The notes beneath the pieces are model-generated. The model worked only from the letters and a program-made list of their open reading frames with translations. It made no database searches and was not told the origin of the DNA. Positions 1-54,744 of a stretch of DNA of 54,744 nt are shown here, piece by piece. The stretch is from a virus. The stretch spans positions 1 to 54,744 of the IMG/VR virus record IMGVR_UViG_3300035072_000127; one strand, written 5' to 3'. The translations under genes and the position numbers were made by a program. Positions within the stretch are counted from its first letter, which is position 1. The number at the start of each line of letters is the position of its first letter.

Positions 1-333
1 TGCAGTGGCCGCGCCATGATCGCCCGATGCAGTGGCCGCGCCCTGAGAGCCCGATGCAGTGGCCGCGCCATGATCGCCCGATGCAGTGGCCGCGCCCTGA
101 GAGCCCGATGCAGTGGCCGCGCCATGAGAGCCCGATGCAGTGGCCGCGCCCTGAGAGCCCGATGCAGTGGCCGCGCCCTGATCGCCCGATGCAGTGGCCG
201 CGCCCTGAGAGCCCGATGCAGTGGCCGCGCCATGATCGCCCGATGCAGTGGCCGCGCCATGATCGCCCGATGCAGTGGCCGCGCCATGATCGCCCGATGC
301 AGTGGCCGCGCCCTGAGAGCCCGATGCAGTGGC
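1..333. repeat. 27-bp tandem repeat array, 12 full units plus a partial
   Basis: Units start at 1, 28, 55 and so on to 325, each opening TGCAGTGGCCGCGCC. The array may continue left of the window. Read on the minus strand, each unit encodes nine residues of the form A-T-A-S-G-[D/S]-[H/Q]-G-A. Only two codons vary (GAT or TCT, and CAT or CAG), giving a mosaic of four unit types. It is the 3' coding part of the minus-strand gene described next, not a CRISPR. Confidence 0.95.
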
Positions 334-762
334 TCCTTCGTTGTCCTTGGTTGCGACTGACCCTTCCGACCATTTCGCGCGGTCGAACACCCACTTAACG
401 GCGCGAGCTGTCAGCTCGCCTATGGAAAGCTCGACGCCAATCGTGATTTTAGCGCTGGCGATCTTCGAGTCGCCGCTATGGCGCGCGAGGTTTCCAGACT
501 GGATCGTCTCGGCGTAACGCGAGGTCGCAGGCGGGTAGTAGTTGAACACCTCAAGCGGGTGTCCTTCGATCGCATCGAATCCGCTCTCACACGCGACAAT
601 CGGCCCACTCATCTCGAAAGTTTTGCCACTCTCGAATTGGAAACCACGACATTTAAGATCGCGGCCGAACCCCTTGATGGAATGAACAACTTCTTCTGGC
701 GGAGAGGAGGCGGCGCCGACGTCCGCTTCGGAGTTGTTTGTAAGTTCTGCTGGCTGTTGCAC
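1..762 (-). CDS. DUF7666-like phage protein with C-terminal 9-residue repeats, partial
   Basis: This frame is open to the left edge, giving at least 254 residues; the 3' end is outside the window. I chose GTG at 762 because GGAG sits six bases upstream. Residues from about 25 read KGFGRDLKCRGFQFE, then ACESGFDA, LEVFNYYPP, SRYAE and DSKIASAKI. I recall this pattern from the DUF7666 family of phage and bacterial proteins, whose C-terminus often becomes an ATGxxGxA-type repeat. After about residue 140 it passes into the nine-residue repeats. The function of the family is unknown to me. It lies 45 bp downstream of the preceding gene and is probably the third gene of the leftward early operon. 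Confidence 0.75.
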   Translation of the reverse strand, partial: MQQPAELTNNSEADVGAASSPPEEVVHSIKGFGRDLKCRGFQFESGKTFEMSGPIVACESGFDAIEGHPLEVFNYYPPATSRYAETIQSGNLARHSGDSKIASAKITIGVELSIGELTARAVKWVFDRAKWSEGSVATKDNEGATASGSQGAATASGDHGAATASGDHGAATASGDHGAATASGSQGAATASGDQGAATASGSQGAATASGSHGAATASGSQGAATASGDHGAATASGSQGAATASGDHGAATA

Positions 763-807
763 GTAAATCTCCAACTGTTCGGAAAATGGTTGGCGGATAG
801 GCGCGGC

Positions 808-1140
808 TTACTGCGCGCCGGCGTTCGCAAGATCGGGTAGCGCCACAACGCCATCGCGCTTCGCCTCTACGGCGAGCTTCAGTTGCAGCGCGGCCATGTG
901 CCCAGGATAGTCATAGCTCCAGTGGTCGCGGCGCCGCGTTTCCGTCGTGACGCGCGCAATGCAGCGCGCCTCGACATCGCCCAGCGGGATCGTCTTTGCG
1001 ACCTCATAGGAGCACTTGAAGAGCCTCTGCACCGCGAGAGCGAAAAGCATCTCGTTGGCGACGAGGTCGCTCGCGTGGGCGGCAATCTCGCGATTGAAGG
1101 CGAGACGCGCTTCTTCGCGGAGGTCTGGGAGGGCGCTCAT
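808..1140 (-). CDS. Hypothetical phage protein, 110 aa
   Basis: Its ATG overlaps the stop of the upstream HNH-AP2 gene in an ATGA arrangement, which indicates translational coupling. The protein begins MSALPDLREEARLAFNREI and contains a central stretch ALAVQRLFKCSYEVAKTIPL. It has no signal peptide or membrane segment. I do not recognise the family. Its place between the nuclease and the DUF7666-like protein makes it part of the leftward early operon. Confidence 0.6.
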   Translation of the reverse strand: MSALPDLREEARLAFNREIAAHASDLVANEMLFALAVQRLFKCSYEVAKTIPLGDVEARCIARVTTETRRRDHWSYDYPGHMAALQLKLAVEAKRDGVVALPDLANAGAQ

Positions 1141-1784
1141 GACGCCCTCGCGAATTCGCCACGGAATTTTATGGCGGCGGCGCAGTAAGCCCCGTGCGCT
1201 TCCTCAGCCGTGTCGAACAGACCGAGGTAGACGCGTTCGCCGTTGACCCGAATCGATGACTGCCACTTGCGTGCCGGCGTATGTAGATGCGCGCCCTTAA
1301 GTCCGCTGGTGTTAACGCTGAGCGCGCGCAGATTCGCACGGTTTTGGGAGCGCGTCGCTTCACGCAGGTTCGACCACCGATTGTCGGACTTATCGAGGTT
1401 GATATGGTCGATCTCGTTTTTCGGCCAATCGCCAGTCATCCAGACACAGGCGAGGCGATGAGCCTTGTACCGGCGCCCGAATACGCCGATCTTCAGGTAA
1501 CCCGCGTTTGTTGGAGACCCAGCTACAGTCCCTGCAAACTTTGTGTTCCACGTCGCACAACTAGCTGCGGCCGTGCGTGCGTAACCTGGGAACATCGATA
1601 CCGGCCTCGGCTTCCAACGGAACACGCCTGTCGCAGGGTCATAGTCCAGCAACTTGCGGACAAGCTCAGCCGGCACGTCTGCGAGGAGGGCGCGCTTCTG
1701 GCCGGCGGTGAGGCGCGGCGCTGTCTCGCGGGCTATGGGTTTATTTTTCCCGGCGAGGGAGATGTTTTGGGATGGTGAGCGCAT
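1137..1784 (-). CDS. HNH endonuclease with AP2 DNA-binding domain
   Basis: The protein is 215 residues from ATG 1784; a TTG one codon upstream is an alternative. The N-terminal half has the phage HNH_3 pattern: LLDYDPATGVFRWK, then HRLACVWMTGDWP and DHINLDKSDNRWSNLREAT, followed by QNRAN. The C-terminal half is an AP2-like module with SGLKGAHLH, KWQSSIRVNGE, YLGLFDTAEEAHGAY and GEFARAS. Such proteins are homing or packaging-type nucleases common in phages. A GGGGAAA ribosome-binding site overlaps the nearest operator. It heads the leftward early operon and is a paralogue of the gene at 4080. Confidence 0.88.
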   Translation of the reverse strand: MRSPSQNISLAGKNKPIARETAPRLTAGQKRALLADVPAELVRKLLDYDPATGVFRWKPRPVSMFPGYARTAAASCATWNTKFAGTVAGSPTNAGYLKIGVFGRRYKAHRLACVWMTGDWPKNEIDHINLDKSDNRWSNLREATRSQNRANLRALSVNTSGLKGAHLHTPARKWQSSIRVNGERVYLGLFDTAEEAHGAYCAAAIKFRGEFARAS

Positions 1785-1789
1785 CAAAT

Positions 1790-1872
1790 TTCCCCAAGCA
1801 GGAATTCAAGCTTTGGGTAATGTTTCCCTAAAAAGGGAAGACCGTCAAGGCAAAAGTTCCCCTAAGAAGGAA
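1790..1872 (-). promoter_or_regulatory. Leftward early promoter with three repressor operators (PL/OL-like)
   Basis: Three 16-bp imperfect palindromes lie at 1790-1805, 1824-1839 and 1857-1872. The middle one, TTCCCTAAAAAGGGAA, is perfect. Their centres are 34 and 33 bp apart. On the minus strand a TTGACG -35 (1848-1843) precedes the middle site and a weak -10 (AACATT, 1824-1819) follows it, so a bound repressor would cover the spacer. The same arrangement occurs at the right-hand promoter near 3610. The leftmost site overlaps the ribosome-binding site of the HNH-AP2 gene. Confidence 0.7.
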
Positions 1873-1983
1873 ATATTTTCTTGACAGCACGGTCTGGCCC
1901 ACCCTTCAACCCGAAGGGGTCGCGCGCTGGTACTCACAACGACAATCTCTTGGATCTCTGGGTAATAACTAACCTATCAGTAT

Positions 1984-2008
1984 GGGGGAACCCCTAAAGG
2001 GTTCCCCC
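1984..2008. repeat. Perfect 10-bp stem, 5-nt loop inverted repeat
   Basis: GGGGGAACCC (1984-1993) and GGGTTCCCCC (1999-2008) are exact complements around the loop CTAAA. No T-run follows on either strand, so it is not a typical intrinsic terminator. It lies about 200 bp upstream of the leftward operon and could be a leader hairpin, a protein site or an extra repressor-related element. Confidence 0.7.
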
Positions 2009-2013
2009 CTAAT

Positions 2014-2066
2014 AGAGATTCTAGGGGTATATATAATAACCATCTCAGTTGTTGAGAGATTCTAGG
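2014..2066. promoter_or_regulatory. Direct repeats with GANTC sites around an AT-rich promoter-like core
   Basis: AGAGATTCTAGG occurs at 2014-2025 and 2055-2066, each containing GATTC, a CcrM-type GANTC methylation site. Between them lies TATATATAATAA with a TATAAT at 2032-2037 and no good -35 on either strand. A CTCA/TGAG inverted repeat surrounds GTTGT at about 2044-2056. The stretch 1873-2100 contains no gene that I can support. Confidence 0.4.
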
Positions 2067-2100
2067 ATTGTTGTTGTTGATAGACGCGCGAGCGCGAGGC

Positions 2101-2146
2101 TCTGACGCCCCGCTTGTCAGAAAATATATTTGGCGGATGTCAGAAA
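2101..2146. promoter_or_regulatory. Cluster of TCTGAC/GTCAGA half-sites
   Basis: TCTGAC (2101-2106) and GTCAGA (2116-2121) form an inverted repeat with a 9-bp gap, and GTCAGAAA follows at 2139-2146. The same three-element layout appears at 16613-16655, upstream of a rightward gene. This looks like a regulator site used twice in the prophage; the regulator is unknown. Confidence 0.45.
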
Positions 2147-2156
2147 CCTTGGCGCG

Positions 2157-2602
2157 CTATTTCAGTTCGCAGAGGCGCTTGGCCTCACGCCAATCCTGAA
2201 AAATCAGCTCCCGCGCCTCGGCAAGGGTCATAACCTCGGCGCAGACCGCGCGCGCCAGGCACGCCTCGGCCGCGTCCTTCTCGCTGGCTTCGTCCCAGGG
2301 TTGGAGCTGAAGGTTCCGCTCGTCCGCTGGCGCCCCGCCAAGGCACAGCGGAACCGTGTGGTCGAGATCGAAGCGGTAGGCCTCGTCCTCCCGAGGCCGC
2401 GCTGGCTGAGCAATCGCGCCTTCACGGCGCGCGTGTAGGCGACGGGATGGCGAATCGTCTTCGTCCATCTCGAGACGCAAATCGTTTGGTGGATTGTTTC
2501 CCGGGTGACGGGCGGATTGAGCGTCGGCTGCCCGGCGTAGGTGGCGCTTTCAAGCGCCGCAAACGCCACGGCGACGAGCCCGGACTTGCGCGGGTGGTTC
2601 AC
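2157..2602 (-). pseudogene. HNH-type protein with apparent -1 frameshift, possible signal peptide
   Basis: GTG at 2602 overlaps the stop of the upstream gene (GTGA). The first frame reads SGLVAVAFAALESATYA, a plausible signal peptide, then TRETIHQTICVSRWTKTIR, PVAYTRAVKARLL and SQRGL. At about 2390-2400 the family pattern moves one base into another frame, which reads AYRFDLDHTVPLCLGGAP, then RNLQLQPWDEA, KDAAEACLARAVC and EARELIFQDW. Both halves belong to one recognisable HNH family, with the LDH core of the nuclease in the second. The junction CTCGGG is not a standard slippery heptamer, so a one-base deletion or a sequencing error is more likely than programmed shifting. Confidence 0.65.
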
Positions 2603-2940
2603 TTCGCCTTGATAAACCGAAGACCGCTGGGGCCAAACAGCTGCCAGGCAGCGGCGCACCATTCTGCTGCGCCGGTCTTCGCAAACGCCGCCTCGACCTT
2701 GGGGCGAGCTTCGGCGATCCTTGCGCGCAAATCTGCGCCCTTGTAGCCGTCGTCTTCCATTCTCGCCCAAAGGCTCGCTTGGTACGCGACGTCCTCCTGC
2801 ATCCCAATGCATCTGTCGGTTGCGATAGTGGCGGCCACCGCGCCCGTGGCAAACCCTTGCATCAACGAACCTTTCGCGGCGGCTTGCGGGGTCGCAGCTG
2901 ATACGGCAAACGCAGCAGAGATTGCTACCCACAAGCGCAT
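2599..2940 (-). CDS. Exported hypothetical protein, 113 aa
   Basis: The N-terminus MRLWVAISAAFAVSAATPQA is a Sec-type signal peptide with probable cleavage after an A-x-A near residue 21. The mature part has two cysteine-containing stretches, ATDRCIGMQED and GAAEWCAAAWQLFGPSG, which could form a disulfide. Three bases separate it from the repressor stop, and GGGAGA lies upstream, so it is cotranscribed with the repressor and would be made in the lysogen. The function is not recognised. Confidence 0.75.
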   Translation of the reverse strand: MRLWVAISAAFAVSAATPQAAAKGSLMQGFATGAVAATIATDRCIGMQEDVAYQASLWARMEDDGYKGADLRARIAEARPKVEAAFAKTGAAEWCAAAWQLFGPSGLRFIKAK

Positions 2941-2943
2941 AGC

Positions 2944-3540
2944 TTATCTCCCATTCAGCCGCCGCCACTGGCGCGCGCGGATGACCGTCGCAACTTCCGA
3001 GGCCCAGACGAGGCGCTGTCGTTCAATCGGCGGGGCATTGTGGCTCTCAAGCACGAATTCTCCGCCAACCCGCCTGACCCTTTTCAGGAACCGCCTGCCG
3101 TCTTCGGTTTTTACGGCGGCCTCAGCCCCCGAGGGGAGCGCCTCCGGCGCTATGCCTTCGGCTGAGCAAATGATGATATCGCCGGGGTCATAGCGGGGCC
3201 ACATCGAATCACCTTCGACTTCGAAGCCGATCATGCCTGGCGCGAGCGGAATATCGGAGTTGATCTCGTATAGGCCGTCTGGACCGACCTGTTCGAAATC
3301 AGGCTGGATTTCCGCGCCGGCGCCGATCTTCCCCATGACTTTCGCGCTGGCCGGTGTCGCGAATATCTCCGCTTCGTGAACTCCAAACACCTTGGCCGCG
3401 CGAGCGATCGTCGCGGTCGTCAGCTGGTTTTCACCGCGCTCGATCTTGATGTAGCCGCCTCTGGACATTCCGAATTGCTCAGCGGCCTGATCGAGAGTCC
3501 ACCCGCGCTCTTTCCTGAGAATTTTCAGTCTGTTCCCCAT
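2944..3540 (-). CDS. S24-family CI-like phage repressor, 198 aa
   Basis: Residues 1-65 are an XRE helix-turn-helix: RLKILRKERGWTLDQAAEQF, GMSRGGYIKIERGENQL. The C-terminus is an S24/LexA-like peptidase, with the serine in EGDSMWPRYDPGD and the candidate general-base lysine in RRFLKRVRR. This is the architecture of a repressor that self-cleaves when RecA is activated. I set the start at ATG 3540, since the much longer open frame to 4068 lacks family sequence. The start codon lies inside an operator palindrome, so the gene is likely autoregulated. It heads the lysogeny operon. Confidence 0.93.
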   Translation of the reverse strand: MGNRLKILRKERGWTLDQAAEQFGMSRGGYIKIERGENQLTTATIARAAKVFGVHEAEIFATPASAKVMGKIGAGAEIQPDFEQVGPDGLYEINSDIPLAPGMIGFEVEGDSMWPRYDPGDIIICSAEGIAPEALPSGAEAAVKTEDGRRFLKRVRRVGGEFVLESHNAPPIERQRLVWASEVATVIRARQWRRLNGR

Positions 3541-3625
3541 AAGGGGATTATTCCATCTCCCGGCAAATGAGGCGCGCCCCGTATCGGGGAAAAATGCGGT
3601 TGACAAAGTTTCCTTTATAGGGGAA
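3533..3625 (+). promoter_or_regulatory. Divergent repressor/Cro control region (PR/OR-like) with operators
   Basis: Operators TTCCCCATAAGGGGAT (3533-3548) and TTCCTTTATAGGGGAA (3610-3625) match those at 1790-1872. A third palindrome, CCCCGTATCGGGG at 3577-3589, lies between. A TTGACA -35 at 3600-3605 precedes the right operator by four bases and a weak -10 (AACCTT, 3624-3629) follows. This copies the spacing of the leftward promoter. Transcription would start close to ATG 3635, so the cro-like mRNA may have almost no leader. The weak GAATAAT on the minus strand (about 3547-3553) may serve the repressor gene. Confidence 0.72.
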
Positions 3626-3634
3626 CCTTTAAGC

Positions 3635-3883
3635 ATGAAGCTCCTCCAATACCTCAAAGACCGAAAGCTTTCTGACGAAGAGTTCGCCGAGATGGTCGGC
3701 GGGTCTGCGACGGCTCGTGCTGTCCGCAAATGGAAGTATGGCGAGACGTCTCCTCGCATCCCCGAACTTGTCCGAGTTGAGGAAGTGACAGGCGGCGCCG
3801 TCACGGCGCGCGACTTCCTTGACGACGCTGAGCGTACGGATGCAGAGCGGAGCGGCTCCCCTTTCACGTCGGAGGTCGCATGA
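3635..3883 (+). CDS. Cro-like small DNA-binding protein, 82 aa
   Basis: The sequence begins MKLLQYLKDRKLSDEEFAEM and continues with SATARAVRKWKYGETSPRIP, which fits a helix-turn-helix in which the second helix replaces the usual XRE recognition segment. It is the first rightward gene, divergent from the S24 repressor and directly behind its operator, the position of Cro. There is no clear Shine-Dalgarno, consistent with a very short leader. A role in shutting off the repressor is inferred from position. Confidence 0.7.
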   Translation: MKLLQYLKDRKLSDEEFAEMVGGSATARAVRKWKYGETSPRIPELVRVEEVTGGAVTARDFLDDAERTDAERSGSPFTSEVA

Positions 3884-4080
3884 CGTCTTCCGCCGAAACG
3901 GCATCGCCTCCGAATGAGCGACGTCTGCGCTTTACGCAAGTGGTCTCGGTCCATCGCGAGGGCGACGCCGTGGTGGTGACGTTTCGCGATGAGCGGGGCG
4001 AAGAGCGCCAGGTGTCGTTCCCTGCCAGTGAGGAGAAGTGGCTGTTGCAGTCGTTTGTGCGGCTTCATGGGGGTGGGTGA
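3880..4080 (+). CDS. Hypothetical early phage protein, 66 aa
   Basis: Its ATG overlaps the Cro-like stop (ATGA), and its own stop overlaps the next start (TGATG), so it sits in a tightly coupled early operon. The protein has a beta-rich centre, RRLRFTQVVSVHREGDAVVV and TFRDERGEERQVSFPA, with no cysteine motif or membrane segment. The family is not recognised. Confidence 0.65.
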   Translation: MTSSAETASPPNERRLRFTQVVSVHREGDAVVVTFRDERGEERQVSFPASEEKWLLQSFVRLHGGG

Positions 4081-4628
4081 TGGGTTTCGAGCTCACTGCT
4101 GACGTCGCGCGCCAGCTTCTCGATTACGACCCGAAGACGGGAGTATTTCGTTGGAAGGTGCGGACAGTCGATATGTTCGCCGCCGATGCCACGAAGTCCG
4201 CAGAGGCCAATTGCTTAGCGTGGAATTCGAGGCACGCCGGGAATTCCGCCGGGACGTCGGTTAAGGGCTACGTGGTGATCAGTATATTTGGACGCAGGTA
4301 TCTCGCTCATCGGCTCGCCTGGCTTCTGATCCATGGGGAATGGCCTTCATCTGATCTTGACCATATTGATCTCGATAAATCCTGCAACCGTATCTCCAAT
4401 CTGCGCAAGGCGACTCCATCGCAGAACCAAGCCAATAAGCGCGCGCGCGATAGCGCGAGTGGCTTTAAGGGGATCTACTGGGATACCCGCAAACGCAAGT
4501 GGCGAGCTCAGATAAGGAAAGACAAAAAACGTTACCATCTTGGTCTCTTCGATGCGCCGAAGGACGCTCACTTGGCTTACCAAAAGGCTGCCGAGCTGTT
4601 GCATGGTGAGTTTGCGAGATCGTCCTGA
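4080..4628 (+). CDS. HNH endonuclease with AP2 DNA-binding domain, second copy
   Basis: The protein is 182 residues. HNH part: QLLDYDPKTGVFRWK, HRLAWLLIHGEWP, DLDHIDLDKSCNRISNLR, SQNQAN. AP2 part: SGFKGIYWDTRKRKWRAQI, YHLGLFDAPKDAHLAYQKA, HGEFARSS. It lacks the roughly 30-residue N-terminal extension of its paralogue at 1137-1784, but the domain order is the same. The two copies flank the immunity region on opposite strands. I chose ATG 4080 because it overlaps the upstream stop. The paralogue suggests duplication or independent capture of a mobile nuclease. Confidence 0.88.
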   Translation: MGFELTADVARQLLDYDPKTGVFRWKVRTVDMFAADATKSAEANCLAWNSRHAGNSAGTSVKGYVVISIFGRRYLAHRLAWLLIHGEWPSSDLDHIDLDKSCNRISNLRKATPSQNQANKRARDSASGFKGIYWDTRKRKWRAQIRKDKKRYHLGLFDAPKDAHLAYQKAAELLHGEFARSS

Positions 4629-4707
4629 GGGGGTGCTGGTTTGACGGATTCATACATGGCGACCAGACGTCGCTATGGTTGGTGGGGCCCGTGCTTGATG
4701 TGATGGC

Positions 4708-4830
4708 ATGAGGTCTCGTTGGTCCCAGAGTTTTCGAGTTTGGCGTCGGCGGTTGCAGCCGCCTTTGCCTGAGTACCTGGTCGAGTATTGGGGTCGTGCT
4801 CGTTTCCCCCATGTCCACAAGTTGGCATGA
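4708..4830 (+). CDS. Small basic/aromatic ORF, 40 aa
   Basis: The ORF reads MRSRWSQSFRVWRRRLQPPL and then a segment rich in tyrosine, tryptophan and histidine. It fills most of the gap between the HNH-AP2 gene and the next gene. There is no strong ribosome-binding site. It may be a genuine phage micro-gene, but coding status rests only on length and position. Confidence 0.3.
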   Translation: MRSRWSQSFRVWRRRLQPPLPEYLVEYWGRARFPHVHKLA

Positions 4831-4839
4831 GGGTTTTCC

Positions 4840-5259
4840 ATGGAGCGGGAAAGTTCGTCCCGAAATTGGGAAATGTCACAGATAGTCGTCGAAATGCGTG
4901 AAGCGATCATCGAACTGGCGGGCGACCGCGGCGTGTTCGATTCGCGAGCGCTTTGGCTCGAAAGGGCCGCGCGGCTAGCTGGGATAACGCCTCGCATGGC
5001 GAAGCGCCTGTTCTATGGCGAATGCGCCGACCCCAAAGCGTCTGTAGTCGAACGAGTCCGAGCAGCTCGAGCTAGGAAGAGCCTTTCCGATGCGGAATTG
5101 GGGACTGTCGGCGCTGACAGGCATGCGGCGCTGTTGGACGAAATCGAATTCCTCCGAGAGGCCGTTCGCGTATCGGCACCGGACGTATATCGCGCTTACT
5201 GCGATGGACGTCGCATCGGCGCTGCTGCGCGCGGCGAGGTGGGTTGCCCCGTGGATTGA
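4840..5259 (+). CDS. Hypothetical early phage protein, 139 aa
   Basis: GAGGG lies nine bases upstream of ATG 4840; ATG 4873 is a possible internal start. The protein is helical, with a segment ERAARLAGITPRMAKRLFYG that resembles a helix-turn-helix and a following KASVVERVRAARARKSLSD. A regulatory or DNA-binding role is possible but unproven. It is followed by two membrane microproteins on the same strand. Confidence 0.6.
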   Translation: MERESSSRNWEMSQIVVEMREAIIELAGDRGVFDSRALWLERAARLAGITPRMAKRLFYGECADPKASVVERVRAARARKSLSDAELGTVGADRHAALLDEIEFLREAVRVSAPDVYRAYCDGRRIGAAARGEVGCPVD

Positions 5260-5301
5260 CAGGGGGCGAGCAGATCCCCGCGACAATGCGGAGGCGCTCT
5301 G

Positions 5302-5409
5302 ATGGACGAGTTCTTCGCCAACCTCGCCGCCGATCTCCCCTTTTACCTCGTGATCATCATTGTCGCGGCGGTTTGTGCCTGGATCGCATCGATGTTCTGC
5401 GAGGACTAA
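5302..5409 (+). CDS. Single-span membrane microprotein, 35 aa
   Basis: ATG 5302 is preceded by GGAGGCGCTCTG, a good ribosome-binding site. The protein has an acidic N-terminus, MDEFFANLAADLP, and one hydrophobic helix, FYLVIIIVAAVCAWIASMF. It is followed four bases later by another microprotein. Function unknown. Confidence 0.6.
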   Translation: MDEFFANLAADLPFYLVIIIVAAVCAWIASMFCED

Positions 5410-5413
5410 TCCG

Positions 5414-5533
5414 ATGCTCGACGAAGACGATGTCCGCAGCTTCGGAACATTCGCCTCTGTCGCCATCGTCACCGCTCTCGTCAGCGCGCTCTTCGCGCTC
5501 GTGTTCTTCGTTGCGCAGCTAGCTGCCCACTGA
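5414..5533 (+). CDS. Single-span membrane microprotein, 39 aa
   Basis: The protein starts MLDEDDVRSFGTFASVAIVT and continues as a hydrophobic helix ending VFFVAQLAAH. Like its upstream neighbour it has an acidic N-terminus followed by one membrane segment, which suggests a pair. An intrinsic terminator lies 66 bp downstream. Confidence 0.6.
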   Translation: MLDEDDVRSFGTFASVAIVTALVSALFALVFFVAQLAAH

Positions 5534-5599
5534 GTTTTCCCGTTCCCGCGTCGACGAGATGGCGGCCACTGCCTGAGTGTGGCTTTCCTCCCTGGGACT

Positions 5600-5627
5600 C
5601 CCTGGCGCTTCGGCGCCAGGGTCTTTT
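5600..5627 (+). terminator. Intrinsic terminator with UUCG tetraloop
   Basis: CCCTGGCGC (5600-5608) and GCGCCAGGG (5613-5621) are perfect complements around the stable tetraloop TTCG, followed by TCTTTT. It closes the first early operon before the GapR-like gene. Confidence 0.88.
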
Positions 5628-5642
5628 GCAAAGGCGCATTGG

Positions 5643-6164
5643 ATGGCGAAAGCGGGCCACAACTCTATCGACCCAGCAACGGCAAAGCGCTTCCTCCAGG
5701 AAGTGCGCCGCACCTACGAAGACGAGGAAACCGAGCGCGCTTCGTTCCGCGGAAAATGCTCGGCGATCAAGGAGCGCCGCAAGCAGGTTTACGAGCGCGC
5801 GGAATCATCCGGCATCCCCGCGAAACTCCTAAAGGCCCGCATCACGCAGTGGATCGAAGACAAGCGCATCGCGGAGGCGAAGGCGCGCCGTGAAGCGGCT
5901 GTGCCGGATGATATCGACGATCGCGCGCGGTTCGAGCAGCTCTGCGAAGCACTTGGCGAGTTCAAGGACACGCCGCTTGGCGAGGCGGCGATGAACGCCG
6001 CGAAGTCGAATGCCGATGATGGCGAGGAAGACATCCGTCCGGCTCACCTCCGCCGCCGCGAGAAGGATCGCAATGCGGAGGCGGCGAAGGAGAACGTCGT
6101 CAAGCTGGAAAATAGAATCAAGCCGCTGCGCGGGCTGCCGGGCGCAGAAGCAACCGAGGCGTGA
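5643..6164 (+). CDS. GapR-like (DUF2312-type) phage protein, 173 aa
   Basis: The start at 5643 gives AGHNSIDPATAKRFLQEV, a common opening of phage relatives of GapR/DUF2312. This is followed by charged helices including CSAIKERRKQVYERAESSGI and AKLLKARITQWIEDKR. GapR is a nucleoid-associated protein of alphaproteobacteria that binds AT-rich overtwisted DNA. The C-terminal extension, acidic then basic, is longer than in cellular GapR. It directly follows a terminator, so a promoter should lie just upstream, but none is obvious. Confidence 0.6.
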   Translation: MAKAGHNSIDPATAKRFLQEVRRTYEDEETERASFRGKCSAIKERRKQVYERAESSGIPAKLLKARITQWIEDKRIAEAKARREAAVPDDIDDRARFEQLCEALGEFKDTPLGEAAMNAAKSNADDGEEDIRPAHLRRREKDRNAEAAKENVVKLENRIKPLRGLPGAEATEA

Positions 6165-6174
6165 GGAGCTGACG

Positions 6175-6399
6175 ATGGCTGCATTCTTCATCACGTCGAC
6201 GATGGTCAATAATGGCAAAGCCTTCCAGTTCAAGTTCGAAACGGAATCGGCCCACTCTGTCTCCGAGCTTGTCGAGCTCCTCAACTCTGGCGGCTTTGTC
6301 ATTGGAAAGCGCAGAGCCTTCGACCGGAGTAATGGTGAGGTGCTCGAAGACATCGCCATCTGCTCGACCGTCGTCAACATGATCCAGTCGTCCCGATAA
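6175..6399 (+). CDS. Hypothetical phage protein, 74 aa
   Basis: GGAGCTGACG provides a ribosome-binding site for ATG 6175. The sequence MAAFFITSTMVNNGKAFQF and SVSELVELLNSGGFVIGKR looks like a small alpha-beta fold. It sits ten bases after the GapR-like gene and four bases before the resolvase. The family is not recognised. Confidence 0.65.
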   Translation: MAAFFITSTMVNNGKAFQFKFETESAHSVSELVELLNSGGFVIGKRRAFDRSNGEVLEDIAICSTVVNMIQSSR

Positions 6400-6403
6400 C
6401 GCT

Positions 6404-6964
6404 ATGCTTGTCATGGCTCTCGATGTTGCGACGAAACTTGGCTACGCGATCGGGCGCGCGGGCGAAAAGCCGCGCGCCGGGTCGGAGCGGCTGAAGCGCC
6501 CGGACGACCCGTCGCAGCGAGCATGCAGGAAGCTCGGGATTTGGCTGCGGGATCAGTTCGCCTTCGAGCTTCCTGACCTCGTTGTGATCGAGGCCCCGGT
6601 GAACATCGGTGGCATGATCGATTGGAAAAAGGACAGCGGCGAGCGCCCCACGTTCCGTTCCACCCCAGAAACCATCTCGCTCCTGCACCGCCTCGTTGGC
6701 GGGGTCGAGACGATCTGCGGGCCGTATGGCATCCGTTGTGAGTCAGCGAACGTCCAGAGCGTTCGCAAGCACGTCGTAGGCAAGGCGCGTCCTGAAAACC
6801 CGAAGCAGGCCGTTCTCGCGCGCTGCCAGATGCTCGGCTATCTGCCGAAGGATTACAGGGATACAGACGCGGCCGATGCGGTCGCGCTGCACATTTACGC
6901 CAGCGACGTGATTTGCCGCGCGAAGCCAGCGGGTCTCGTTCTCTTTGGGGAGGAGCACCCATGA
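6404..6964 (+). CDS. RuvC-like Holliday junction resolvase, 186 aa
   Basis: The RNase H-fold landmarks of phage RuvC-like proteins are visible: first acidic residue in MALDVATKLGYAIGR, second in DLVVIEAPVNIGG, and the C-terminal acidic pair in DTDAADAVALHIYA. Such enzymes cut four-way junctions and help resolve branched replication intermediates before packaging. Length is normal for the family. The stop overlaps the next start (ATGA). Confidence 0.82.
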   Translation: MLVMALDVATKLGYAIGRAGEKPRAGSERLKRPDDPSQRACRKLGIWLRDQFAFELPDLVVIEAPVNIGGMIDWKKDSGERPTFRSTPETISLLHRLVGGVETICGPYGIRCESANVQSVRKHVVGKARPENPKQAVLARCQMLGYLPKDYRDTDAADAVALHIYASDVICRAKPAGLVLFGEEHP

Positions 6965-7194
6965 GCGACACCAACGCTTTGCGCAATCCTGTCACGGGAT
7001 GGATCAAGCCCAAAATCGACGACCTGATTATTCCCCATGCCAGAGACGGGCAGAGCGTCCGCACCATAGCGACCAGCTTGGAGATCAAGCACGCCCGCGT
7101 TCATGCGGTTCTCGTTCGCGCCCATAGCTACGGCATGATCACGGATGCGGAGGCGCGCGCTCTCGACCTGTTCCGCGCGAGGGCGTCAGCATGA
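6961..7194 (+). CDS. Small putative HTH protein, 77 aa
   Basis: The segment KIDDLIIPHARDGQSVRTIA followed by TSLEIKHARVHAVLVRAHSY resembles a resolvase-like helix-turn-helix. It is coupled to the resolvase and to gcrA by ATGA overlaps at both ends. A DNA-binding role is inferred. Confidence 0.6.
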   Translation: MSDTNALRNPVTGWIKPKIDDLIIPHARDGQSVRTIATSLEIKHARVHAVLVRAHSYGMITDAEARALDLFRARASA

Positions 7195-7772
7195 GCCTCG
7201 GATGGACCGACGAGCGCGTCGAGAAGCTCCTCGCCCTTTGGCAGGAAGGCCATAGCGCGAGCCATATCTCAGCGCGTCTTGGCATCACGCGCAACGCCGT
7301 GATCGGCAAGCTCCATCGCATGGGAAAGTCGGAGCGCTCTGCTGGGCCTCGCGTCGATAAGGTCCAACAAGCTTCTAAGCCAGCATCCCCAAAATCTTCG
7401 AAGACAATCGCTCATGTGCCAGCTCGGGCGATGGAGCGACAGCCTGCGTCTACCATCGTTGCGCCTGCCCCGGCGCCAGGCGTCGACGAAAGGGTTTCTG
7501 AGATCCCTTCCGAGCGCGTCTCTTTGATTGATCTGCGCGTCGAGCACTGCCGATGGCCATTCGGCTCTCCGGGGCAGGACGGGTTTGGCTTTTGCGGCGC
7601 CCGTCGCGAGGACATCCACAACGAGCACAATTTCTACTGCCCGCACCATTCCACACTCGCCTATGCGCCGAGCAAGGAGCGCAAGCCCGTAAGCGCCGAG
7701 ACGAAAGAGAAGATGCGCGCTGCGGCGGCGAAGAGCTTCGAGGGCTTCTTGAGAAAGGAAGCGCGGGGATGA
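7191..7772 (+). CDS. gcrA: Phage-encoded GcrA-like regulator
   Basis: The N-terminus LGWTDERVEKLLALWQEGHS, ASHISARLGITRNAVIGKLH is the diagnostic GcrA helix-turn-helix. The C-terminus CRWPFGSPGQDGFGFCGA and YCPHHSTLAY is the sigma-binding and zinc-like part of GcrA. Cellular GcrA works with sigma-70 and promotes transcription at GANTC-methylated promoters in alphaproteobacteria. At 193 residues it is a normal length. A phage copy could redirect host cell-cycle transcription or serve phage promoters such as the GANTC-bearing region at 2014-2066. Confidence 0.9.
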   Translation: MSLGWTDERVEKLLALWQEGHSASHISARLGITRNAVIGKLHRMGKSERSAGPRVDKVQQASKPASPKSSKTIAHVPARAMERQPASTIVAPAPAPGVDERVSEIPSERVSLIDLRVEHCRWPFGSPGQDGFGFCGARREDIHNEHNFYCPHHSTLAYAPSKERKPVSAETKEKMRAAAAKSFEGFLRKEARG

Positions 7773-8377
7773 GCGAGACGCGCGAGAAGAACGCGAAGAT
7801 TTGGGAACGCGACCCTTTCGACTGGTACGTCGAAGGAGCCGAGGTCAGTGCGGCGCTGTTCCGAGTTGAGCGCTTCGTCGGTGATATCTGGGACCCCGCC
7901 TGTGGTGGCGGAAATATTCTCGCGAGCGCGGAGGCTGCGGGGTATGTCGCCGTCGGTTCTGACGTCGTCTATCGCGAGCCATGTTCGCGACCGGTCATTG
8001 TCGGCGATTTTCTTGACCCGCTTTTTCTCATCAATCCACAGAATGTTGTGTGCAACCCACCTTACTTCGGTGGCAAGGGCACAGAAGCGTTTATCCGTAA
8101 GGCATTGAGGGTCGCGAGCGGCAAGGTCGCCATCTTCGTCGACAAGCGATTCCTGGCCGGCGCGAAGCGCGCGGCTGGCCTCTTCAAGGACCATCCGCCG
8201 ACGCGCGTCTGGATCATCACGCCTCGCCCATCTTGCCCGCCTGGAGCGTGGCTCGCGGCCGGCAATAAAGCCGGTGGCGGAACGGCTGATTATGTCTGGC
8301 TCGTGTGGGATCTGACGGCGCCAGCCAGCATGACCCAGCTCGCATGGCTCAGTACGCGCGAGGCCTCCGCATTATGA
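7769..8377 (+). CDS. N6-adenine-type DNA methyltransferase, 202 aa
   Basis: Motif I is IWDPACGGGNILASA (SAM binding) and motif IV is VVCNPPYFGG (catalytic NPPY), in the order I then IV. No target-recognition domain is obvious, so specificity cannot be read. The start overlaps the gcrA stop. Phage methyltransferases of this small type commonly protect against restriction; coupling to gcrA suggests a possible link to methylation-dependent transcription. Confidence 0.78.
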   Translation: MSETREKNAKIWERDPFDWYVEGAEVSAALFRVERFVGDIWDPACGGGNILASAEAAGYVAVGSDVVYREPCSRPVIVGDFLDPLFLINPQNVVCNPPYFGGKGTEAFIRKALRVASGKVAIFVDKRFLAGAKRAAGLFKDHPPTRVWIITPRPSCPPGAWLAAGNKAGGGTADYVWLVWDLTAPASMTQLAWLSTREASAL

Positions 8378-8682
8378 AATCCGACCGCCTACCATGTTGT
8401 GTGCCGTTTTGCCGCCGAACCATCTCGCGCGAGAAGGGCTACGAGCAATGGGTTTGCGGCAAGCATTGGCGTCTTGTCTCCTATGAGGCGCGCTGGGCCT
8501 ATAGCCGGGCTAAGCGGCGCGCGAAGCGCATTCTGCGTGGCCGCCCTGAATACGCGAGCTACTGGACGTTGCCGCCTGGCTCGATGCGCCGCCGTGCCGC
8601 CGTGCGTATGTGGCGCCGGCTCGATCTCAAATGGATGCGTTGCGTCAATGATGCCATCGAATCCGCTGGGGGGCTGCGATGA
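8374..8682 (+). CDS. Hypothetical cysteine-containing basic protein, 102 aa
   Basis: ATG 8374 overlaps the preceding stop. The N-terminus LPCCVPFCRRTISREKGYE and VCGKHWRLV carries cysteines and a histidine suited to a small zinc site. The rest is arginine-rich, for example SRAKRRAKRILRGRP. Similar short zinc-binding proteins are common in phage early regions. Function unknown. Confidence 0.65.
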   Translation: MKSDRLPCCVPFCRRTISREKGYEQWVCGKHWRLVSYEARWAYSRAKRRAKRILRGRPEYASYWTLPPGSMRRRAAVRMWRRLDLKWMRCVNDAIESAGGLR

Positions 8683-9014
8683 CGACGCGCTTCTCGACCA
8701 TCGCGAAGGACTGGGAGCTTACCGACACAGAGCGGGAGTTCCTAAGCAATGTGATCATCCAATTGCGAAAGAGCGAGGCGATCGGAGTCGGGAAGACAGG
8801 CCGTATCAGTTTTGAGCAGGCAATCGATGCTGTGTGCAGGGCCGCGTACGAAGCTGAGGTGCAATACAAGCGCACATTTTACCACGGGCACCTGAGGCAG
8901 CAGGAGTGCCTCGATCGAGCGCACGGCTTCATGACCGGGGTCATGATCGAATTCAGCCGCATTGAACCGATCATGCGGCGCTATGCCGACAAGAAGAAGA
9001 ACGGGGTCCTTTAG
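8679..9014 (+). CDS. Hypothetical phage protein, 111 aa
   Basis: Overlaps the previous gene by four bases. It is predicted helical, with TDTEREFLSNVIIQLRKSEA and a histidine-rich centre KRTFYHGHLRQQECLDRAHG. No family recognised. Confidence 0.6.
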   Translation: MTTRFSTIAKDWELTDTEREFLSNVIIQLRKSEAIGVGKTGRISFEQAIDAVCRAAYEAEVQYKRTFYHGHLRQQECLDRAHGFMTGVMIEFSRIEPIMRRYADKKKNGVL

Positions 9015-9362
9015 ATGCGAAGGGGCTGGCGCAAATTCTCGACTGCGGAGCTGATCTCAGCCGCCTATTTGGCGGGGCAGGGGAAGTCTGGCGATGAGAT
9101 CGCCAGCGTGCTTCGGATATCGCTCCAAAACGCCTATGCGCTTCTCCACCGCTACGGGATCAGTCTCGTCCATAAGCAGGGCGGCCAAGGATGCGTCGGC
9201 CCCCTCGTCCTCAATGACGACGAGATCGAAGCGAGCATTCGCCTTCCTGTGGAAATGGGGTTGCCTCCAGAGCGTGCGCTTTCCTTGGCGGTTGGCGGCC
9301 TTCTCAAAGACGATTTGACCTTCAAACGCATCGTCGCGAACGAATTACGGAGCCGCAAATGA
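9015..9362 (+). CDS. Putative HTH protein, 115 aa
   Basis: The N-terminus FSTAELISAAYLAGQGKSGD, EIASVLRISLQNAYALLHRY resembles the GcrA-type helix-turn-helix, without the GcrA C-terminal part. It begins immediately after the previous stop and overlaps the next gene. It could be a second sequence-specific regulator or an accessory of the methyltransferase that follows. Confidence 0.6.
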   Translation: MRRGWRKFSTAELISAAYLAGQGKSGDEIASVLRISLQNAYALLHRYGISLVHKQGGQGCVGPLVLNDDEIEASIRLPVEMGLPPERALSLAVGGLLKDDLTFKRIVANELRSRK

Positions 9363-10894
9363 ACGCGCGCGCCAATCTACCGATGCCGCGAGCGACGGTC
9401 GAGCAGATCGTCGAAAGCCGGGACGAAGCCCTGACGCTTTATGAGCGCGCCTATGCCGCGATCGCCGCAGCAGATGAAGCGATCCAGGCTGCCCATGAAA
9501 TGGCGCGGCGCGCAGCGCCGATCGAGAGGAACAACTACACCTATGACAGGATCGACGAGATCAGCCGCTTTTACGCCGCCGTGAGGCTGCCGAAGCGCGA
9601 CGAGTTTCTGCGCGTGGCGCGCCAGCTGACCGATCTACAGTGCTGGGGCTACATCGTGAAGATGACGGATCTCGAACGCCTGATGGACGTCCAGGCGAAG
9701 GAGCAGCTCCGGAACCAGCTGCGCTATGTGCCGGACCGCGTTGACCGGTCGGGCCAGCTCATCACCGATGACGAGGCGGCGAAGGGGATGCCGCCAATCA
9801 CGGTGGAGAACATCTATGCGACGCTCGAAGCCTTCCGCATGGACGCGGACACGATCTTCCGCCGGGGGATTGCGAACGCCTTTGCGTCCCTCGATCGGCG
9901 CTTCAAGAGCCACGACGGCTTCAAGGTGGGCTCGCGCATTATCGTCACTCGCATGTTCAACGAATACGGCCGCCTGGAATGGGGGAGCGTCCGTGACACG
10001 CTGATCGACGTCGAGCGCGTCTTCGCTATCCTCGACGGGCACCACGAGGCGACCTTTCAAAGCACGCTGAACATGCTCGAAGCCGAGCGCGGGATGGGAC
10101 ATGCGCGCCAGACTTTGAACGAGAACGACTACTTTCGGGTACGCGGCTTCAAGAATGGCAATGCGCACCTTTGGTTCAAACGCGACGACCTCGTTCGCAA
10201 GGTCAATAAGCTGCTTGCTGAATTCTACGGCGAGGTCATCGCGGACGGCGGGCAGACCGAAGAAGACGTTTTCTCGAATCGCAAGACCACCCCGGCCAAG
10301 CGCTTCGGCTTCTTCCCCACGCCGGACGCCGCCGCAAAGGAGCTGTTCCGGAATATCTGGGTGCTGAGGTCGGCCGACCAGCCGCGCTTGCGCGTGCTGG
10401 AGCCATCGGCCGGCACGGGCAACCTGGCCCGCCGGTGCATCTCGAAGCTGTCCGACATTGAGCCTTGGCGCCGGGAGGAATATGCGCGCTCCTATCGGTT
10501 CGACAATGCGGTCGACTGCATAGAGGTCCAGCCCGACCTTGCCGCGCGCCTCGAAGCCGAAGGCATCTACAACCGAGTCATATGCACGGACTTCCTTTCG
10601 CTGAAGCCCAGCTCCTTCGAGCCCTATGACATGGTGGTGATGAACCCGCCCTTCGACATGGAGCGGGATATCGACCATGTGACCCACGCCCTCGAATTCC
10701 TGAAGCCCGGCGGACAACTCTTCGCAATTATGTCGGCAGGCACGGAGTTCCGTGAGACACGCAAGGCTGTCGCGTTGCGCGCGCGTGTGGAGCGGCATGG
10801 CGGCTCGTTCCGCGATCTTCCGCCGGGCTCATTCAGAGAGAGCGGGACGAACGTCAACACGGTGGTGCTGACGATGCAGAGGGCGAACTCATGA
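9359..10894 (+). CDS. DUF4942-type DNA methyltransferase, 511 aa
   Basis: The N-terminal ~300 residues match my memory of DUF4942 (opening VEQIVESRDEALTLYERAYA, later LERLMDVQAKEQLRNQ). The C-terminus is a Rossmann methyltransferase with FFPTPDAAAKELF, motif I VLEPSAGTGNLA and motif IV MVVMNPPFDMERDIDH. N6-adenine methylation is the likely activity. This is the second of three methyltransferases in the early region. Confidence 0.82.
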   Translation: MNARANLPMPRATVEQIVESRDEALTLYERAYAAIAAADEAIQAAHEMARRAAPIERNNYTYDRIDEISRFYAAVRLPKRDEFLRVARQLTDLQCWGYIVKMTDLERLMDVQAKEQLRNQLRYVPDRVDRSGQLITDDEAAKGMPPITVENIYATLEAFRMDADTIFRRGIANAFASLDRRFKSHDGFKVGSRIIVTRMFNEYGRLEWGSVRDTLIDVERVFAILDGHHEATFQSTLNMLEAERGMGHARQTLNENDYFRVRGFKNGNAHLWFKRDDLVRKVNKLLAEFYGEVIADGGQTEEDVFSNRKTTPAKRFGFFPTPDAAAKELFRNIWVLRSADQPRLRVLEPSAGTGNLARRCISKLSDIEPWRREEYARSYRFDNAVDCIEVQPDLAARLEAEGIYNRVICTDFLSLKPSSFEPYDMVVMNPPFDMERDIDHVTHALEFLKPGGQLFAIMSAGTEFRETRKAVALRARVERHGGSFRDLPPGSFRESGTNVNTVVLTMQRANS

Positions 10895-12099
10895 GCGACG
10901 CCGATTTTGAGGCATGGATCGAAGAAGCGCGTCGCGTTCCGATCGAGAACGTGGCTGAGGCGCTCGGCATACGCATGCCGGCGCGGGGAGAGTATTCCGG
11001 CCCATGCATATTGGGCTGCTGTACGACCGACGGCTTCTCGATCAATCCGAAGAAGGGCGTCTTTCTTTGCCGCAAGTCTGGGGCTGCTGGAGACGGGATC
11101 TCCATGGTCCAGCATGTGCGCGAGTGCGACTTCGTCTCGGCCTGCGAGTACATAAACGAAACGCCTCCCCCACGCGGCGAAACCAGAGTTCGGGAGCGCG
11201 ACCCGGAAATCGAGCGCGAGCGCCGCGAAGAAAAGCGCGACGCCGAGATCGAACGCCAGCGCGAGGAGGCGAAAGCCGAAGACAACGCGCGCGCTAAGGC
11301 GGCGCGCCTCTTTGAGCAAGGCGTCCCGATCGCAGGAACGCAAGCCGAGGACTATCTCGAGAGCCGCGGCATCCTCTTGCACACGTTCGACCCCTCTGAT
11401 CTCCGCTTCATCCGCGACCTCTCGTATGTCGGCTATGCCGATGCGGACGCGCAGGAGGCCGTAGAACTCGGCCGCTTCCACTGCATGGTGGCGGCCATGC
11501 GCGACGCGCAGGGGCGCATCCAGGGTCTCCACAGGACGTATCTTGACCCGCACGGCGCGAAGAAGCTGCAGCCCCCTGGAGACCGCAAGCGCAACAAGGC
11601 GAAGAAGGGAATGTCCAAGATGGGCGGCGGCCTGATCATGCTGCAGCCGCCATCTGACCTCCTCGCCGTAGGGGAAGGCATAGAGACCTCTTTGGCATGG
11701 CTCGCCATGGCCCGCATCGGCGGCTTCGGGGACGAGCTCGCACACGCTGGCGTCGCGGCGGCTTATTCGCTCGGAAATCTCTGCGGGTTATCGACCGGCT
11801 CAATTCCGCACCCTCACCCCCCACGCGGGCGCCCGAACGCGACCATCCCCAACGGGGATCCGGACATGGAAAGCGGCGCGATGTGGATCCCCGCAGGTGT
11901 GAAGCAGCTGATCCTCCTCGGAGACGGCGATCTTGATCCCGACGGCGAATACAAGCGCGAGACGGTCGCAAAATTGAAGACCGGGCTGGCGCGGTTTCAG
12001 CGGCTCGGCTTCGAGACGATTGTGCACATGGCCCCGAAGGATGACGACTGGGCTGATGTTTTGATCGCCAAGTGGCTGAAGATGCGGGAGGCGGCATGA
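10891..12099 (+). CDS. Primase-like protein with CHC2 zinc finger and Toprim domain
   Basis: Residues 1-90 resemble a primase zinc-binding domain (VPIENVAEALGIRMPARGEY, CILGCC, FLCRKSGAAGDGISMVQ). A charged helical linker of about 50 residues follows (for example ERERREEKRDAEIERQREEA). The Toprim domain shows LLAVGEGIETSLAWLA, with the catalytic glutamate, and LILLGDGDLDPDGE, the DxD motif. It would synthesise primers for phage replication, together with the RepA-like ATPase at 15004. No DNA polymerase is seen in the window. Confidence 0.85.
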   Translation: MSDADFEAWIEEARRVPIENVAEALGIRMPARGEYSGPCILGCCTTDGFSINPKKGVFLCRKSGAAGDGISMVQHVRECDFVSACEYINETPPPRGETRVRERDPEIERERREEKRDAEIERQREEAKAEDNARAKAARLFEQGVPIAGTQAEDYLESRGILLHTFDPSDLRFIRDLSYVGYADADAQEAVELGRFHCMVAAMRDAQGRIQGLHRTYLDPHGAKKLQPPGDRKRNKAKKGMSKMGGGLIMLQPPSDLLAVGEGIETSLAWLAMARIGGFGDELAHAGVAAAYSLGNLCGLSTGSIPHPHPPRGRPNATIPNGDPDMESGAMWIPAGVKQLILLGDGDLDPDGEYKRETVAKLKTGLARFQRLGFETIVHMAPKDDDWADVLIAKWLKMREAA

Positions 12100-12467
12100 G
12101 CGACACGGACGTTCAACGCGGCGAGCGCGCTGCATTGCGATGGGCGGCAAAGGAGGCGCGACAGGCGGCGGACGCCATCGCCGGAAAGAGCGAGGGCAAG
12201 GCGGCGAGAGGCGCTGTGGCGGCGTTGTTGGCGCTCGCTGATGCGATTGATCCGGGCGTTGGCAAGGACGCTCCCAGGCCAGAATCGCCGCCACCAGCGC
12301 CACCCTTAGCGCCGTCGCCGACGTCATCGCCGCCCGCCCCGCGCCCGGAAGCAAAGTTGCTCGGCTATACGGGCGACGAATGCTCGGAATGCGGCTCGAT
12401 GCGGATGGTGCGCAACGGCATGTGCCTCAAATGCGAAAATTGCGGCGCTACGACCGGATGTTCTTGA
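12096..12467 (+). CDS. Small protein with NrdJ-like C-terminal zinc ribbon, 123 aa
   Basis: Residues 1-50 are an alanine-rich helix, 55-85 a proline-rich linker, and the C-terminus reads GYTGDECSECGSMRMVRNG and CLKCENCGATTGCS. This four-cysteine ribbon closely resembles the extreme C-terminus of class II (B12-dependent) ribonucleotide reductase NrdJ. No reductase domain is present here. It may have been recruited as a stand-alone module; binding partner unknown. Confidence 0.7.
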   Translation: MSDTDVQRGERAALRWAAKEARQAADAIAGKSEGKAARGAVAALLALADAIDPGVGKDAPRPESPPPAPPLAPSPTSSPPAPRPEAKLLGYTGDECSECGSMRMVRNGMCLKCENCGATTGCS

Positions 12468-12481
12468 GACGGGGGTGATCA

Positions 12482-12781
12482 GTGAACGAGCGGGAATTCG
12501 AAATCGCAATTTCAGAGCTAGCAGCGCGTGTGCGCGACCGAGAGGAAATGGTCGCCGCGCTGCAGATGGCGAACAGTCGTCTCTTAGAGCGGGCGAGGAA
12601 GGCAGAAGTGCTTCTCGCGCAGCGCATCATGACCGCAAAGAGCGTGCGCGAAGTCTTGCAGCCGTTCGCGCGGGTCGCTGTCGGTATGCCGCACGTGAAA
12701 GACCCTGGAATGCCGGTGAATGTGACGATCCTGTTCGAGCATTTTTTGAAAGCGCGGGATTTCCTCGTGGAAGCGGATTGA
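12482..12781 (+). CDS. Hypothetical helical phage protein, 99 aa
   Basis: GTG 12482 is the start, with GGGGGTGATC just upstream. The first 50 residues form a heptad-like helix: REFEIAISELAARVRDREEM, VAALQMANSRLLERA. The C-terminus VNVTILFEHFLKARDFLVEA occurs in many short phage early proteins. Function unknown. Confidence 0.6.
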   Translation: MNEREFEIAISELAARVRDREEMVAALQMANSRLLERARKAEVLLAQRIMTAKSVREVLQPFARVAVGMPHVKDPGMPVNVTILFEHFLKARDFLVEAD

Positions 12782-12789
12782 GGGCCGGG

Positions 12790-12882
12790 ATGAAGCGCTT
12801 TACGGCCATTGATCCTTTCTGTGGAGCTGGCGGCGCGTGCTTGAAATGCACCGTCTGCGGGTCGACCACGGGGTGCTCATGA
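12790..12882 (+). CDS. Chimeric 30-aa mini-ORF: methyltransferase motif I joined to zinc ribbon tail
   Basis: The ORF reads MKRFTAIDPFCGAGG then ACLKCTVCGSTTGCS. The first half resembles motif I at the start of C5-cytosine methyltransferases (IDLFCGAGG). The second half matches the last residues of the zinc ribbon encoded at 12410-12464. It looks like a deletion or recombination remnant joining two genes; AGGGCCGGG upstream could still drive translation. Confidence 0.5.
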   Translation: MKRFTAIDPFCGAGGACLKCTVCGSTTGCS

Positions 12883-12901
12883 TTGGGCTGAAGGGGGCGT
12901 C

Positions 12902-13684
12902 ATGAGCAAGATTTTCAAAAAGGAAACAGAACTGTGCGCAGCCTTTCTCGGTGAGGTCGCGAAGCTCGACAGGGATTGGATCGCTTACCCGGAGACGGAG
13001 GGGTTCGACATAGTCTTGGTCAGGAAATGCGACCAAGTTCAAATCGGGATCGAAGCCAAACTCGCTTTGAATGCTAAAGTTCTCCTGCCATCTCTTGATG
13101 GCGCGCGCGGATGGAGCATGGGCGTGGTTGGTCCCGACTATCGCGCCGTGCTTGTCCCCTCTGATGCTGCTGGGCATGAAATCGGGGCACTTTGCTGCGC
13201 GCTGGGGATCACTGTCATCCGTTGCCATAGCCCTACCGCCCAAAAAGAAGAATGGCGTCGGGGCGTTTGGCGCCCGGCGTTTTCTCCGGATCTTCCAGAT
13301 GAGGTGCGAGGGTGGGATGTAGGCAAAACATGGCACCAGTGGTGCCCAGATCGGCGCCTAAAGCTTCCAGATTATGTCCCTGATGTCACCGCTGGCGCGT
13401 CTTCGCCGCTGGCGCTTACGGAGTGGAAGATCAAGGCGATCAAGCTTGCAATCTTGCTTGAAGACCGCCCGGTAACGCGGTCTGACTTCAAGGCGCTTCA
13501 GCTTTCCCCGACACGTTGGACCGATCCTTTCACGGGTTGGCTTGTAAAGGCGGAGAACGGCTACATCGCAGGACCGAACCTTCCAAATTTTCAGCAAATG
13601 CACCCGACGGCTTACCCGCAGATCAAGGCGGACAAGGACAAATGGGCGCCGTCGCTGCGTCCCAAAGCCGGGTCATTGATATGA
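12902..13684 (+). CDS. Hypothetical phage protein with PD-(D/E)XK-like signature, 260 aa
   Basis: The N-terminus has EGFDIVLVRKCDQVQIGIEA followed by K, that is a D and an E-x-K spaced as in PD-(D/E)XK nucleases. The middle and C-terminus (for example FSPDLPDEVRGW, WCPDRRLKLP) are not recognised. The C-terminal ~90 residues could be a winged-helix-like module (KAIKLAILLEDRPVTRSDFK). It overlaps the cytosine methyltransferase start, so a modification-coupled nuclease is possible. The nuclease call is inference. Confidence 0.55.
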   Translation: MSKIFKKETELCAAFLGEVAKLDRDWIAYPETEGFDIVLVRKCDQVQIGIEAKLALNAKVLLPSLDGARGWSMGVVGPDYRAVLVPSDAAGHEIGALCCALGITVIRCHSPTAQKEEWRRGVWRPAFSPDLPDEVRGWDVGKTWHQWCPDRRLKLPDYVPDVTAGASSPLALTEWKIKAIKLAILLEDRPVTRSDFKALQLSPTRWTDPFTGWLVKAENGYIAGPNLPNFQQMHPTAYPQIKADKDKWAPSLRPKAGSLI

Positions 13685-14598
13685 GCCGCCCTCTCGTTCT
13701 GGACCTTTTCAGCGGCGCCTGTGGCGGGTGGTCTCTCGGCATGCACCGCGCTGGCTTTCGCACGGTCGCCGCTTGCGAGTCTGATCCATGGCGCCGTGCT
13801 GTTTTTTCTCACAATTTCCCAGACGTTCGGATGTACGACGATGTCAGAAGCCTCTCTGCAAGCCGAATTGTTTCCGACCTTGGGTTCTTGCCAGACGTCA
13901 TCGTCGGAAGCCCGCCATGCCAGGACGCCAGTCTTGCAAACTCAAAAGGCAAGGGCGTCGAAGGGGAAAGGACAGGCCTCTTCCGCGATGCCTTACGGCT
14001 CGTCGCCGAATGCCGTCCTCGTTGGTGCGCTTTTGAAAACAGCCCTGGCCTCAGAACTCGCGGGGCGGACTGGGTCATCGGCGAGCTGGAGAGAATGGGC
14101 TACGCCGTCTGGCCGTGCGTGGTCGGTGCTGACGATATTGGAGCGCCCCACAAGCGCGATCGGGTCTGGTTCATTGCTGCCGACACCGCGCAAATCGGAC
14201 GGGGAGCGGGGTGGACGCGGCGATCTGATCGCCGCGTTGAGAGGCAGGCCGATGAAACATGGCGGCAGGCAGCTTCTCCCGACTGCCTGCAAGCAATCTC
14301 AGTCCTCCGGACTGAGATGGGAGGGCGGATCGGGTGCGCGCGAGAAGCTACGAACGATGATCGGAACGCCGCGCGCGAACAAATGGGGCGAACCGGACTC
14401 GCATGGGCGGACGATTGGGGTGACTGGCACGGCGGCATTGCTGGCCACATACGAGTGGATCATGGGCTACCCTCCAGGCTGGCTCGCGAATGCATCAGCG
14501 CCTACGGCGACGCAGTTCTTCCCCAAATCACGGAAGCGATCGGCCGATCGATCTGGCGCGTTGAAGCCGCCCTCTCAGCAGTGACGGACGCGGCATGA
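13681..14598 (+). CDS. C5-cytosine DNA methyltransferase, 305 aa
   Basis: Family motifs in order: I VLDLFSGACGGWSLG, IV VIVGSPPCQDAS with the catalytic cysteine, VI WCAFENSPG, VIII KRDRVWFIAADT, and X SAYGDAVLPQITEAIGRSI. ENS replaces the more usual ENV. The variable region between VIII and X (about 110 residues) would hold target recognition. A 287-codon open frame overlaps almost the whole gene in another frame; see findings. It is the third methyltransferase in the early region. Confidence 0.88.
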   Translation: MSRPLVLDLFSGACGGWSLGMHRAGFRTVAACESDPWRRAVFSHNFPDVRMYDDVRSLSASRIVSDLGFLPDVIVGSPPCQDASLANSKGKGVEGERTGLFRDALRLVAECRPRWCAFENSPGLRTRGADWVIGELERMGYAVWPCVVGADDIGAPHKRDRVWFIAADTAQIGRGAGWTRRSDRRVERQADETWRQAASPDCLQAISVLRTEMGGRIGCAREATNDDRNAAREQMGRTGLAWADDWGDWHGGIAGHIRVDHGLPSRLARECISAYGDAVLPQITEAIGRSIWRVEAALSAVTDAA

Positions 14599-14735
14599 TC
14601 GAGCGCCGGCGCTTTTACTTCAAGCACACGAAGGCGACACGGATTGTCGTCATCCAAATCCTCCCACCTCGAATTATCCGCCGCGCCCGCAAACGGGCGC
14701 GTGAGGCAAGAGCAAGAAAGGGGCGGGCGTCATGA
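14595..14735 (+). CDS. Small highly basic protein, 46 aa
   Basis: It starts at ATG 14595 four bases inside the methyltransferase end and overlaps the next ATG by ATGA. The sequence MIERRRFYFKHTKATRIVVI then IIRRARKRAREARARKG is very arginine-rich and likely binds nucleic acid. Coupling on both sides supports translation. Confidence 0.55.
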   Translation: MIERRRFYFKHTKATRIVVIQILPPRIIRRARKRAREARARKGRAS

Positions 14736-15007
14736 GTAAGGCGAAGTTCGACCCACGCGCACCTCACATCATGTCTGTGATCGAACGTGTAGCGCGCGAA
14801 TATCACGTCCCGGTCAGCGAGATATTGGGGCGCGCAAGAACCATTTTGATCATGAGAGCGCGCCGGGCGGCCATTAGGCAGGTGAAGAAGGAGCTGCCGG
14901 CGCTATCCTCGACGCAGATCTGGCGCATCTTCAACCGGGATCATACGACGATCCTTTATGCGCTGGGGCAATCTGCCTATGGGCGACAGATGGGGCACGG
15001 CAAATGA
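14732..15007 (+). CDS. DnaA domain IV-like HTH protein, 91 aa
   Basis: ALSSTQIWRIFNRDHTTILY matches the DnaA-box binding signature of DnaA domain IV (GRDHTTVLHA). The preceding helix VIERVAREYHVPVSEILG matches the first helix of that domain. ATPase domains are absent. It could bind DnaA boxes in a phage or host origin, as loader or competitor. Similar short DnaA-like proteins occur in alphaproteobacterial prophages. Confidence 0.8.
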   Translation: MSKAKFDPRAPHIMSVIERVAREYHVPVSEILGRARTILIMRARRAAIRQVKKELPALSSTQIWRIFNRDHTTILYALGQSAYGRQMGHGK

Positions 15008-16371
15008 GCTACGCCCTCGACCCCGCCGACCTTGCCGATCTCCCACGACCAATGACCGGGGAGGAGTTCGACGCTTTCGCCGCGAAAATCCTCGCCCCTC
15101 CACCATACATTTCGAAGTTCAACGCGCGGACATGGGCGCAGCTCGAGGAGCCAGGACAATCGCACGAATGGCTGATTAAGGGCGTCCTGACACGGCGCGA
15201 GGTCGCGATGATGGCGGGGCCATCGGGATGCGGGAAATCGTTCCTGAGTCTCGACCTCGCCATGGCGGTTTGCCGCGGAGAGCGATGGTTCGGGCAGTGG
15301 GTGCGCAAGGGCGGCGTGATCTACCAAGCGGGGGAAGGCAAGCGCGGGCTATTTAAGCGGCTGAAAGCCTATCGCCGAGAGAACGGCATCGACCTTTCGG
15401 CGCCGCTCGACTTCGTCCTGATGCCAGCCGGGCTAAACCTCTATTCGAGCGAGGATCACACCACCGCCTTTATCGATGAGTGCAGGCACTTCGCGGCGAC
15501 ATTTGCCGCCCCCTTGGAGCTCGTCGTCATTGACACATTCGGCGCCGCGACGGCGGGCGCCGACGAAAACGCGTCCAGAGATATGGGGCCGGTCCTTGAA
15601 CGCTGCGTCCGCATATCGGAAGCGCTTCAGGCGGTTGTTCTCCTGGTCCACCACATGAACGCTGGAGGAACCAAGGCGCGCGGCTGGACCGGTATCACCG
15701 CGAACATTGACTCCGTCCTCGGCGTCTCCCGCGTCATGACTGAGGGGAAGAACCAAGAGCCGGTGATGGATATCGACCGTCGCCAGATTCGAGAAATGAC
15801 GCTCGTGAAGCAGAAGGATGGAGAGGACGGGAAGCGCTGGCGCTTCGTCCTTCCTGCGGTCGAGATCGGCAGGGACGAAGACGGAGACCCTATCACCAGC
15901 TGCGTTGTTCGGGCCCCGAACGAAGAAGGCGAGCCAGGCGAGACGGCGAAGCCGACCGACGCCGGCATTAAGCTGACCCCTCAATGCGAAGTGTTCCTGC
16001 GCGCGGTCTACCGGGCGCTTTCAGAGCAAGGCGAGGATGCGCCGAACGAGCTCAATCTTCCGGCCGGTGCGAAGGTCGTACGGTGGAAGACGCTCGGCGA
16101 GGTTTTCGCAGGCATGGCTTTCGACGGGGCGGATGAGGCAGACCCGAAGAAGCGCCAGGACAAGCTCTCCCAGGCGATGAAGCGGCACGGCGAGAAGCTG
16201 ATGCAGCTACGGATCATCATGCGCGAGACGCCGTACATCTGGCTGACGGGCAAAAAGGTGCGCGGCTTCGCCAAGCGCGACGACACCGCAGAGGCGCGGC
16301 GTCGAGATGAAACGACGCAGGCGCCGGCACGAACGATGGAAGAAGTTCAAGGCGAGGATTTGCCGTTCTAA
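15004..16371 (+). CDS. RepA-like AAA (AAA_25) replicative ATPase/helicase, 455 aa
   Basis: Walker A is GPSGCGKS at residues 72-79 and Walker B is LELVVIDTFGAAT. VVLLVHHMNAGG followed by RGWTGI forms the sensor and arginine finger region typical of the RepA/AAA_25 group. The C-terminal ~130 residues are predicted winged-helix and end in EDLPF, reminiscent of an SSB-like acidic tip. It likely unwinds DNA with the primase at 10891. Confidence 0.82.
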   Translation: MSYALDPADLADLPRPMTGEEFDAFAAKILAPPPYISKFNARTWAQLEEPGQSHEWLIKGVLTRREVAMMAGPSGCGKSFLSLDLAMAVCRGERWFGQWVRKGGVIYQAGEGKRGLFKRLKAYRRENGIDLSAPLDFVLMPAGLNLYSSEDHTTAFIDECRHFAATFAAPLELVVIDTFGAATAGADENASRDMGPVLERCVRISEALQAVVLLVHHMNAGGTKARGWTGITANIDSVLGVSRVMTEGKNQEPVMDIDRRQIREMTLVKQKDGEDGKRWRFVLPAVEIGRDEDGDPITSCVVRAPNEEGEPGETAKPTDAGIKLTPQCEVFLRAVYRALSEQGEDAPNELNLPAGAKVVRWKTLGEVFAGMAFDGADEADPKKRQDKLSQAMKRHGEKLMQLRIIMRETPYIWLTGKKVRGFAKRDDTAEARRRDETTQAPARTMEEVQGEDLPF

Positions 16372-16389
16372 CCGAGGAAGGAAGAGACC

Positions 16390-16518
16390 GTGGCAGAGAA
16401 ATTCAGCTCCATCATGAACCGGACGCCAGACGCCGTGAAGGTGGTGGTGCTTTGGAGCGCAGTGAGTCTCGCTATCGGCGTGGCGATCGGCGCCTTTCTG
16501 GCAGCGAGGCCAGTCTGA
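16390..16518 (+). CDS. Single-span membrane microprotein, 42 aa
   Basis: GTG 16390 follows AGGAAGGAAGAG, a strong ribosome-binding site. One membrane helix is visible: VVVLWSAVSLAIGVAIGAFL. The N-terminus is polar. Function unknown. Confidence 0.65.
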   Translation: MAEKFSSIMNRTPDAVKVVVLWSAVSLAIGVAIGAFLAARPV

Positions 16519-16612
16519 CAGAGCAATACGGGCTATCTTTCGAAAAATTTCAGAACGTGGCGGGCGGCAAAAATGGCGAAATCTCTAGAGGTTGATTGGC
16601 GGTGGCGCGGAA

Positions 16613-16655
16613 TTTCTGACTCGCCAATGTCAGAAAATGCGGCGGCTTTGTCAGA
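16613..16655. promoter_or_regulatory. TCTGAC/GTCAGA palindrome plus half-site
   Basis: TTTCTGAC (16613-16620) and GTCAGAAA (16629-16636) form a perfect 8-bp inverted repeat with an 8-bp gap. A further GTCAGA lies at 16650-16655, and a TCTGACAGAG at 16514-16523. The site is directly upstream of the gene at 16670 and matches the cluster at 2101-2146, suggesting one regulator for both places. Confidence 0.5.
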
Positions 16656-16669
16656 GTAGAGGTGGTGGG

Positions 16670-17206
16670 ATGACCTTTGACGACTGCTACAGCCCAGAGG
16701 AGTCGAGGCGCCTTCTTAGCCAGGGCACTGGGATTGCCGATCGGCAACATGAAGCTCACTGGGATCGAGAGCGCGTCAGATGGCGAATGCGGCGAGGAGC
16801 CTATGTGCTCTGCCGATCGACCTCTTCCCCGAAGCCGGGTGAGCGCCTCACCTTCTGGCCCGATTGGAACTTGCATAGAGACATGGACGCCTTTGAGCGG
16901 AATGCCCGGCAGGAGGGCTATTCGTCCAAGACTCGGCGCCCCGATAGGGTGCGCGAGTCCTTCACGCCTTCCGAGATTTCAGACGCTGAGGCCGCAGCGC
17001 AATGGCTTCAAGCCTACCTCTCGGCGGAAGCGCATGTTCGCCCCCGCAAGGCCCTGCAGCTCTATCTCTGGTGCGACATCAGGCGCCTATCGATGCGCGA
17101 CTTCTGCGAGCGAATCGGGCTCCGCAAGAGCGCGGCCTACGAGCTCACGAACAAAGGTCTCGACATCATCCTTTCTGGGGTGATCGGCGATGGCCTGCTG
17201 CCGTGA
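16670..17206 (+). CDS. Hypothetical late-early phage protein, 178 aa
   Basis: ATG 16670 follows AGAGGTGGTGGG. The N-terminal half has aromatic and basic residues (EAHWDRERVRWRMRRGAYVL), and the C-terminal half includes LYLWCDIRRLSMRDFCERIG followed by RKSAAYELTNKGL, which resembles a helix-turn-helix. It is the last rightward gene before the antisense cassette and could be a late-gene regulator by position. The family is not recognised. Confidence 0.65.
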   Translation: MTFDDCYSPEESRRLLSQGTGIADRQHEAHWDRERVRWRMRRGAYVLCRSTSSPKPGERLTFWPDWNLHRDMDAFERNARQEGYSSKTRRPDRVRESFTPSEISDAEAAAQWLQAYLSAEAHVRPRKALQLYLWCDIRRLSMRDFCERIGLRKSAAYELTNKGLDIILSGVIGDGLLP

Positions 17207-17282
17207 CCTCGCGCCGCAGGCGCGCGGACGCTGGAAAGATATGAAGACATTCAACTAGGCGCTTACTGGGCGCGCTTGCAGA

Positions 17283-17531
17283 TCACATAAAATCGAGACC
17301 CCACAACTGGATTGCCGGGACCGGACAAAACCGGCATTTCTCACGCCCGAGGTAGACATCGAGTTTTGCCTCGCAAGAGACGAAGCGCCGCCCGCGAGGG
17401 TGTGCGCCGAGGCGGGGATAGGATGGCGTATCGCCCTGCGAAATTCGACCGCGCGCGCCACGCGCGGGCGACGTCTCGCCGGAGCGGCCAAAGCCGCCGC
17501 CCCGACCCGTAAAAGCCAAGACGTATTTCAC
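17283..17531 (-). CDS. Hypothetical protein, 82 aa, weakly supported
   Basis: GTG 17531 overlaps the upstream stop (GTGA), the coupling seen elsewhere in this cassette. The sequence is glycine- and arginine-rich, with a CRFC pair near the C-terminus (EKCRFCPVPAIQLWG). Composition is unusual and alternative frames are also open, so coding is uncertain. Confidence 0.35.
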   Translation of the reverse strand: MKYVLAFTGRGGGFGRSGETSPARGARGRISQGDTPSYPRLGAHPRGRRFVSCEAKLDVYLGREKCRFCPVPAIQLWGLDFM

Positions 17532-17737
17532 ATCGTGCTTTGTGGAATACCGAGGCGTTTGCGGAACCCAGCTGAGGCTTGCAGCTCGGTAAGGATGATC
17601 TCGACGTAGCGCGGGACGGGGGTATGGCCCGATTCCCATCGGTAGGCGACGCTGACGTGGACGCCTAACAGACGCGCCAGCGCCGGGTTGTTGAGACCCA
17701 GTGCGTCGCGAGCGGCAGTGAATTCGGCTTGGGTCAC
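17528..17737 (-). CDS. Small XRE-type HTH regulator, 69 aa
   Basis: GTG 17737 overlaps the upstream stop. The fold reads TQAEFTAARDALGLNNPALA, RLLGVHVSVAYRWESGHTPV, a full XRE helix-turn-helix. The protein is a likely candidate for binding the two palindromes upstream of this cassette, making it autoregulated. The longer open frame to 17860 lacks family sequence. Confidence 0.72.
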   Translation of the reverse strand: MTQAEFTAARDALGLNNPALARLLGVHVSVAYRWESGHTPVPRYVEIILTELQASAGFRKRLGIPQSTM

Positions 17738-17943
17738 TGAGCGTTGCACCACTCGACGAATTCGCGCTTGCGCTCGTCGCTGGGCCAATGGCCACGTTGG
17801 GGGTTGGCGATCCAGATATCCCCTTGCTCGCCGATTTCGACCTCCGAGGCGTTGCACCACTCGGTGACAAGGTTTTCCAGCATGCCGCCGTCTGCTTCGA
17901 CGTTGGTTTTGATCGCGAGGATAGCTTCGTTCACGGTCGTCAT
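17734..17943 (-). CDS. Hypothetical acidic protein, 69 aa
   Basis: AAGGAGAGATCAG precedes the ATG at 17943. The sequence NEAILAIKTNVEADGGMLEN and EWCNASEVEIGEQGDIWIAN is acidic, with two EWCNA motifs near residues 28 and 64. It is coupled to the HTH gene downstream. A small toxin/antitoxin-like or antirepressor role is conceivable but unsupported. Confidence 0.65.
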   Translation of the reverse strand: MTTVNEAILAIKTNVEADGGMLENLVTEWCNASEVEIGEQGDIWIANPQRGHWPSDERKREFVEWCNAQ

Positions 17944-17984
17944 CTGATCTCTCCTTTTTCTTGGCGGGTGAGTAAGGGAGGGGC

Positions 17985-18080
17985 TTAGCGCCCCTCCTTC
18001 TCCATCTCTTCGCCCGCCTTGTCGAGGATCTCGGTGATCAGGTCCAGGGCAAGGGCGGCAAGGTCAACATTCGCTTCCAT
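17985..18080 (-). CDS. Acidic mini-protein, 31 aa
   Basis: ATG 18080 is preceded on the minus strand by GGAGAGAGAAA. The product is one amphipathic acidic helix (MEANVDLAALALDLITEILD). It is the first gene of the leftward cassette, directly downstream of the palindromic operators. Confidence 0.5.
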   Translation of the reverse strand: MEANVDLAALALDLITEILDKAGEEMEKEGR

Positions 18081-18130
18081 TTTCTCTCTCCGTCTTTCCG
18101 AGGAGCCCTGCGCTCTCTCGATGATTTATA

Positions 18131-18179
18131 TTCGCATAATGCGAAGATCGGCGCAAGAGAAAAATTCGCATAATGCGAA
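18131..18179 (-). promoter_or_regulatory. Two identical 15-bp palindromic operators
   Basis: TTCGCATAATGCGAA is present at 18131-18145 and again at 18165-18179, with centres 34 bp apart. Each is a perfect palindrome around a central A. On the minus strand a TATAAA-like -10 overlaps the left copy, so binding should control the leftward HTH cassette. The region 18180-18300 shows nothing else I can support. Confidence 0.75.
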
Positions 18180-18304
18180 AAAAACCGAGGCGCCAGGTAA
18201 CCCGCGGCGGTAATAGTGGCCGCACCCCGATTCACACTGGGAGACGAACCCCAAGATTGTTGGCGCGCGGTCTCAGTCGGGGGCGGGGCGCGTTGCGTCA
18301 GCGT

Positions 18305-18322
18305 AGCCAAGCTGTCTTGGCT
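18305..18322 (+). repeat. Short hairpin directly before a start codon
   Basis: AGCCAAG (18305-18311) and CTTGGCT (18316-18322) form a perfect 7-bp stem with a CTGT loop, ending one base before ATG 18323. It may control translation or be a protein site. Confidence 0.5.
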
Positions 18323-18484
18323 ATGGCCGCGTTAACGTTTCATGTCCGGCGGGTTCTTGCCGCGCCTTACCCGATCGACCCAGAAGTCGTCTTCGGGGCG
18401 ATCCTCGCCGACGTGGATATCCTCCCTCTACAGGCGGAAGCGGCGTGGAATGAAAGCTTGCGTTTAGCCTCATGCCGGTCCTGA
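18323..18484 (+). CDS. Small ORF upstream of terminase small subunit, 53 aa
   Basis: From ATG 18323 the frame reads MAALTFHVRRVLAAPYPIDP and VFGAILADVDILPLQAEAAW, overlapping terS by 13 bp. The reading is plausible but no ribosome-binding site is clear. Coding status is uncertain. Confidence 0.3.
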   Translation: MAALTFHVRRVLAAPYPIDPEVVFGAILADVDILPLQAEAAWNESLRLASCRS

Positions 18485-19035
18485 AAAATCCAAAGCACGA
18501 ACTGTTCGCTCAAGAAGTCGCAAAAGGGGTGACTTTAGAGACAGCATACGCCCTCGCGGGATACGCCCCGTCGCGCAAAAACGCCCAGAGGCTGAGGTCA
18601 AATGAGGGCGTTTCGAGGCGAGTTGAGGAAATCCTGAGCCGGGCCGCTGAAAAAACAGGAGTTTCGATCGAGAAAGTCCTTTCTGAGCTAGCAAAGATTG
18701 GGTTCTCGGATATTCGCAAGGCCGTGAAGTGGCGGAGCAACCCATCTGCAGACCAAGATGCCCTCAGTTGCTCCTCTAGGAACCCCGCCTCGAACATAGT
18801 TGAGATCATCAGCAGCGATGAGATTGACGACGTGACGGCAGCCGCCATCGCTGAGATTAGCCAGAACGAGAAAGGCGGCTTGAAGATCAAGCTCCACGAC
18901 AAGCGAGCCGCCCTGGTTGACCTCGGTCGCCACCTCGGCATGTTCAAAGAGAAGGTGGAAGTTACGGGGAAAGATGGCGGACCTATCGAAACCGAAAAGA
19001 CTATCGTGATCCTTCCCGCGAATGGCAGAGATTAA
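18472..19035 (+). CDS. terS: Terminase small subunit
   Basis: The N-terminal helix-turn-helix HELFAQEVAKGVTLETAYAL, AGYAPSRKNAQRLRSN is typical of Terminase_2-type small subunits that recognise the packaging site. EKVLSELAKIGFSDIRKAVK and LHDKRAALVDLGRHLGMF are further family landmarks. It is 187 residues, overlaps terL, and starts the late operon. Confidence 0.88.
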   Translation: MPVLKNPKHELFAQEVAKGVTLETAYALAGYAPSRKNAQRLRSNEGVSRRVEEILSRAAEKTGVSIEKVLSELAKIGFSDIRKAVKWRSNPSADQDALSCSSRNPASNIVEIISSDEIDDVTAAAIAEISQNEKGGLKIKLHDKRAALVDLGRHLGMFKEKVEVTGKDGGPIETEKTIVILPANGRD

Positions 19036-20392
19036 AGCTCAGCCAGGACCCCAAGAAAGGTTCCTGAGTAGCAACGCGGATATCGCCATCTACGGGGGGG
19101 CGGCGGGCGGGGGAAAGTCCTACGCGCTGCTGTTGGAGGCGCTTCGCCATGTCGGCGTTCCCGGCTTTTCGGCGGTCATCTTCCGCCGCACGCTCGCTGA
19201 CGTAAAGAAGCCGGGGTCGATCTGGGACACGAGCGTCGGAATCTACGGCTTGGTTGGCGCGCGCCCGCGCCTTGACACTCTGACGTGGTCGTTCCGGTCT
19301 GGGGCTAAAATTGCGTGTGGCCACTTAGAGCACGAAACCACCGTGCTGGATTGGCAAGGCGCGCAAGTGCCTCTGATCTGTTTCGACGAGCTGACCCATT
19401 TCAGCCGGGCCCAGTTCTTCTACATGCTCTCGCGCAGCCGCTCGACATGCGGGGTGCGTCCTTACATCCGCGCCACCACGAACCCAGACGCTGACTCATG
19501 GGTGGCGGAGCTGCTGGCATGGTGGATCGACCAGGATAGCGGCCTGCCCATCCCGGAGCGGGCTGGCGCCGTCCGGTGGTTTACTCGAGTGGGCGACATC
19601 CTGCAGTGGGCGGATTCCGCCGAGGAGCTGCGGAACAGGTTCGAGGGTTGCGAGCCCAAGTCGCTGACGTTCATCCCGTCGAGGCTGGAGGACAACGCGA
19701 TCCTAATGGCCGCCGACCCCGGCTATCGCGCCAACCTGCTCGCGATGCCGCGGGTGGAGCGCGAGCGGTTGCTGGGGGGGAACTGGAAGGTGCGCCCAAC
19801 CGCTGGGCTCTACTTCCGGCGCCACTGGGTGCGCGTCGTAGACACCATCCCGGCAGGCACCCGTTTCGTGCGAGGCTGGGATTTAGCGGCGACGCGCAAG
19901 ACCGACGATAACGACCCAGACTGGACGTGCGGCACCAAGATCGGACAAGCGCCAGACGGGACATTCATCGTGGCGGATCATCGACGCATGCGCGAAGGGC
20001 CGCTCGAGGTCCAGAGAGCTGTCAGGAACACAGCGGAGCAGGATGGCCCCGCCGTGGTTGTGCATCTCCCGCAGGATCCTGGCCAGGCTGGCAAGGATCA
20101 GGTCGTTACTTACACCAAGTCTCTCGTCGGCTTTAACGTTCGCTTCCGCCCGGTGACTGGCGATAAGGGAACCCGCTTCGGAGGGTTCTCCGCGCAGGCG
20201 GAGGCCGGCAACGTGGCGGTGCTCCGCGGTCCATGGAACGAGGACTGGTTTACTGCGCTGGAGGGTTTCCCTGACGCAGCCCATGATGACGACGCTGACT
20301 CCACTTCGGAGGCGTTCAATGCCCTGGTTGCGAAGCGCGCTCCTTTGGTTATTTCGCCGGACGCCATGCGCCGCGTCGGAGCCGTCAGGTGA
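19022..20392 (+). CDS. terL: Terminase large subunit
   Basis: The ATPase domain shows a Walker A in IYGGAAGGGKSYALLLE and a Walker B with catalytic Glu in LICFDELTHFSR. The C-terminal nuclease starts with RFVRGWDLAATRKTDDND, and DADSTSEAFNAL carries the last acidic residues. At 456 residues it is near the usual length. It packages DNA into the prohead together with TerS and the portal. Confidence 0.93.
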   Translation: MAEIKAQPGPQERFLSSNADIAIYGGAAGGGKSYALLLEALRHVGVPGFSAVIFRRTLADVKKPGSIWDTSVGIYGLVGARPRLDTLTWSFRSGAKIACGHLEHETTVLDWQGAQVPLICFDELTHFSRAQFFYMLSRSRSTCGVRPYIRATTNPDADSWVAELLAWWIDQDSGLPIPERAGAVRWFTRVGDILQWADSAEELRNRFEGCEPKSLTFIPSRLEDNAILMAADPGYRANLLAMPRVERERLLGGNWKVRPTAGLYFRRHWVRVVDTIPAGTRFVRGWDLAATRKTDDNDPDWTCGTKIGQAPDGTFIVADHRRMREGPLEVQRAVRNTAEQDGPAVVVHLPQDPGQAGKDQVVTYTKSLVGFNVRFRPVTGDKGTRFGGFSAQAEAGNVAVLRGPWNEDWFTALEGFPDAAHDDDADSTSEAFNALVAKRAPLVISPDAMRRVGAVR

Positions 20393-20402
20393 AGAGGAAA
20401 TG

Positions 20403-20777
20403 ATGAGCGCCGATCTGCACTACAAGAACGCCCTGGCGTCCATCGCCCAAGTCCAAACCCATTCGGAATACCTGCTGCAGCTGGTGAATTGGCTGCGGGG
20501 GAACGGAGAGCTGCAAATGGCCCAACAGATCATCGAAGAATTCACCGCCGCTTTCGCGCGGCTCACCGCCGCTTATGACACCGAGAAGCACATCGCTGAT
20601 GGCGCTGCGGCGTCGCAGGATCAGGTGACCGCAGCGCGCAGCCAGCTTGTCGACGCCCAAAACCAGCTCGCCGCGGCGCAGGAAGCTCTTGTGAATGAGC
20701 AGAACAAGAACGCCGAGCTCGAGAAGGCGCTCAATGACGCCATCGCGGCGGTCAACTCGCGCGCCCCGGCGCCGTGA
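20403..20777 (+). CDS. Coiled-coil phage protein, 124 aa
   Basis: GAAGAGGAA precedes tandem ATGs at 20400 and 20403. Residues 50-115 form a heptad-rich helix (SQDQVTAARSQLVDAQNQLA, AAQEALVNEQNKNAELEKAL). Location between terL and portal suggests a head-assembly accessory; function unknown. Confidence 0.65.
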   Translation: MSADLHYKNALASIAQVQTHSEYLLQLVNWLRGNGELQMAQQIIEEFTAAFARLTAAYDTEKHIADGAAASQDQVTAARSQLVDAQNQLAAAQEALVNEQNKNAELEKALNDAIAAVNSRAPAP

Positions 20778-20851
20778 CTGACGCGGCCGCGGTCCTAATC
20801 GCAGTGTATAGCGTCGTCGCAGCGCTCGTCATCACGGCTGCTTTCTGGTGA
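20774..20851 (+). CDS. Membrane microprotein, 25 aa
   Basis: GTG 20774 overlaps the upstream stop, and its own TGA overlaps the portal start (GTGA). The product is one hydrophobic helix, AAVLIAVYSVVAALVITAAF. Double coupling suggests translation. Confidence 0.45.
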   Translation: MTDAAAVLIAVYSVVAALVITAAFW

Positions 20852-22488
20852 GCGAACCTCGTCGCCGAAAGGTGCCCCCCGGCAAGCCGCGTAAGGCTGT
20901 GAGGATCACTGCAGACAGCAAAATGGCGCTTGCCATCCACGAGCGCCAGAAGGCCGTGCGGCAGACGCCTGTCGCCGACATTTTCAAGCCGGCGGAGCAT
21001 CCTCCCGGCGTCGCGCCAGAAGGGCGCGGGATGGCGTTGGACGCTGCGGCCACATACGGGGATTGGGCGGGCCAATGGCTCGCCTCCGCGATCTCCGAGG
21101 GGCAAGGGTTCATTGGCTATCCATACCTTGCCGAACTCGCCCAGCGCCCCGAATACCGCCGCGCCGTCGAAATTATCGCCTGGGAGATGACCCGCAAGTG
21201 GATCAAGTTCACTGCGACGGGAGACGACGACAAGTCGGACAAGATCAAAGATCTCGAGGCAGAGTTCGATCGCCTCAAGGTCAAGAGGGCGTTCCGGCGC
21301 GCTGCGGAAGTAGACGGGTTCTTTGGCCGGGCGCACATCTTTCCCGACTTTGGCCACCCAACATCTGACCTGGGTAAGCCAGTTGGCGACGGCACGGAGC
21401 GCGGCAGTAAGGCGAAGATCGCCACTGGCTCTTTGAAGAGCCTGCGCGTCATCGAGGCGATGTGGGCTTACCCAATGGCCTACAACGCAAGCGATCCGCT
21501 CTTGCCAGACTGGTACGCGCCCCATACGTGGGGGATCATGGGGAGGGATGTCCACGCGACTCGCCTATTGACGTTCGTCGGGCGCCCGGTGCCGGACATC
21601 TTGAAGCCCGCGTATTCCTTCGGCGGCTTGGCGCTGACCCAGATGATGAAGCCGTATGTCGATATCTGGCTTCAGACCAGACAGTCGGTCGCGGATCTCA
21701 TCAAAGCGTTCTCGACAATGGTCCTGCAGACCAACATGGCCGGGACGACGGGCGCGGTTGACCAGGGGCTGTTCGATCGCGTCGCGTTTTTCAACCAGTT
21801 CCGCTCCAATGAATCGACCATGGTGATCGATAAGGAGACGGAAGACCTCAAGAACGTCGCGGCGCCGCTTAGCGGCCTGGACGCGCTCCAGGCGCAGTCT
21901 CAGGAGCATCTGTGCGCGATTACCGGCATCCCGCTGGTAAAGTACACCGGCATCTCCCCGGCCGGCCTCAACGCCTCGTCGGAAGGCGAGTTGCGCGTCT
22001 TCTACGACGGCATCTATGCCGCCCAGATCAATCTCTTCGAGGAGCCCTTGCAGCGGCTCCTCCGCTTCGTCCAGCTCTCGCTTTTCGGCGAAGTTGACCC
22101 GGAGATAGGCTTCGACTTTATTCCCCTCTGGGAAATGTCGGAGAAGGAAAAGGCGGAAATCCGCAAAGCCAACGCCGAGACGGGGCAAATCCTCGTGGAT
22201 GGCGGCGCGCTTAGCCCCGAGGAAGAGCGGTGCCGCGTCATTGACGACGAGGACTCGCCCTATGCCGGGCTGGATCCAGATGAAATGCCGCTGCCGGAGG
22301 AGCAGGAAGGCGTTCTGAGCGTCAAAGGCCACCCGACGCGTCCCGATGAGGAAGGCGATGGCGAGCTAGGCCATCTTGCCTGGCAGGAGGGCGTGCGGCG
22401 TGGTGAAGTTCAGTCTGGAGGAAATCCTCGGCTATCTGCCGGTAACGGCGCAGGACGCGCTGAAGCCGAAGAAGCGAGGAGAGCCTAA
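20848..22488 (+). CDS. Portal protein (DUF1073 / Phage_portal_3 type), 546 aa
   Basis: Family segments: AQRPEYRRAVEIIAWEMTRK, GFFGRAHIFPDF, YAPHTWGIMGRDVHATRLL, and CAITGIPLVKYTGISPAGLN followed by ASSEGELRVFYDG. The portal forms the dodecameric DNA channel at one capsid vertex. The last 30 residues are unusual for the family and overlap a small open frame (GTG 22400), so the true C-terminus is somewhat uncertain. Confidence 0.88.
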   Translation: MSEPRRRKVPPGKPRKAVRITADSKMALAIHERQKAVRQTPVADIFKPAEHPPGVAPEGRGMALDAAATYGDWAGQWLASAISEGQGFIGYPYLAELAQRPEYRRAVEIIAWEMTRKWIKFTATGDDDKSDKIKDLEAEFDRLKVKRAFRRAAEVDGFFGRAHIFPDFGHPTSDLGKPVGDGTERGSKAKIATGSLKSLRVIEAMWAYPMAYNASDPLLPDWYAPHTWGIMGRDVHATRLLTFVGRPVPDILKPAYSFGGLALTQMMKPYVDIWLQTRQSVADLIKAFSTMVLQTNMAGTTGAVDQGLFDRVAFFNQFRSNESTMVIDKETEDLKNVAAPLSGLDALQAQSQEHLCAITGIPLVKYTGISPAGLNASSEGELRVFYDGIYAAQINLFEEPLQRLLRFVQLSLFGEVDPEIGFDFIPLWEMSEKEKAEIRKANAETGQILVDGGALSPEEERCRVIDDEDSPYAGLDPDEMPLPEEQEGVLSVKGHPTRPDEEGDGELGHLAWQEGVRRGEVQSGGNPRLSAGNGAGRAEAEEARRA

Positions 22489-22493
22489 GTCGG

Positions 22494-23315
22494 ATGGCGT
22501 CGAGGATCAGGCGCCGGAAGGACCGGACGGAAAAGACGCTTCGCCCCGTTCACCCAAATGCGGGGATCGCAGCGGCTTACCAGAGGAAGCTTGACGCGCT
22601 CATCGACGAGCTCCACGCCTCGATCATGTGGTGGCTGAGGGCCGAATACCGCGCCAACCCGCCAAAGACCCTGGCGCAAGATGAATCCTCTGCGGAAGCG
22701 ATGCGCAAAGCGATTCGCAAGCTGACAAAGCGCTGGTTGGCGAAGTTCGATGAGGCGGCGGAAAAGCTCGCCGCCTATTTCGCGCAATCGGTTAGCGCGC
22801 GGTCCGACGCGGCGTTGAAGAAAATCCTGAAGGACGGCGGCATCTCCGTAGAGTGGAAGATGACCGCCGCGCAGCGCGAGGTGCTCTCCGCGACGGTTCA
22901 GGAAAACGTCGCGCTGATCAAGAGCATCCCGCAGCGTTATCTCGAGCAAGTCGAAGGCGTCGTGATGCGCAGCGTCCAGACGGGACGCGACCTCAAGCAG
23001 CTGACAGACGATTTGCAAAAGCAGTTCGGGGTAACCAAGCGCCGGGCTGCCTTTATCGCGCGCGACCAGAACAACAAAGCGACAGCGGCGCTTAACCGGG
23101 CGCGTCAGCTAGAGATCGGCGTAGAAGAGGCGATCTGGGTTCACTCGCACGCCGGGAAGCATCCGCGCCCGTCGCATGTCAAGGCCGGGCGCGACAAGGT
23201 TCGATATCGAGTTGACGAAGGTTGGCTCGATCCCGCGATCAACAAGCGGATATGGCCGGGAACGGAGATCAAATGCCGCTGCGTCGGAAAGCCAGTTATT
23301 CGCGGATTTTCTTGA
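22494..23315 (+). CDS. MuF-like minor head protein, 273 aa
   Basis: The C-terminus carries the Phage_Mu_F signature: TKRRAAFIARDQNNKATAAL, WVHSHAGKHPRPSHV, and the cysteine-containing TEIKCRCVGKPVI. The N-terminal half is helical. It follows the portal directly, as usual, and is thought to act in head morphogenesis. Confidence 0.85.
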   Translation: MASRIRRRKDRTEKTLRPVHPNAGIAAAYQRKLDALIDELHASIMWWLRAEYRANPPKTLAQDESSAEAMRKAIRKLTKRWLAKFDEAAEKLAAYFAQSVSARSDAALKKILKDGGISVEWKMTAAQREVLSATVQENVALIKSIPQRYLEQVEGVVMRSVQTGRDLKQLTDDLQKQFGVTKRRAAFIARDQNNKATAALNRARQLEIGVEEAIWVHSHAGKHPRPSHVKAGRDKVRYRVDEGWLDPAINKRIWPGTEIKCRCVGKPVIRGFS

Positions 23316-23340
23316 GATATCAGCCGCAGGCTGAGGTTCA

Positions 23341-23370
23341 AAAGGGTCGCCCTTGCCGGCGGCCCTTTTT
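23341..23370 (+). terminator. Intrinsic terminator after the portal-MuF operon
   Basis: AAAGGGTCGCC (23341-23351) pairs with GGCGGCCCTTT (23358-23368) with one G-T wobble, followed by a run of T. It separates the packaging operon from the head genes. Confidence 0.85.
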
Positions 23371-23475
23371 CTATGGGCAGCATCTTCCCTCTCTCGAGAT
23401 GACCCACTTCGGCCATCGCTTCCCAACCGGACTTCTGCGACCGCTCGATTCAACTTCTCGTCAAGGAAATCAGCC

Positions 23476-24201
23476 ATGTTGAAGAAACTGCTTATCACGG
23501 CGGCCGTATTGATTGCGGGCGCTGCTTACGCCCAAACGACGACGCTGGATCAGGTCCCTGTCCCCTTGTCGTCAACGACGAACTCAGAGCTTCTCACCCA
23601 GAGCATCTCGGTCAGCGGCGGCACGCTCTATGCCACCACTCTGAAGCAGGGCGGCGCTGGCGGCGCTCCGGTTGCTGTCGCCCAGACGTTCGTTCCCACC
23701 GCTACTGGGGGCACGACGCGCAATCTACCGCTGACCGCTGCAAAGTCGGACGCAGGCGTGGCCCTGACGGCCACCGCAACATCTGGCGCCGTGGGCGTCA
23801 CGCGCACCGCTGGCACGGGTCTAACGCTGGACGGCGAGGCCACTTCCGGCAACGCGAAGACCGACAAGGCTGTGTGGGAGTTCAACCTCCCTGACAGCTA
23901 CGTCGCGGGCCAGAACATCGCGGTCATGGTCAACTGCAATTACAGCGGCGCTGGCACGGTTACGGGCGCCAGCACCACGATGGCTGTCGCCGCCTACACC
24001 GAGTCGCAGGCCGGCGCGGAAGCCGCGCTGACCGTCTCCGCCGCCCAACAGATGGCGGCGACGGCGGGTAACCTCGTCTTCACGATCACCGGAACGGGAC
24101 TGGTTCCGGGTCAGCGTGTCGCGCTTGAGTTGGTCATGCTCGTGACTTCGTCCAGCGGCGCCAACACCGGCCACATCAATAGCGTCTCCTACGGCGGCTG
24201 A
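23476..24201 (+). CDS. Exported or virion beta-rich protein with signal peptide, 241 aa
   Basis: AAGGAAATCAGCC precedes ATG 23476. The N-terminus MLKKLLITAAVLIAGAAYAQ is a clear Sec signal peptide with cleavage after A-Y-A. The rest is threonine-, glycine- and alanine-rich and beta-like, resembling capsid decoration or surface proteins (WEFNLPDSYVAGQNIAVMVN, GNLVFTITGTGLVPGQRVAL). It has its own interval after a terminator. A head-cluster protein with a signal peptide is unusual. Function not recognised. Confidence 0.65.
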   Translation: MLKKLLITAAVLIAGAAYAQTTTLDQVPVPLSSTTNSELLTQSISVSGGTLYATTLKQGGAGGAPVAVAQTFVPTATGGTTRNLPLTAAKSDAGVALTATATSGAVGVTRTAGTGLTLDGEATSGNAKTDKAVWEFNLPDSYVAGQNIAVMVNCNYSGAGTVTGASTTMAVAAYTESQAGAEAALTVSAAQQMAATAGNLVFTITGTGLVPGQRVALELVMLVTSSSGANTGHINSVSYGG

Positions 24202-24211
24202 TAGGCCACAA

Positions 24212-26308
24212 ATGCCTCTCCAGAAGGGCCCCAACGCTGCCGCGTTCTCTCATAACGTGGCAGCGGAAATGCGCGCGGGAAAGCCGCAGCGCCAGGCGGT
24301 CGCCATTGCCTACAAGCAGGCTGGCGAAGACGAAGAGCCGATTGTCGCAGCGGGCATTCTCTTCATCACGCCTGACGGCAAGGTTTTACTTCTTCGCCGC
24401 AGCTCCAAGGAAGAAAATTTTGCAGGCCATTGGGCGATCCCCGGCGGCAAGGGCGAGCCGGGAGAAACGCCGGAGGAGGCCGCAGATCGTGAGGCAACCG
24501 AAGAAATCGGGAGCCATCCTCCTGGCCGCAAAATCCTCTTTGATCGGCGCACAACGCCCAACGGCTTCGCCTATTCGACCTATGTTAAGCGCGTAGATAG
24601 TGCGTTCGATCCGAAACTGAACGACGAGCACGACGGCCATCAGTGGGCAAGCCTTGATGACCTCCCGCATCCGCTACATCCTGCGGTGCAGGACAACCTC
24701 CGCCGGCTTAAGGAAGTTGCGACAAAACGCGCTGAAGATGAGAAGGGCTGCGACTTTTTTGATCGCCTGACGACGGCGCTATTCATGGCGCGGTCCGCCG
24801 CCGCCGATTCCATTGCCTTCGACAAGGCCAGCGTTCGCACGGTTGACGAAAACGGCCACATGCGCGTTGAGCGCTCGCCAATCTCGCGCGCGGTCGTCTC
24901 CCCCTATTACGGGCGGGAAATTCCAGAATGGAAAAAGCTCGGGCTTGATCCAGACCGTGTTTACAACCTCTACCGCGACGCCGATGAGCTGAAGAAAGCC
25001 GCGCCGACGTTCGCCGGCAAGCCCCTGCTCCTGCGCCACACCCCGTCCGTCGCCGAAGATCACCCGCGCCAGACGACGGTTGGGTCTGTGGGCGATGATG
25101 TCGAGTTCGAGGGCGATACGCTCTTTGCCCCGCTCAACATCTGGGATCAGGAAGCGATCGACGCCATCGAAAACGAGACGCTTCGCGATCTCTCCTGCGG
25201 CTACCTCTACGACTGCGACATGACCCCCGGCGTAGCGCCAGACGGCACGCCTTATGACGGCCGCATGATCAACATCCGCGGCAACCATCTCGCTCAAGTC
25301 GAAGAAGGACGAGTCCCCGGCGCATATGTGGCTGACGCTGCGCCCGGTTTCAAAACTCAGCCGGAGAAAAATGGAATGAAGAAACCGCTCTCTCTGAAGG
25401 CGGCTCAGACGCAGGGAGCGGTTTTCGCTTATCTGCGTCCGCTGCTTGCCGCGGACGCGAAGATCGACCTCACGCCGATCTTCGCGGGCGTCACCTCGAA
25501 GAATTTCGAGAGCCGCACCGGCAAGATGCTGCACGACATCAAGAAGGCTGTGGCTGGCAAGCTCGCCGCCGACGCCGTTTACGACAACGAGGGGCTCAAA
25601 GAGCTGCTCGGCGCCGTTGGCGCGCACAAAGCGGAAGACGAGGAAGAGGGCGTGCGCCCGAACCTGTCAGAGCGGCGTGAAGGACCGGACGACACCGACG
25701 CGGTCGACGACGATCCGTTCGCCAAGATCAATGCTTTGCTCAAAGGCAAGCTCTCCGACGAGGAGATGGCTGCGTTGGGTGAGCTGCTGAAGCAGATCGG
25801 CGCCGCTACAGAGCATCATGAGCGCTCTGAGATGGCGGGCCAGGATGAAGACCGCGAGGACCAAGGCGCCATGCGGCGCGAGGGGGGCCGCGCGGACGAC
25901 GAAAACGAGGAAGACAAGCTCATGAACAAAGCGGCCATGGACGCCGCCATCAACAAGGCCGTTTCGGCCCGCGTCGCCCGAGAGATCGGCAACGCCGTTG
26001 CGGTGGCGACGAAGAAACTTCAGGACAATTTCTCCGCCATCCGCGACGCCGAGCGCGAAGTCGAGCCCTATGTGGGCAAGCTCGCCATGAGCTTCGACAG
26101 CGCCGAGAACGTGCGGCGCGCGGCGCTCGACGTTCTCGGCGTTGATCATGCCGGCGTCCATCCGTCCGCCCTCTCCGCCATTCTCAAAGCGCAGCCGCTC
26201 CCTGGCCACCAGCCCGCCCCGTCGCGCGGCTCGGCGAAGGGCTACGCCAGCGCCGATGCGGAGCTCACCAAAATCCTCGGCGGCCTTGAGCCGGTCCGCG
26301 TTCTCTAA
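24212..26308 (+). CDS. Nudix hydrolase fused to DUF2213 prohead protease-like protein, 698 aa
   Basis: Residues 1-40 match a short phage motif (SHNVAAEMRAGKPQRQAVAI). Residues 45-170 are a Nudix domain with the box GGKGEPGETPEEAADREATE-EIG. Residues about 190-390 match DUF2213 (SPISRAVVSPYYGREIPEW, FAGKPLLLRHTP, LRDLSCGYLYDCDM). The remaining 300 residues are charged and helical, as in scaffolds. ATG 25376 and ATG 25922, the latter after AGGAAG, are possible internal starts for a scaffold form. It sits just before the capsid genes, consistent with a maturation protease. The Nudix fusion is unusual. Confidence 0.82.
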   Translation: MPLQKGPNAAAFSHNVAAEMRAGKPQRQAVAIAYKQAGEDEEPIVAAGILFITPDGKVLLLRRSSKEENFAGHWAIPGGKGEPGETPEEAADREATEEIGSHPPGRKILFDRRTTPNGFAYSTYVKRVDSAFDPKLNDEHDGHQWASLDDLPHPLHPAVQDNLRRLKEVATKRAEDEKGCDFFDRLTTALFMARSAAADSIAFDKASVRTVDENGHMRVERSPISRAVVSPYYGREIPEWKKLGLDPDRVYNLYRDADELKKAAPTFAGKPLLLRHTPSVAEDHPRQTTVGSVGDDVEFEGDTLFAPLNIWDQEAIDAIENETLRDLSCGYLYDCDMTPGVAPDGTPYDGRMINIRGNHLAQVEEGRVPGAYVADAAPGFKTQPEKNGMKKPLSLKAAQTQGAVFAYLRPLLAADAKIDLTPIFAGVTSKNFESRTGKMLHDIKKAVAGKLAADAVYDNEGLKELLGAVGAHKAEDEEEGVRPNLSERREGPDDTDAVDDDPFAKINALLKGKLSDEEMAALGELLKQIGAATEHHERSEMAGQDEDREDQGAMRREGGRADDENEEDKLMNKAAMDAAINKAVSARVAREIGNAVAVATKKLQDNFSAIRDAEREVEPYVGKLAMSFDSAENVRRAALDVLGVDHAGVHPSALSAILKAQPLPGHQPAPSRGSAKGYASADAELTKILGGLEPVRVL

Positions 26309-26321
26309 GGAGATCTGAACA

Positions 26322-27266
26322 ATGACTGGCTTTCAGTCCACGATGTACAACCAGCCCGCCATCGGCATCGAAGGCGACTGGGCTTCCCACAATCCGCGAT
26401 ATTCGATGCTGGCCGGCGTCGGCGCTCTCATCGCTGGCGCAGCTGGCGTCACGGTCGGCCGCTTCGCCTGGGCGGCGGCGGATGGCATCGTCTCCAACAG
26501 CGGCGGCCAGGGCCGCATCGGCTTCGTCCAGAAAGACCAGCCGGCGCTGATCACGGAGTTTCTCGGCCAGTCCAGCATGGTCGTGCCGACTGGCTACGAG
26601 GTGACGCTGTATACCGACGCCGACGTGCTGGCGCGGTTCGCGTCCGGCGCTGCGGTTGGCCAGAAGGTCTACGCCAACTACGCGGATGGCACCTGCTATG
26701 CCGCCGCCACCGGCACGCCACCGGCTGGCGGTTCCTGCACCGGCACCATTGCCGCGGGCACGGCCTCCGTCACGGGCTCCATCGCCTCAGCCACGCCGTT
26801 CAATACGGATACGGCCGGCGGCGTTCTCACCGTCACCGCCGTGGGCTCCGGCACGCTGTATCCCGGGTCCGCCATCTCCGGTTCGGGCGTTGTTTCCGGC
26901 ACCACCATCGTTCGCCAGCTGTCGGGCACGGCGGGCGGCGTCGGGACCTACGAGGTGTCGATCAACCAGACGGTGGCGTCCACCACCATCTCCGCCACCT
27001 ACGGCCTGTTCACGGCGTCGAGCGCCATGTCTGGCACGTTCGGCGTCGGCCAGATCCTGTCGGGAACCGGCGGTGGCGGCGTCGCCGCAGGCACGCAGAT
27101 CACCGCTCTGGGCACCGGCACGGGCGGCCTCGGGACCTACATCGTCAATCTCACGCAGACGGTCACGTCGTCCACGATCACCAGCGTGTCGGCGGTCGAG
27201 ACGAACTGGTACGTCGACTCTTACGCAGGCGCGGGCGAACTCGCGCGCATCAGCACGCACGGCTAA
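26322..27266 (+). CDS. Capsid cement/decoration protein with two inserted beta-modules, 314 aa
   Basis: AAGGAGATCTGAACA precedes the ATG. Residues 1-130 match the Gp24-like capsid cement family ([40 protein letters not shown]). From about 26741 two copies of a glycine/threonine-rich module follow, for example [37 protein letters not shown], then [17 protein letters not shown]. The C-terminus [20 protein letters not shown] resumes cement-like sequence, so the modules look inserted. It stabilises the mature capsid by family analogy. Confidence 0.78.
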
Positions 27267-27381
27267 CGCGCGGTTTGACACGTCCTCTCGCTGGTAGCGG
27301 GGGGAGTTTTACGATGATGCACATTGCGCAGCCCTGATTAATCGGCGCGCATTTCCTCCCCCTCCCGAACCATCAAAAGGA

Positions 27382-27420
27382 CGCGAAAACACCCCGGCTT
27401 TTGGCCAGGGTGTTTTCGCG
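27382..27420 (+). repeat. Strong 12-bp hairpin upstream of the major capsid gene
   Basis: CGCGAAAACACC (27382-27393) and GGTGTTTTCGCG (27409-27420) are perfect complements around a 15-nt loop. No T-run follows, so it is not a simple terminator. It ends 13 bases before ATG 27434, next to a weak ribosome-binding site. It may be a processing site or mRNA stabiliser for the capsid transcript. The interval 27267-27433 holds no gene that I can support. Confidence 0.75.
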
Positions 27421-27433
27421 CGCGTGGCGCTCC

Positions 27434-28474
27434 ATGAAACCTGAACAACTCAAGGTGCTCGCGAATCGCGGCATCATCGTTCCTGACTACGCAGAAATGC
27501 TGCCGGAGAATTGGCAAGGAAATCCGGAGGTCGCGATGGACGCGGCGCCGGTCACTGTCACCGCCCAGAACGCGGGCATCCCGTCCTATCTCGCCAACCT
27601 CCTCGATCCAAAGCGCATCCGCGTCCTCGTCACTCCGATGAAGGCGGCGCAGGTGTGCGGCGAAGGATCGAAGGGCGAGGTCAAAAAGGGCGACTGGACG
27701 ACCCTCACCACGCAGTTCCCCGTCGTGGAGTCGACCGGCGAAGTGTCGTCTTATGGCGATTACAACAACAACGGTTTTGCCGGCTCCAACTACAACTGGG
27801 TGCCGCGGCAGAGCTACCACTTCCAGACCATCGTGGGCTACGGCGACCGCGAGACCGAGATTTTCGGCCTTGCCGCCATGAACTACGTCGCGGATAAGAA
27901 CTATTCCGCCGACCTCATCATGGCGAAGTTCATGAACCAGACGTATCTGTATGGCGTCGCCGGCCTGCAGAACTATGGCATGCTCAACGATCCGAGCCTG
28001 CCGGCCTACGTCACGCCGTCCACCAAGACCGCGGGCGGCACCACGTGGGCGGTCGCCACGGCGGTGGAGATCTTCAACGACTTCCTGGCGCTCTATGTGC
28101 AGCTGCAGACCCAGTTGGCCGGCATGCTGGACAGCGAGGCAAAAATGACGCTGGCGTTGTCGCCGGTCATTGAGCCTTATCTGGATCGCGTCACCAGCTA
28201 CACGCTGGCGCCGGCCCGCAAAGCGATCATGGATGCGTTCAAGAATCTGCGCATCGTCACCGTGCCCGAATACAACACTGCGGCGGGCGAAGTCATCCAG
28301 CTCATTGCCGATGAAATCGACGGCGACCAGACGGCCTATTGCGCCTTCACCGAGAAGATGCGCGCCGGCCCGGTCATCCCCGAGCTCTCGGCGAAGCGCC
28401 AGAAGAAGACCGGCGGAACTTGGGGAGCGATCATCCGCCGCCCCATCGCCATCGCACAGGGGATCGGTTACTGA
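27434..28474 (+). CDS. Major capsid protein (DUF2184 type), 346 aa
   Basis: Landmarks: QVCGEGSKGEVKKGDWTT, YGDYNNNGFAGSNYNWVPRQ followed by SYHFQTIVGYG, KMTLALSPVIEPYLDR and the C-terminal WGAIIRRPIAIAQGIGY. This matches the DUF2184 HK97-like capsid group. I chose ATG 27434 rather than TTG 27401, which falls in the hairpin loop. Position after protease and cement protein supports it. Confidence 0.88.
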   Translation: MKPEQLKVLANRGIIVPDYAEMLPENWQGNPEVAMDAAPVTVTAQNAGIPSYLANLLDPKRIRVLVTPMKAAQVCGEGSKGEVKKGDWTTLTTQFPVVESTGEVSSYGDYNNNGFAGSNYNWVPRQSYHFQTIVGYGDRETEIFGLAAMNYVADKNYSADLIMAKFMNQTYLYGVAGLQNYGMLNDPSLPAYVTPSTKTAGGTTWAVATAVEIFNDFLALYVQLQTQLAGMLDSEAKMTLALSPVIEPYLDRVTSYTLAPARKAIMDAFKNLRIVTVPEYNTAAGEVIQLIADEIDGDQTAYCAFTEKMRAGPVIPELSAKRQKKTGGTWGAIIRRPIAIAQGIGY

Positions 28475-28932
28475 TGGTCGAAATCGCAAACAAGGGGGCT
28501 GCGGCCCCCAACAATCCCGCCTCCAAGGCCACTCCCCCCTCGGGCGTCGCCACTGTCGTCGTCGGCTGCCGTCTGCTGCATGGCATCGGGTTGCAGCTGT
28601 TTCAATTGAGCGAGACCGACGACAAGCAGCCGATCCGCAAGCCTGTCGGCGAGAAGGTCTGGCTGAATGGCGCCAACAAGTCCGGCCTGATCAACGGCGT
28701 CGGCCTCACCGAGGTCGACGCCTCGTTCTGGGAAGCCTGGGTCAAGGACAACGCGGACTTCGCGCCGTTCAAGAACGGCCACATCTTCGTGCAGTCCACC
28801 AAAGAGCGGGCGCTGTCCGCTGCCGACGAGCGCAAGACGCTGAAGACCGGCGTCGAGCCGATTGACCCGAACAATCCCGGCGAGCGCTTGAAAACGGCCA
28901 AAATCGAGAAGATGACCGAGAAGGCCGCGTAA
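28474..28932 (+). CDS. Hypothetical virion-region protein, 152 aa
   Basis: ATG 28474 overlaps the capsid stop (TGATG). N-terminal tail NKGAAAPNNPASKATPPSG, then GVGLTEVDASFWEAWVKDNA and IDPNNPGERLKTAKIEKMTE. The middle resembles small head proteins found beside DUF2184 capsids. Exact role unknown. Confidence 0.68.
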   Translation: MVEIANKGAAAPNNPASKATPPSGVATVVVGCRLLHGIGLQLFQLSETDDKQPIRKPVGEKVWLNGANKSGLINGVGLTEVDASFWEAWVKDNADFAPFKNGHIFVQSTKERALSAADERKTLKTGVEPIDPNNPGERLKTAKIEKMTEKAA

Positions 28933-28933
28933 G

Positions 28934-29386
28934 ATGGGAGCCGTCGCCTCATTCGTCTACAGTGACTGGGTGGCTCGCTACCCCGAGTTTTCGGGGGTCA
29001 GCAGTTCGCTCGCGCAGATGTATTTCAATGAGGCGGCGCTCGTCCTGCGCAACGACGGGACGAGCCCTGTCAACGACGTGGGGCAGCAGACCATGCTGCT
29101 CTACATGCTCACGGCGCACATCGCTTTCCTCAATCCCGGCGCCACCGGCCAGCCTGCCTCCACGGCCGGCTCAGTTGGCAGCATCTCGAGCGCCACGCAG
29201 GGCAGCGTCTCAGTGTCCTATGCCAAGCCAGCTGTCTCTGGCTCGGCGGAATGGTTCGCCCAGTCAAAGTATGGGTTCGCCTATTGGAATGCGATGGCGC
29301 CCTACCGGCAGATGCGATACGTGCCGGGGCCCCGCAAGACATTCGAGCCGCCTTACGGGCGGCCGGGATATGTGCCTAAGTGGTAA
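28934..29386 (+). CDS. Head-tail adaptor (DUF4054), 150 aa
   Basis: YSDWVARYPEFSGVSSSLAQ, LYMLTAHIAFL and GYVPKW are typical of DUF4054-like connectors attached below the portal. Position after the capsid and length fit. It overlaps the following GTG by seven bases. Confidence 0.8.
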   Translation: MGAVASFVYSDWVARYPEFSGVSSSLAQMYFNEAALVLRNDGTSPVNDVGQQTMLLYMLTAHIAFLNPGATGQPASTAGSVGSISSATQGSVSVSYAKPAVSGSAEWFAQSKYGFAYWNAMAPYRQMRYVPGPRKTFEPPYGRPGYVPKW

Positions 29387-29823
29387 AGCTCTCGGGCGGC
29401 GACCGGTTGGAGCGCGCGCTCAAGGAAATGAGCGCAAAGCTCACCAACGCCGCGACAGTTGATGTCGGGTTTCTTGAGGACGCGACCTATCCAGATGGGA
29501 CAAGCGTTCCGATGGTTGCCGCCATCCAGGAATTTGGAGCTCCATCGCGGAACATCCCCCCCCGGCCATTCTTCCGCGGCATGATCAATGACAAATCGCC
29601 GGAATGGCCAGAGGCCGTAGCCGAGTTGCTCAAAGACAACGACTTTGACGCGCGCAAGACGTTGGAGCTGACCGGCAGCGCGATCAAAGGGCAGTTGCAG
29701 GAAGCCATTACGGAGTTCGATGGCGTCCCGCTGTCCCCGAAGACGGTCGCGCGCAAGGGCTTCGACAAGCAGCTTGTGGACACCGGCCATCTGCTCAACA
29801 GCGTCGATTTTGCGGTGAAGTGA
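29380..29823 (+). CDS. Neck/tail completion protein (gp10-like), 147 aa
   Basis: GTG 29380 overlaps the DUF4054 gene. The sequence ATVDVGFLEDATYPDGTSVP, AIQEFGAPSRNIPPRPFFRG and KGFDKQLVDTGHLLNSVDF is the classical pattern of virion morphogenesis and HK97 gp10-like proteins. It acts at the neck or tail terminator. Confidence 0.78.
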   Translation: MVKLSGGDRLERALKEMSAKLTNAATVDVGFLEDATYPDGTSVPMVAAIQEFGAPSRNIPPRPFFRGMINDKSPEWPEAVAELLKDNDFDARKTLELTGSAIKGQLQEAITEFDGVPLSPKTVARKGFDKQLVDTGHLLNSVDFAVK

Positions 29824-29824
29824 C

Positions 29825-30199
29825 GTGAATCTCAACGCCATCGCGGGCGGCGTGGTAAGCGCCGTGCTCCCCCAAACGCCGCTCAGCATCCAGGTCAGCA
29901 CTGGCTACACCACGACCAGCAGCGGCAAGCGCGTCTCGTCCTACGCTGCCCCCGTCACTGTCATGGGCAGCGTGCAAACGATGACCAGCGCCGACCTGAT
30001 GCAATACGAGTCCATCAACGTCGAGCGCGTCACCACCAAGATTTTCATTAACGGTCAGGTGGACGGGCTTGTCCGCGCGACGCGCAAGGGTGGCGATCTC
30101 ATCACGACCCCGGATGGCTCTGTGTGGCTGGTGACGAACGTCTTTGAAGACTGGCCGGACTGGTGCTGTGTCGGTGTGACCTTGCAGAACGGGGCTTGA
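29825..30199 (+). CDS. Neck/connector protein, 124 aa
   Basis: GTG 29825 follows the previous stop by one base. The beta-rich sequence [35 protein letters not shown] resembles the head-tail joining protein found at this position in DUF3383-sheath phages. Assignment is from position and fold-like pattern. Confidence 0.6.
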
Positions 30200-30203
30200 G
30201 ACA

Positions 30204-30929
30204 ATGGGGTTTGCTCCGAGCGTCACCGAAGCCGACGTCCAGACGGCTCTGCGTTCATTCCTGCTGGCGATCCTGCCCGCAGGAGTTGAGGTGGTCGAGG
30301 GCCAGGACAATCGCGTCCCGGAGCCCCAACCCAGCGACTTCGTCGTGATGACGCCGATCCTGCGCAGTCGCATCGAGACGAACACGGACGAATGGGCGGA
30401 CGTATCGTTCACCGGGTCTATTTCCGGGACGACGCTCACGGTCAGCGCCGTGGCGTTCGGCGCCCTCTCGATCGGCGCGACGCTCTACGGCGTCGGCATC
30501 GCGGCGGGCACACAGATCGTGGCCCTTGGGTCAGGAACGGGCGGCGCCGGGACTTACACTGTCAACCAATCTCAGAACGTCGCCAGCGAGAGGATGGCGT
30601 GTGGCGCGTGGAGCATCTCGCAGCCGACGAAGATCACCATCCAACTCGATGTGCACGGGCCCAGCAGCGCGGACAACGCGCAGACGATCTCGACGCTGTT
30701 TCGCGACGATTACGCCGTCCAAGCCTTCCACGCGACGGCGCCCGGCGTGACGCCGCTGTTTTGTGAAGACCCGAAACAGATCCCCTTCACCAACGCCGAG
30801 AACCAAGTCGAGTTTCGGTATGTGGTCGACGCCAATATCCAGGCGAACATCACCATCTCGCCGCCGCAGCAATACGCCGATCAGGTGAGCGTGACGACGA
30901 TCGAAGTCGATACGACCTACCCTGCCTAA
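30204..30929 (+). CDS. Tail terminator/neck protein with one inserted beta-module, 241 aa
   Basis: The N-terminus [32 protein letters not shown] and the C-terminus [31 protein letters not shown] match phage neck terminator proteins. Between them (30409-30595) lies a foreign module: [39 protein letters not shown]. The terminator family normally runs straight from the first part to the second, so this is an insertion. Confidence 0.75.
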
Positions 30930-30938
30930 AGGATAACC

Positions 30939-32882
30939 ATGAGCACGATTCCCGCGTCCCAAATCGTCAACGTCATTCCGAACGTTCTAAGCGCGGGCGG
31001 GAATGCGCTGGACATCGTCGGCGTGATGCTGACGACCAGCGACCGAGTGCCGATCGGCGCGGTCCTGCCGTTTACCAGCGCGCCGGCCGTGGCGGCTTAT
31101 TTCGGGGCATCCTCGAATGAAGCCACCCAGGCCACTGTTTATTTCAACGGCTTCGACAACTCGTCGCAGAAGCCGGGGAAGATGTATGTCGCCCAATACC
31201 CGGCGGTCGCCGTTAGCGCCTATCTGCGCAGCGGCAACATCACTGCGGCGCTGACGCTAGCTCAGCTGCAGGCGCTCACGGGCACGCTCATCGTGTCCAT
31301 CGACGGCTATGTGCGCACGGCCTCGGCCCTCGACTTGTCCAGCGCCACAAGCTTTTCCGCGGCGGCCACCCTTATTCAGACCGGGCTCAATGCCTCTATT
31401 CCGACCGCCGCGAGCGTGACGGGCGCCATCGCGGCTGGCTCCGCCAGCTTCACCGGTTCCATCGCCGGCACGGTGCTTACGGTCACGGGGGCTGTCACAG
31501 GCACCATCGCGCCGGGCGGCGTAATCTCGGGCACGGGGGTCACGGGCGGGACCACGATCACTTCTCAGTTGTCTGGCACGGCGGGCGGAGCGGGGACATA
31601 CGGCGTCTCCGTTGCCCAGACCGTGGCTTCGACGACGATCTCTGAGACCTACGGAACCCTCACCGTCTCAGCGGTCGGCTCCGGCACCATCTCGGTCGGT
31701 CAGACGCTCTCTGGATCTGGCGTGACGGCCAGCACCGTTGTGACTGGCCTCGGCACCGGCACCGGCTTGACCGGCACTTATTACGTCAACCTGACGCAGA
31801 CCGCGGCAAGCACCACGATCACAGCGAAAGGAACGCCAGTGGTCGTCACGTTCGACTCCGTGTCGGGGGCGTTCATCATCGCGTCGGGAATCACTGGCGC
31901 GGCGGCCACGGCTGGTTTCGCCACCGGAACGCTGGCGGCCACGCTGCTGATGACTTCGGCTACCGGCGCCGTGACGTCTCAGGGCTCCGCCCAGACCGAC
32001 CCGAATACGTTCATGAACGGCGTGGCATCAGTCACTCAGGACTGGGCGACGTTCTGGCTTAACTTCGACCCGGATTATGGCTCGGGGAACGCGCAGAAGC
32101 TCGCCTTCGTCCAGTGGACGAACTCCACCAGTAATCGTTTCGCCTTCGTGTGTTGGGATACGGACGCGTCGCCGACCGTCAGCGTTCCAGCGACCGGGAG
32201 CCTCGGAGCGCTCATCGCTGCGAACAACTATTCTGGCACCATCCTCATCTGGGAGCCAAGCGAGCTGTACCACGCCGCCTTCGCCTGCGGCTGGGCGGCA
32301 TCGATCGACTTCAGCGCCCACAATGGCCGCACCACGCTGGACTTCCGCGGCCAGACCGGCCTCGCCGCCGCCGTCACGGTGGAATCTGTGTGGTCGAATC
32401 TACTGGCGAATGGCTACAACTGCTATGGCGCCTTCGCGACAGCGAATGAGCAGTTTCTCTTCATGGACAACGGGTCGATCAGTGGCCCGTTCCTATGGGC
32501 GGACAGCTACATCAACCAGATTTGGCTGAACAACCAGCTGCAGTTGGCGCTCATGGTGCTGCTCACCAACACCAAGTCCATCCCCTTCAACCAGGCCGGC
32601 TACGCGCTGGTTCGAGCAGCGATCCAGGACCCGATCAATCAAGCGCTCGACTTCGGGGCTATTCGCGCGGGCGTGACGCTTTCCGCGCAGCAGGCCGCGG
32701 AAATCAACAACGCTGCGGGAGCGCAGGTGGCGCAATATGTCCAGGCCCAGGGTTGGTATCTCCAAATCGCCGACGCCAACCCGCAGGACCGCGCCGCGCG
32801 CAAACTGAAGACTCCCCTTCTTTGGTACACGGACGGGCAGAGTGTCCAACGCATCACCTTGACGAGCATCGAGGTCCAATAA
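30939..32882 (+). CDS. Contractile tail sheath (DUF3383) with two inserted beta-modules, 647 aa
   Basis: N-terminus IPASQIVNVIPNVLSAGGNA, later VTQDWATFWLNFDPDYGSGN and VTVESVWSNLLANGYNCYGA, and the C-terminus RITLTSIEVQ match DUF3383 sheath-like proteins. Nucleotides 31420-31840 insert two modules: FTGSIAGTVLTVTGAVTG, then TLTVSAVGSGTISVGQTLSG. The sheath establishes a contractile tail. The insert falls inside a variable domain, likely surface-exposed. Confidence 0.84.
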   Translation: MSTIPASQIVNVIPNVLSAGGNALDIVGVMLTTSDRVPIGAVLPFTSAPAVAAYFGASSNEATQATVYFNGFDNSSQKPGKMYVAQYPAVAVSAYLRSGNITAALTLAQLQALTGTLIVSIDGYVRTASALDLSSATSFSAAATLIQTGLNASIPTAASVTGAIAAGSASFTGSIAGTVLTVTGAVTGTIAPGGVISGTGVTGGTTITSQLSGTAGGAGTYGVSVAQTVASTTISETYGTLTVSAVGSGTISVGQTLSGSGVTASTVVTGLGTGTGLTGTYYVNLTQTAASTTITAKGTPVVVTFDSVSGAFIIASGITGAAATAGFATGTLAATLLMTSATGAVTSQGSAQTDPNTFMNGVASVTQDWATFWLNFDPDYGSGNAQKLAFVQWTNSTSNRFAFVCWDTDASPTVSVPATGSLGALIAANNYSGTILIWEPSELYHAAFACGWAASIDFSAHNGRTTLDFRGQTGLAAAVTVESVWSNLLANGYNCYGAFATANEQFLFMDNGSISGPFLWADSYINQIWLNNQLQLALMVLLTNTKSIPFNQAGYALVRAAIQDPINQALDFGAIRAGVTLSAQQAAEINNAAGAQVAQYVQAQGWYLQIADANPQDRAARKLKTPLLWYTDGQSVQRITLTSIEVQ

Positions 32883-32902
32883 AGCGATAAGGGCTTACTG
32901 AC

Positions 32903-33343
32903 ATGGCTTCGATCACTTCCGCTAACTCCGTCCTGATGCTGTCTGTCAGCTCACTCTATGTGGTGCCGCAGCAGATCCAGGGGTTCGCCGCCGACGACAT
33001 CTTCGACCTCGACGCGCTTGAGGTGGCTGAGACGATGATGGGCGTCGATGGGAGGCTGTCCTCTGGTTACGTGAACGTCCCCGTCAAGTGGGGCATCAGC
33101 TTGATGGCCGACTCGCCCAGCAACGCGATCTTCGACAACTGGTACGTCAGCCAGAAGCAGCAGCAGGACGTGTATTTCGCGAATGGCTCGATCACGCTGC
33201 CGAGTCTGGGCGTCGTCTACACGCTCACCAAGGGGTCGCTGACTTCCTACCAGCCGGGACCGAATGCGAAGAAGGTCCTGCAGCCCCGCAAGCACGTGAT
33301 CACCTGGGAGAGCATCTTGCCTTCCCTGGTGCCGGGGGTCTGA
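32903..33343 (+). CDS. Tail tube protein (DUF3277-like), 146 aa
   Basis: FAADDIFDLDALEVAETMMG, VDGRLSSGYVNVPVKWGISL, ADSPSNAIFDNW and PRKHVITWESILP are typical of the tube proteins that follow DUF3383 sheaths. It would form the rigid tube inside the sheath. Confidence 0.82.
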   Translation: MASITSANSVLMLSVSSLYVVPQQIQGFAADDIFDLDALEVAETMMGVDGRLSSGYVNVPVKWGISLMADSPSNAIFDNWYVSQKQQQDVYFANGSITLPSLGVVYTLTKGSLTSYQPGPNAKKVLQPRKHVITWESILPSLVPGV

Positions 33344-33346
33344 TAA

Positions 33347-33787
33347 ATGGCGCGCAAAGTAGCCAGGATCACCATCGCCGACGAGGGTCGCGACAAGGGC
33401 AAGGTCTTTGTCCTAACTGAGATGCCAGCCTCTCGGGCCGAGAAATGGGCGATGCGGGCGCTGCTAGTCATGTCTCGATCTGGCGTGGACATTCCCAACG
33501 ACGCAGTGCAGTCGGGGATGCTTGGCGTCGCGGCGGCTGGCGTCCAGTCGCTAGCTCGCCTCCAATTCTTCGAGGCTGAAGAATTGATGGATGAGATGTT
33601 TGGCTGCATCACGATCCAGCCCGACCCAGAAATCCCGACGACAACGCGCCCATTGATCGAGGACGATATTGAAGAGGTTGCGACGCGTCTGAAACTGCGG
33701 TGGGAGGTGCTGCAGTTGCACGTAAATTTTTCTATGTCCGGTCTTTTGTCGAGACTGAGGCCGGCGACTTCGGCGGCGCAAGACTGA
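33347..33787 (+). CDS. Tail assembly chaperone (G-like), 146 aa
   Basis: Begins four bases after the tube gene. The sequence GKVFVLTEMPASRAEKWAMR and LIEDDIEEVATRLKLRWEVL resembles tail chaperones of myoviruses. Near its end, at 33724-33730, the heptamer A AAT TTT permits a -1 shift into the frame at 33700-33960. The chaperone and its fusion would coat the tape measure during tail assembly. Confidence 0.75.
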   Translation: MARKVARITIADEGRDKGKVFVLTEMPASRAEKWAMRALLVMSRSGVDIPNDAVQSGMLGVAAAGVQSLARLQFFEAEELMDEMFGCITIQPDPEIPTTTRPLIEDDIEEVATRLKLRWEVLQLHVNFSMSGLLSRLRPATSAAQD

Positions 33788-33960
33788 TCGAGTATCGTAA
33801 CGTGACCAGCGCGATCGGGCAGGTTCTGTCGACGCGCCTCGCGACGCTCCACGAGCTGGACACGGTCTACGGCGTAGAGGACGTCTACGATCTCCTCGAG
33901 GTGGCTTCCGTCGATGCCCATAACCAGAGCCAACTGAACAAAAGGGCGGCCAAGGAATGA
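33724..33960 (+). CDS. Chaperone -1 frameshift extension (GT-like)
   Basis: After AAATTTT at 33724-33730 the -1 frame reads FYVRSFVETEAGDFGGARLI, then VTSAIGQVLSTRLATLHELD and VYGVEDVYDLLEVASVDAHN. The frame is open from GTG 33700 but no good ribosome-binding site is present. Offset, position between tube and tape measure, and the heptamer fit a G-GT frameshift. The fused protein would be about 204 residues. A GCCG/CGGC hairpin a few tens of bases downstream could stimulate shifting. A separate gene from GTG 33700 is the alternative. Confidence 0.68.
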   Translation, partial: KFFYVRSFVETEAGDFGGARLIEYRNVTSAIGQVLSTRLATLHELDTVYGVEDVYDLLEVASVDAHNQSQLNKRAAKE

Positions 33961-35762
33961 ACGTAGTCGACTCGCTGGTCGTCACGCTGGGGCTGGACGC
34001 CTCAGGGTTTGAGAAAGGCCAGAAGGAAGCGGATACCGCGCTCCAAAAGATGCGCGACGATGCAGCCAAGCATGGCAAGGAGATCGAGAAATCCGCCAAG
34101 GATAGCGGGGAGTCCTTTCGCACGCTGACGCGCGAGGTCGCGACCTTTGTTGCAACGCTTGCCTCCGCCAAGGGCATCTATGATTTTCTGAAAGGGCTGA
34201 ACCAGGTCAATGCCGCCGTTGGGCGGCTTACGCAAAGCCTTAATGGGTCACCAGAGGCCATTTCGACGTTCGGCAATGCTGTTGAGCGTTTCGGAGGGAA
34301 TGCGACCGAAGCCTCCGGCTCGCTCCAACGTCTACTAGATCAATTTAATGAGCTACGCACGACTGGTAACTCAGCAATTTTACCTTGGCTGGGGCAGATC
34401 CAATCCCGTGGCGGCATCAAAATTGACCCGACAAAGCCGCTCACAAAGCAGCTCTTTGCGCTCGCGGAAGACTTAAAAAGCATCGCGGCGAAAGATCCCG
34501 CGCTGGCGATGTTCCTTGGGCGAAAACTTGGATTGGATGACGCTTCAATCCGGCTGTTGATGCAAGGCGCTAAGGGGCTTGCCGATGCTCTCAAAGAGGC
34601 GCGCAAGCATGCCATCACCAAAGAACAAGCGGATGCGTCAATCGCCGTAGAGAAGGCGTGGACGGGCGCTTATCAGGCCATTCGCAGCGCTGGGCGAGAG
34701 ATGCTAGTTGTTCTCGCCCCTGGATTAAGACTTCTCGCGCGGCTGGTCGAATGGCTCGCGGACGGGTGGCGGCATTTTTTCCGCTGGCTTGTGATGATCA
34801 AGCAGGAATGGAACGAGTGGACGAAGTCCGTTTGGGAAGGCGCCAAGAGCGCCATGTCGCACGTCGCGTCCGTCATCAGCGGGTCGGGCGCGCAAATCCT
34901 CGACGCCTTCAAGAAAGCCTTCTGGGGTGCCTTTGACTGGTTGAAAAACGAGTTCAATTCAATCTGGCGCAAGATAACGGGCGGCAATCTGTTCGATATG
35001 TCGGCGCACGCCGCCGAGGCTCCTGGCGGTGGCGCTGGGCCGCTCGCGGGCGGTGCGGCTAGCGGAGCATCGCCAGGCGGGCATCCGGGATCGAGCGGCT
35101 CTTACGGCGCAGCAGCGGGCCGTATGCGCCAGATGGGCACGCCAGCCGCGACAGGCAAATGGTGGACGCCTGAGCGGCAAAAATACGCCGTAGACTATTT
35201 GATGAAGAATGCCGGCTTGTCGCAATACGGCGCATCTGGGCTTGTCGCGCGCTGGGCTGGCGTAGAGGCTGCGAGCGGTCCGGGAAGCGTGAATCCAAGA
35301 TCGGGAGCGTTTGGAATCGCGCAGTGGCTTGGCAAGAGAAGGGTGGGCATCGCCGGCAACACTGATTTTGACGCACAATTGGCCCATGCCGCGCGCGAGT
35401 TGAACACCAGTGAGAGGAAGGCGGGAGACGTCCTCCGCGCCGCCAAGAGCGCCGTCGAAGGCGCCCGTGGGGCGTCCATGTTCGAACGCGCCGAAGGATA
35501 CAACCCGGCCACTGGTATAGATAATTTCACAGGTCGCACGCCCGTCGTCAGTGTCTACAATAAGGCGTTCGGGGCTCGAGCAGCCGCGAGCATCAACAAC
35601 AGCCGCAGCAGCTCCGTGGTGAATAATTCTTCGGCCCAGACCAACATCGGTAACGTCAACGTCCAAACACAGGCGACGGATGGCCCCGGAATTGTGCGCG
35701 ACCTCCAGAATGCCATTACGCATCACTCGTTCGCCGCGCATCTCAACTACGGCGGCATCTAA
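33957..35762 (+). CDS. Tape measure protein with tail lysozyme domain, 601 aa
   Basis: N-terminus SLVVTLGLDASGFEKGQKEA is the usual tape-measure opening, then long helices and a hydrophobic central stretch (LVVLAPGLRLLARLVEWLAD). Residues about 400-510 match the phage tail lysozyme fold: KYAVDYLMKNAGLSQYGASG, LVARWAGVEAASGPGSVNP and SGAFGIAQWLGKRRVGI, with a candidate catalytic Glu in GVEAAS. At 601 residues it implies a short tail. Overlaps the chaperone frame by ATGA. Confidence 0.87.
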   Translation: MNVVDSLVVTLGLDASGFEKGQKEADTALQKMRDDAAKHGKEIEKSAKDSGESFRTLTREVATFVATLASAKGIYDFLKGLNQVNAAVGRLTQSLNGSPEAISTFGNAVERFGGNATEASGSLQRLLDQFNELRTTGNSAILPWLGQIQSRGGIKIDPTKPLTKQLFALAEDLKSIAAKDPALAMFLGRKLGLDDASIRLLMQGAKGLADALKEARKHAITKEQADASIAVEKAWTGAYQAIRSAGREMLVVLAPGLRLLARLVEWLADGWRHFFRWLVMIKQEWNEWTKSVWEGAKSAMSHVASVISGSGAQILDAFKKAFWGAFDWLKNEFNSIWRKITGGNLFDMSAHAAEAPGGGAGPLAGGAASGASPGGHPGSSGSYGAAAGRMRQMGTPAATGKWWTPERQKYAVDYLMKNAGLSQYGASGLVARWAGVEAASGPGSVNPRSGAFGIAQWLGKRRVGIAGNTDFDAQLAHAARELNTSERKAGDVLRAAKSAVEGARGASMFERAEGYNPATGIDNFTGRTPVVSVYNKAFGARAAASINNSRSSSVVNNSSAQTNIGNVNVQTQATDGPGIVRDLQNAITHHSFAAHLNYGGI

Positions 35763-36361
35763 TGGCGTTCTTGGTGAACGTCCCCAACGCCCCCGGTGTC
35801 CCGCCCGTCGCGCGCGCAGCCGCGTCGTACGCGACCGCGCTGCTGACAGGAGATAGCTTTCCGCCCGGCAGTTTCCTGCAGCAGTGGGGATTGTATCTCG
35901 AGGGGCAGCCCGTCATCACGGCGGACAGCGTCATCGACATGACCTACCGCCAGGACTGGTCCATCTGCGATTATCCCCTCGAGCAAGGGGCCTTCGAGAG
36001 CTACAACAAGGTCCAGATCCCCTTCGACGCCCGCCTGCGGTTCTCAGCGGGCGGCTCGATAGCCAACCGCGAAGCGCTATTGGCGTCGGTCGCCGCAGTC
36101 GCAGGGACATTGACACTGTTTTCCGCCGTGACTCCCGAGGTGGTCTATCCCAACGTCAACGTGCATCATTACGACTACCGCCGCACCTCGACGAACGGGC
36201 TCGGCCTGATGGTGGTGGATGTTTGGTTGCAGGAGGTCCGCATCACCACGCAGGGTTCTGGATCGAATGTTGCGGCGCCGAGCGCGGCTTCTGCGGTTAG
36301 CGGGGGGACTGTGCAAGGAGCCGCGCCGAGCGCGGCGGAATCGGGAGCGTCTTGGACGTGA
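35762..36361 (+). CDS. Baseplate/tail hub-associated protein, 199 aa
   Basis: The segments VIDMTYRQDWSICDYPLEQG, AFESYNKVQIPFDARLRFSA and PNVNVHHYDYRRTSTNGLGL resemble the baseplate protein lying between tape measure and plug in contractile DUF3383 phages. The C-terminus is an alanine/serine-rich tail. Function is inferred from position and pattern. Confidence 0.68.
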   Translation: MAFLVNVPNAPGVPPVARAAASYATALLTGDSFPPGSFLQQWGLYLEGQPVITADSVIDMTYRQDWSICDYPLEQGAFESYNKVQIPFDARLRFSAGGSIANREALLASVAAVAGTLTLFSAVTPEVVYPNVNVHHYDYRRTSTNGLGLMVVDVWLQEVRITTQGSGSNVAAPSAASAVSGGTVQGAAPSAAESGASWT

Positions 36362-36669
36362 TCATCGTGCCCCTGCAAGCGGTCCCCAACCAGACCGTCA
36401 ACATCCAGCTTGGCGGCCAATACGTCGTCCTGAACATCTACCAGAAGTTTTTCGGTGTGTTCATGGACGTGTTTTCGAACGGCTCCGTGGTCGTCCAGGG
36501 CGTCATCTGCCAGAACCTTAATCGCATCGTCCGAGATCTCTATTTTGGCTTCGTCGGCGACTTCGTATGGATCGATTCGTTCGCGTCAGACGACCCGACC
36601 TATACCGGGGTCGGATCGCGATTCAACCTAGCCTACCTGGAGGCGTCCGATCTCAACGGGCAGGGCTAG
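36358..36669 (+). CDS. Baseplate plug protein (DUF6983-like), 103 aa
   Basis: GTG 36358 overlaps the upstream stop as GTGA; TTG 36352 is an alternative. VPNQTVNIQLGGQYVVLNIY, MDVFSNGSVVVQGVICQNLN and FNLAYLEASDLNGQG match short baseplate plug proteins. The stop abuts the 3' end of an antisense gene. Confidence 0.75.
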   Translation: MIIVPLQAVPNQTVNIQLGGQYVVLNIYQKFFGVFMDVFSNGSVVVQGVICQNLNRIVRDLYFGFVGDFVWIDSFASDDPTYTGVGSRFNLAYLEASDLNGQG

Positions 36670-37064
36670 CGGTGCAACGCCTGTATCGGAATGCCGCTCA
36701 CGCGCGAGATATCCGAGCGGATCGTGTAGATGGTTTGAGGATCAATTGAGGCGCATTCCTCGGCAGACATGCCGAGCTTATGGCCACGCGCGACGGCGTC
36801 TTCGATCATCGCCGTGATGTTCCGCCATCCCTTCGGAAGCCCAAGGCGATAGGTGAACTCATAGGTCAATCTTTGAAGCCGGGCATTGATCAGGAGCCCT
36901 CCCAATTTGGCAAACCCGCATTGCTCCACTTCGGAGATCATTGTGGCGTTCGCTAAGAAGGCTTCCAATCTCAGCTCGGCCTCCGCCTCTTCGATGGATT
37001 GCCGGTCCTGTGCGAGCGCGGCGGAATTTGCAAGAACAGTGAGCACAATCAAAAGTTTACGCAT
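36666..37064 (-). CDS. Antisense exported protein (moron candidate), 132 aa
   Basis: The gene lies on the opposite strand inside the tail operon and overlaps the 3' end of the plug gene by four bases. GGGGAAGTTC precedes ATG 37064. The N-terminus MRKLLIVLTVLANSAALAQ is a Sec signal peptide. The mature part has ISEVEQCGFAKLGGLL and a second Cys in SAEECASIDPQTIYTI, which could form one disulfide. A promoter must lie in the 50 bp upstream or inside 37116-37979. Likely expressed in the lysogen as a lysogenic-conversion gene; no family recognised. Confidence 0.72.
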   Translation of the reverse strand: MRKLLIVLTVLANSAALAQDRQSIEEAEAELRLEAFLANATMISEVEQCGFAKLGGLLINARLQRLTYEFTYRLGLPKGWRNITAMIEDAVARGHKLGMSAEECASIDPQTIYTIRSDISRVSGIPIQALHR

Positions 37065-37115
37065 GAACTTCCCCGTAAGATAGCCGTCAACGAGACCGGA
37101 TCATAATCCCGCCCC

Positions 37116-37979
37116 ATGGCCTTCACCAAAAAGCGCATCAACGTCACGTTCGAAATGGACGGGGCGCAGGCGAACACGCAGAGCGGAAAGCGCGTCTCCT
37201 GCCGTATCGTCAACGCCGGTTCCCCGAGCATGGGGACGGCGGACATCGCCATCTACGGGATGACCCTGAGCGACATGAACGCGCTCTCGACGATCGGGAC
37301 GCAATTCAACCAGATCGGCAAAAACAGGGTCTCCATCTACGCCGGCGACTCTGACCAGAGCATGAAGCTCGCCTTCCAGGGCACCATCTACATGGCGTGG
37401 ATGGACGGGCAGGCGCAGCCGGAAGTCCCCTTTCGCGTCAATGCCTATGGCGGCCTCTATGAGGCCGTCGCGAAGGCGGATCCGACGAGCGTCCAAGGGA
37501 CGGCAGACGTCGCGCAGGTTATCCAGCAGATTGCGCAGCAGGCTGGGCTTCAATTCGAAAACAATGGCGTCAACGTCAAGTTGTCGAACCCCTATCTGCC
37601 GGGAACGGCGCGCGAGCAGATCCTGAACATCGCCAGGGCGGCTGGCATTGAATGGACGATTGAGAACGGCACGGTGGCGATCTGGGACAGCGCCAAAGGG
37701 CGCCAGGGCCGGAACGTGACGCTATCCCCTGAGACAGGGCTTGTCGGCTATCCGTCCTTCAACCAAGCCGCGATCATCGCGCGGTCCGTCTACAATTCAG
37801 AAATTGTTCTCGGAAGCCAAGTGACGCTCCAGAGCCAGATCAAGCCGGCCAGCGGAACCTGGAACGTCGTCAATGTCGTTCACGAAATCGAAAGCGAGAT
37901 GCCGAACGGCGCCTGGTTTACGGTCGTCACCATGACGACGGTTGGGGGCGACGTTTCGGCTGGTGGGGCAGGGGACTGA
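37116..37979 (+). CDS. Baseplate hub protein (gp27/D-like), 287 aa
   Basis: ADIAIYGMTLSDMNALSTIG, RVSIYAGDSDQSMKLAFQGT and GTAREQILNIARAAGIEWTI are hallmarks of hub proteins of P2 D/T4 gp27 type. It connects the tube to the spike. It has its own start after the antisense moron. Confidence 0.8.
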   Translation: MAFTKKRINVTFEMDGAQANTQSGKRVSCRIVNAGSPSMGTADIAIYGMTLSDMNALSTIGTQFNQIGKNRVSIYAGDSDQSMKLAFQGTIYMAWMDGQAQPEVPFRVNAYGGLYEAVAKADPTSVQGTADVAQVIQQIAQQAGLQFENNGVNVKLSNPYLPGTAREQILNIARAAGIEWTIENGTVAIWDSAKGRQGRNVTLSPETGLVGYPSFNQAAIIARSVYNSEIVLGSQVTLQSQIKPASGTWNVVNVVHEIESEMPNGAWFTVVTMTTVGGDVSAGGAGD

Positions 37980-39421
37980 TGACGATCACGACCGCGGTCC
38001 CCTCTCCTTCCTTCGGGGCGAACGGGTTCACCGCGCCAGCTGAGGCCGATATTCTCTCAGGGCGCCAATCCGACATCAACAGCGCGTTCGGCGGCAATCT
38101 CAATCCAGGGCTCACGACCCCACAAGGGCAGCTGGCGCAGAGCGACGCCGCCATCATCGGGAACGTCAACGATACGTTTCTCATGATGGCGAACATGTTC
38201 GACCCCGCTTACTCCACGGGCCGCTACCAGGACGGCCTGGGCCGCATCTATTTCATCTCGCGCCAGCCGGCGCTGCCTACAACCGTCACGGTGACGTGCA
38301 CAGGGCTTCCCGGCGTCGTCATCCCCGTGAATGCGAAAGCCGTCGACGCGAGTGGCAACATCTACCTCTGCACGACCCAGGGGACGATCCCAGCAGGTGG
38401 GTCGATAGACCTGATCTTCCAGAACGTCGCCACGGGCCCCATTCCTTGCCCTGCCGGAACGCTGACGGGCATTTATCAGGCCATTCCCGGCTGGGATATC
38501 GTCAATAATGCCTCAGATGGTGTCCTAGGTCGCAACGTGGAGACGCGCGCGCAGTTTGAGGCGCGGCGCTACGCCGCCGTCGCCAACAACTCGGTCGGAT
38601 CGCCCGCCGCAGTCCTTGGGGCTGTCCTGACGGTTCCAAACGTGGTCGACGCCTACGTGGTCGACAACCCATCCAACGACGCAGTCGTGCTCCAGAACGT
38701 CACGTTGGCGCCGAATTCAATCTATGTTGCGGCGGTTGGTGGAGCATCGGCGGACGTCGCCAAAGCCATCTGGTCGAAGAAGTCGCCAGGGTGCTCCTAC
38801 AACGGCAATACGACCGTCACCGTGCAGGATACGAACCCGCTCTACAATCCGCCCTATCCCACCTATTCCGTGACCTACGAAGTCCCGGCGGACCTTCAGA
38901 TCATTGCCTCGGTCGTCATCAATTCGAGCCCCCAGGTTCCGATCAATTACCAGAGCCTGATCCAGGCGGCGATGGCGCAAGCGGCGGTGGGCTTAGACAA
39001 TGGGCCGCGGCTCAGGATCGCGACGAAAGTCCTTGCCAGCCGCTTCTACGCGCCCATCGCGGCGCTGGGTTCGTGGGCGCAAATCCTGTCCATCTCTCTC
39101 GGGTCCATCAATTCTGCAACCGCAACGTGCACGGCCTCGATCTCCGGCGCCACAATGACAGTCTCCGCGATGGGGCTAGGGACGCTGGCCGTTGGCCAGA
39201 CGCTCGGCGACGCGGGTGGCGTCATCGCGGTGGGAACGACCATCCTTGCGCAAGTTTCCGGCACGCCTGGAGGCGTTGGCGTCTACACGGTCAGCGTCTC
39301 GCAGAGCGTGCCGAGCCAACTAGTCCTCGCGGTGTCGCCGGCAGCCAATGAAGTGCTCGTGAACCTCAACCAGTTTCCGGTCATCTCAGCGGCGAATGTG
39401 ACGGTGACGACCGGCTCATGA
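37979..39421 (+). CDS. Baseplate J/gp47-like wedge protein with one inserted beta-module, 480 aa
   Basis: DAAIIGNVNDTFLMMANMFD, GLGRIYFISRQPALPTTVTV, DASDGV-like RNVETRAQFEARRYAAVAN and IYVAAVGGASADVAKAIW match Baseplate_J proteins. Nucleotides 39112-39340 add a module: ATCTASISGATMTVSAMGLG, GTLAVGQTLG, GGVGVYTVSVSQSV. It organises the baseplate periphery where fibres attach. Confidence 0.82.
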   Translation: MTITTAVPSPSFGANGFTAPAEADILSGRQSDINSAFGGNLNPGLTTPQGQLAQSDAAIIGNVNDTFLMMANMFDPAYSTGRYQDGLGRIYFISRQPALPTTVTVTCTGLPGVVIPVNAKAVDASGNIYLCTTQGTIPAGGSIDLIFQNVATGPIPCPAGTLTGIYQAIPGWDIVNNASDGVLGRNVETRAQFEARRYAAVANNSVGSPAAVLGAVLTVPNVVDAYVVDNPSNDAVVLQNVTLAPNSIYVAAVGGASADVAKAIWSKKSPGCSYNGNTTVTVQDTNPLYNPPYPTYSVTYEVPADLQIIASVVINSSPQVPINYQSLIQAAMAQAAVGLDNGPRLRIATKVLASRFYAPIAALGSWAQILSISLGSINSATATCTASISGATMTVSAMGLGTLAVGQTLGDAGGVIAVGTTILAQVSGTPGGVGVYTVSVSQSVPSQLVLAVSPAANEVLVNLNQFPVISAANVTVTTGS

Positions 39422-40182
39422 CCTACGATCCGGCTTTCTATCCAAAGCCACCGGCTGCGGGCTCGAACGGCTTCGGGACGCTCTCGGTCGGCTTTTCGCA
39501 AGTCGGGTCGATCCCGCCATTTCGGTGGCGGGACACGGTCATGTCGCAATATGCGAACAGCCCGATCCTGCTGCAGGTCATCGAGAGTTTTTTCGTCTGC
39601 ATTGATCAGACGCGCAACCTGGATTTGTTCTTCGATCTCATCTTCAACATCGACACGGCTGTGGGCTATGGCCTCGACGTCTGGGGGCGCATCGTGGGCG
39701 TTCCGCGTAATTTGGTGGTCATGAAGACCGGCAGCTATTTCGGGTTCGAGCAATCCGAGCCGTTCACGATCGGGTTTGGCGGGGCGCCGTTCTATCTCGG
39801 GCAGGCGGCCCCCACCTCGACGACGACCTACATCCTGGACGACGACACCTACCGCCGCGTGATCCTCGCCAAGGCGGCGTTCAACATCACGGACGGGTCT
39901 ATCCCGTCAATAAATGCTTTGCTCTTGGCGCTGTTCCGCCACCGCGGCAATTGCTGGGTGTCGGATGCCCCCGTGCTCAGCCCTTATTTCGGGTTCGAAC
40001 AGTCGGCGAACGCGCGCGGTTTTGGGGGCGCCCCCTTCTACATGGGGCAGACGATCCCGCACATGAGTATCCAATACGTCTTCACGTTCCCACTGACGGA
40101 CGTAGACCTCGCGATCATCACGCAGTCGGGCGTCATTCCCACGCCCGCTGGCGTCGCCTACAGCATCGTGCAGACCTTCTAG
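39418..40182 (+). CDS. DUF2612 baseplate protein, 254 aa
   Basis: FRWRDTVMSQYANSPILLQV, NIDTAVGYGLDVWGRIVGVP and YRRVILAKAAFNITDGSIPS match DUF2612. It contains an internal duplication: SYFGFEQSEPFTIGFGGAPF and PYFGFEQSANARGFGGAPF. Overlaps the J-like gene as ATGA. Confidence 0.8.
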   Translation: MTYDPAFYPKPPAAGSNGFGTLSVGFSQVGSIPPFRWRDTVMSQYANSPILLQVIESFFVCIDQTRNLDLFFDLIFNIDTAVGYGLDVWGRIVGVPRNLVVMKTGSYFGFEQSEPFTIGFGGAPFYLGQAAPTSTTTYILDDDTYRRVILAKAAFNITDGSIPSINALLLALFRHRGNCWVSDAPVLSPYFGFEQSANARGFGGAPFYMGQTIPHMSIQYVFTFPLTDVDLAIITQSGVIPTPAGVAYSIVQTF

Positions 40183-40197
40183 GTAGGACACCACTCC

Positions 40198-41187
40198 ATG
40201 CAGTCGTCACAGCTTCCTACGAGGCTACAGATCCCGTTCGCCAACAACGCTGGCGGTAGTTACATCAGGTCTATTCCCACCCCGTCACAGATACCGATCA
40301 GCCCTGGCGCTGCGTCGTTGTATGACGGGTTTCCCCCGAACACATTCTCGCCCACGGGGGCGCCCGATGGGCGCGACTTCAACGGCATCCTCAATATGAT
40401 GTCGGCGTGGAACTGGTGGCAGGCTGCGGGCGGTCCGGTCCCATGGGATTCGTCGTTCTCCACGGCGATCGGGGGTTATCCGAAAGGCGCTGTCGTGGCG
40501 TCCGCTACGACCTTCGGAATATTCTGGCTGAACTCTGTGGAGAATAACACCTCCAATCCCGACGCAGGCGGGGCGGGGTGGACGACATGGACGCCTGGCC
40601 TGCTCTACGGGGCCGACACTGGCGCTGTTAATGCGCTCGTGGTCAATATCCCTGGGGCGCCAGCGGCTCCGTATACGGGGTTGGTCATCCAGACGACCCC
40701 AGCGCACTCGAATACATCGTCCGCTGTTACGTTAAATTACAACGGGACGGGTGCAAAGAACGTAGTTAGATTTGACGGGGCGGGGCTGATTGCGAACAAC
40801 CTTTCCGTCGCGCCGAGCAAAGCTGTGTTTTCGTTCGATTCAGTAGCCAATTCGTGGGTCTTGCTAAATCCGAATACTGTCACGGCTCTAAACTTCAGTC
40901 TGGTAGGTTACTACATCCTGCCCGGCGGTTTGATACTGGAATGGGGCTACTTACCCATATCTGGCTTCTCCACCGATACGTCGTTCACCATCACATTCCC
41001 GCTGGCTTTTCCGAATGCGTGCTTGTCCCTAACGGGCACCACCGAGAACGGCCACGATGACATATTTGCCGACGTTTTCCCGCAGGTGATCTCGCGGGGC
41101 ACGACCACGGCTGCACTGATCGCTAACAACACCTACGGCAGCAACTCCAACATCACGGGGTTCTACTGGGTGGCTATCGGCTACTGA
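40198..41187 (+). CDS. Tail fibre protein with gp53-like tip, 329 aa
   Basis: The N-terminus QIPFANNAGGSYIRSIPTPS, GRDFNGILNMMSAWNWWQAA is an attachment domain seen in fibres after DUF2612. The C-terminus GGLILEWGYLPISGFSTDTS and VISRGTTTAALIANNT, ending FYWVAIGY, matches the gp53-like tip fold, normally the receptor-binding part. Confidence 0.78.
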   Translation: MQSSQLPTRLQIPFANNAGGSYIRSIPTPSQIPISPGAASLYDGFPPNTFSPTGAPDGRDFNGILNMMSAWNWWQAAGGPVPWDSSFSTAIGGYPKGAVVASATTFGIFWLNSVENNTSNPDAGGAGWTTWTPGLLYGADTGAVNALVVNIPGAPAAPYTGLVIQTTPAHSNTSSAVTLNYNGTGAKNVVRFDGAGLIANNLSVAPSKAVFSFDSVANSWVLLNPNTVTALNFSLVGYYILPGGLILEWGYLPISGFSTDTSFTITFPLAFPNACLSLTGTTENGHDDIFADVFPQVISRGTTTAALIANNTYGSNSNITGFYWVAIGY

Positions 41188-41200
41188 TCGGAGGGCTGGG

Positions 41201-41764
41201 ATGACAAAATATGCGACCATCGGAAACGACGGCAGAGCGACGGCATTCTATGATTCGAACATCAACGCAACCATTCCATCCGGCGCCATCGAGATCACCG
41301 ACGCGCTTTGGTCCGAATGGATCACGAACACACTCGGTCTGACCTATCAGGCTGGGCCTCCGGCGGCGCTAGCGCCCTACGCTCCGCCACCTCCTAGCAA
41401 GGAGCGGCTCGTCGCGTACGCGCGAGCAAGATCGGTGGCGATCGAGGCAGGCGGAATCAGCGTCAACATCGGCACGCTGCAAGCGCCGCAAAATGTCGAA
41501 TGCGCGACAGACGCGCAGGCAGTGTCGCGCCTGATGCTTGCTGTCTTGGATGCGCAGGCCAACCCGTCGGACACGGTGGATTATCCCTTTTCTTCTGGCG
41601 TGGTGACGCTCTCCGCCGCTCAGGTGGCAGCGATCTATCAGGCTGTGACGGCCCTCTATAAGGCCGCGACCAATGCGCTCGCGGCCGTGGGGACCGCGAT
41701 TGCCAATGGCTCGATCACGTCCTTCGCGCAGATCGACGCCTATCCATGGCCGGCGAACAGCTAA
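41201..41764 (+). CDS. Tail fibre accessory/assembly-like protein (DUF4376-like), 187 aa
   Basis: The N-terminal KYATIGNDGRATAFYDSNIN is a tail fibre assembly-type opening. The C-terminus LSAAQVAAIYQAVTALYKAA resembles DUF4376 domains. It probably helps fibre folding or forms part of the fibre. Confidence 0.7.
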   Translation: MTKYATIGNDGRATAFYDSNINATIPSGAIEITDALWSEWITNTLGLTYQAGPPAALAPYAPPPPSKERLVAYARARSVAIEAGGISVNIGTLQAPQNVECATDAQAVSRLMLAVLDAQANPSDTVDYPFSSGVVTLSAAQVAAIYQAVTALYKAATNALAAVGTAIANGSITSFAQIDAYPWPANS

Positions 41765-41789
41765 CGCCCGCTAATCAAGGAGGATCGGA

Positions 41790-42344
41790 ATGCACCGTAT
41801 AGGTTGCGTCGCGGCTTTGTGCGCGGTTCTTTCAGGCGGCGCCGCCGCGCAATCGTCACCTAACTGGTCATACGGTTACGTCCCGACTGCGGGTCAGTGG
41901 AACGCGGCTTTCGCCGCTAAGCAGGATGTGCTCGGGTTTACCCCTCTGAGCATATCTGGCGGGACGCTGATTGGACCGCTCCACTTCGCCCCATCCTCTA
42001 CGTCCTTCGCGAGTGGCAACATTCCTATCGGTGTGGCTCCCACGTCCCCCAACCAGGGGGACGTGTGGTCCACGTCATCCGGGGTCTTCATTTACTTCAA
42101 CGGCGCGGCGCACCCCATCTACCCCACTGCTGCTCAGGGCCAGTGCACCATGACTGCTGGGGCGTGCGCGGTGCAATCGCTCGGATTCACCTACAACGCG
42201 GCTCCGCTATGCGTGCTGACTTGGACAGGGACAGGGACCCTCGCTGGCGCCCTCAAAGTCGTCAGTTCGACCACGACGGTGACGCCGTCCTCATCCAATG
42301 GGGCGGACACAGCGCAGGTCAATTGGGCTTGTTTCGGTAATTGA
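41790..42344 (+). CDS. Tail-region protein with signal peptide, 184 aa
   Basis: AGGAGGATCGGA gives a very strong ribosome-binding site for ATG 41790. MHRIGCVAALCAVLSGGAAA is a Sec signal peptide, followed by fibre-like GYVPTAGQWNAAFAAKQDVL. The two C-terminal cysteine-containing segments (QCTMTAGACAVQS, NWACFG) suggest disulfides outside the cytoplasm. Its role is unknown. Confidence 0.65.
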   Translation: MHRIGCVAALCAVLSGGAAAQSSPNWSYGYVPTAGQWNAAFAAKQDVLGFTPLSISGGTLIGPLHFAPSSTSFASGNIPIGVAPTSPNQGDVWSTSSGVFIYFNGAAHPIYPTAAQGQCTMTAGACAVQSLGFTYNAAPLCVLTWTGTGTLAGALKVVSSTTTVTPSSSNGADTAQVNWACFGN

Positions 42345-42377
42345 TGCGCCGCCGCTCACAGACCGGAAGTATGACGG

Positions 42378-43094
42378 ATGGCAGGTTCGAATTCAGGAAC
42401 TGTCGGGCAGCAAAGCGCTACCGACGGCAATTCCGAGGTCAACCGCAGCGCGTTCCTCACGCACCAAATGCTTGGGCGCGTCGGGACTGTGAAGCTGGTC
42501 CGCATTGAGAAGGTGCATCCCGGCCAGAACAACGCGCCGGGGACAATCGACGTCACTCCCCTTGTCAACCAAGTCGACGGACAGGGGAAATCGACCGAGC
42601 ACGGGACCGTCTACGGCATCCAATATGTCCGATGGCAGGGCGGCACCGCAGGCATCATCTGCGATCCAGTGGTTGGCGATATCGGCTACGCGTTCTGTCC
42701 TGATCGCGACACGTCCGCAGCCCTCAAAAAGAAGGGCCGCGCCAATCCCGGCTCCAACCGCCGGTTCGACGTTGCCGACGCCGTCTATATGGGGACGGTC
42801 GTCAGCGCGGCGCCAAAGCAATTTATCAAATTCACACCAGGAACTAACCAGGACGGTTCCGGTGGTTCGCTTGAGATCGCCGATGGCAACGGGAACGTCC
42901 TCACGATGGATTCCAACGGCTACACGCTGGCGACGAAGAACGGCACGGGGACGGTCGCCACGCAAGGCAACATGACGGCCACAAAAAATGTGGTTGCTGG
43001 GCAGGGCGGAACTGACCAAGTCGCGCTCCAGAGCCACCAACACCAGAACGGCGGGGGTGTTGGAAATTCTGGCGCTCCTGTCGCGGGGACGTAA
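42378..43094 (+). CDS. Baseplate spike (gp5/gpV, Gp138-like OB), 238 aa
   Basis: The OB-fold N-terminus TVKLVRIEKVHPGQNNAPGT, GTVYGIQYVRWQGGTAGIIC and PVVGDIGYAFCPDRD is typical of Gp138 spike proteins. After a short beta-helix the C-terminus VALQSHQHQNGGG carries the H-x-H often binding iron at the spike tip. It pierces the outer membrane on contraction. Confidence 0.83.
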   Translation: MAGSNSGTVGQQSATDGNSEVNRSAFLTHQMLGRVGTVKLVRIEKVHPGQNNAPGTIDVTPLVNQVDGQGKSTEHGTVYGIQYVRWQGGTAGIICDPVVGDIGYAFCPDRDTSAALKKKGRANPGSNRRFDVADAVYMGTVVSAAPKQFIKFTPGTNQDGSGGSLEIADGNGNVLTMDSNGYTLATKNGTGTVATQGNMTATKNVVAGQGGTDQVALQSHQHQNGGGVGNSGAPVAGT

Positions 43095-43096
43095 GC

Positions 43097-43561
43097 GTGC
43101 AGACGCTGCTCCTGGACGTCGTGAGCTGGGATCTGACTGTTGATCTCAGCGGCAACATCGCGGTCGCCTCCAACCCTTATTCGCTCGCGCAAGACGCCGC
43201 GAGCGCCATCAAAACCTTCAAGGGCGAGTGCTGGTACGACACCTCGCTCGGCGTCAATTACTGGGGCCAGGTGCTCGGCAAGTTTCCGCCGCTCTCCTTG
43301 CTGAAAGCGGACTTCGTCAACGCGGCGACCACCGTCCCGGAAGTGACGAGCGCGACCGCTTACATCAGCGGCGTGTCCGACAACCGCGTCCTCTCCGGCC
43401 AGGTGCAAGTGTTTGACGCCAACGGCCGATCCTCAGTGGCGAGCTTCTTCCAACCCGTTGACCCAAATGCCGTCGTTTACCCCGGCCAGACGCCCGTGCT
43501 CACGACAGATGTGGGCGCGGTCCTGACCACGGAAGGTGGCCAACCTCTCTTGGTGACTTGA
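43097..43561 (+). CDS. Baseplate wedge gp25-like protein, 154 aa
   Basis: WDLTVDLSGNIAVASNPYSL, AQDAASAIKTFKGECWYDTS and LGVNYWGQVLGKFPPLSLLK match gp25/GPW-type wedge components. GTG start. The stop overlaps the ATG of the large fibre (TGATG). The C-terminal TTDVGAVLTTEGGQPLLVT is a longer tail than usual. Confidence 0.78.
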   Translation: MQTLLLDVVSWDLTVDLSGNIAVASNPYSLAQDAASAIKTFKGECWYDTSLGVNYWGQVLGKFPPLSLLKADFVNAATTVPEVTSATAYISGVSDNRVLSGQVQVFDANGRSSVASFFQPVDPNAVVYPGQTPVLTTDVGAVLTTEGGQPLLVT

Positions 43562-45933
43562 TGCGCAAAACACTAATCGCCTTCGCAGCGTTCGCTGTCT
43601 TCATCACAGCGGCGCACGCGCAGGGGCCTATCCCAACTACGAACCTACCGGCAGGGACGACGCCGTTCTCGAGCAGCGATTCGTTCGTCATCAACCAGCT
43701 CGGTGGGGATGGGAAACTACACACGCGCATCGTCAGCGCGAACAACGCGCTGGCGGTGTCGAACATCACGGGCCTAGGCGCGGGCGTTGTTTTGGCGCTA
43801 GGCGTTCCAACCAACGCAGCCGGTGGGCTCACTGTCCTCGCGGCAGGCGGCTACTTGGGCGCTGGGCAATTCCCCGCACTTACTGGCGACGTCACGAACG
43901 CCGCTGGCTCGTTGGTGACGGTCGTCGGCAAGGTCAATGGCGTGGCCTACGGCGCGTCGCCGAGCAGCAATACGGTCCCCGTGGTCACGGGTGCAAACGC
44001 GGTCACTTACGAAGCCGTCCCCAACGCGGCTCTCGCTAACTCGTCGATGACGATCGCGGGCCACAACGTCGCGCTCGGTGGCACACAAGCCATCGCGGCG
44101 ACGGACCTCTCCAATGGCGTCTCCGGGTCAGGCGCTGTCGCGCTGGTTACGTCGCCGGCATTCACGACACCGAACTTAGGCACGCCATCGGCCGCTGTGC
44201 TGACCAACGCCACCGGCCTTCCTATTTCGACGGGCGTAAGCGGTCTCGGAACCAATGTCGCGACGGCGCTGACCCAGCCGCTTAGCGGAGCTGGCGGCGT
44301 TCAGGGATCGCTTGGGTTCGCGCCTCTCAATCCGGCGAACAACCTATCCGATCTTGCAAACGCCGCGACTGCTCGCAGCAATCTAGGGCTCCAAGCCCTT
44401 GCAACGAAAGCGACTGTCAATAACAACGATTGGAGCGGCACACAGCTGGCTGTCGCCAACGGCGGAACAAACTGCACGGCGGCAAGCGGGACGTGTCTCG
44501 ACAATATTTCCGGCGCGTCGGGGACCGGAATACAGCGACGCACGGGCGTTGGAGCGTATTCTTGGGGCACGACTACAAGCATTGCAGAAGGCGGCACAGG
44601 TCAGACCACGGCGAAGGCTGCGAAAAGTTCGTCCGGCCTCGGAATTGAAGCAGCGACAAATGGCGGCGATGCCAACTACACCATCCTCGCCACCGACGTT
44701 GTCGTCTATCACTCAGCTCTCTCGGCGGCACGGACAGATACGCTACCGGCGGCAAATTCGGTCAACGCAGGCCACGCGATTACGATCGCCGATCTAGCGG
44801 GCGTCGCTACGGCTACCAAAACGATTTCAGTCCAGCGCTCCGGCTCAGACACGATCAACGGCGGCACGTCGGCGGTCGTTGTTAATTCCGCCTACGGCCA
44901 GATGGATTTGGTCAGCGACGGCGTGTCCAAATGGAGCTACGCGCCGCTGGCCGGAGGGACCGTGACGAGCGTCGCGACTGGGGGCGGCTTGTTCGGCGGG
45001 GCCATCACCACGACTGGGACCATCCAACTCTCGGCCCCGCTTTTCCAAGGCAGGTTGACGCTCTCAAGCACGTTCCCGGTCATGACCGCCACCATCTCCG
45101 GTGCGACGACGCTCTACTATCTTCCTTATTCCGGGCATCTGGTTACGATCTACAATGGGACCAACGATCAGGCTTACGACATTGGCGGTTCCGGCATAAG
45201 TCTTGCGCTCGGCTCGAACTGGGCGGCGAATAGCGCCTTCGATGTTTTCGCTTATAACAACTCTGGGTCTCCAGCGCTCTGCACGGTCGCGTGGACGAAC
45301 ACCACGACGCGCGCCACCGCACTCGATATGACGACACGCGGCTATTGGACGAACTCAGGCGCGCCGACATGCCGCACATCGAACGCCGCGACGATCGCCC
45401 TCTCGGCGAACCAAGGAACCTATCTTGGTTCCTTTTCAACTAATGCTAGCACAGGGCAAATCGACTGGATATTCGGCGCGAATGCGGCCGGCGGGACCGC
45501 CTCCAAATTCATGCTGTGGAACGCTTACAATCGCGTCGCGGTCAGTTCGATGGTCGGAGACACGACCGCGAGCTGGACTTACTCGACATCGACTTGGCGC
45601 GCTGCGAACAACTCCGCGACGATCCGGCATAACTTCATCATCGGTCTTGCGGAGGACAGCGTTACTTCAGCGTATTCAGTTCTTGCTGCCGTTGGTTCCT
45701 CCGGAAATGCTTATGTTGGTCTAGGATTTGACTCGACGACGAGTTATAGTGGGGCTCTTGGATATTCGCAGAGCGTGTCTCCGAATACGCTTGTGGCATG
45801 GTATTCGACGGCTCCGGCTATTGGGGCGCATTACGTCTCGGCGCTTGAAATTGCGGATGGCACTCATCCGACAACCTATTATGGACTTAGCACGTATCAA
45901 TTCAGTGCTCTGTCCATAAATCTTCGCATGTAA
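43561..45933 (+). CDS. Large tail fibre-like protein with signal peptide, 790 aa
   Basis: MRKTLIAFAAFAVFITAAHA is a Sec signal peptide, then repeat-like fibre sequence: SPAFTTPNLGTPSAAVLTNA, LGFAPLNPANNLSDLANAAT and GGTGQTTAKAAKSSSGLG, patterns common in phage fibres. The C-terminal 350 residues are beta-rich (GRLTLSSTFPVMTATISGAT, YLGSFSTNASTGQIDWIFGA) and resemble receptor-binding or coat-like domains. The signal peptide is unusual in a tail-cluster fibre. The last 200 bases are less GC-rich than the rest. Confidence 0.72.
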   Translation: MRKTLIAFAAFAVFITAAHAQGPIPTTNLPAGTTPFSSSDSFVINQLGGDGKLHTRIVSANNALAVSNITGLGAGVVLALGVPTNAAGGLTVLAAGGYLGAGQFPALTGDVTNAAGSLVTVVGKVNGVAYGASPSSNTVPVVTGANAVTYEAVPNAALANSSMTIAGHNVALGGTQAIAATDLSNGVSGSGAVALVTSPAFTTPNLGTPSAAVLTNATGLPISTGVSGLGTNVATALTQPLSGAGGVQGSLGFAPLNPANNLSDLANAATARSNLGLQALATKATVNNNDWSGTQLAVANGGTNCTAASGTCLDNISGASGTGIQRRTGVGAYSWGTTTSIAEGGTGQTTAKAAKSSSGLGIEAATNGGDANYTILATDVVVYHSALSAARTDTLPAANSVNAGHAITIADLAGVATATKTISVQRSGSDTINGGTSAVVVNSAYGQMDLVSDGVSKWSYAPLAGGTVTSVATGGGLFGGAITTTGTIQLSAPLFQGRLTLSSTFPVMTATISGATTLYYLPYSGHLVTIYNGTNDQAYDIGGSGISLALGSNWAANSAFDVFAYNNSGSPALCTVAWTNTTTRATALDMTTRGYWTNSGAPTCRTSNAATIALSANQGTYLGSFSTNASTGQIDWIFGANAAGGTASKFMLWNAYNRVAVSSMVGDTTASWTYSTSTWRAANNSATIRHNFIIGLAEDSVTSAYSVLAAVGSSGNAYVGLGFDSTTSYSGALGYSQSVSPNTLVAWYSTAPAIGAHYVSALEIADGTHPTTYYGLSTYQFSALSINLRM

Positions 45934-45947
45934 CCAAGGAGATATGC

Positions 45948-46811
45948 GTGCTTAGGATAATCACTCTCATTCTGGCCATGTGCGCCTTCTCGCTTCCGGC
46001 GGTCGCGCGGACGCAGCTCACGGCCGACACGACGTTCTATGCGGACGGACAGAATGGCAATGACGCAAACGATTGTTTGACCCGGACCACGGCATGCAAG
46101 ACGCCGCAAGCGGCGCTCGACCGGGCGGCGGACAGCTACGACATCGGCCCCTACACCGTCACGATCCAACTCGCGTCCGGGCAGACGTTCACCAGTGCGA
46201 CGCAATTTTTTCCGACGATCGCTCTTCGGCAGATGGTCGGCCGGGGCAATGTCGTCATCGATGGCGGCGGCTCTCTAGTCACCAGCTCGGCGTGGGACGC
46301 GATCGACACGCAGGGAAGCATCACCAACCTCTACACGATCCAGAACATTGGTCTGAGTTCGACGGCCCCCACCAACTACGGACAGGGCTTCTGCATCCTG
46401 GTGCAGAATTCTGGGGTAGTTCGGATCGGCAATGGCGTGAACTTCCATTCCGCCACCGGCGGTCACATCGGGGCGCAGGACCCCGGCGCTATTGCGCAGA
46501 TTTGGGGCAACTACACGATATCCGGCGGCGCACCGACGCATTACAACGCCGCCGTCGGCGGCGCAGTTGTGCAGGGCAACGGCGCGACGGTCACTTTGAC
46601 CGGCACCCCGAATTTCACGCAGGGCTTTGTCCTGTCCTATGGACACGGGACCGTCTACGTCTCACGTAATTTTGTCTCCTTCTCCGGCGGGGCGACGGGC
46701 TTGAGATATAACGACCAGCTTTCGAGCGTGATTTTCACCAATGGCGGCGGGGCCAGCTATTTTCCTGGCAATACCAACGGCTACGTCGACTCGACGTCGA
46801 TTTATAACTGA
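45948..46811 (+). CDS. Secreted right-handed beta-helix protein, 287 aa
   Basis: CCAAGGAGATAT precedes GTG 45948. MLRIITLILAMCAFSLPAVA is a signal peptide. TTFYADGQNGNDANDCLT and CKTPQAALDRAADSYDIGPY match the opening of pectin-lyase-like beta-helix proteins found among phage fibres and spikes. MVGRGNVVIDGGGSLVTSSA and later coils support this. It could be a tailspike or an exported surface protein. No enzyme motif is clear. Confidence 0.7.
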   Translation: MLRIITLILAMCAFSLPAVARTQLTADTTFYADGQNGNDANDCLTRTTACKTPQAALDRAADSYDIGPYTVTIQLASGQTFTSATQFFPTIALRQMVGRGNVVIDGGGSLVTSSAWDAIDTQGSITNLYTIQNIGLSSTAPTNYGQGFCILVQNSGVVRIGNGVNFHSATGGHIGAQDPGAIAQIWGNYTISGGAPTHYNAAVGGAVVQGNGATVTLTGTPNFTQGFVLSYGHGTVYVSRNFVSFSGGATGLRYNDQLSSVIFTNGGGASYFPGNTNGYVDSTSIYN

Positions 46812-46879
46812 TGACAGACGCCCAGCGCTTCCGCGCTGCGGCGGCCATCGCCCCTCATGTCGTCTGCTCTGATCTGTAA
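46811..46879 (+). CDS. Possible 22-aa mini-ORF
   Basis: ATG overlaps the previous stop (TGATG), giving MTDAQRFRAAAAIAPHVVCS then DL. No ribosome-binding site of its own. It may be a coupled leader or chance. Confidence 0.2.
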   Translation: MTDAQRFRAAAAIAPHVVCSDL

Positions 46880-46898
46880 GCTGGAGGGAGCCCATACA

Positions 46899-47372
46899 AT
46901 GGCTTCGGACAATTTTGTCGCGTGCATGCGAGCCGTCCTGATATACGAAGGCGGGAAAGTCGATAGATCTGATGATCCCGGCGGCAGAACGAATGCGGGA
47001 GTGACCCAAGCCACCTACAACGCTTGGCGCCGCTCCCGCGCACTGTTGCCCATGGACGTCTATCGTATGGCGGACAGCGAGCGCGATGCGATCTATCGGG
47101 GCCAATATTGGGACGCGGTCAGTGGCGACGCGCTTCCCCGCGGCATTGATTTGGTCGTCTTCGACGCGGCGGTGAATTCTGGCGTCGCGCAGGCCAAGAA
47201 ATGGTTTGCCGCAGCGGGTAAAGCTGGATCGCAGACGAGGGTTATCGACGCCTTCTGCGATATGAGGCTCGCGTTTCTCAAACATCTCACGACGTGGCGG
47301 GCGTTCGGGCGCGGCTGGTCCAATCGTGTTGCGGACGTGCGCGCGCGCGCGAAATTGATGGCGGTCCGATGA
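46899..47372 (+). CDS. GH108-type endolysin, 157 aa
   Basis: CTGGAGGGAG precedes ATG 46899. VLIYEGGKVDRSDDPGGRTN followed by AGVTQATYNAW is the glycosyl hydrolase 108 core; the Glu in YEGG is the expected catalytic residue. MADSERDAIYRGQYWDAV and VFDAAVNSGVAQAKKW continue the family. It degrades peptidoglycan at lysis. No signal peptide, so a holin is required. Confidence 0.9.
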   Translation: MASDNFVACMRAVLIYEGGKVDRSDDPGGRTNAGVTQATYNAWRRSRALLPMDVYRMADSERDAIYRGQYWDAVSGDALPRGIDLVVFDAAVNSGVAQAKKWFAAAGKAGSQTRVIDAFCDMRLAFLKHLTTWRAFGRGWSNRVADVRARAKLMAVR

Positions 47373-47518
47373 GCTATCGTCTGCACTGCCTCGCGGTCGC
47401 CGCTGGCCTCGTGCTGCTACTGCCGTTCCTGCCTTGGATGCTGTCTCGTAAGCCTGATCCGGCGCCAGCGCGCTGCGTCGCGCGGTCGACGCCGGGCGGA
47501 TGGGAAGTAGAAGGGTAG
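47369..47518 (+). CDS. Lysis-region membrane protein, 49 aa
   Basis: Overlaps the endolysin by ATGA. One N-terminal membrane helix: LAVAAGLVLLLPFLPWML, then a short polar tail with one Cys. It may be a spanin-like or accessory lysis protein, from position only. Confidence 0.55.
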   Translation: MSYRLHCLAVAAGLVLLLPFLPWMLSRKPDPAPARCVARSTPGGWEVEG

Positions 47519-47665
47519 GGAGCGGGCCGGGCTTGATACCGGCTGCGCGCTTCTTTCGGTCGATAACGCGATCTGCCCCGCGTGTTTCCGTCGCGCTGAC
47601 GGATGACCTAGCGTGTCCAATCCACGCCGCCGCTCCCTTCGATTTTCATAACACAAAAGGACCGC

Positions 47666-47743
47666 ATGAAGAAGCACCTCTTTGCAGGGGCGATGATCGC
47701 GCTCGTCGCGGCGTCATTGCCGTGCGGGCGCCGTGAGCGATGA
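47666..47743 (+). CDS. Small lipoprotein-like ORF, 25 aa
   Basis: ACAAAAGGACCGC precedes the ATG. MKKHLFAGAMIALVAASLPC looks like a lipoprotein signal with a lipobox-like ASLPC, leaving only a few residues. An Rz1-like role is conceivable. The interval 47519-47665 shows no gene. Confidence 0.35.
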   Translation: MKKHLFAGAMIALVAASLPCGRRER

Positions 47744-47948
47744 TGGTGCGCGTAGGGTCTCGCCGGATCTGCGGGCGCGCGTTCTTCTCTACTTCGTGTC
47801 CGGATGGTCGCCGAGCGACGCGATGATCCATCTCTACTGCCAGGGCGTGCGCATGACGCGCGCCGACTACCTCTCCGTCATCCGCGCCTATTGCGACTCG
47901 CAGGACGAGACGCGGGCAATAGGACGCTCATCCTCTGCGCCTAGTTAG
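47733..47948 (+). CDS. Hypothetical phage protein, 71 aa
   Basis: GTG 47733 lies inside the end of the previous mini-ORF. The sequence ARRVSPDLRARVLLYFVSGW, SPSDAMIHLYCQGVRMTRAD followed by YLSVIRAY resembles a small helix-turn-helix. Function unknown. Confidence 0.5.
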   Translation: MSDDGARRVSPDLRARVLLYFVSGWSPSDAMIHLYCQGVRMTRADYLSVIRAYCDSQDETRAIGRSSSAPS

Positions 47949-47961
47949 CTTGAGGTGCTCC

Positions 47962-48180
47962 ATGTTGCCGCCGCGCTTCATCGTGCCTTTCCTCCTAATC
48001 ATCGCCGCCGGCGCGATCTCCATATTCGTCTGGTTCGAAACGCTCGGCGAGAGGAGCAATCCGTGGAAGTTCGGCGACCCGCCGCGCCGCCCGGCGTCGC
48101 CAGAAAGCCAAGTCGGAGGCATCATCCTCTTCCTCGCGATCATCATCGTGGCGAAGGATTTTGGCGCCTTCGGCAAATGA
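47962..48180 (+). CDS. Two-span membrane protein, 72 aa
   Basis: TTGAGGTGCTCC precedes ATG 47962. Helices FIVPFLLIIAAGAISIFVWF and GGIILFLAIIIVAKDFGAF flank a polar loop. Small two-span proteins beside endolysins are often holins or antiholins; here a holin accessory is plausible. Confidence 0.6.
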   Translation: MLPPRFIVPFLLIIAAGAISIFVWFETLGERSNPWKFGDPPRRPASPESQVGGIILFLAIIIVAKDFGAFGK

Positions 48181-48224
48181 GCGAACCTGAAAAAAATCCA
48201 CCTGCATCATTGAAAGGAAAGAAC

Positions 48225-48515
48225 ATGAACCAAGAGCAGATTCTCGGGCAGGTCCGCACCTATCTGGCGGTGCTTCTCGGCTATTGGGGCGCCAAGCATA
48301 TCGATCCAGAATTGCTGAAAATGCTCGGCCCGGATTTCTCGCTCTTCATCGCGACGCTGATCCTCGGCCTGCCGTCGGCAATTTGGTCTTGGTATTCGAA
48401 GCGGGCCCCGGCTCTCGCGAAGCAGGCGATGGTTGTCCTGCAGGATCATCCAATCCTTGCGACGCAGGTCTCGAGCGCGCTGGCGCCGGCTCTTGCCGAT
48501 GGGCAGAAGCAGTGA
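48225..48515 (+). CDS. Putative holin (Pam3 gp28-like), 96 aa; alternative start 48177
   Basis: AAAGGAAAG precedes ATG 48225. VRTYLAVLLGYWGAKHIDPE and LFIATLILGLPSAIWSWYS form two membrane helices in the pattern of Pam3-gp28-type holins. ATG 48177, overlapping the upstream stop, is in frame and adds a 16-residue charged extension (MSEPEKNPPASLKGKN). Two starts with different charge recall the dual-start lambda holin. Confidence 0.7.
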   Translation: MNQEQILGQVRTYLAVLLGYWGAKHIDPELLKMLGPDFSLFIATLILGLPSAIWSWYSKRAPALAKQAMVVLQDHPILATQVSSALAPALADGQKQ

Positions 48516-48811
48516 ACGCCCAAACCGCCATTGATGTTCTGGGGAAGGTTCTGCCGCTCGTCCTCGACGTTGCAAGCCTTATCCCCGGCGTGAACATCCC
48601 TGTCGGCGCGGTCAAGGTCGCAGAAGACGTGATCTCGATCGAGCAGGCGGCGCATACGTGGCTGACAACGACGCCGGAGGGCCAGAAGGTGCTGGCGAGG
48701 ATCGAAGGGCTCGGCGTTGACCTCGGCGGCTCTGTTTCGATCTCGCCAAGCGGACAGGTCACGTTCACCATCGCGCAGGCGATCGACGTGCTGGAAAGGG
48801 GCGACGCATGA
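48512..48811 (+). CDS. Hypothetical phage protein, 99 aa
   Basis: GTG 48512 overlaps the holin stop (GTGA). AIDVLGKVLPLVLDVASLIP followed by GVNIPVGAVKVAEDVIS is hydrophobic. The C-terminus is acidic with ISPSGQVTFTIAQAIDVLE. Frequently seen next to holins in my memory of such clusters; function unknown. Confidence 0.6.
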   Translation: MNAQTAIDVLGKVLPLVLDVASLIPGVNIPVGAVKVAEDVISIEQAAHTWLTTTPEGQKVLARIEGLGVDLGGSVSISPSGQVTFTIAQAIDVLERGDA

Positions 48812-49077
48812 AGCGTGCGCTGATCCTCTCAGTAGCGCTTCTGGGTGGCTGCAACAGCACCCCAGGCACGTCGCTATTCCCGACCTCATATAACGCGCCA
48901 GCGACCTCCGCAGCCCCGGCAAAATGCCCTGCCGACATCGCATCGCTCCCCGCCTATTCTCAAGCCATGCAGCGCCAGGTGGCGAGGGAGATGCGCGCGG
49001 CCGGCGGCGCCGCTTGGCCGCGCATGGTCTCTGATTGGATTTACGCGCGTCAAACCATCCGCCACGAATGCAAATAG
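48808..49077 (+). CDS. Lipoprotein, 89 aa
   Basis: MKRALILSVALLGGC is a lipoprotein signal with lipobox LLGGC (acylated Cys 15). The mature part is proline/alanine-rich and then helical, with two further cysteines (KCPADIASL, HECK). A spanin outer-membrane subunit is possible because it lies in the lysis cassette. Confidence 0.68.
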   Translation: MKRALILSVALLGGCNSTPGTSLFPTSYNAPATSAAPAKCPADIASLPAYSQAMQRQVAREMRAAGGAAWPRMVSDWIYARQTIRHECK

Positions 49078-49087
49078 GAGCTAGCTA

Positions 49088-49531
49088 ATGACGCTTTTCC
49101 GCCATCTTCTTCTCGCCGTCGCGCTCGCCGCTTCTCTCGGCGGCTGCGCCCTCAACCCGGACGGCTCCATTGATTGGAGCGGATCGTTTATGCAGGCGTC
49201 GTCGCGCATCAATGCGGCAAACATCGCCGTCGCCAAATACGCGCCGATCGTCGGTAAGGATTTGCTCATGGTCGGCAATATCCTCGTGCAGGCCGAATGC
49301 TCCCCGGCCATGGGGCTCGCCTCCCAGACCGCGAGCAATATCCTCAAAATCACAGCGCCGTCGTCGAGCTCGGCCGCGCAGGTCCAGGATATCCTCGCGA
49401 CCAATCAGGCCGTCGCCGCGCAGCTTTGCCCCCTCGTGAGCGCCATTCAGGCGTCGGTCGGCTCCGTCCCGACTGGCGCGCCGTCGCAGACCATTCCGGC
49501 GCCGGCGACGGTCGCGGCCGCCGCGCAGTAA
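49088..49531 (+). CDS. Lipoprotein, 147 aa
   Basis: AATAGGAGCTAGCT gives a ribosome-binding site. Lipobox LAASLGGC at about residue 20. The mature part LLMVGNILVQAECSPAMGLA and QVQDILATNQAVAAQLC is helical with two cysteines. Probably a second outer-membrane lysis or conversion protein. Not recognised. Confidence 0.68.
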   Translation: MTLFRHLLLAVALAASLGGCALNPDGSIDWSGSFMQASSRINAANIAVAKYAPIVGKDLLMVGNILVQAECSPAMGLASQTASNILKITAPSSSSAAQVQDILATNQAVAAQLCPLVSAIQASVGSVPTGAPSQTIPAPATVAAAAQ

Positions 49532-49572
49532 TCCTGCGCAGAATCGATGGAACGGGCTGGGGAGCCGACAAA

Positions 49573-49842
49573 ATGCCGGAACTGACAAAGGAAGACGTCA
49601 AGCAGGTTGTCCGCGACGCCGTGCGCGAGGCGATGGCTGAAAAGTTCGAGCTCACGCTGGGGATAAATTGCACAGACCCGGACGAGCGGGACGAGACGCG
49701 CGAGGATATGAAATTTCTGCGCGCCCTTCGGAAAGTGTCCCGGACCGGGGGGGAGAAAATATTTTGGGGGCTCGCCGGCCTGGTCGGGACTGGCATTGTC
49801 GCGCTCTTTTGGCCGGAGCTGTCCAAGCACTTCCCAAAGTAG
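49573..49842 (+). CDS. Tail-anchored small membrane protein, 89 aa
   Basis: GGAGCCGACAAA precedes ATG 49573. The N-terminal helix KEDVKQVVRDAVREAMAEKF and a conserved-looking GINCTDPDERDETRED are followed by a C-terminal helix IFWGLAGLVGTGIVALFWPE. Similar small proteins with this layout occur near phage lysis genes. Last prophage gene before the terminator. Confidence 0.65.
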   Translation: MPELTKEDVKQVVRDAVREAMAEKFELTLGINCTDPDERDETREDMKFLRALRKVSRTGGEKIFWGLAGLVGTGIVALFWPELSKHFPK

Positions 49843-49871
49843 CCCAGCCGCATCCGCGTATCGCGGCTTTG

Positions 49872-49912
49872 CCCCCAGGAGCGGCTTCTGCCGGCCTGGG
49901 GGATTTTTTTTT
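49872..49912 (+). terminator. Strong intrinsic terminator ending the late operon
   Basis: CCCCCAGG (49872-49879) pairs with CCTGGGGG (49895-49902), with an inner GCGGC/GCCGG element, followed by nine T (49904-49912). It lies about 100 bp inside the proposed right attachment site. Confidence 0.92.
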
Positions 49913-50011
49913 GCGTTTTTGGGGTGCGGCCAGCGTCAAAATAACCTCAACAGATTCAATGACCCTCTTTCGGACGCACTCGCGCGCAAATCACTGAATT
50001 GTATACTATTA

Positions 50012-50034
50012 TTTCAATCCCTCCCGGCCTACCA
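50012..50034 (+). other. Probable attR: tRNA 3'-end remnant
   Basis: Bases 50012-50018 read TTCAATC, fitting T-loop positions 54-60. They are followed by CCCTC (T-stem 61-65), CCGGCCT (acceptor 66-72), A (discriminator) and CCA. The T-stem 5' partner is missing upstream, so only the tRNA 3' part is present. This is what integration into a tRNA 3' end leaves at the far prophage end. Sequence to the right is host-like. Confidence 0.62.
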
Positions 50035-50524
50035 TTAAAATCAACGACTTTGCGTAACGTTCGTCTGTCTCTGCGTTCTTGCCCCACACAATCCCCCACC
50101 GGAATGCTATTCCTTAATGGTCCAATCTTGGAAAACGGCCGATTAGAGCCCCTGCCGCCCTTGAGCGCTCGTTGACGTTCGCTATAATCGGTCCGCCTGG
50201 GGGACCAGCTGGGGGCTGACAGTTTGAGAGGCCGCAGGCTCAACGCCTGCGAGGTGGCGATGGCGCCGCCGGGGCCAGATAGGGCGATCGCTCCGCGGCT
50301 GCCTGCGCCGCACGTCTTGCGGCCCACCGGAGCTATCCCGGATGCTGTTGTCGCCTCGGCGCCATCGGTGGCGCCGCAAGCACGCTTCGGAAAAGTTCGG
50401 CAGGCGCGATAGGACGGATCGCATCACGGCGCTTCACAATCAAACGTAGCAATTTCGAATATTGTGGAAAACGCTTACGAGCCGCGCCGCCCGGACTGGT
50501 CGCGATCACGCTCGCCGCCAGCAG
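50035..50524. other. Gene-free host interval next to attR
   Basis: No coding frame with a credible start and composition was found. Short open frames exist on both strands but lack family sequence. A TTGACG followed 16 bp later by TATAAT-like TATAATC occurs near 50172-50191 and could be a rightward promoter. The inverted repeats around 50215-50260 are short. Confidence 0.4.
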
Positions 50525-50564
50525 CAAAAAAAGCGCCCCGCCGCATGCAACGACGGGGCGCTTT
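50525..50564 (-). terminator. Intrinsic terminator, leftward
   Basis: AAAGCGCCCCG (50530-50540) pairs with CGGGGCGCTTT (50554-50564). On the minus strand the stem is followed by seven T. It lies 20 bp downstream of the exported-protein gene at 50584-50805. Confidence 0.87.
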
Positions 50565-50583
50565 GCCGTTCTCGCGCCTGAAT

Positions 50584-50805
50584 TCAGCACTCCCATTTCC
50601 AGTAGCCCATGTAATCGTTCCAGCGCCAGCAGACGCCCGGATCGAGCGGACGCCAGGGATTGCTCCAATCCCTGTGCTGGTAACGCCACGGAGCGCCATA
50701 GGCCTGGAGGTCGCCGTCGTAGGGAAACGGCCCCGCGCGCTGCGCTCGAGCCGGTACGATGGGCGCCAGGAGCGCCACAATTGTGAGAAGCGTAAGCGTT
50801 CGCAT
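50584..50805 (-). CDS. Exported hypothetical protein, 73 aa
   Basis: GGGAGGGAAAA precedes ATG 50805. MRTLTLLTIVALLAPIVPAR followed by A is a signal peptide. The mature part is tryptophan-rich (APWRYQHRDWSNPWRPLDPG, CWRWNDYMGYWKWEC), with two cysteines. Likely a small periplasmic host protein; not recognised. Confidence 0.7.
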   Translation of the reverse strand: MRTLTLLTIVALLAPIVPARAQRAGPFPYDGDLQAYGAPWRYQHRDWSNPWRPLDPGVCWRWNDYMGYWKWEC

Positions 50806-50906
50806 TTTTCCCTCCCGCATGGAGGGCGTAAAAGCTATGGCGCTTTGCCGACGCCTCAAGCGCTCCGAACGATTATCCTGGCCGAAAACGTGCGCCCGGC
50901 GCCGCT

Positions 50907-51212
50907 TCACCGCCCGATCATCCAATACTCATCCGGGTTCCCTCGTCTGTGAACTTTGACCACGCTACTCAGGGGAGGCGTCGTCTCGATGACGAGCTCA
51001 TAGGCTGGTATAAGCTGGCAATCCTTGCTCTTTATTCCTCGTCGGAATATCTCGTAAGCAGCGCGAACGTCGCCTTCGTCGGTTAAGTCTATCGCTCGCG
51101 ATATGGCGGCCTTGTCCTTACAGGCAAGATAGGCTGGCGCCCCTGCGGCGGCATCCGCGACACAGGCGGCAGCTAGTAGCGCAAAGCCCAACAATGACCG
51201 ACACAGCTTCAT
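50907..51212 (-). CDS. Exported hypothetical protein, 101 aa
   Basis: GAAGAGGCGAAT precedes ATG 51212. Signal peptide MKLCRSLLGFALLAAACVAD. Mature part AYLACKDKAAISRAIDLTDE, VRAAYEIFRRGIKSKDCQL has a pair of cysteines; GNPDEYWMIG ends the protein. Function unknown; host region. Confidence 0.7.
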   Translation of the reverse strand: MKLCRSLLGFALLAAACVADAAAGAPAYLACKDKAAISRAIDLTDEGDVRAAYEIFRRGIKSKDCQLIPAYELVIETTPPLSSVVKVHRRGNPDEYWMIGR

Positions 51213-51301
51213 ATTCGCCTCTTCGGCAGGCTGAGGCTGTTGCTGCCAGCGCCCGGACGCGATTTCTCGATGTCCTGCCCGACAGCAACGAGCCGATCGG
51301 C

Positions 51302-51766
51302 TCAGAGGAAGCCTAACCCCAAGCCAAACAGACCTCCGCCAGAGCCAAAAAAGCCTGCCCCACAGCCATTGACGGGATAACCCGCTCCATAGACTCCGCA
51401 TCCTGCGGGATAAGCCGACCCATAGACTCCACATCCAGCGGGATAAGCCGACCCATAGACTCCGAGGCCCGCGGGATAGGCCGCTCCATAGGCCGCTCCA
51501 TAGGCCGCCCGGGGGGCCAATCTGGGGTTCCACCCGGCGTACATCCCGTACCGATAGCGTGGCCAACCGTAGTGCCAGCCATAATGATAGCGGTGGTGGC
51601 GGTGGGGATACGGCCGCCAATCGACCTGCTCGGTCGGCGCCTGCAAGCTAATGGCGTCTTTGCTGGTGACGCTCATTACGCCGGCAATCGACGAGGTTGG
51701 CAGACCGACGATAAAAATTGCCGCGAAAACCGCCGCGGTTGGGTTCTTTGTGCCTTGTCTAAGCAT
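51302..51766 (-). CDS. Exported Gly/Tyr/His-rich repeat protein, 154 aa
   Basis: CAGGAGGCCCAT gives an ideal ribosome-binding site for ATG 51766. Signal peptide around TAAVFAAIFIVGLPTSSIAG. A histidine/tyrosine-rich stretch follows (HRHHRYHYGWHYGW), then three near-identical 11-residue repeats AYPAGCGVYGS encoded by 33-bp DNA repeats. Such glycine-tyrosine surface proteins are common in alphaproteobacteria; function unknown. Confidence 0.72.
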   Translation of the reverse strand: MLRQGTKNPTAAVFAAIFIVGLPTSSIAGVMSVTSKDAISLQAPTEQVDWRPYPHRHHRYHYGWHYGWPRYRYGMYAGWNPRLAPRAAYGAAYGAAYPAGLGVYGSAYPAGCGVYGSAYPAGCGVYGAGYPVNGCGAGFFGSGGGLFGLGLGFL

Positions 51767-51975
51767 ATGGGCCTCCTGCACCGATGCTAAGACCCGCCAA
51801 TTAGTTCGTGAGAAAAGCGCGTCGAGCGAGACAATTTCAATGCGGTCGCCCGACCGGCGATTAACTCGTAGAAAGCCGGCGCCAGCCAGCGTCAGAATAG
51901 AGACAGAAGGCCTGTCAGGCTTGCGCATCTTTGAGGCTGGCTGCCGGCTGTGACCTCTGGTTTCGCCACAAGCCC

Positions 51976-52329
51976 TCAGTGAGCCTTGATATGAGGCTTG
52001 GCGTGCGCTTTCGGCCGCGCGGGTGTTGCCGCTGGAGGCGGCGCCGGCTGCGACGTTGCGACCGGAATGGCTTCGTCAGGCTTCCTCGAATCGTCTCGAG
52101 CAGAGGGCGCGCTCGATGACGGAGCGGGAGCGACTCCAGCTTGAGGGGCAGGGCTCGGATCAGAAATAGCCACTGGAGCGGGCGCGGCAACCTGCGTCTC
52201 GGCCTTAATGGGCGCGACAGCCCGCGTATCGGCGGATGTCTCCGAATTCCCTGGCTTCGGAAGCCAACCAGCGTTCATGGCGTAAGCAATCCCACAAAGT
52301 GCGAAGGCGGCAATTGCATAAGCTTTCAT
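51976..52329 (-). CDS. Exported Pro/Ala-rich protein, 117 aa
   Basis: GGAGATAATCC precedes ATG 52329. MKAYAIAAFALCGIAYAMNA is a signal or anchor segment; the rest is proline/alanine-rich, low complexity, ending KAHAKPHIKAH. It may be a periplasmic linker protein. Function unknown. Confidence 0.65.
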   Translation of the reverse strand: MKAYAIAAFALCGIAYAMNAGWLPKPGNSETSADTRAVAPIKAETQVAAPAPVAISDPSPAPQAGVAPAPSSSAPSARDDSRKPDEAIPVATSQPAPPPAATPARPKAHAKPHIKAH

Positions 52330-52515
52330 GGATTATCTCCGCGAAGCGATCGGGATGACGCTCTGATTAGGCGGCTTTCTTTTCTCCATTGTTTCTTGTC
52401 CGCTAAAGGATCGGCCCGAGCTGAGACGCTACAATTTTACTCGCTCCCTTTTTCATTACATTAAGACCTGTTGGCGTATCGTTCTAGCGAGGCGGTGAAC
52501 GCTGGAGACGATGGG

Positions 52516-52824
52516 ATGCTTGCGGACACCGTGGCGCAATGGACGACGACGGTTCTATTCGTCTTCCTGTGCATCGGAAGCCTGGTGATCGTTTGGGGAA
52601 ACCTGCGGCTTCAGATCCTGTGCGCCGCGATAGAGCATCGTGACAGGCTCGCGAATGGCGACACCCGCCGGGCGGTCGCGCACATGCGACGCCGGGCGAT
52701 CGACGCGCGCTTGCGGATCGCGATCACCCTCAGGGCGGGCGACAAGGCCCGGCTGGCGTCGGACGCTGAGGCCCTCGAAAAGGCGGCTGCGGCGCTCATT
52801 CGCATTGACCGAATCTGCAAGTGA
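52516..52824 (+). CDS. Single-span membrane protein with cytoplasmic helix, 102 aa
   Basis: ATG 52516 is preferred, with CTGGAG upstream; TTG 52471 is an alternative. One membrane helix, TTVLFVFLCIGSLVIVWGNL, is followed by an arginine-rich helical region (VAHMRRRAIDARLRIAITLR). Not recognised. The interval 52330-52515 shows no gene. Confidence 0.6.
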   Translation: MLADTVAQWTTTVLFVFLCIGSLVIVWGNLRLQILCAAIEHRDRLANGDTRRAVAHMRRRAIDARLRIAITLRAGDKARLASDAEALEKAAAALIRIDRICK

Positions 52825-52891
52825 TGAGCGACGGCGGGTCGCCCGCCTAGCGTTCTTCCAAGGCGACTGTATGCGGCCCTTAATGGCGAAA

Positions 52892-52941
52892 GGCAGGCCC
52901 CCGACGCTTCTGTGTCGCCGAGAGCCTGCCGCCCTCGGGGG
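52892..52941. other. Interleaved inverted repeats, pseudoknot-like
   Basis: GGCAGGC (52892-52898) pairs with GCCTGCC (52924-52930), and CCCCGA (52899-52904) pairs with TCGGGG (52935-52940), in the order A-B-A'-B'. This topology is an H-type pseudoknot. It lies in a gene-poor interval (52825-53421) that otherwise shows nothing I can support. Confidence 0.4.
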
Positions 52942-53421
52942 CATTGGGGGCACAATCGAGGGCAAACAAAGCTAGGCGATTCGTCGTCACCCCATTTTTC
53001 ACGATCGTTTCTGAATTTTTGCGCATGGCAATCGCCTTATATCCGGCGCGAAGGCGGGTCCATCCACCGCAGGGTTGTGGCGGGCCGGCCGTCACCGGCT
53101 CCCAGCAAAAGCGCATCGGCGGATCACGGAGGCGCCCGAGCGGGAACGTCGGCGAGAGCTTCGGCTTCGATTATTCCGCCTGTCGCATTGCCCGAAAAGG
53201 CTCCTTTTACCGGCAATAAAGGGCGTTATCTAATGAATGATTGAGTGAGCGAGGCTGCGTGGTCTCATTATCTTAACGCCGCGCCGGGCCAAAAGGCGGC
53301 CGATTTCTCTTGGGGGTGGAGGGCGCGGAAACGCCCGGCGGGCGGGATCGTGAGGGGGTGCTTGCTGTTCTATAAAAATTCAACGAGTGCGCGCGACGCC
53401 AGAAATGGTCTTGTTGGATCA

Positions 53422-54744
53422 ATGATTCTTTCAGAGAGGCGCGACTTGTCGGATCGAGCCGCACAAAGGCTGCGGGCGGAGCAATTGTCGGCGCTGATGC
53501 GCCACTTCCCGGGCGTGATGGCCGCCAATATCTGCAACGCCCTGGTTTTTGTGATCGCGTGTTGGGGAACGGAAAGATTTTCTCTTGCGCTGGGGTGGGC
53601 TATGGTCGTTTGGTCGATCGTATGCCTCATTGTTCTGCGGCAATGGATGCGGCGCACAACCGCAAGGACGGCCCCCCGCCGCCGGGGCGGCGTACAGCGC
53701 GTGCTGCTCTATGCGCTGGCGCTCGGTTTAGCCTGGGCCGCGCTACCCTTGCTATTCTTCGACGGTGCAAGCCTTGGCGGTAAGCTGCTGATTACCTGCC
53801 TGAGCTCAGGAATGCTGGGCGGCGGCGTCTTCGTTATGGCTAGTATACCGCCCGCGGCGCTAGCGTTTTCCGGTCCGATTGCAGTCGGCAGCCTTATCGT
53901 GTTACTTCGGGTGGGCGATACTGAGCACATATTGATGGCGGTTATTCTGTCAGTCTATTCAGCTGTGCTTTTTCTTGGCTCATTTAGCTACGCCAACGAG
54001 CTGAGAGATTTGGTTGCGACTCAGACTAACGCCGAGGAGAAGGCGAGTGCGAGCGCAATAAACTTGGGAGCTTTGGCCAATATGGCCACGGGGCTTGCTC
54101 ATGAGATTAGCCAGCCGCTCGCCGCGGCGACGTCTTACGTCAATTCGGCGGAGCGCCTCTTGCGCATCCCCGTGGAAGAGAGGCCAGTGCCCATCGAGCG
54201 ACCTTTGCGGGACGCGGCAGCGCAATTGGAAAACGCCCGTCAGATTATCGCGCAGCTTCGAGATTCCATCACGCAGGGGAAAGCTGAGAGACAGCTCCTA
54301 CATCTGCATGAGGTCATTCGGAGCGTAATCGAAGCCAATCGGCCGCGGCAGGAAAAATCGCACATCCACGTTGAGGCTCACCTTGCGGCCCGCAATGATC
54401 TTATGTTGGCGAACCTGGTGGAGGTAAGACAGGTTTTCACCAATCTGATCGCCAATGCGTTCGACGCTATGCAATCGAGCCCAAAACGCACACTCATTAT
54501 ATCCTCCCGGACCTTTGGCGAAGACTCAGTCAGAATTGACGTCGCAGACACCGGCGTAGGGGTTTCACCCGCGATCAAGACGCAATTGTTCGAACCCTTG
54601 ATCACGACCAAGGCGCAAGGACTGGGCGCCGGCCTGTCGATCACACGTTCAATCGTCCGGGGTTATCACGGGGATATCTGGTTCGAGCCTAATCCTGACG
54701 GCGGAGCCGTTTTCTCTGTCGTGCTGCCTGTCGAAAAGGCGTGA
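53422..54744 (+). CDS. Membrane sensor histidine kinase, 440 aa
   Basis: I prefer ATG 53422; GTG 53245 would add 59 residues of unlike composition. Residues about 35-200 hold six hydrophobic helices (for example ANICNALVFVIACWG, LLITCLSSGMLGGGVFVMAS). The kinase core shows the H-box GLAHEISQPLAAATSYVNSA, N-box TNLIANAFDAM, G1 VADTGVGVSP and G2 GLGAGLSITRSIV. The stop is the last base triplet of the window. No response regulator is in the window. Confidence 0.85.
   Translation: MILSERRDLSDRAAQRLRAEQLSALMRHFPGVMAANICNALVFVIACWGTERFSLALGWAMVVWSIVCLIVLRQWMRRTTARTAPRRRGGVQRVLLYALALGLAWAALPLLFFDGASLGGKLLITCLSSGMLGGGVFVMASIPPAALAFSGPIAVGSLIVLLRVGDTEHILMAVILSVYSAVLFLGSFSYANELRDLVATQTNAEEKASASAINLGALANMATGLAHEISQPLAAATSYVNSAERLLRIPVEERPVPIERPLRDAAAQLENARQIIAQLRDSITQGKAERQLLHLHEVIRSVIEANRPRQEKSHIHVEAHLAARNDLMLANLVEVRQVFTNLIANAFDAMQSSPKRTLIISSRTFGEDSVRIDVADTGVGVSPAIKTQLFEPLITTKAQGLGAGLSITRSIVRGYHGDIWFEPNPDGGAVFSVVLPVEKA

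Follow-up and report, generated by a model that had tools for sequence, protein, structure and literature searches.

What is the same short stretch of glycine and threonine doing in four different virion proteins of one phage, and is it part of those proteins or a guest in them? The question is posed by an IMG/VR virus record (IMGVR_UViG_3300035072_000127, positions 1 to 54,744; this whole stretch of 54,744 nucleotides is called the window here). The window encodes a myovirus with E217-like parts, including the terminase, portal, Nudix-DUF2213 protein, cement, major capsid, collar, neck terminator, sheath, baseplate J and fibre genes. The repeated element is a Gly/Thr-rich beta module of ~65 residues, found twice in the cement protein, once in the neck terminator, twice in the sheath and once in the baseplate J protein. 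An initial annotation of the DNA had reported six copies in these four virion proteins; they lie where it placed them, with sharper limits, and its naming of the hosts is borne out by profile matches (PF22758/PF23982 for cement, PF23961 for the neck terminator, DUF3383 for the sheath and Baseplate_J).

26322..27266, + strand: capsid cement protein (E217 gp24/Pam3 gp6-like); Pfam PF22758 and PF23982 over residues 4-148; hosts two modules
About 26757..26993, + strand: module copy 1 (cement 1), with ~10 additional residues past the first strand
About 26994..27188, + strand: module copy 2 (cement 2)
29825..30199, + strand: collar protein (E217 gp28-like); PF22755 at E 2e-5, slightly below the curated cut-off; module-free in the window
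30204..30929, + strand: neck (tail) terminator protein; PF23961 in two pieces flanking the module; hosts one module
About 30396..30596, + strand: module copy 3 (neck), the query for structure prediction
30939..32882, + strand: tail sheath protein (DUF3383, E217 gp31-like); PF11863 at E 1e-114; matches 8env/9b42 in both sequence and fold; hosts two modules
About 31437..31643, + strand: module copy 4 (sheath 1)
About 31644..31829, + strand: module copy 5 (sheath 2)
37979..39421, + strand: baseplate J-like protein; PF04865; E217 gp44 (8env_J); one module near the C-terminus
About 39119..39328, + strand: module copy 6 (baseplate J)
40198..41187, + strand: tail fibre; PHROG tail fibre matches; module-free in the window

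Strong BLASTP matches between the host proteins (E about 1e-9 to 1e-51) span the module, and a profile built from the six copies, searched against the whole record, finds exactly these six places (E 3e-23 to 1.5e-30) and no further copy in the window. The module is compositionally extreme, with 22% Thr, 17% Gly, 70% T+G+S+A+V and only 2.7% charged residues versus 13.9% in the remainder of the hosts. As a control for chance, each segment was scored with a profile built without the tested protein and compared with 2,000 composition-preserving shuffles of itself (12,000 in total). The real segments scored 90.6 bits (neck), 99.8 and 79.9 (cement), 99.6 and 78.7 (sheath) and 75.5 (J), whereas the best shuffled segment reached 35.3 bits, and the similarity therefore lies in residue order and not in composition alone. 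These comparisons show that the six segments belong to one domain family. Conserved profile columns are mostly glycines, plus Thr37, Ile39 and Tyr52; they look structural in role, and no catalytic pattern was seen among them. None of the six modules matched Pfam or NCBIfam at E up to 1, a PDB sequence search with the module found nothing, and a literature search for its motif strings returned nothing relevant. Weak matches to FliD, latrotoxin and OmpK36 were dropped as composition-driven by appearance.

To place the module within its hosts, viral contigs (metagenomic, with incomplete genomes) were mined for relatives of the window's virion proteins, and these were searched with the module profile; the modules were then removed and the remaining cores aligned to those of the window. 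This yielded 12 insertion sites across six orthologous virion proteins, listed here by core residue (L numbers denote individual relatives) with the copy numbers found among orthologues.

Cement: about 148-159; 0, 1, 2 or 3 copies
Collar: 44 (L065) and 96 (L037); 0 or 1 copy
Neck: 26 (L009, L061) and 67 (most phages); 0, 1 or 2 copies
Sheath: 59 (L041) and about 161-170 (most phages); 0, 1 or 2 copies
J: about 232-237 (L027, L032, L065), 274 (L041) and about 381 (window and others); 1, 2 or 3 copies
Fibre: 105 (L027) and 124 (L041); 0 or 1 copy

Every host except J has orthologues both with and without the module, and in J the modules vary in place. The module combination differs phage by phage: L008 carries modules in its sheath and neck and has a bare cement protein, L027 carries them in cement, neck, J and fibre alongside a bare, 502-residue sheath, and in L070 the cement protein is the sole carrier. 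Module-free cement orthologues of 161-166 aa occur in L008 (166 residues) and L090, and the three most distant relatives, L090-L092, have no module anywhere in their contigs. On a tree of sheath cores, three changes explain module presence and absence, with seven forks open. Judged by eye from sequence, the flanks of the bare sites look like loops or beta-turns. The earlier proposal that the module interrupts family sequence thus holds, with the Pfam match split by the module in the neck and sheath proteins and module-free orthologues in existence; so does the view of it as an inserted domain, given orthologues with zero to three copies at a dozen different sites.

Beyond these relatives, two module scans and one sheath scan of sequence collections, run with single sequences as queries, place the family widely. 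The viral scans recovered at least 402 modules in at least 260 proteins from at least 152 loci; the host proteins form about 30 clusters. Every host with an informative match in PHROG or Pfam is a head, connector, tail or fibre protein, and a few others are left unassigned; the named classes comprise head closure Hc3 (P22 gp10-like), SU10-like adaptor, collar, neck terminator, sheath, cement, capsid/protease, baseplate wedge, tail protein, lambda J-like protein and fibres. Predicted viral structures that contain the module include those of a major capsid protein, a pectate lyase and a tail tip protein; the giant virus Indivirus contributes two further ones, both collagen-repeat proteins. Among the matches listed are also four bacterial genomes, 3.5-4.9 Mb in size, that carry one to four modules each. 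When the window's neck module was compared with 50,697 named phage records, only five matches at E <= 0.01 were obtained, which indicates that the family is rare in cultured phages; a Sinorhizobium phage of the phiLM21 type is a cultured example, with a copy in its fibre. The module is also present within two existing protein families, phrog_38233 (tail fibre; E 2e-15) and phrog_21413 (unknown; E 2e-14); these are whole-protein families in which it makes up an unlabelled ~65 of 896 or 595 positions.

Gain or loss of the module is seen between close relatives. Specifically, SU10-adaptor-like proteins of other phages form pairs that are 84-85% identical outside the module and carry one versus two copies; between L158 and L012, the second module stands out as a cleanly bounded in-frame block, and the rest of the gene aligns well. 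Within the window, by contrast with the intragenomic copying that the initial annotation had proposed as the means of spread, the copies share 42-66% protein identity and 52-62% DNA identity, and shared residues use the same codon in 37-59% of cases, near the random expectation from codon usage (roughly 25-70% by residue, near 0.4 overall). Low DNA identity and near-random codon sharing mark the window copies as old. In the module tree (65 columns, with most forks unresolved, so that only supported groups were used), the window's second sheath module groups with the second sheath modules of L008, L009, L061 and L039 (97/81), and its neck module with the neck modules of L008, L009 and L061 (95/89). 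Recent copying within the window was accordingly rejected, synonymous sites being saturated and modules grouping by site across phages, and the modules are mostly inherited at their own site.

A trace of older exchange may persist in the cement and sheath pairs, in which first modules are 66% identical to each other and second modules 65%, with other pairings at about 50%. This ordered likeness suggests a two-module unit once shared between these genes, a point that the module tree leaves open. The copying proposal stands for the family at large: in L119, the modules of a tail protein and a lambda-J-like protein share 80% DNA identity with a long identical stretch, which on sequence grounds makes this phage one clear case of more recent intragenomic copying and indicates that such copying occurs in the family.

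The fold offers a further lead. An AlphaFold2 model of the neck module, based on 101 sequences (pLDDT 90.1, pTM 0.73), has long strands at its two ends and two short ones. The overall pLDDT of the sheath model is lower, at 77.6; both of its modules are predicted well (about 79-93 by block), and a single strand (residues 219-248) passes unbroken from the first module into the second. In a Foldseek search of the PDB with the neck module model, the sole convincing match was chain 1 of 8eci (probability 1.00, TM 0.73 by query, a modest E of 3e-3, 33% identity over 69 columns), which was recovered from the sheath model too (probability 0.96). In the PDB this chain is named 'Decoration protein'; it has 126 residues and is gp7 of Arthrobacter phage Bridgette (genus Bridgettevirus), whose gene adjoins the major capsid gene. 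Module and gp7 have in common the core motif vGxxIxgxGIpAGTtItavxSGT, and the gp7 family motif DvGrtItgtGIpAgtTIxsVxSxT aligns with the module core; profile comparison is no more than suggestive, with an hhalign probability of 52% (E 1.5e-4) over a short alignment of 24 columns, and module HMMs scoring 4.6 and 10.1 bits on gp7. The module, as modelled, shares its fold with the Bridgette decoration domain and is probably related to it. They differ in context and extent: gp7 is a stand-alone gene beside the major capsid gene and has a C-terminal part of its own, whereas the window's six modules are all internal to larger proteins, lack that part and add a GTGxGGxGTYxV ... QTVAS segment. The decoration role raised in the initial annotation fits this predicted match to a capsid decoration protein.

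Several explanations could account for such a domain. The module might be a native core part of each host family, its likeness having arisen independently from Gly/Thr-rich beta structure. Its low-complexity composition would favour this origin, but neither the bit scores, far above those of the shuffled controls (<=35 bits versus 75-100), nor the module-free orthologues, which retain family sequence on either side of the segment, agree with it; the latter rule it out, and we give it next to no credence. Alternatively, the module could be a selfish or neutral coding insertion, comparable to in-frame repeat elements and tolerated in loops without benefit, as its many sites, unrelated hosts and presence or absence among relatives might lead one to expect. 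Selection speaks otherwise. Pooled over 48 orthologue pairs of moderate divergence, dN/dS is 0.11 in the modules versus 0.09 in the host parts: the module is under strong purifying selection, as tight as that on the virion proteins that carry it. A ratio of about 0.1 argues against a neutral parasite and largely rules out neutral insertion; nor do copies without conservation at the DNA level, such as those of the window, or a range of nameable hosts confined to virion proteins, suit a selfish element, which we judge very improbable. The same strong conservation, with no sign of diversification, also argues against a specific or hypervariable receptor-binding domain.

A weightier alternative is cementing, in which modules would bridge neighbouring subunits or tandem modules and stiffen the head, neck or sheath, so that gain and loss would tune virion stability. 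Among solved structures the nearest is a capsid decoration protein, most studied decoration proteins stabilise capsids (PMC7602432), and the Bridgette capsid cement proteins have been described as dimers that bridge capsomers around the penton (PMC13033339). The module's hosts include cement, connector and sheath proteins, purifying selection in the module equals that in the host, and the strand predicted to continue from one sheath module into the next could serve such a purpose. Yet the sites vary and the same protein is module-free in some relatives, which is hard to square with required lattice contacts, and modules also occur in fibres and baseplate proteins. We favour adhesion over cementing because the sites are dispensable and variable among orthologues and because fibres and baseplates carry the module as well; cementing as the general function appears rather unlikely to us, while remaining a serious contender. 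The P22 gp10-like head-closure hub and the SU10-like adaptor are neck parts, and there stabilisation is as plausible as adhesion.

Taken together, the reading that we hold with moderate confidence, in part by analogy, is that the module is an exchangeable, inserted surface-decoration domain that decorates the virion exterior, most likely for weak multivalent contact. Phages would graft this small autonomous beta domain into loops and beta-turns and leave the host fold intact. Judging from the host proteins and the literature, it would then be displayed in many copies on the exterior of the particle, on head cement, neck, sheath and baseplate, as a generic surface domain of low specificity. The contact partners would most likely be environmental surfaces or the envelope of the host, in line with what has been proposed for phage Ig-like domains. 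Modules would pass between phages by recombination and thereafter be inherited vertically at one site, with occasional copying within a genome adding further ones. A bolder and decidedly tentative extension is that of a general virion-coating domain, which would present the same binding surface on head, neck, sheath, baseplate and fibres alike; the entire particle, and not just the tips of its fibres, would then be involved in attaching to, or dispersing on, a single common class of surface. Exchangeable surface domains of virions would thus exist as a second system besides the Ig-like one, and this system would be common in uncultured phages.

The module family accounts for part of the unannotated sequence in environmental phages, and it marks out places in cement, neck, sheath, collar, baseplate and fibre proteins where insertions are naturally tolerated. 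Some natural orthologues carry the module and others lack it, and comparing them makes the long-standing question of what such surface domains do testable.

Promiscuous accessory domains of virions are known mostly as Ig-like, and the module represents a different, unnamed family found in more protein classes. Phage Ig-like domains are accessory and exchangeable and occur in five classes of virion proteins (PMC9022992, PMC7602432); weak carbohydrate binding has been proposed for them (Fraser et al. 2006, as summarised in PMC9022992 and PMC7602432). Like them, the module is promiscuous, occupies several virion protein classes and is sporadic among relatives. Unlike them, it is inserted internally and in frame, often in tandem, and its hosts extend beyond the five Ig classes to the sheath, collar, neck terminator, adaptor and head-closure hub. 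Ig, Big_1, Big_2, I-set and FN3 profiles matched neither the six modules nor their host proteins, and no convincing Ig structure was present among the top 50 fold matches of the predicted module. The module thus works like phage Ig-like domains but belongs to a different family. A second precedent is provided by the additional domains of tail sheaths (types 2 and 3), extra and mostly Ig-like beta domains on a conserved core that, in both models and solved structures of sheaths, are placed away from the tube (PMC9230969). Such domains have been described for sheaths only, whereas the module family spans sheath, capsid, neck and baseplate.

Comparison of the window with L087, a related locus, reveals near-identity in the cement, neck and baseplate J proteins, whereas about 51 synonymous differences separate the two sheath genes and the tape measures share just 54% identity. 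Because the sheath and tape measure diverge while the other three are nearly identical, nucleotides 30939-35762, which encode them, most probably represent a local recombination patch. Evidence bearing on the spread of the module itself comes from L119, another phage, in which a pair of copies lies in different tail genes:

5597-5791 and 7787-7978 (L119): module pair, 80% DNA identity with long identical stretches

This pair is the family's strongest example of modules copied or converted recently.

Three further features of the window lie in the head gene cluster, within the tail operon and at the right end:

24212-26308: Nudix hydrolase domain (E 2e-20) and DUF2213 (E 2e-46) protein
36666-37064, minus strand, opposite to the operon: 132-residue open reading frame with a signal-peptide-like start
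53245-54744: open frame matching PF02518, the histidine-kinase ATPase domain, at E 9e-20

In the first, the Nudix domain is fused to the front side of the DUF2213 protein. The second is a possible cargo gene, and the third is possibly bacterial sequence adjoining a provirus.

A search of BFVD with the AlphaFold model of the neck module identified, in the giant virus Indivirus ILV1, two collagen-repeat proteins containing a domain of the same fold with 31-47% identity to the module, which may therefore range beyond phages into giant viruses of eukaryotes. Among phages, a shorter cousin motif, GxGIPAGTTITxV, was found in other proteins (loci L188-L194; for example, near 1501-1584 of L189), and appears to link the module with the Bridgette-type decoration domain, that of gp7 of Arthrobacter phage Bridgette.
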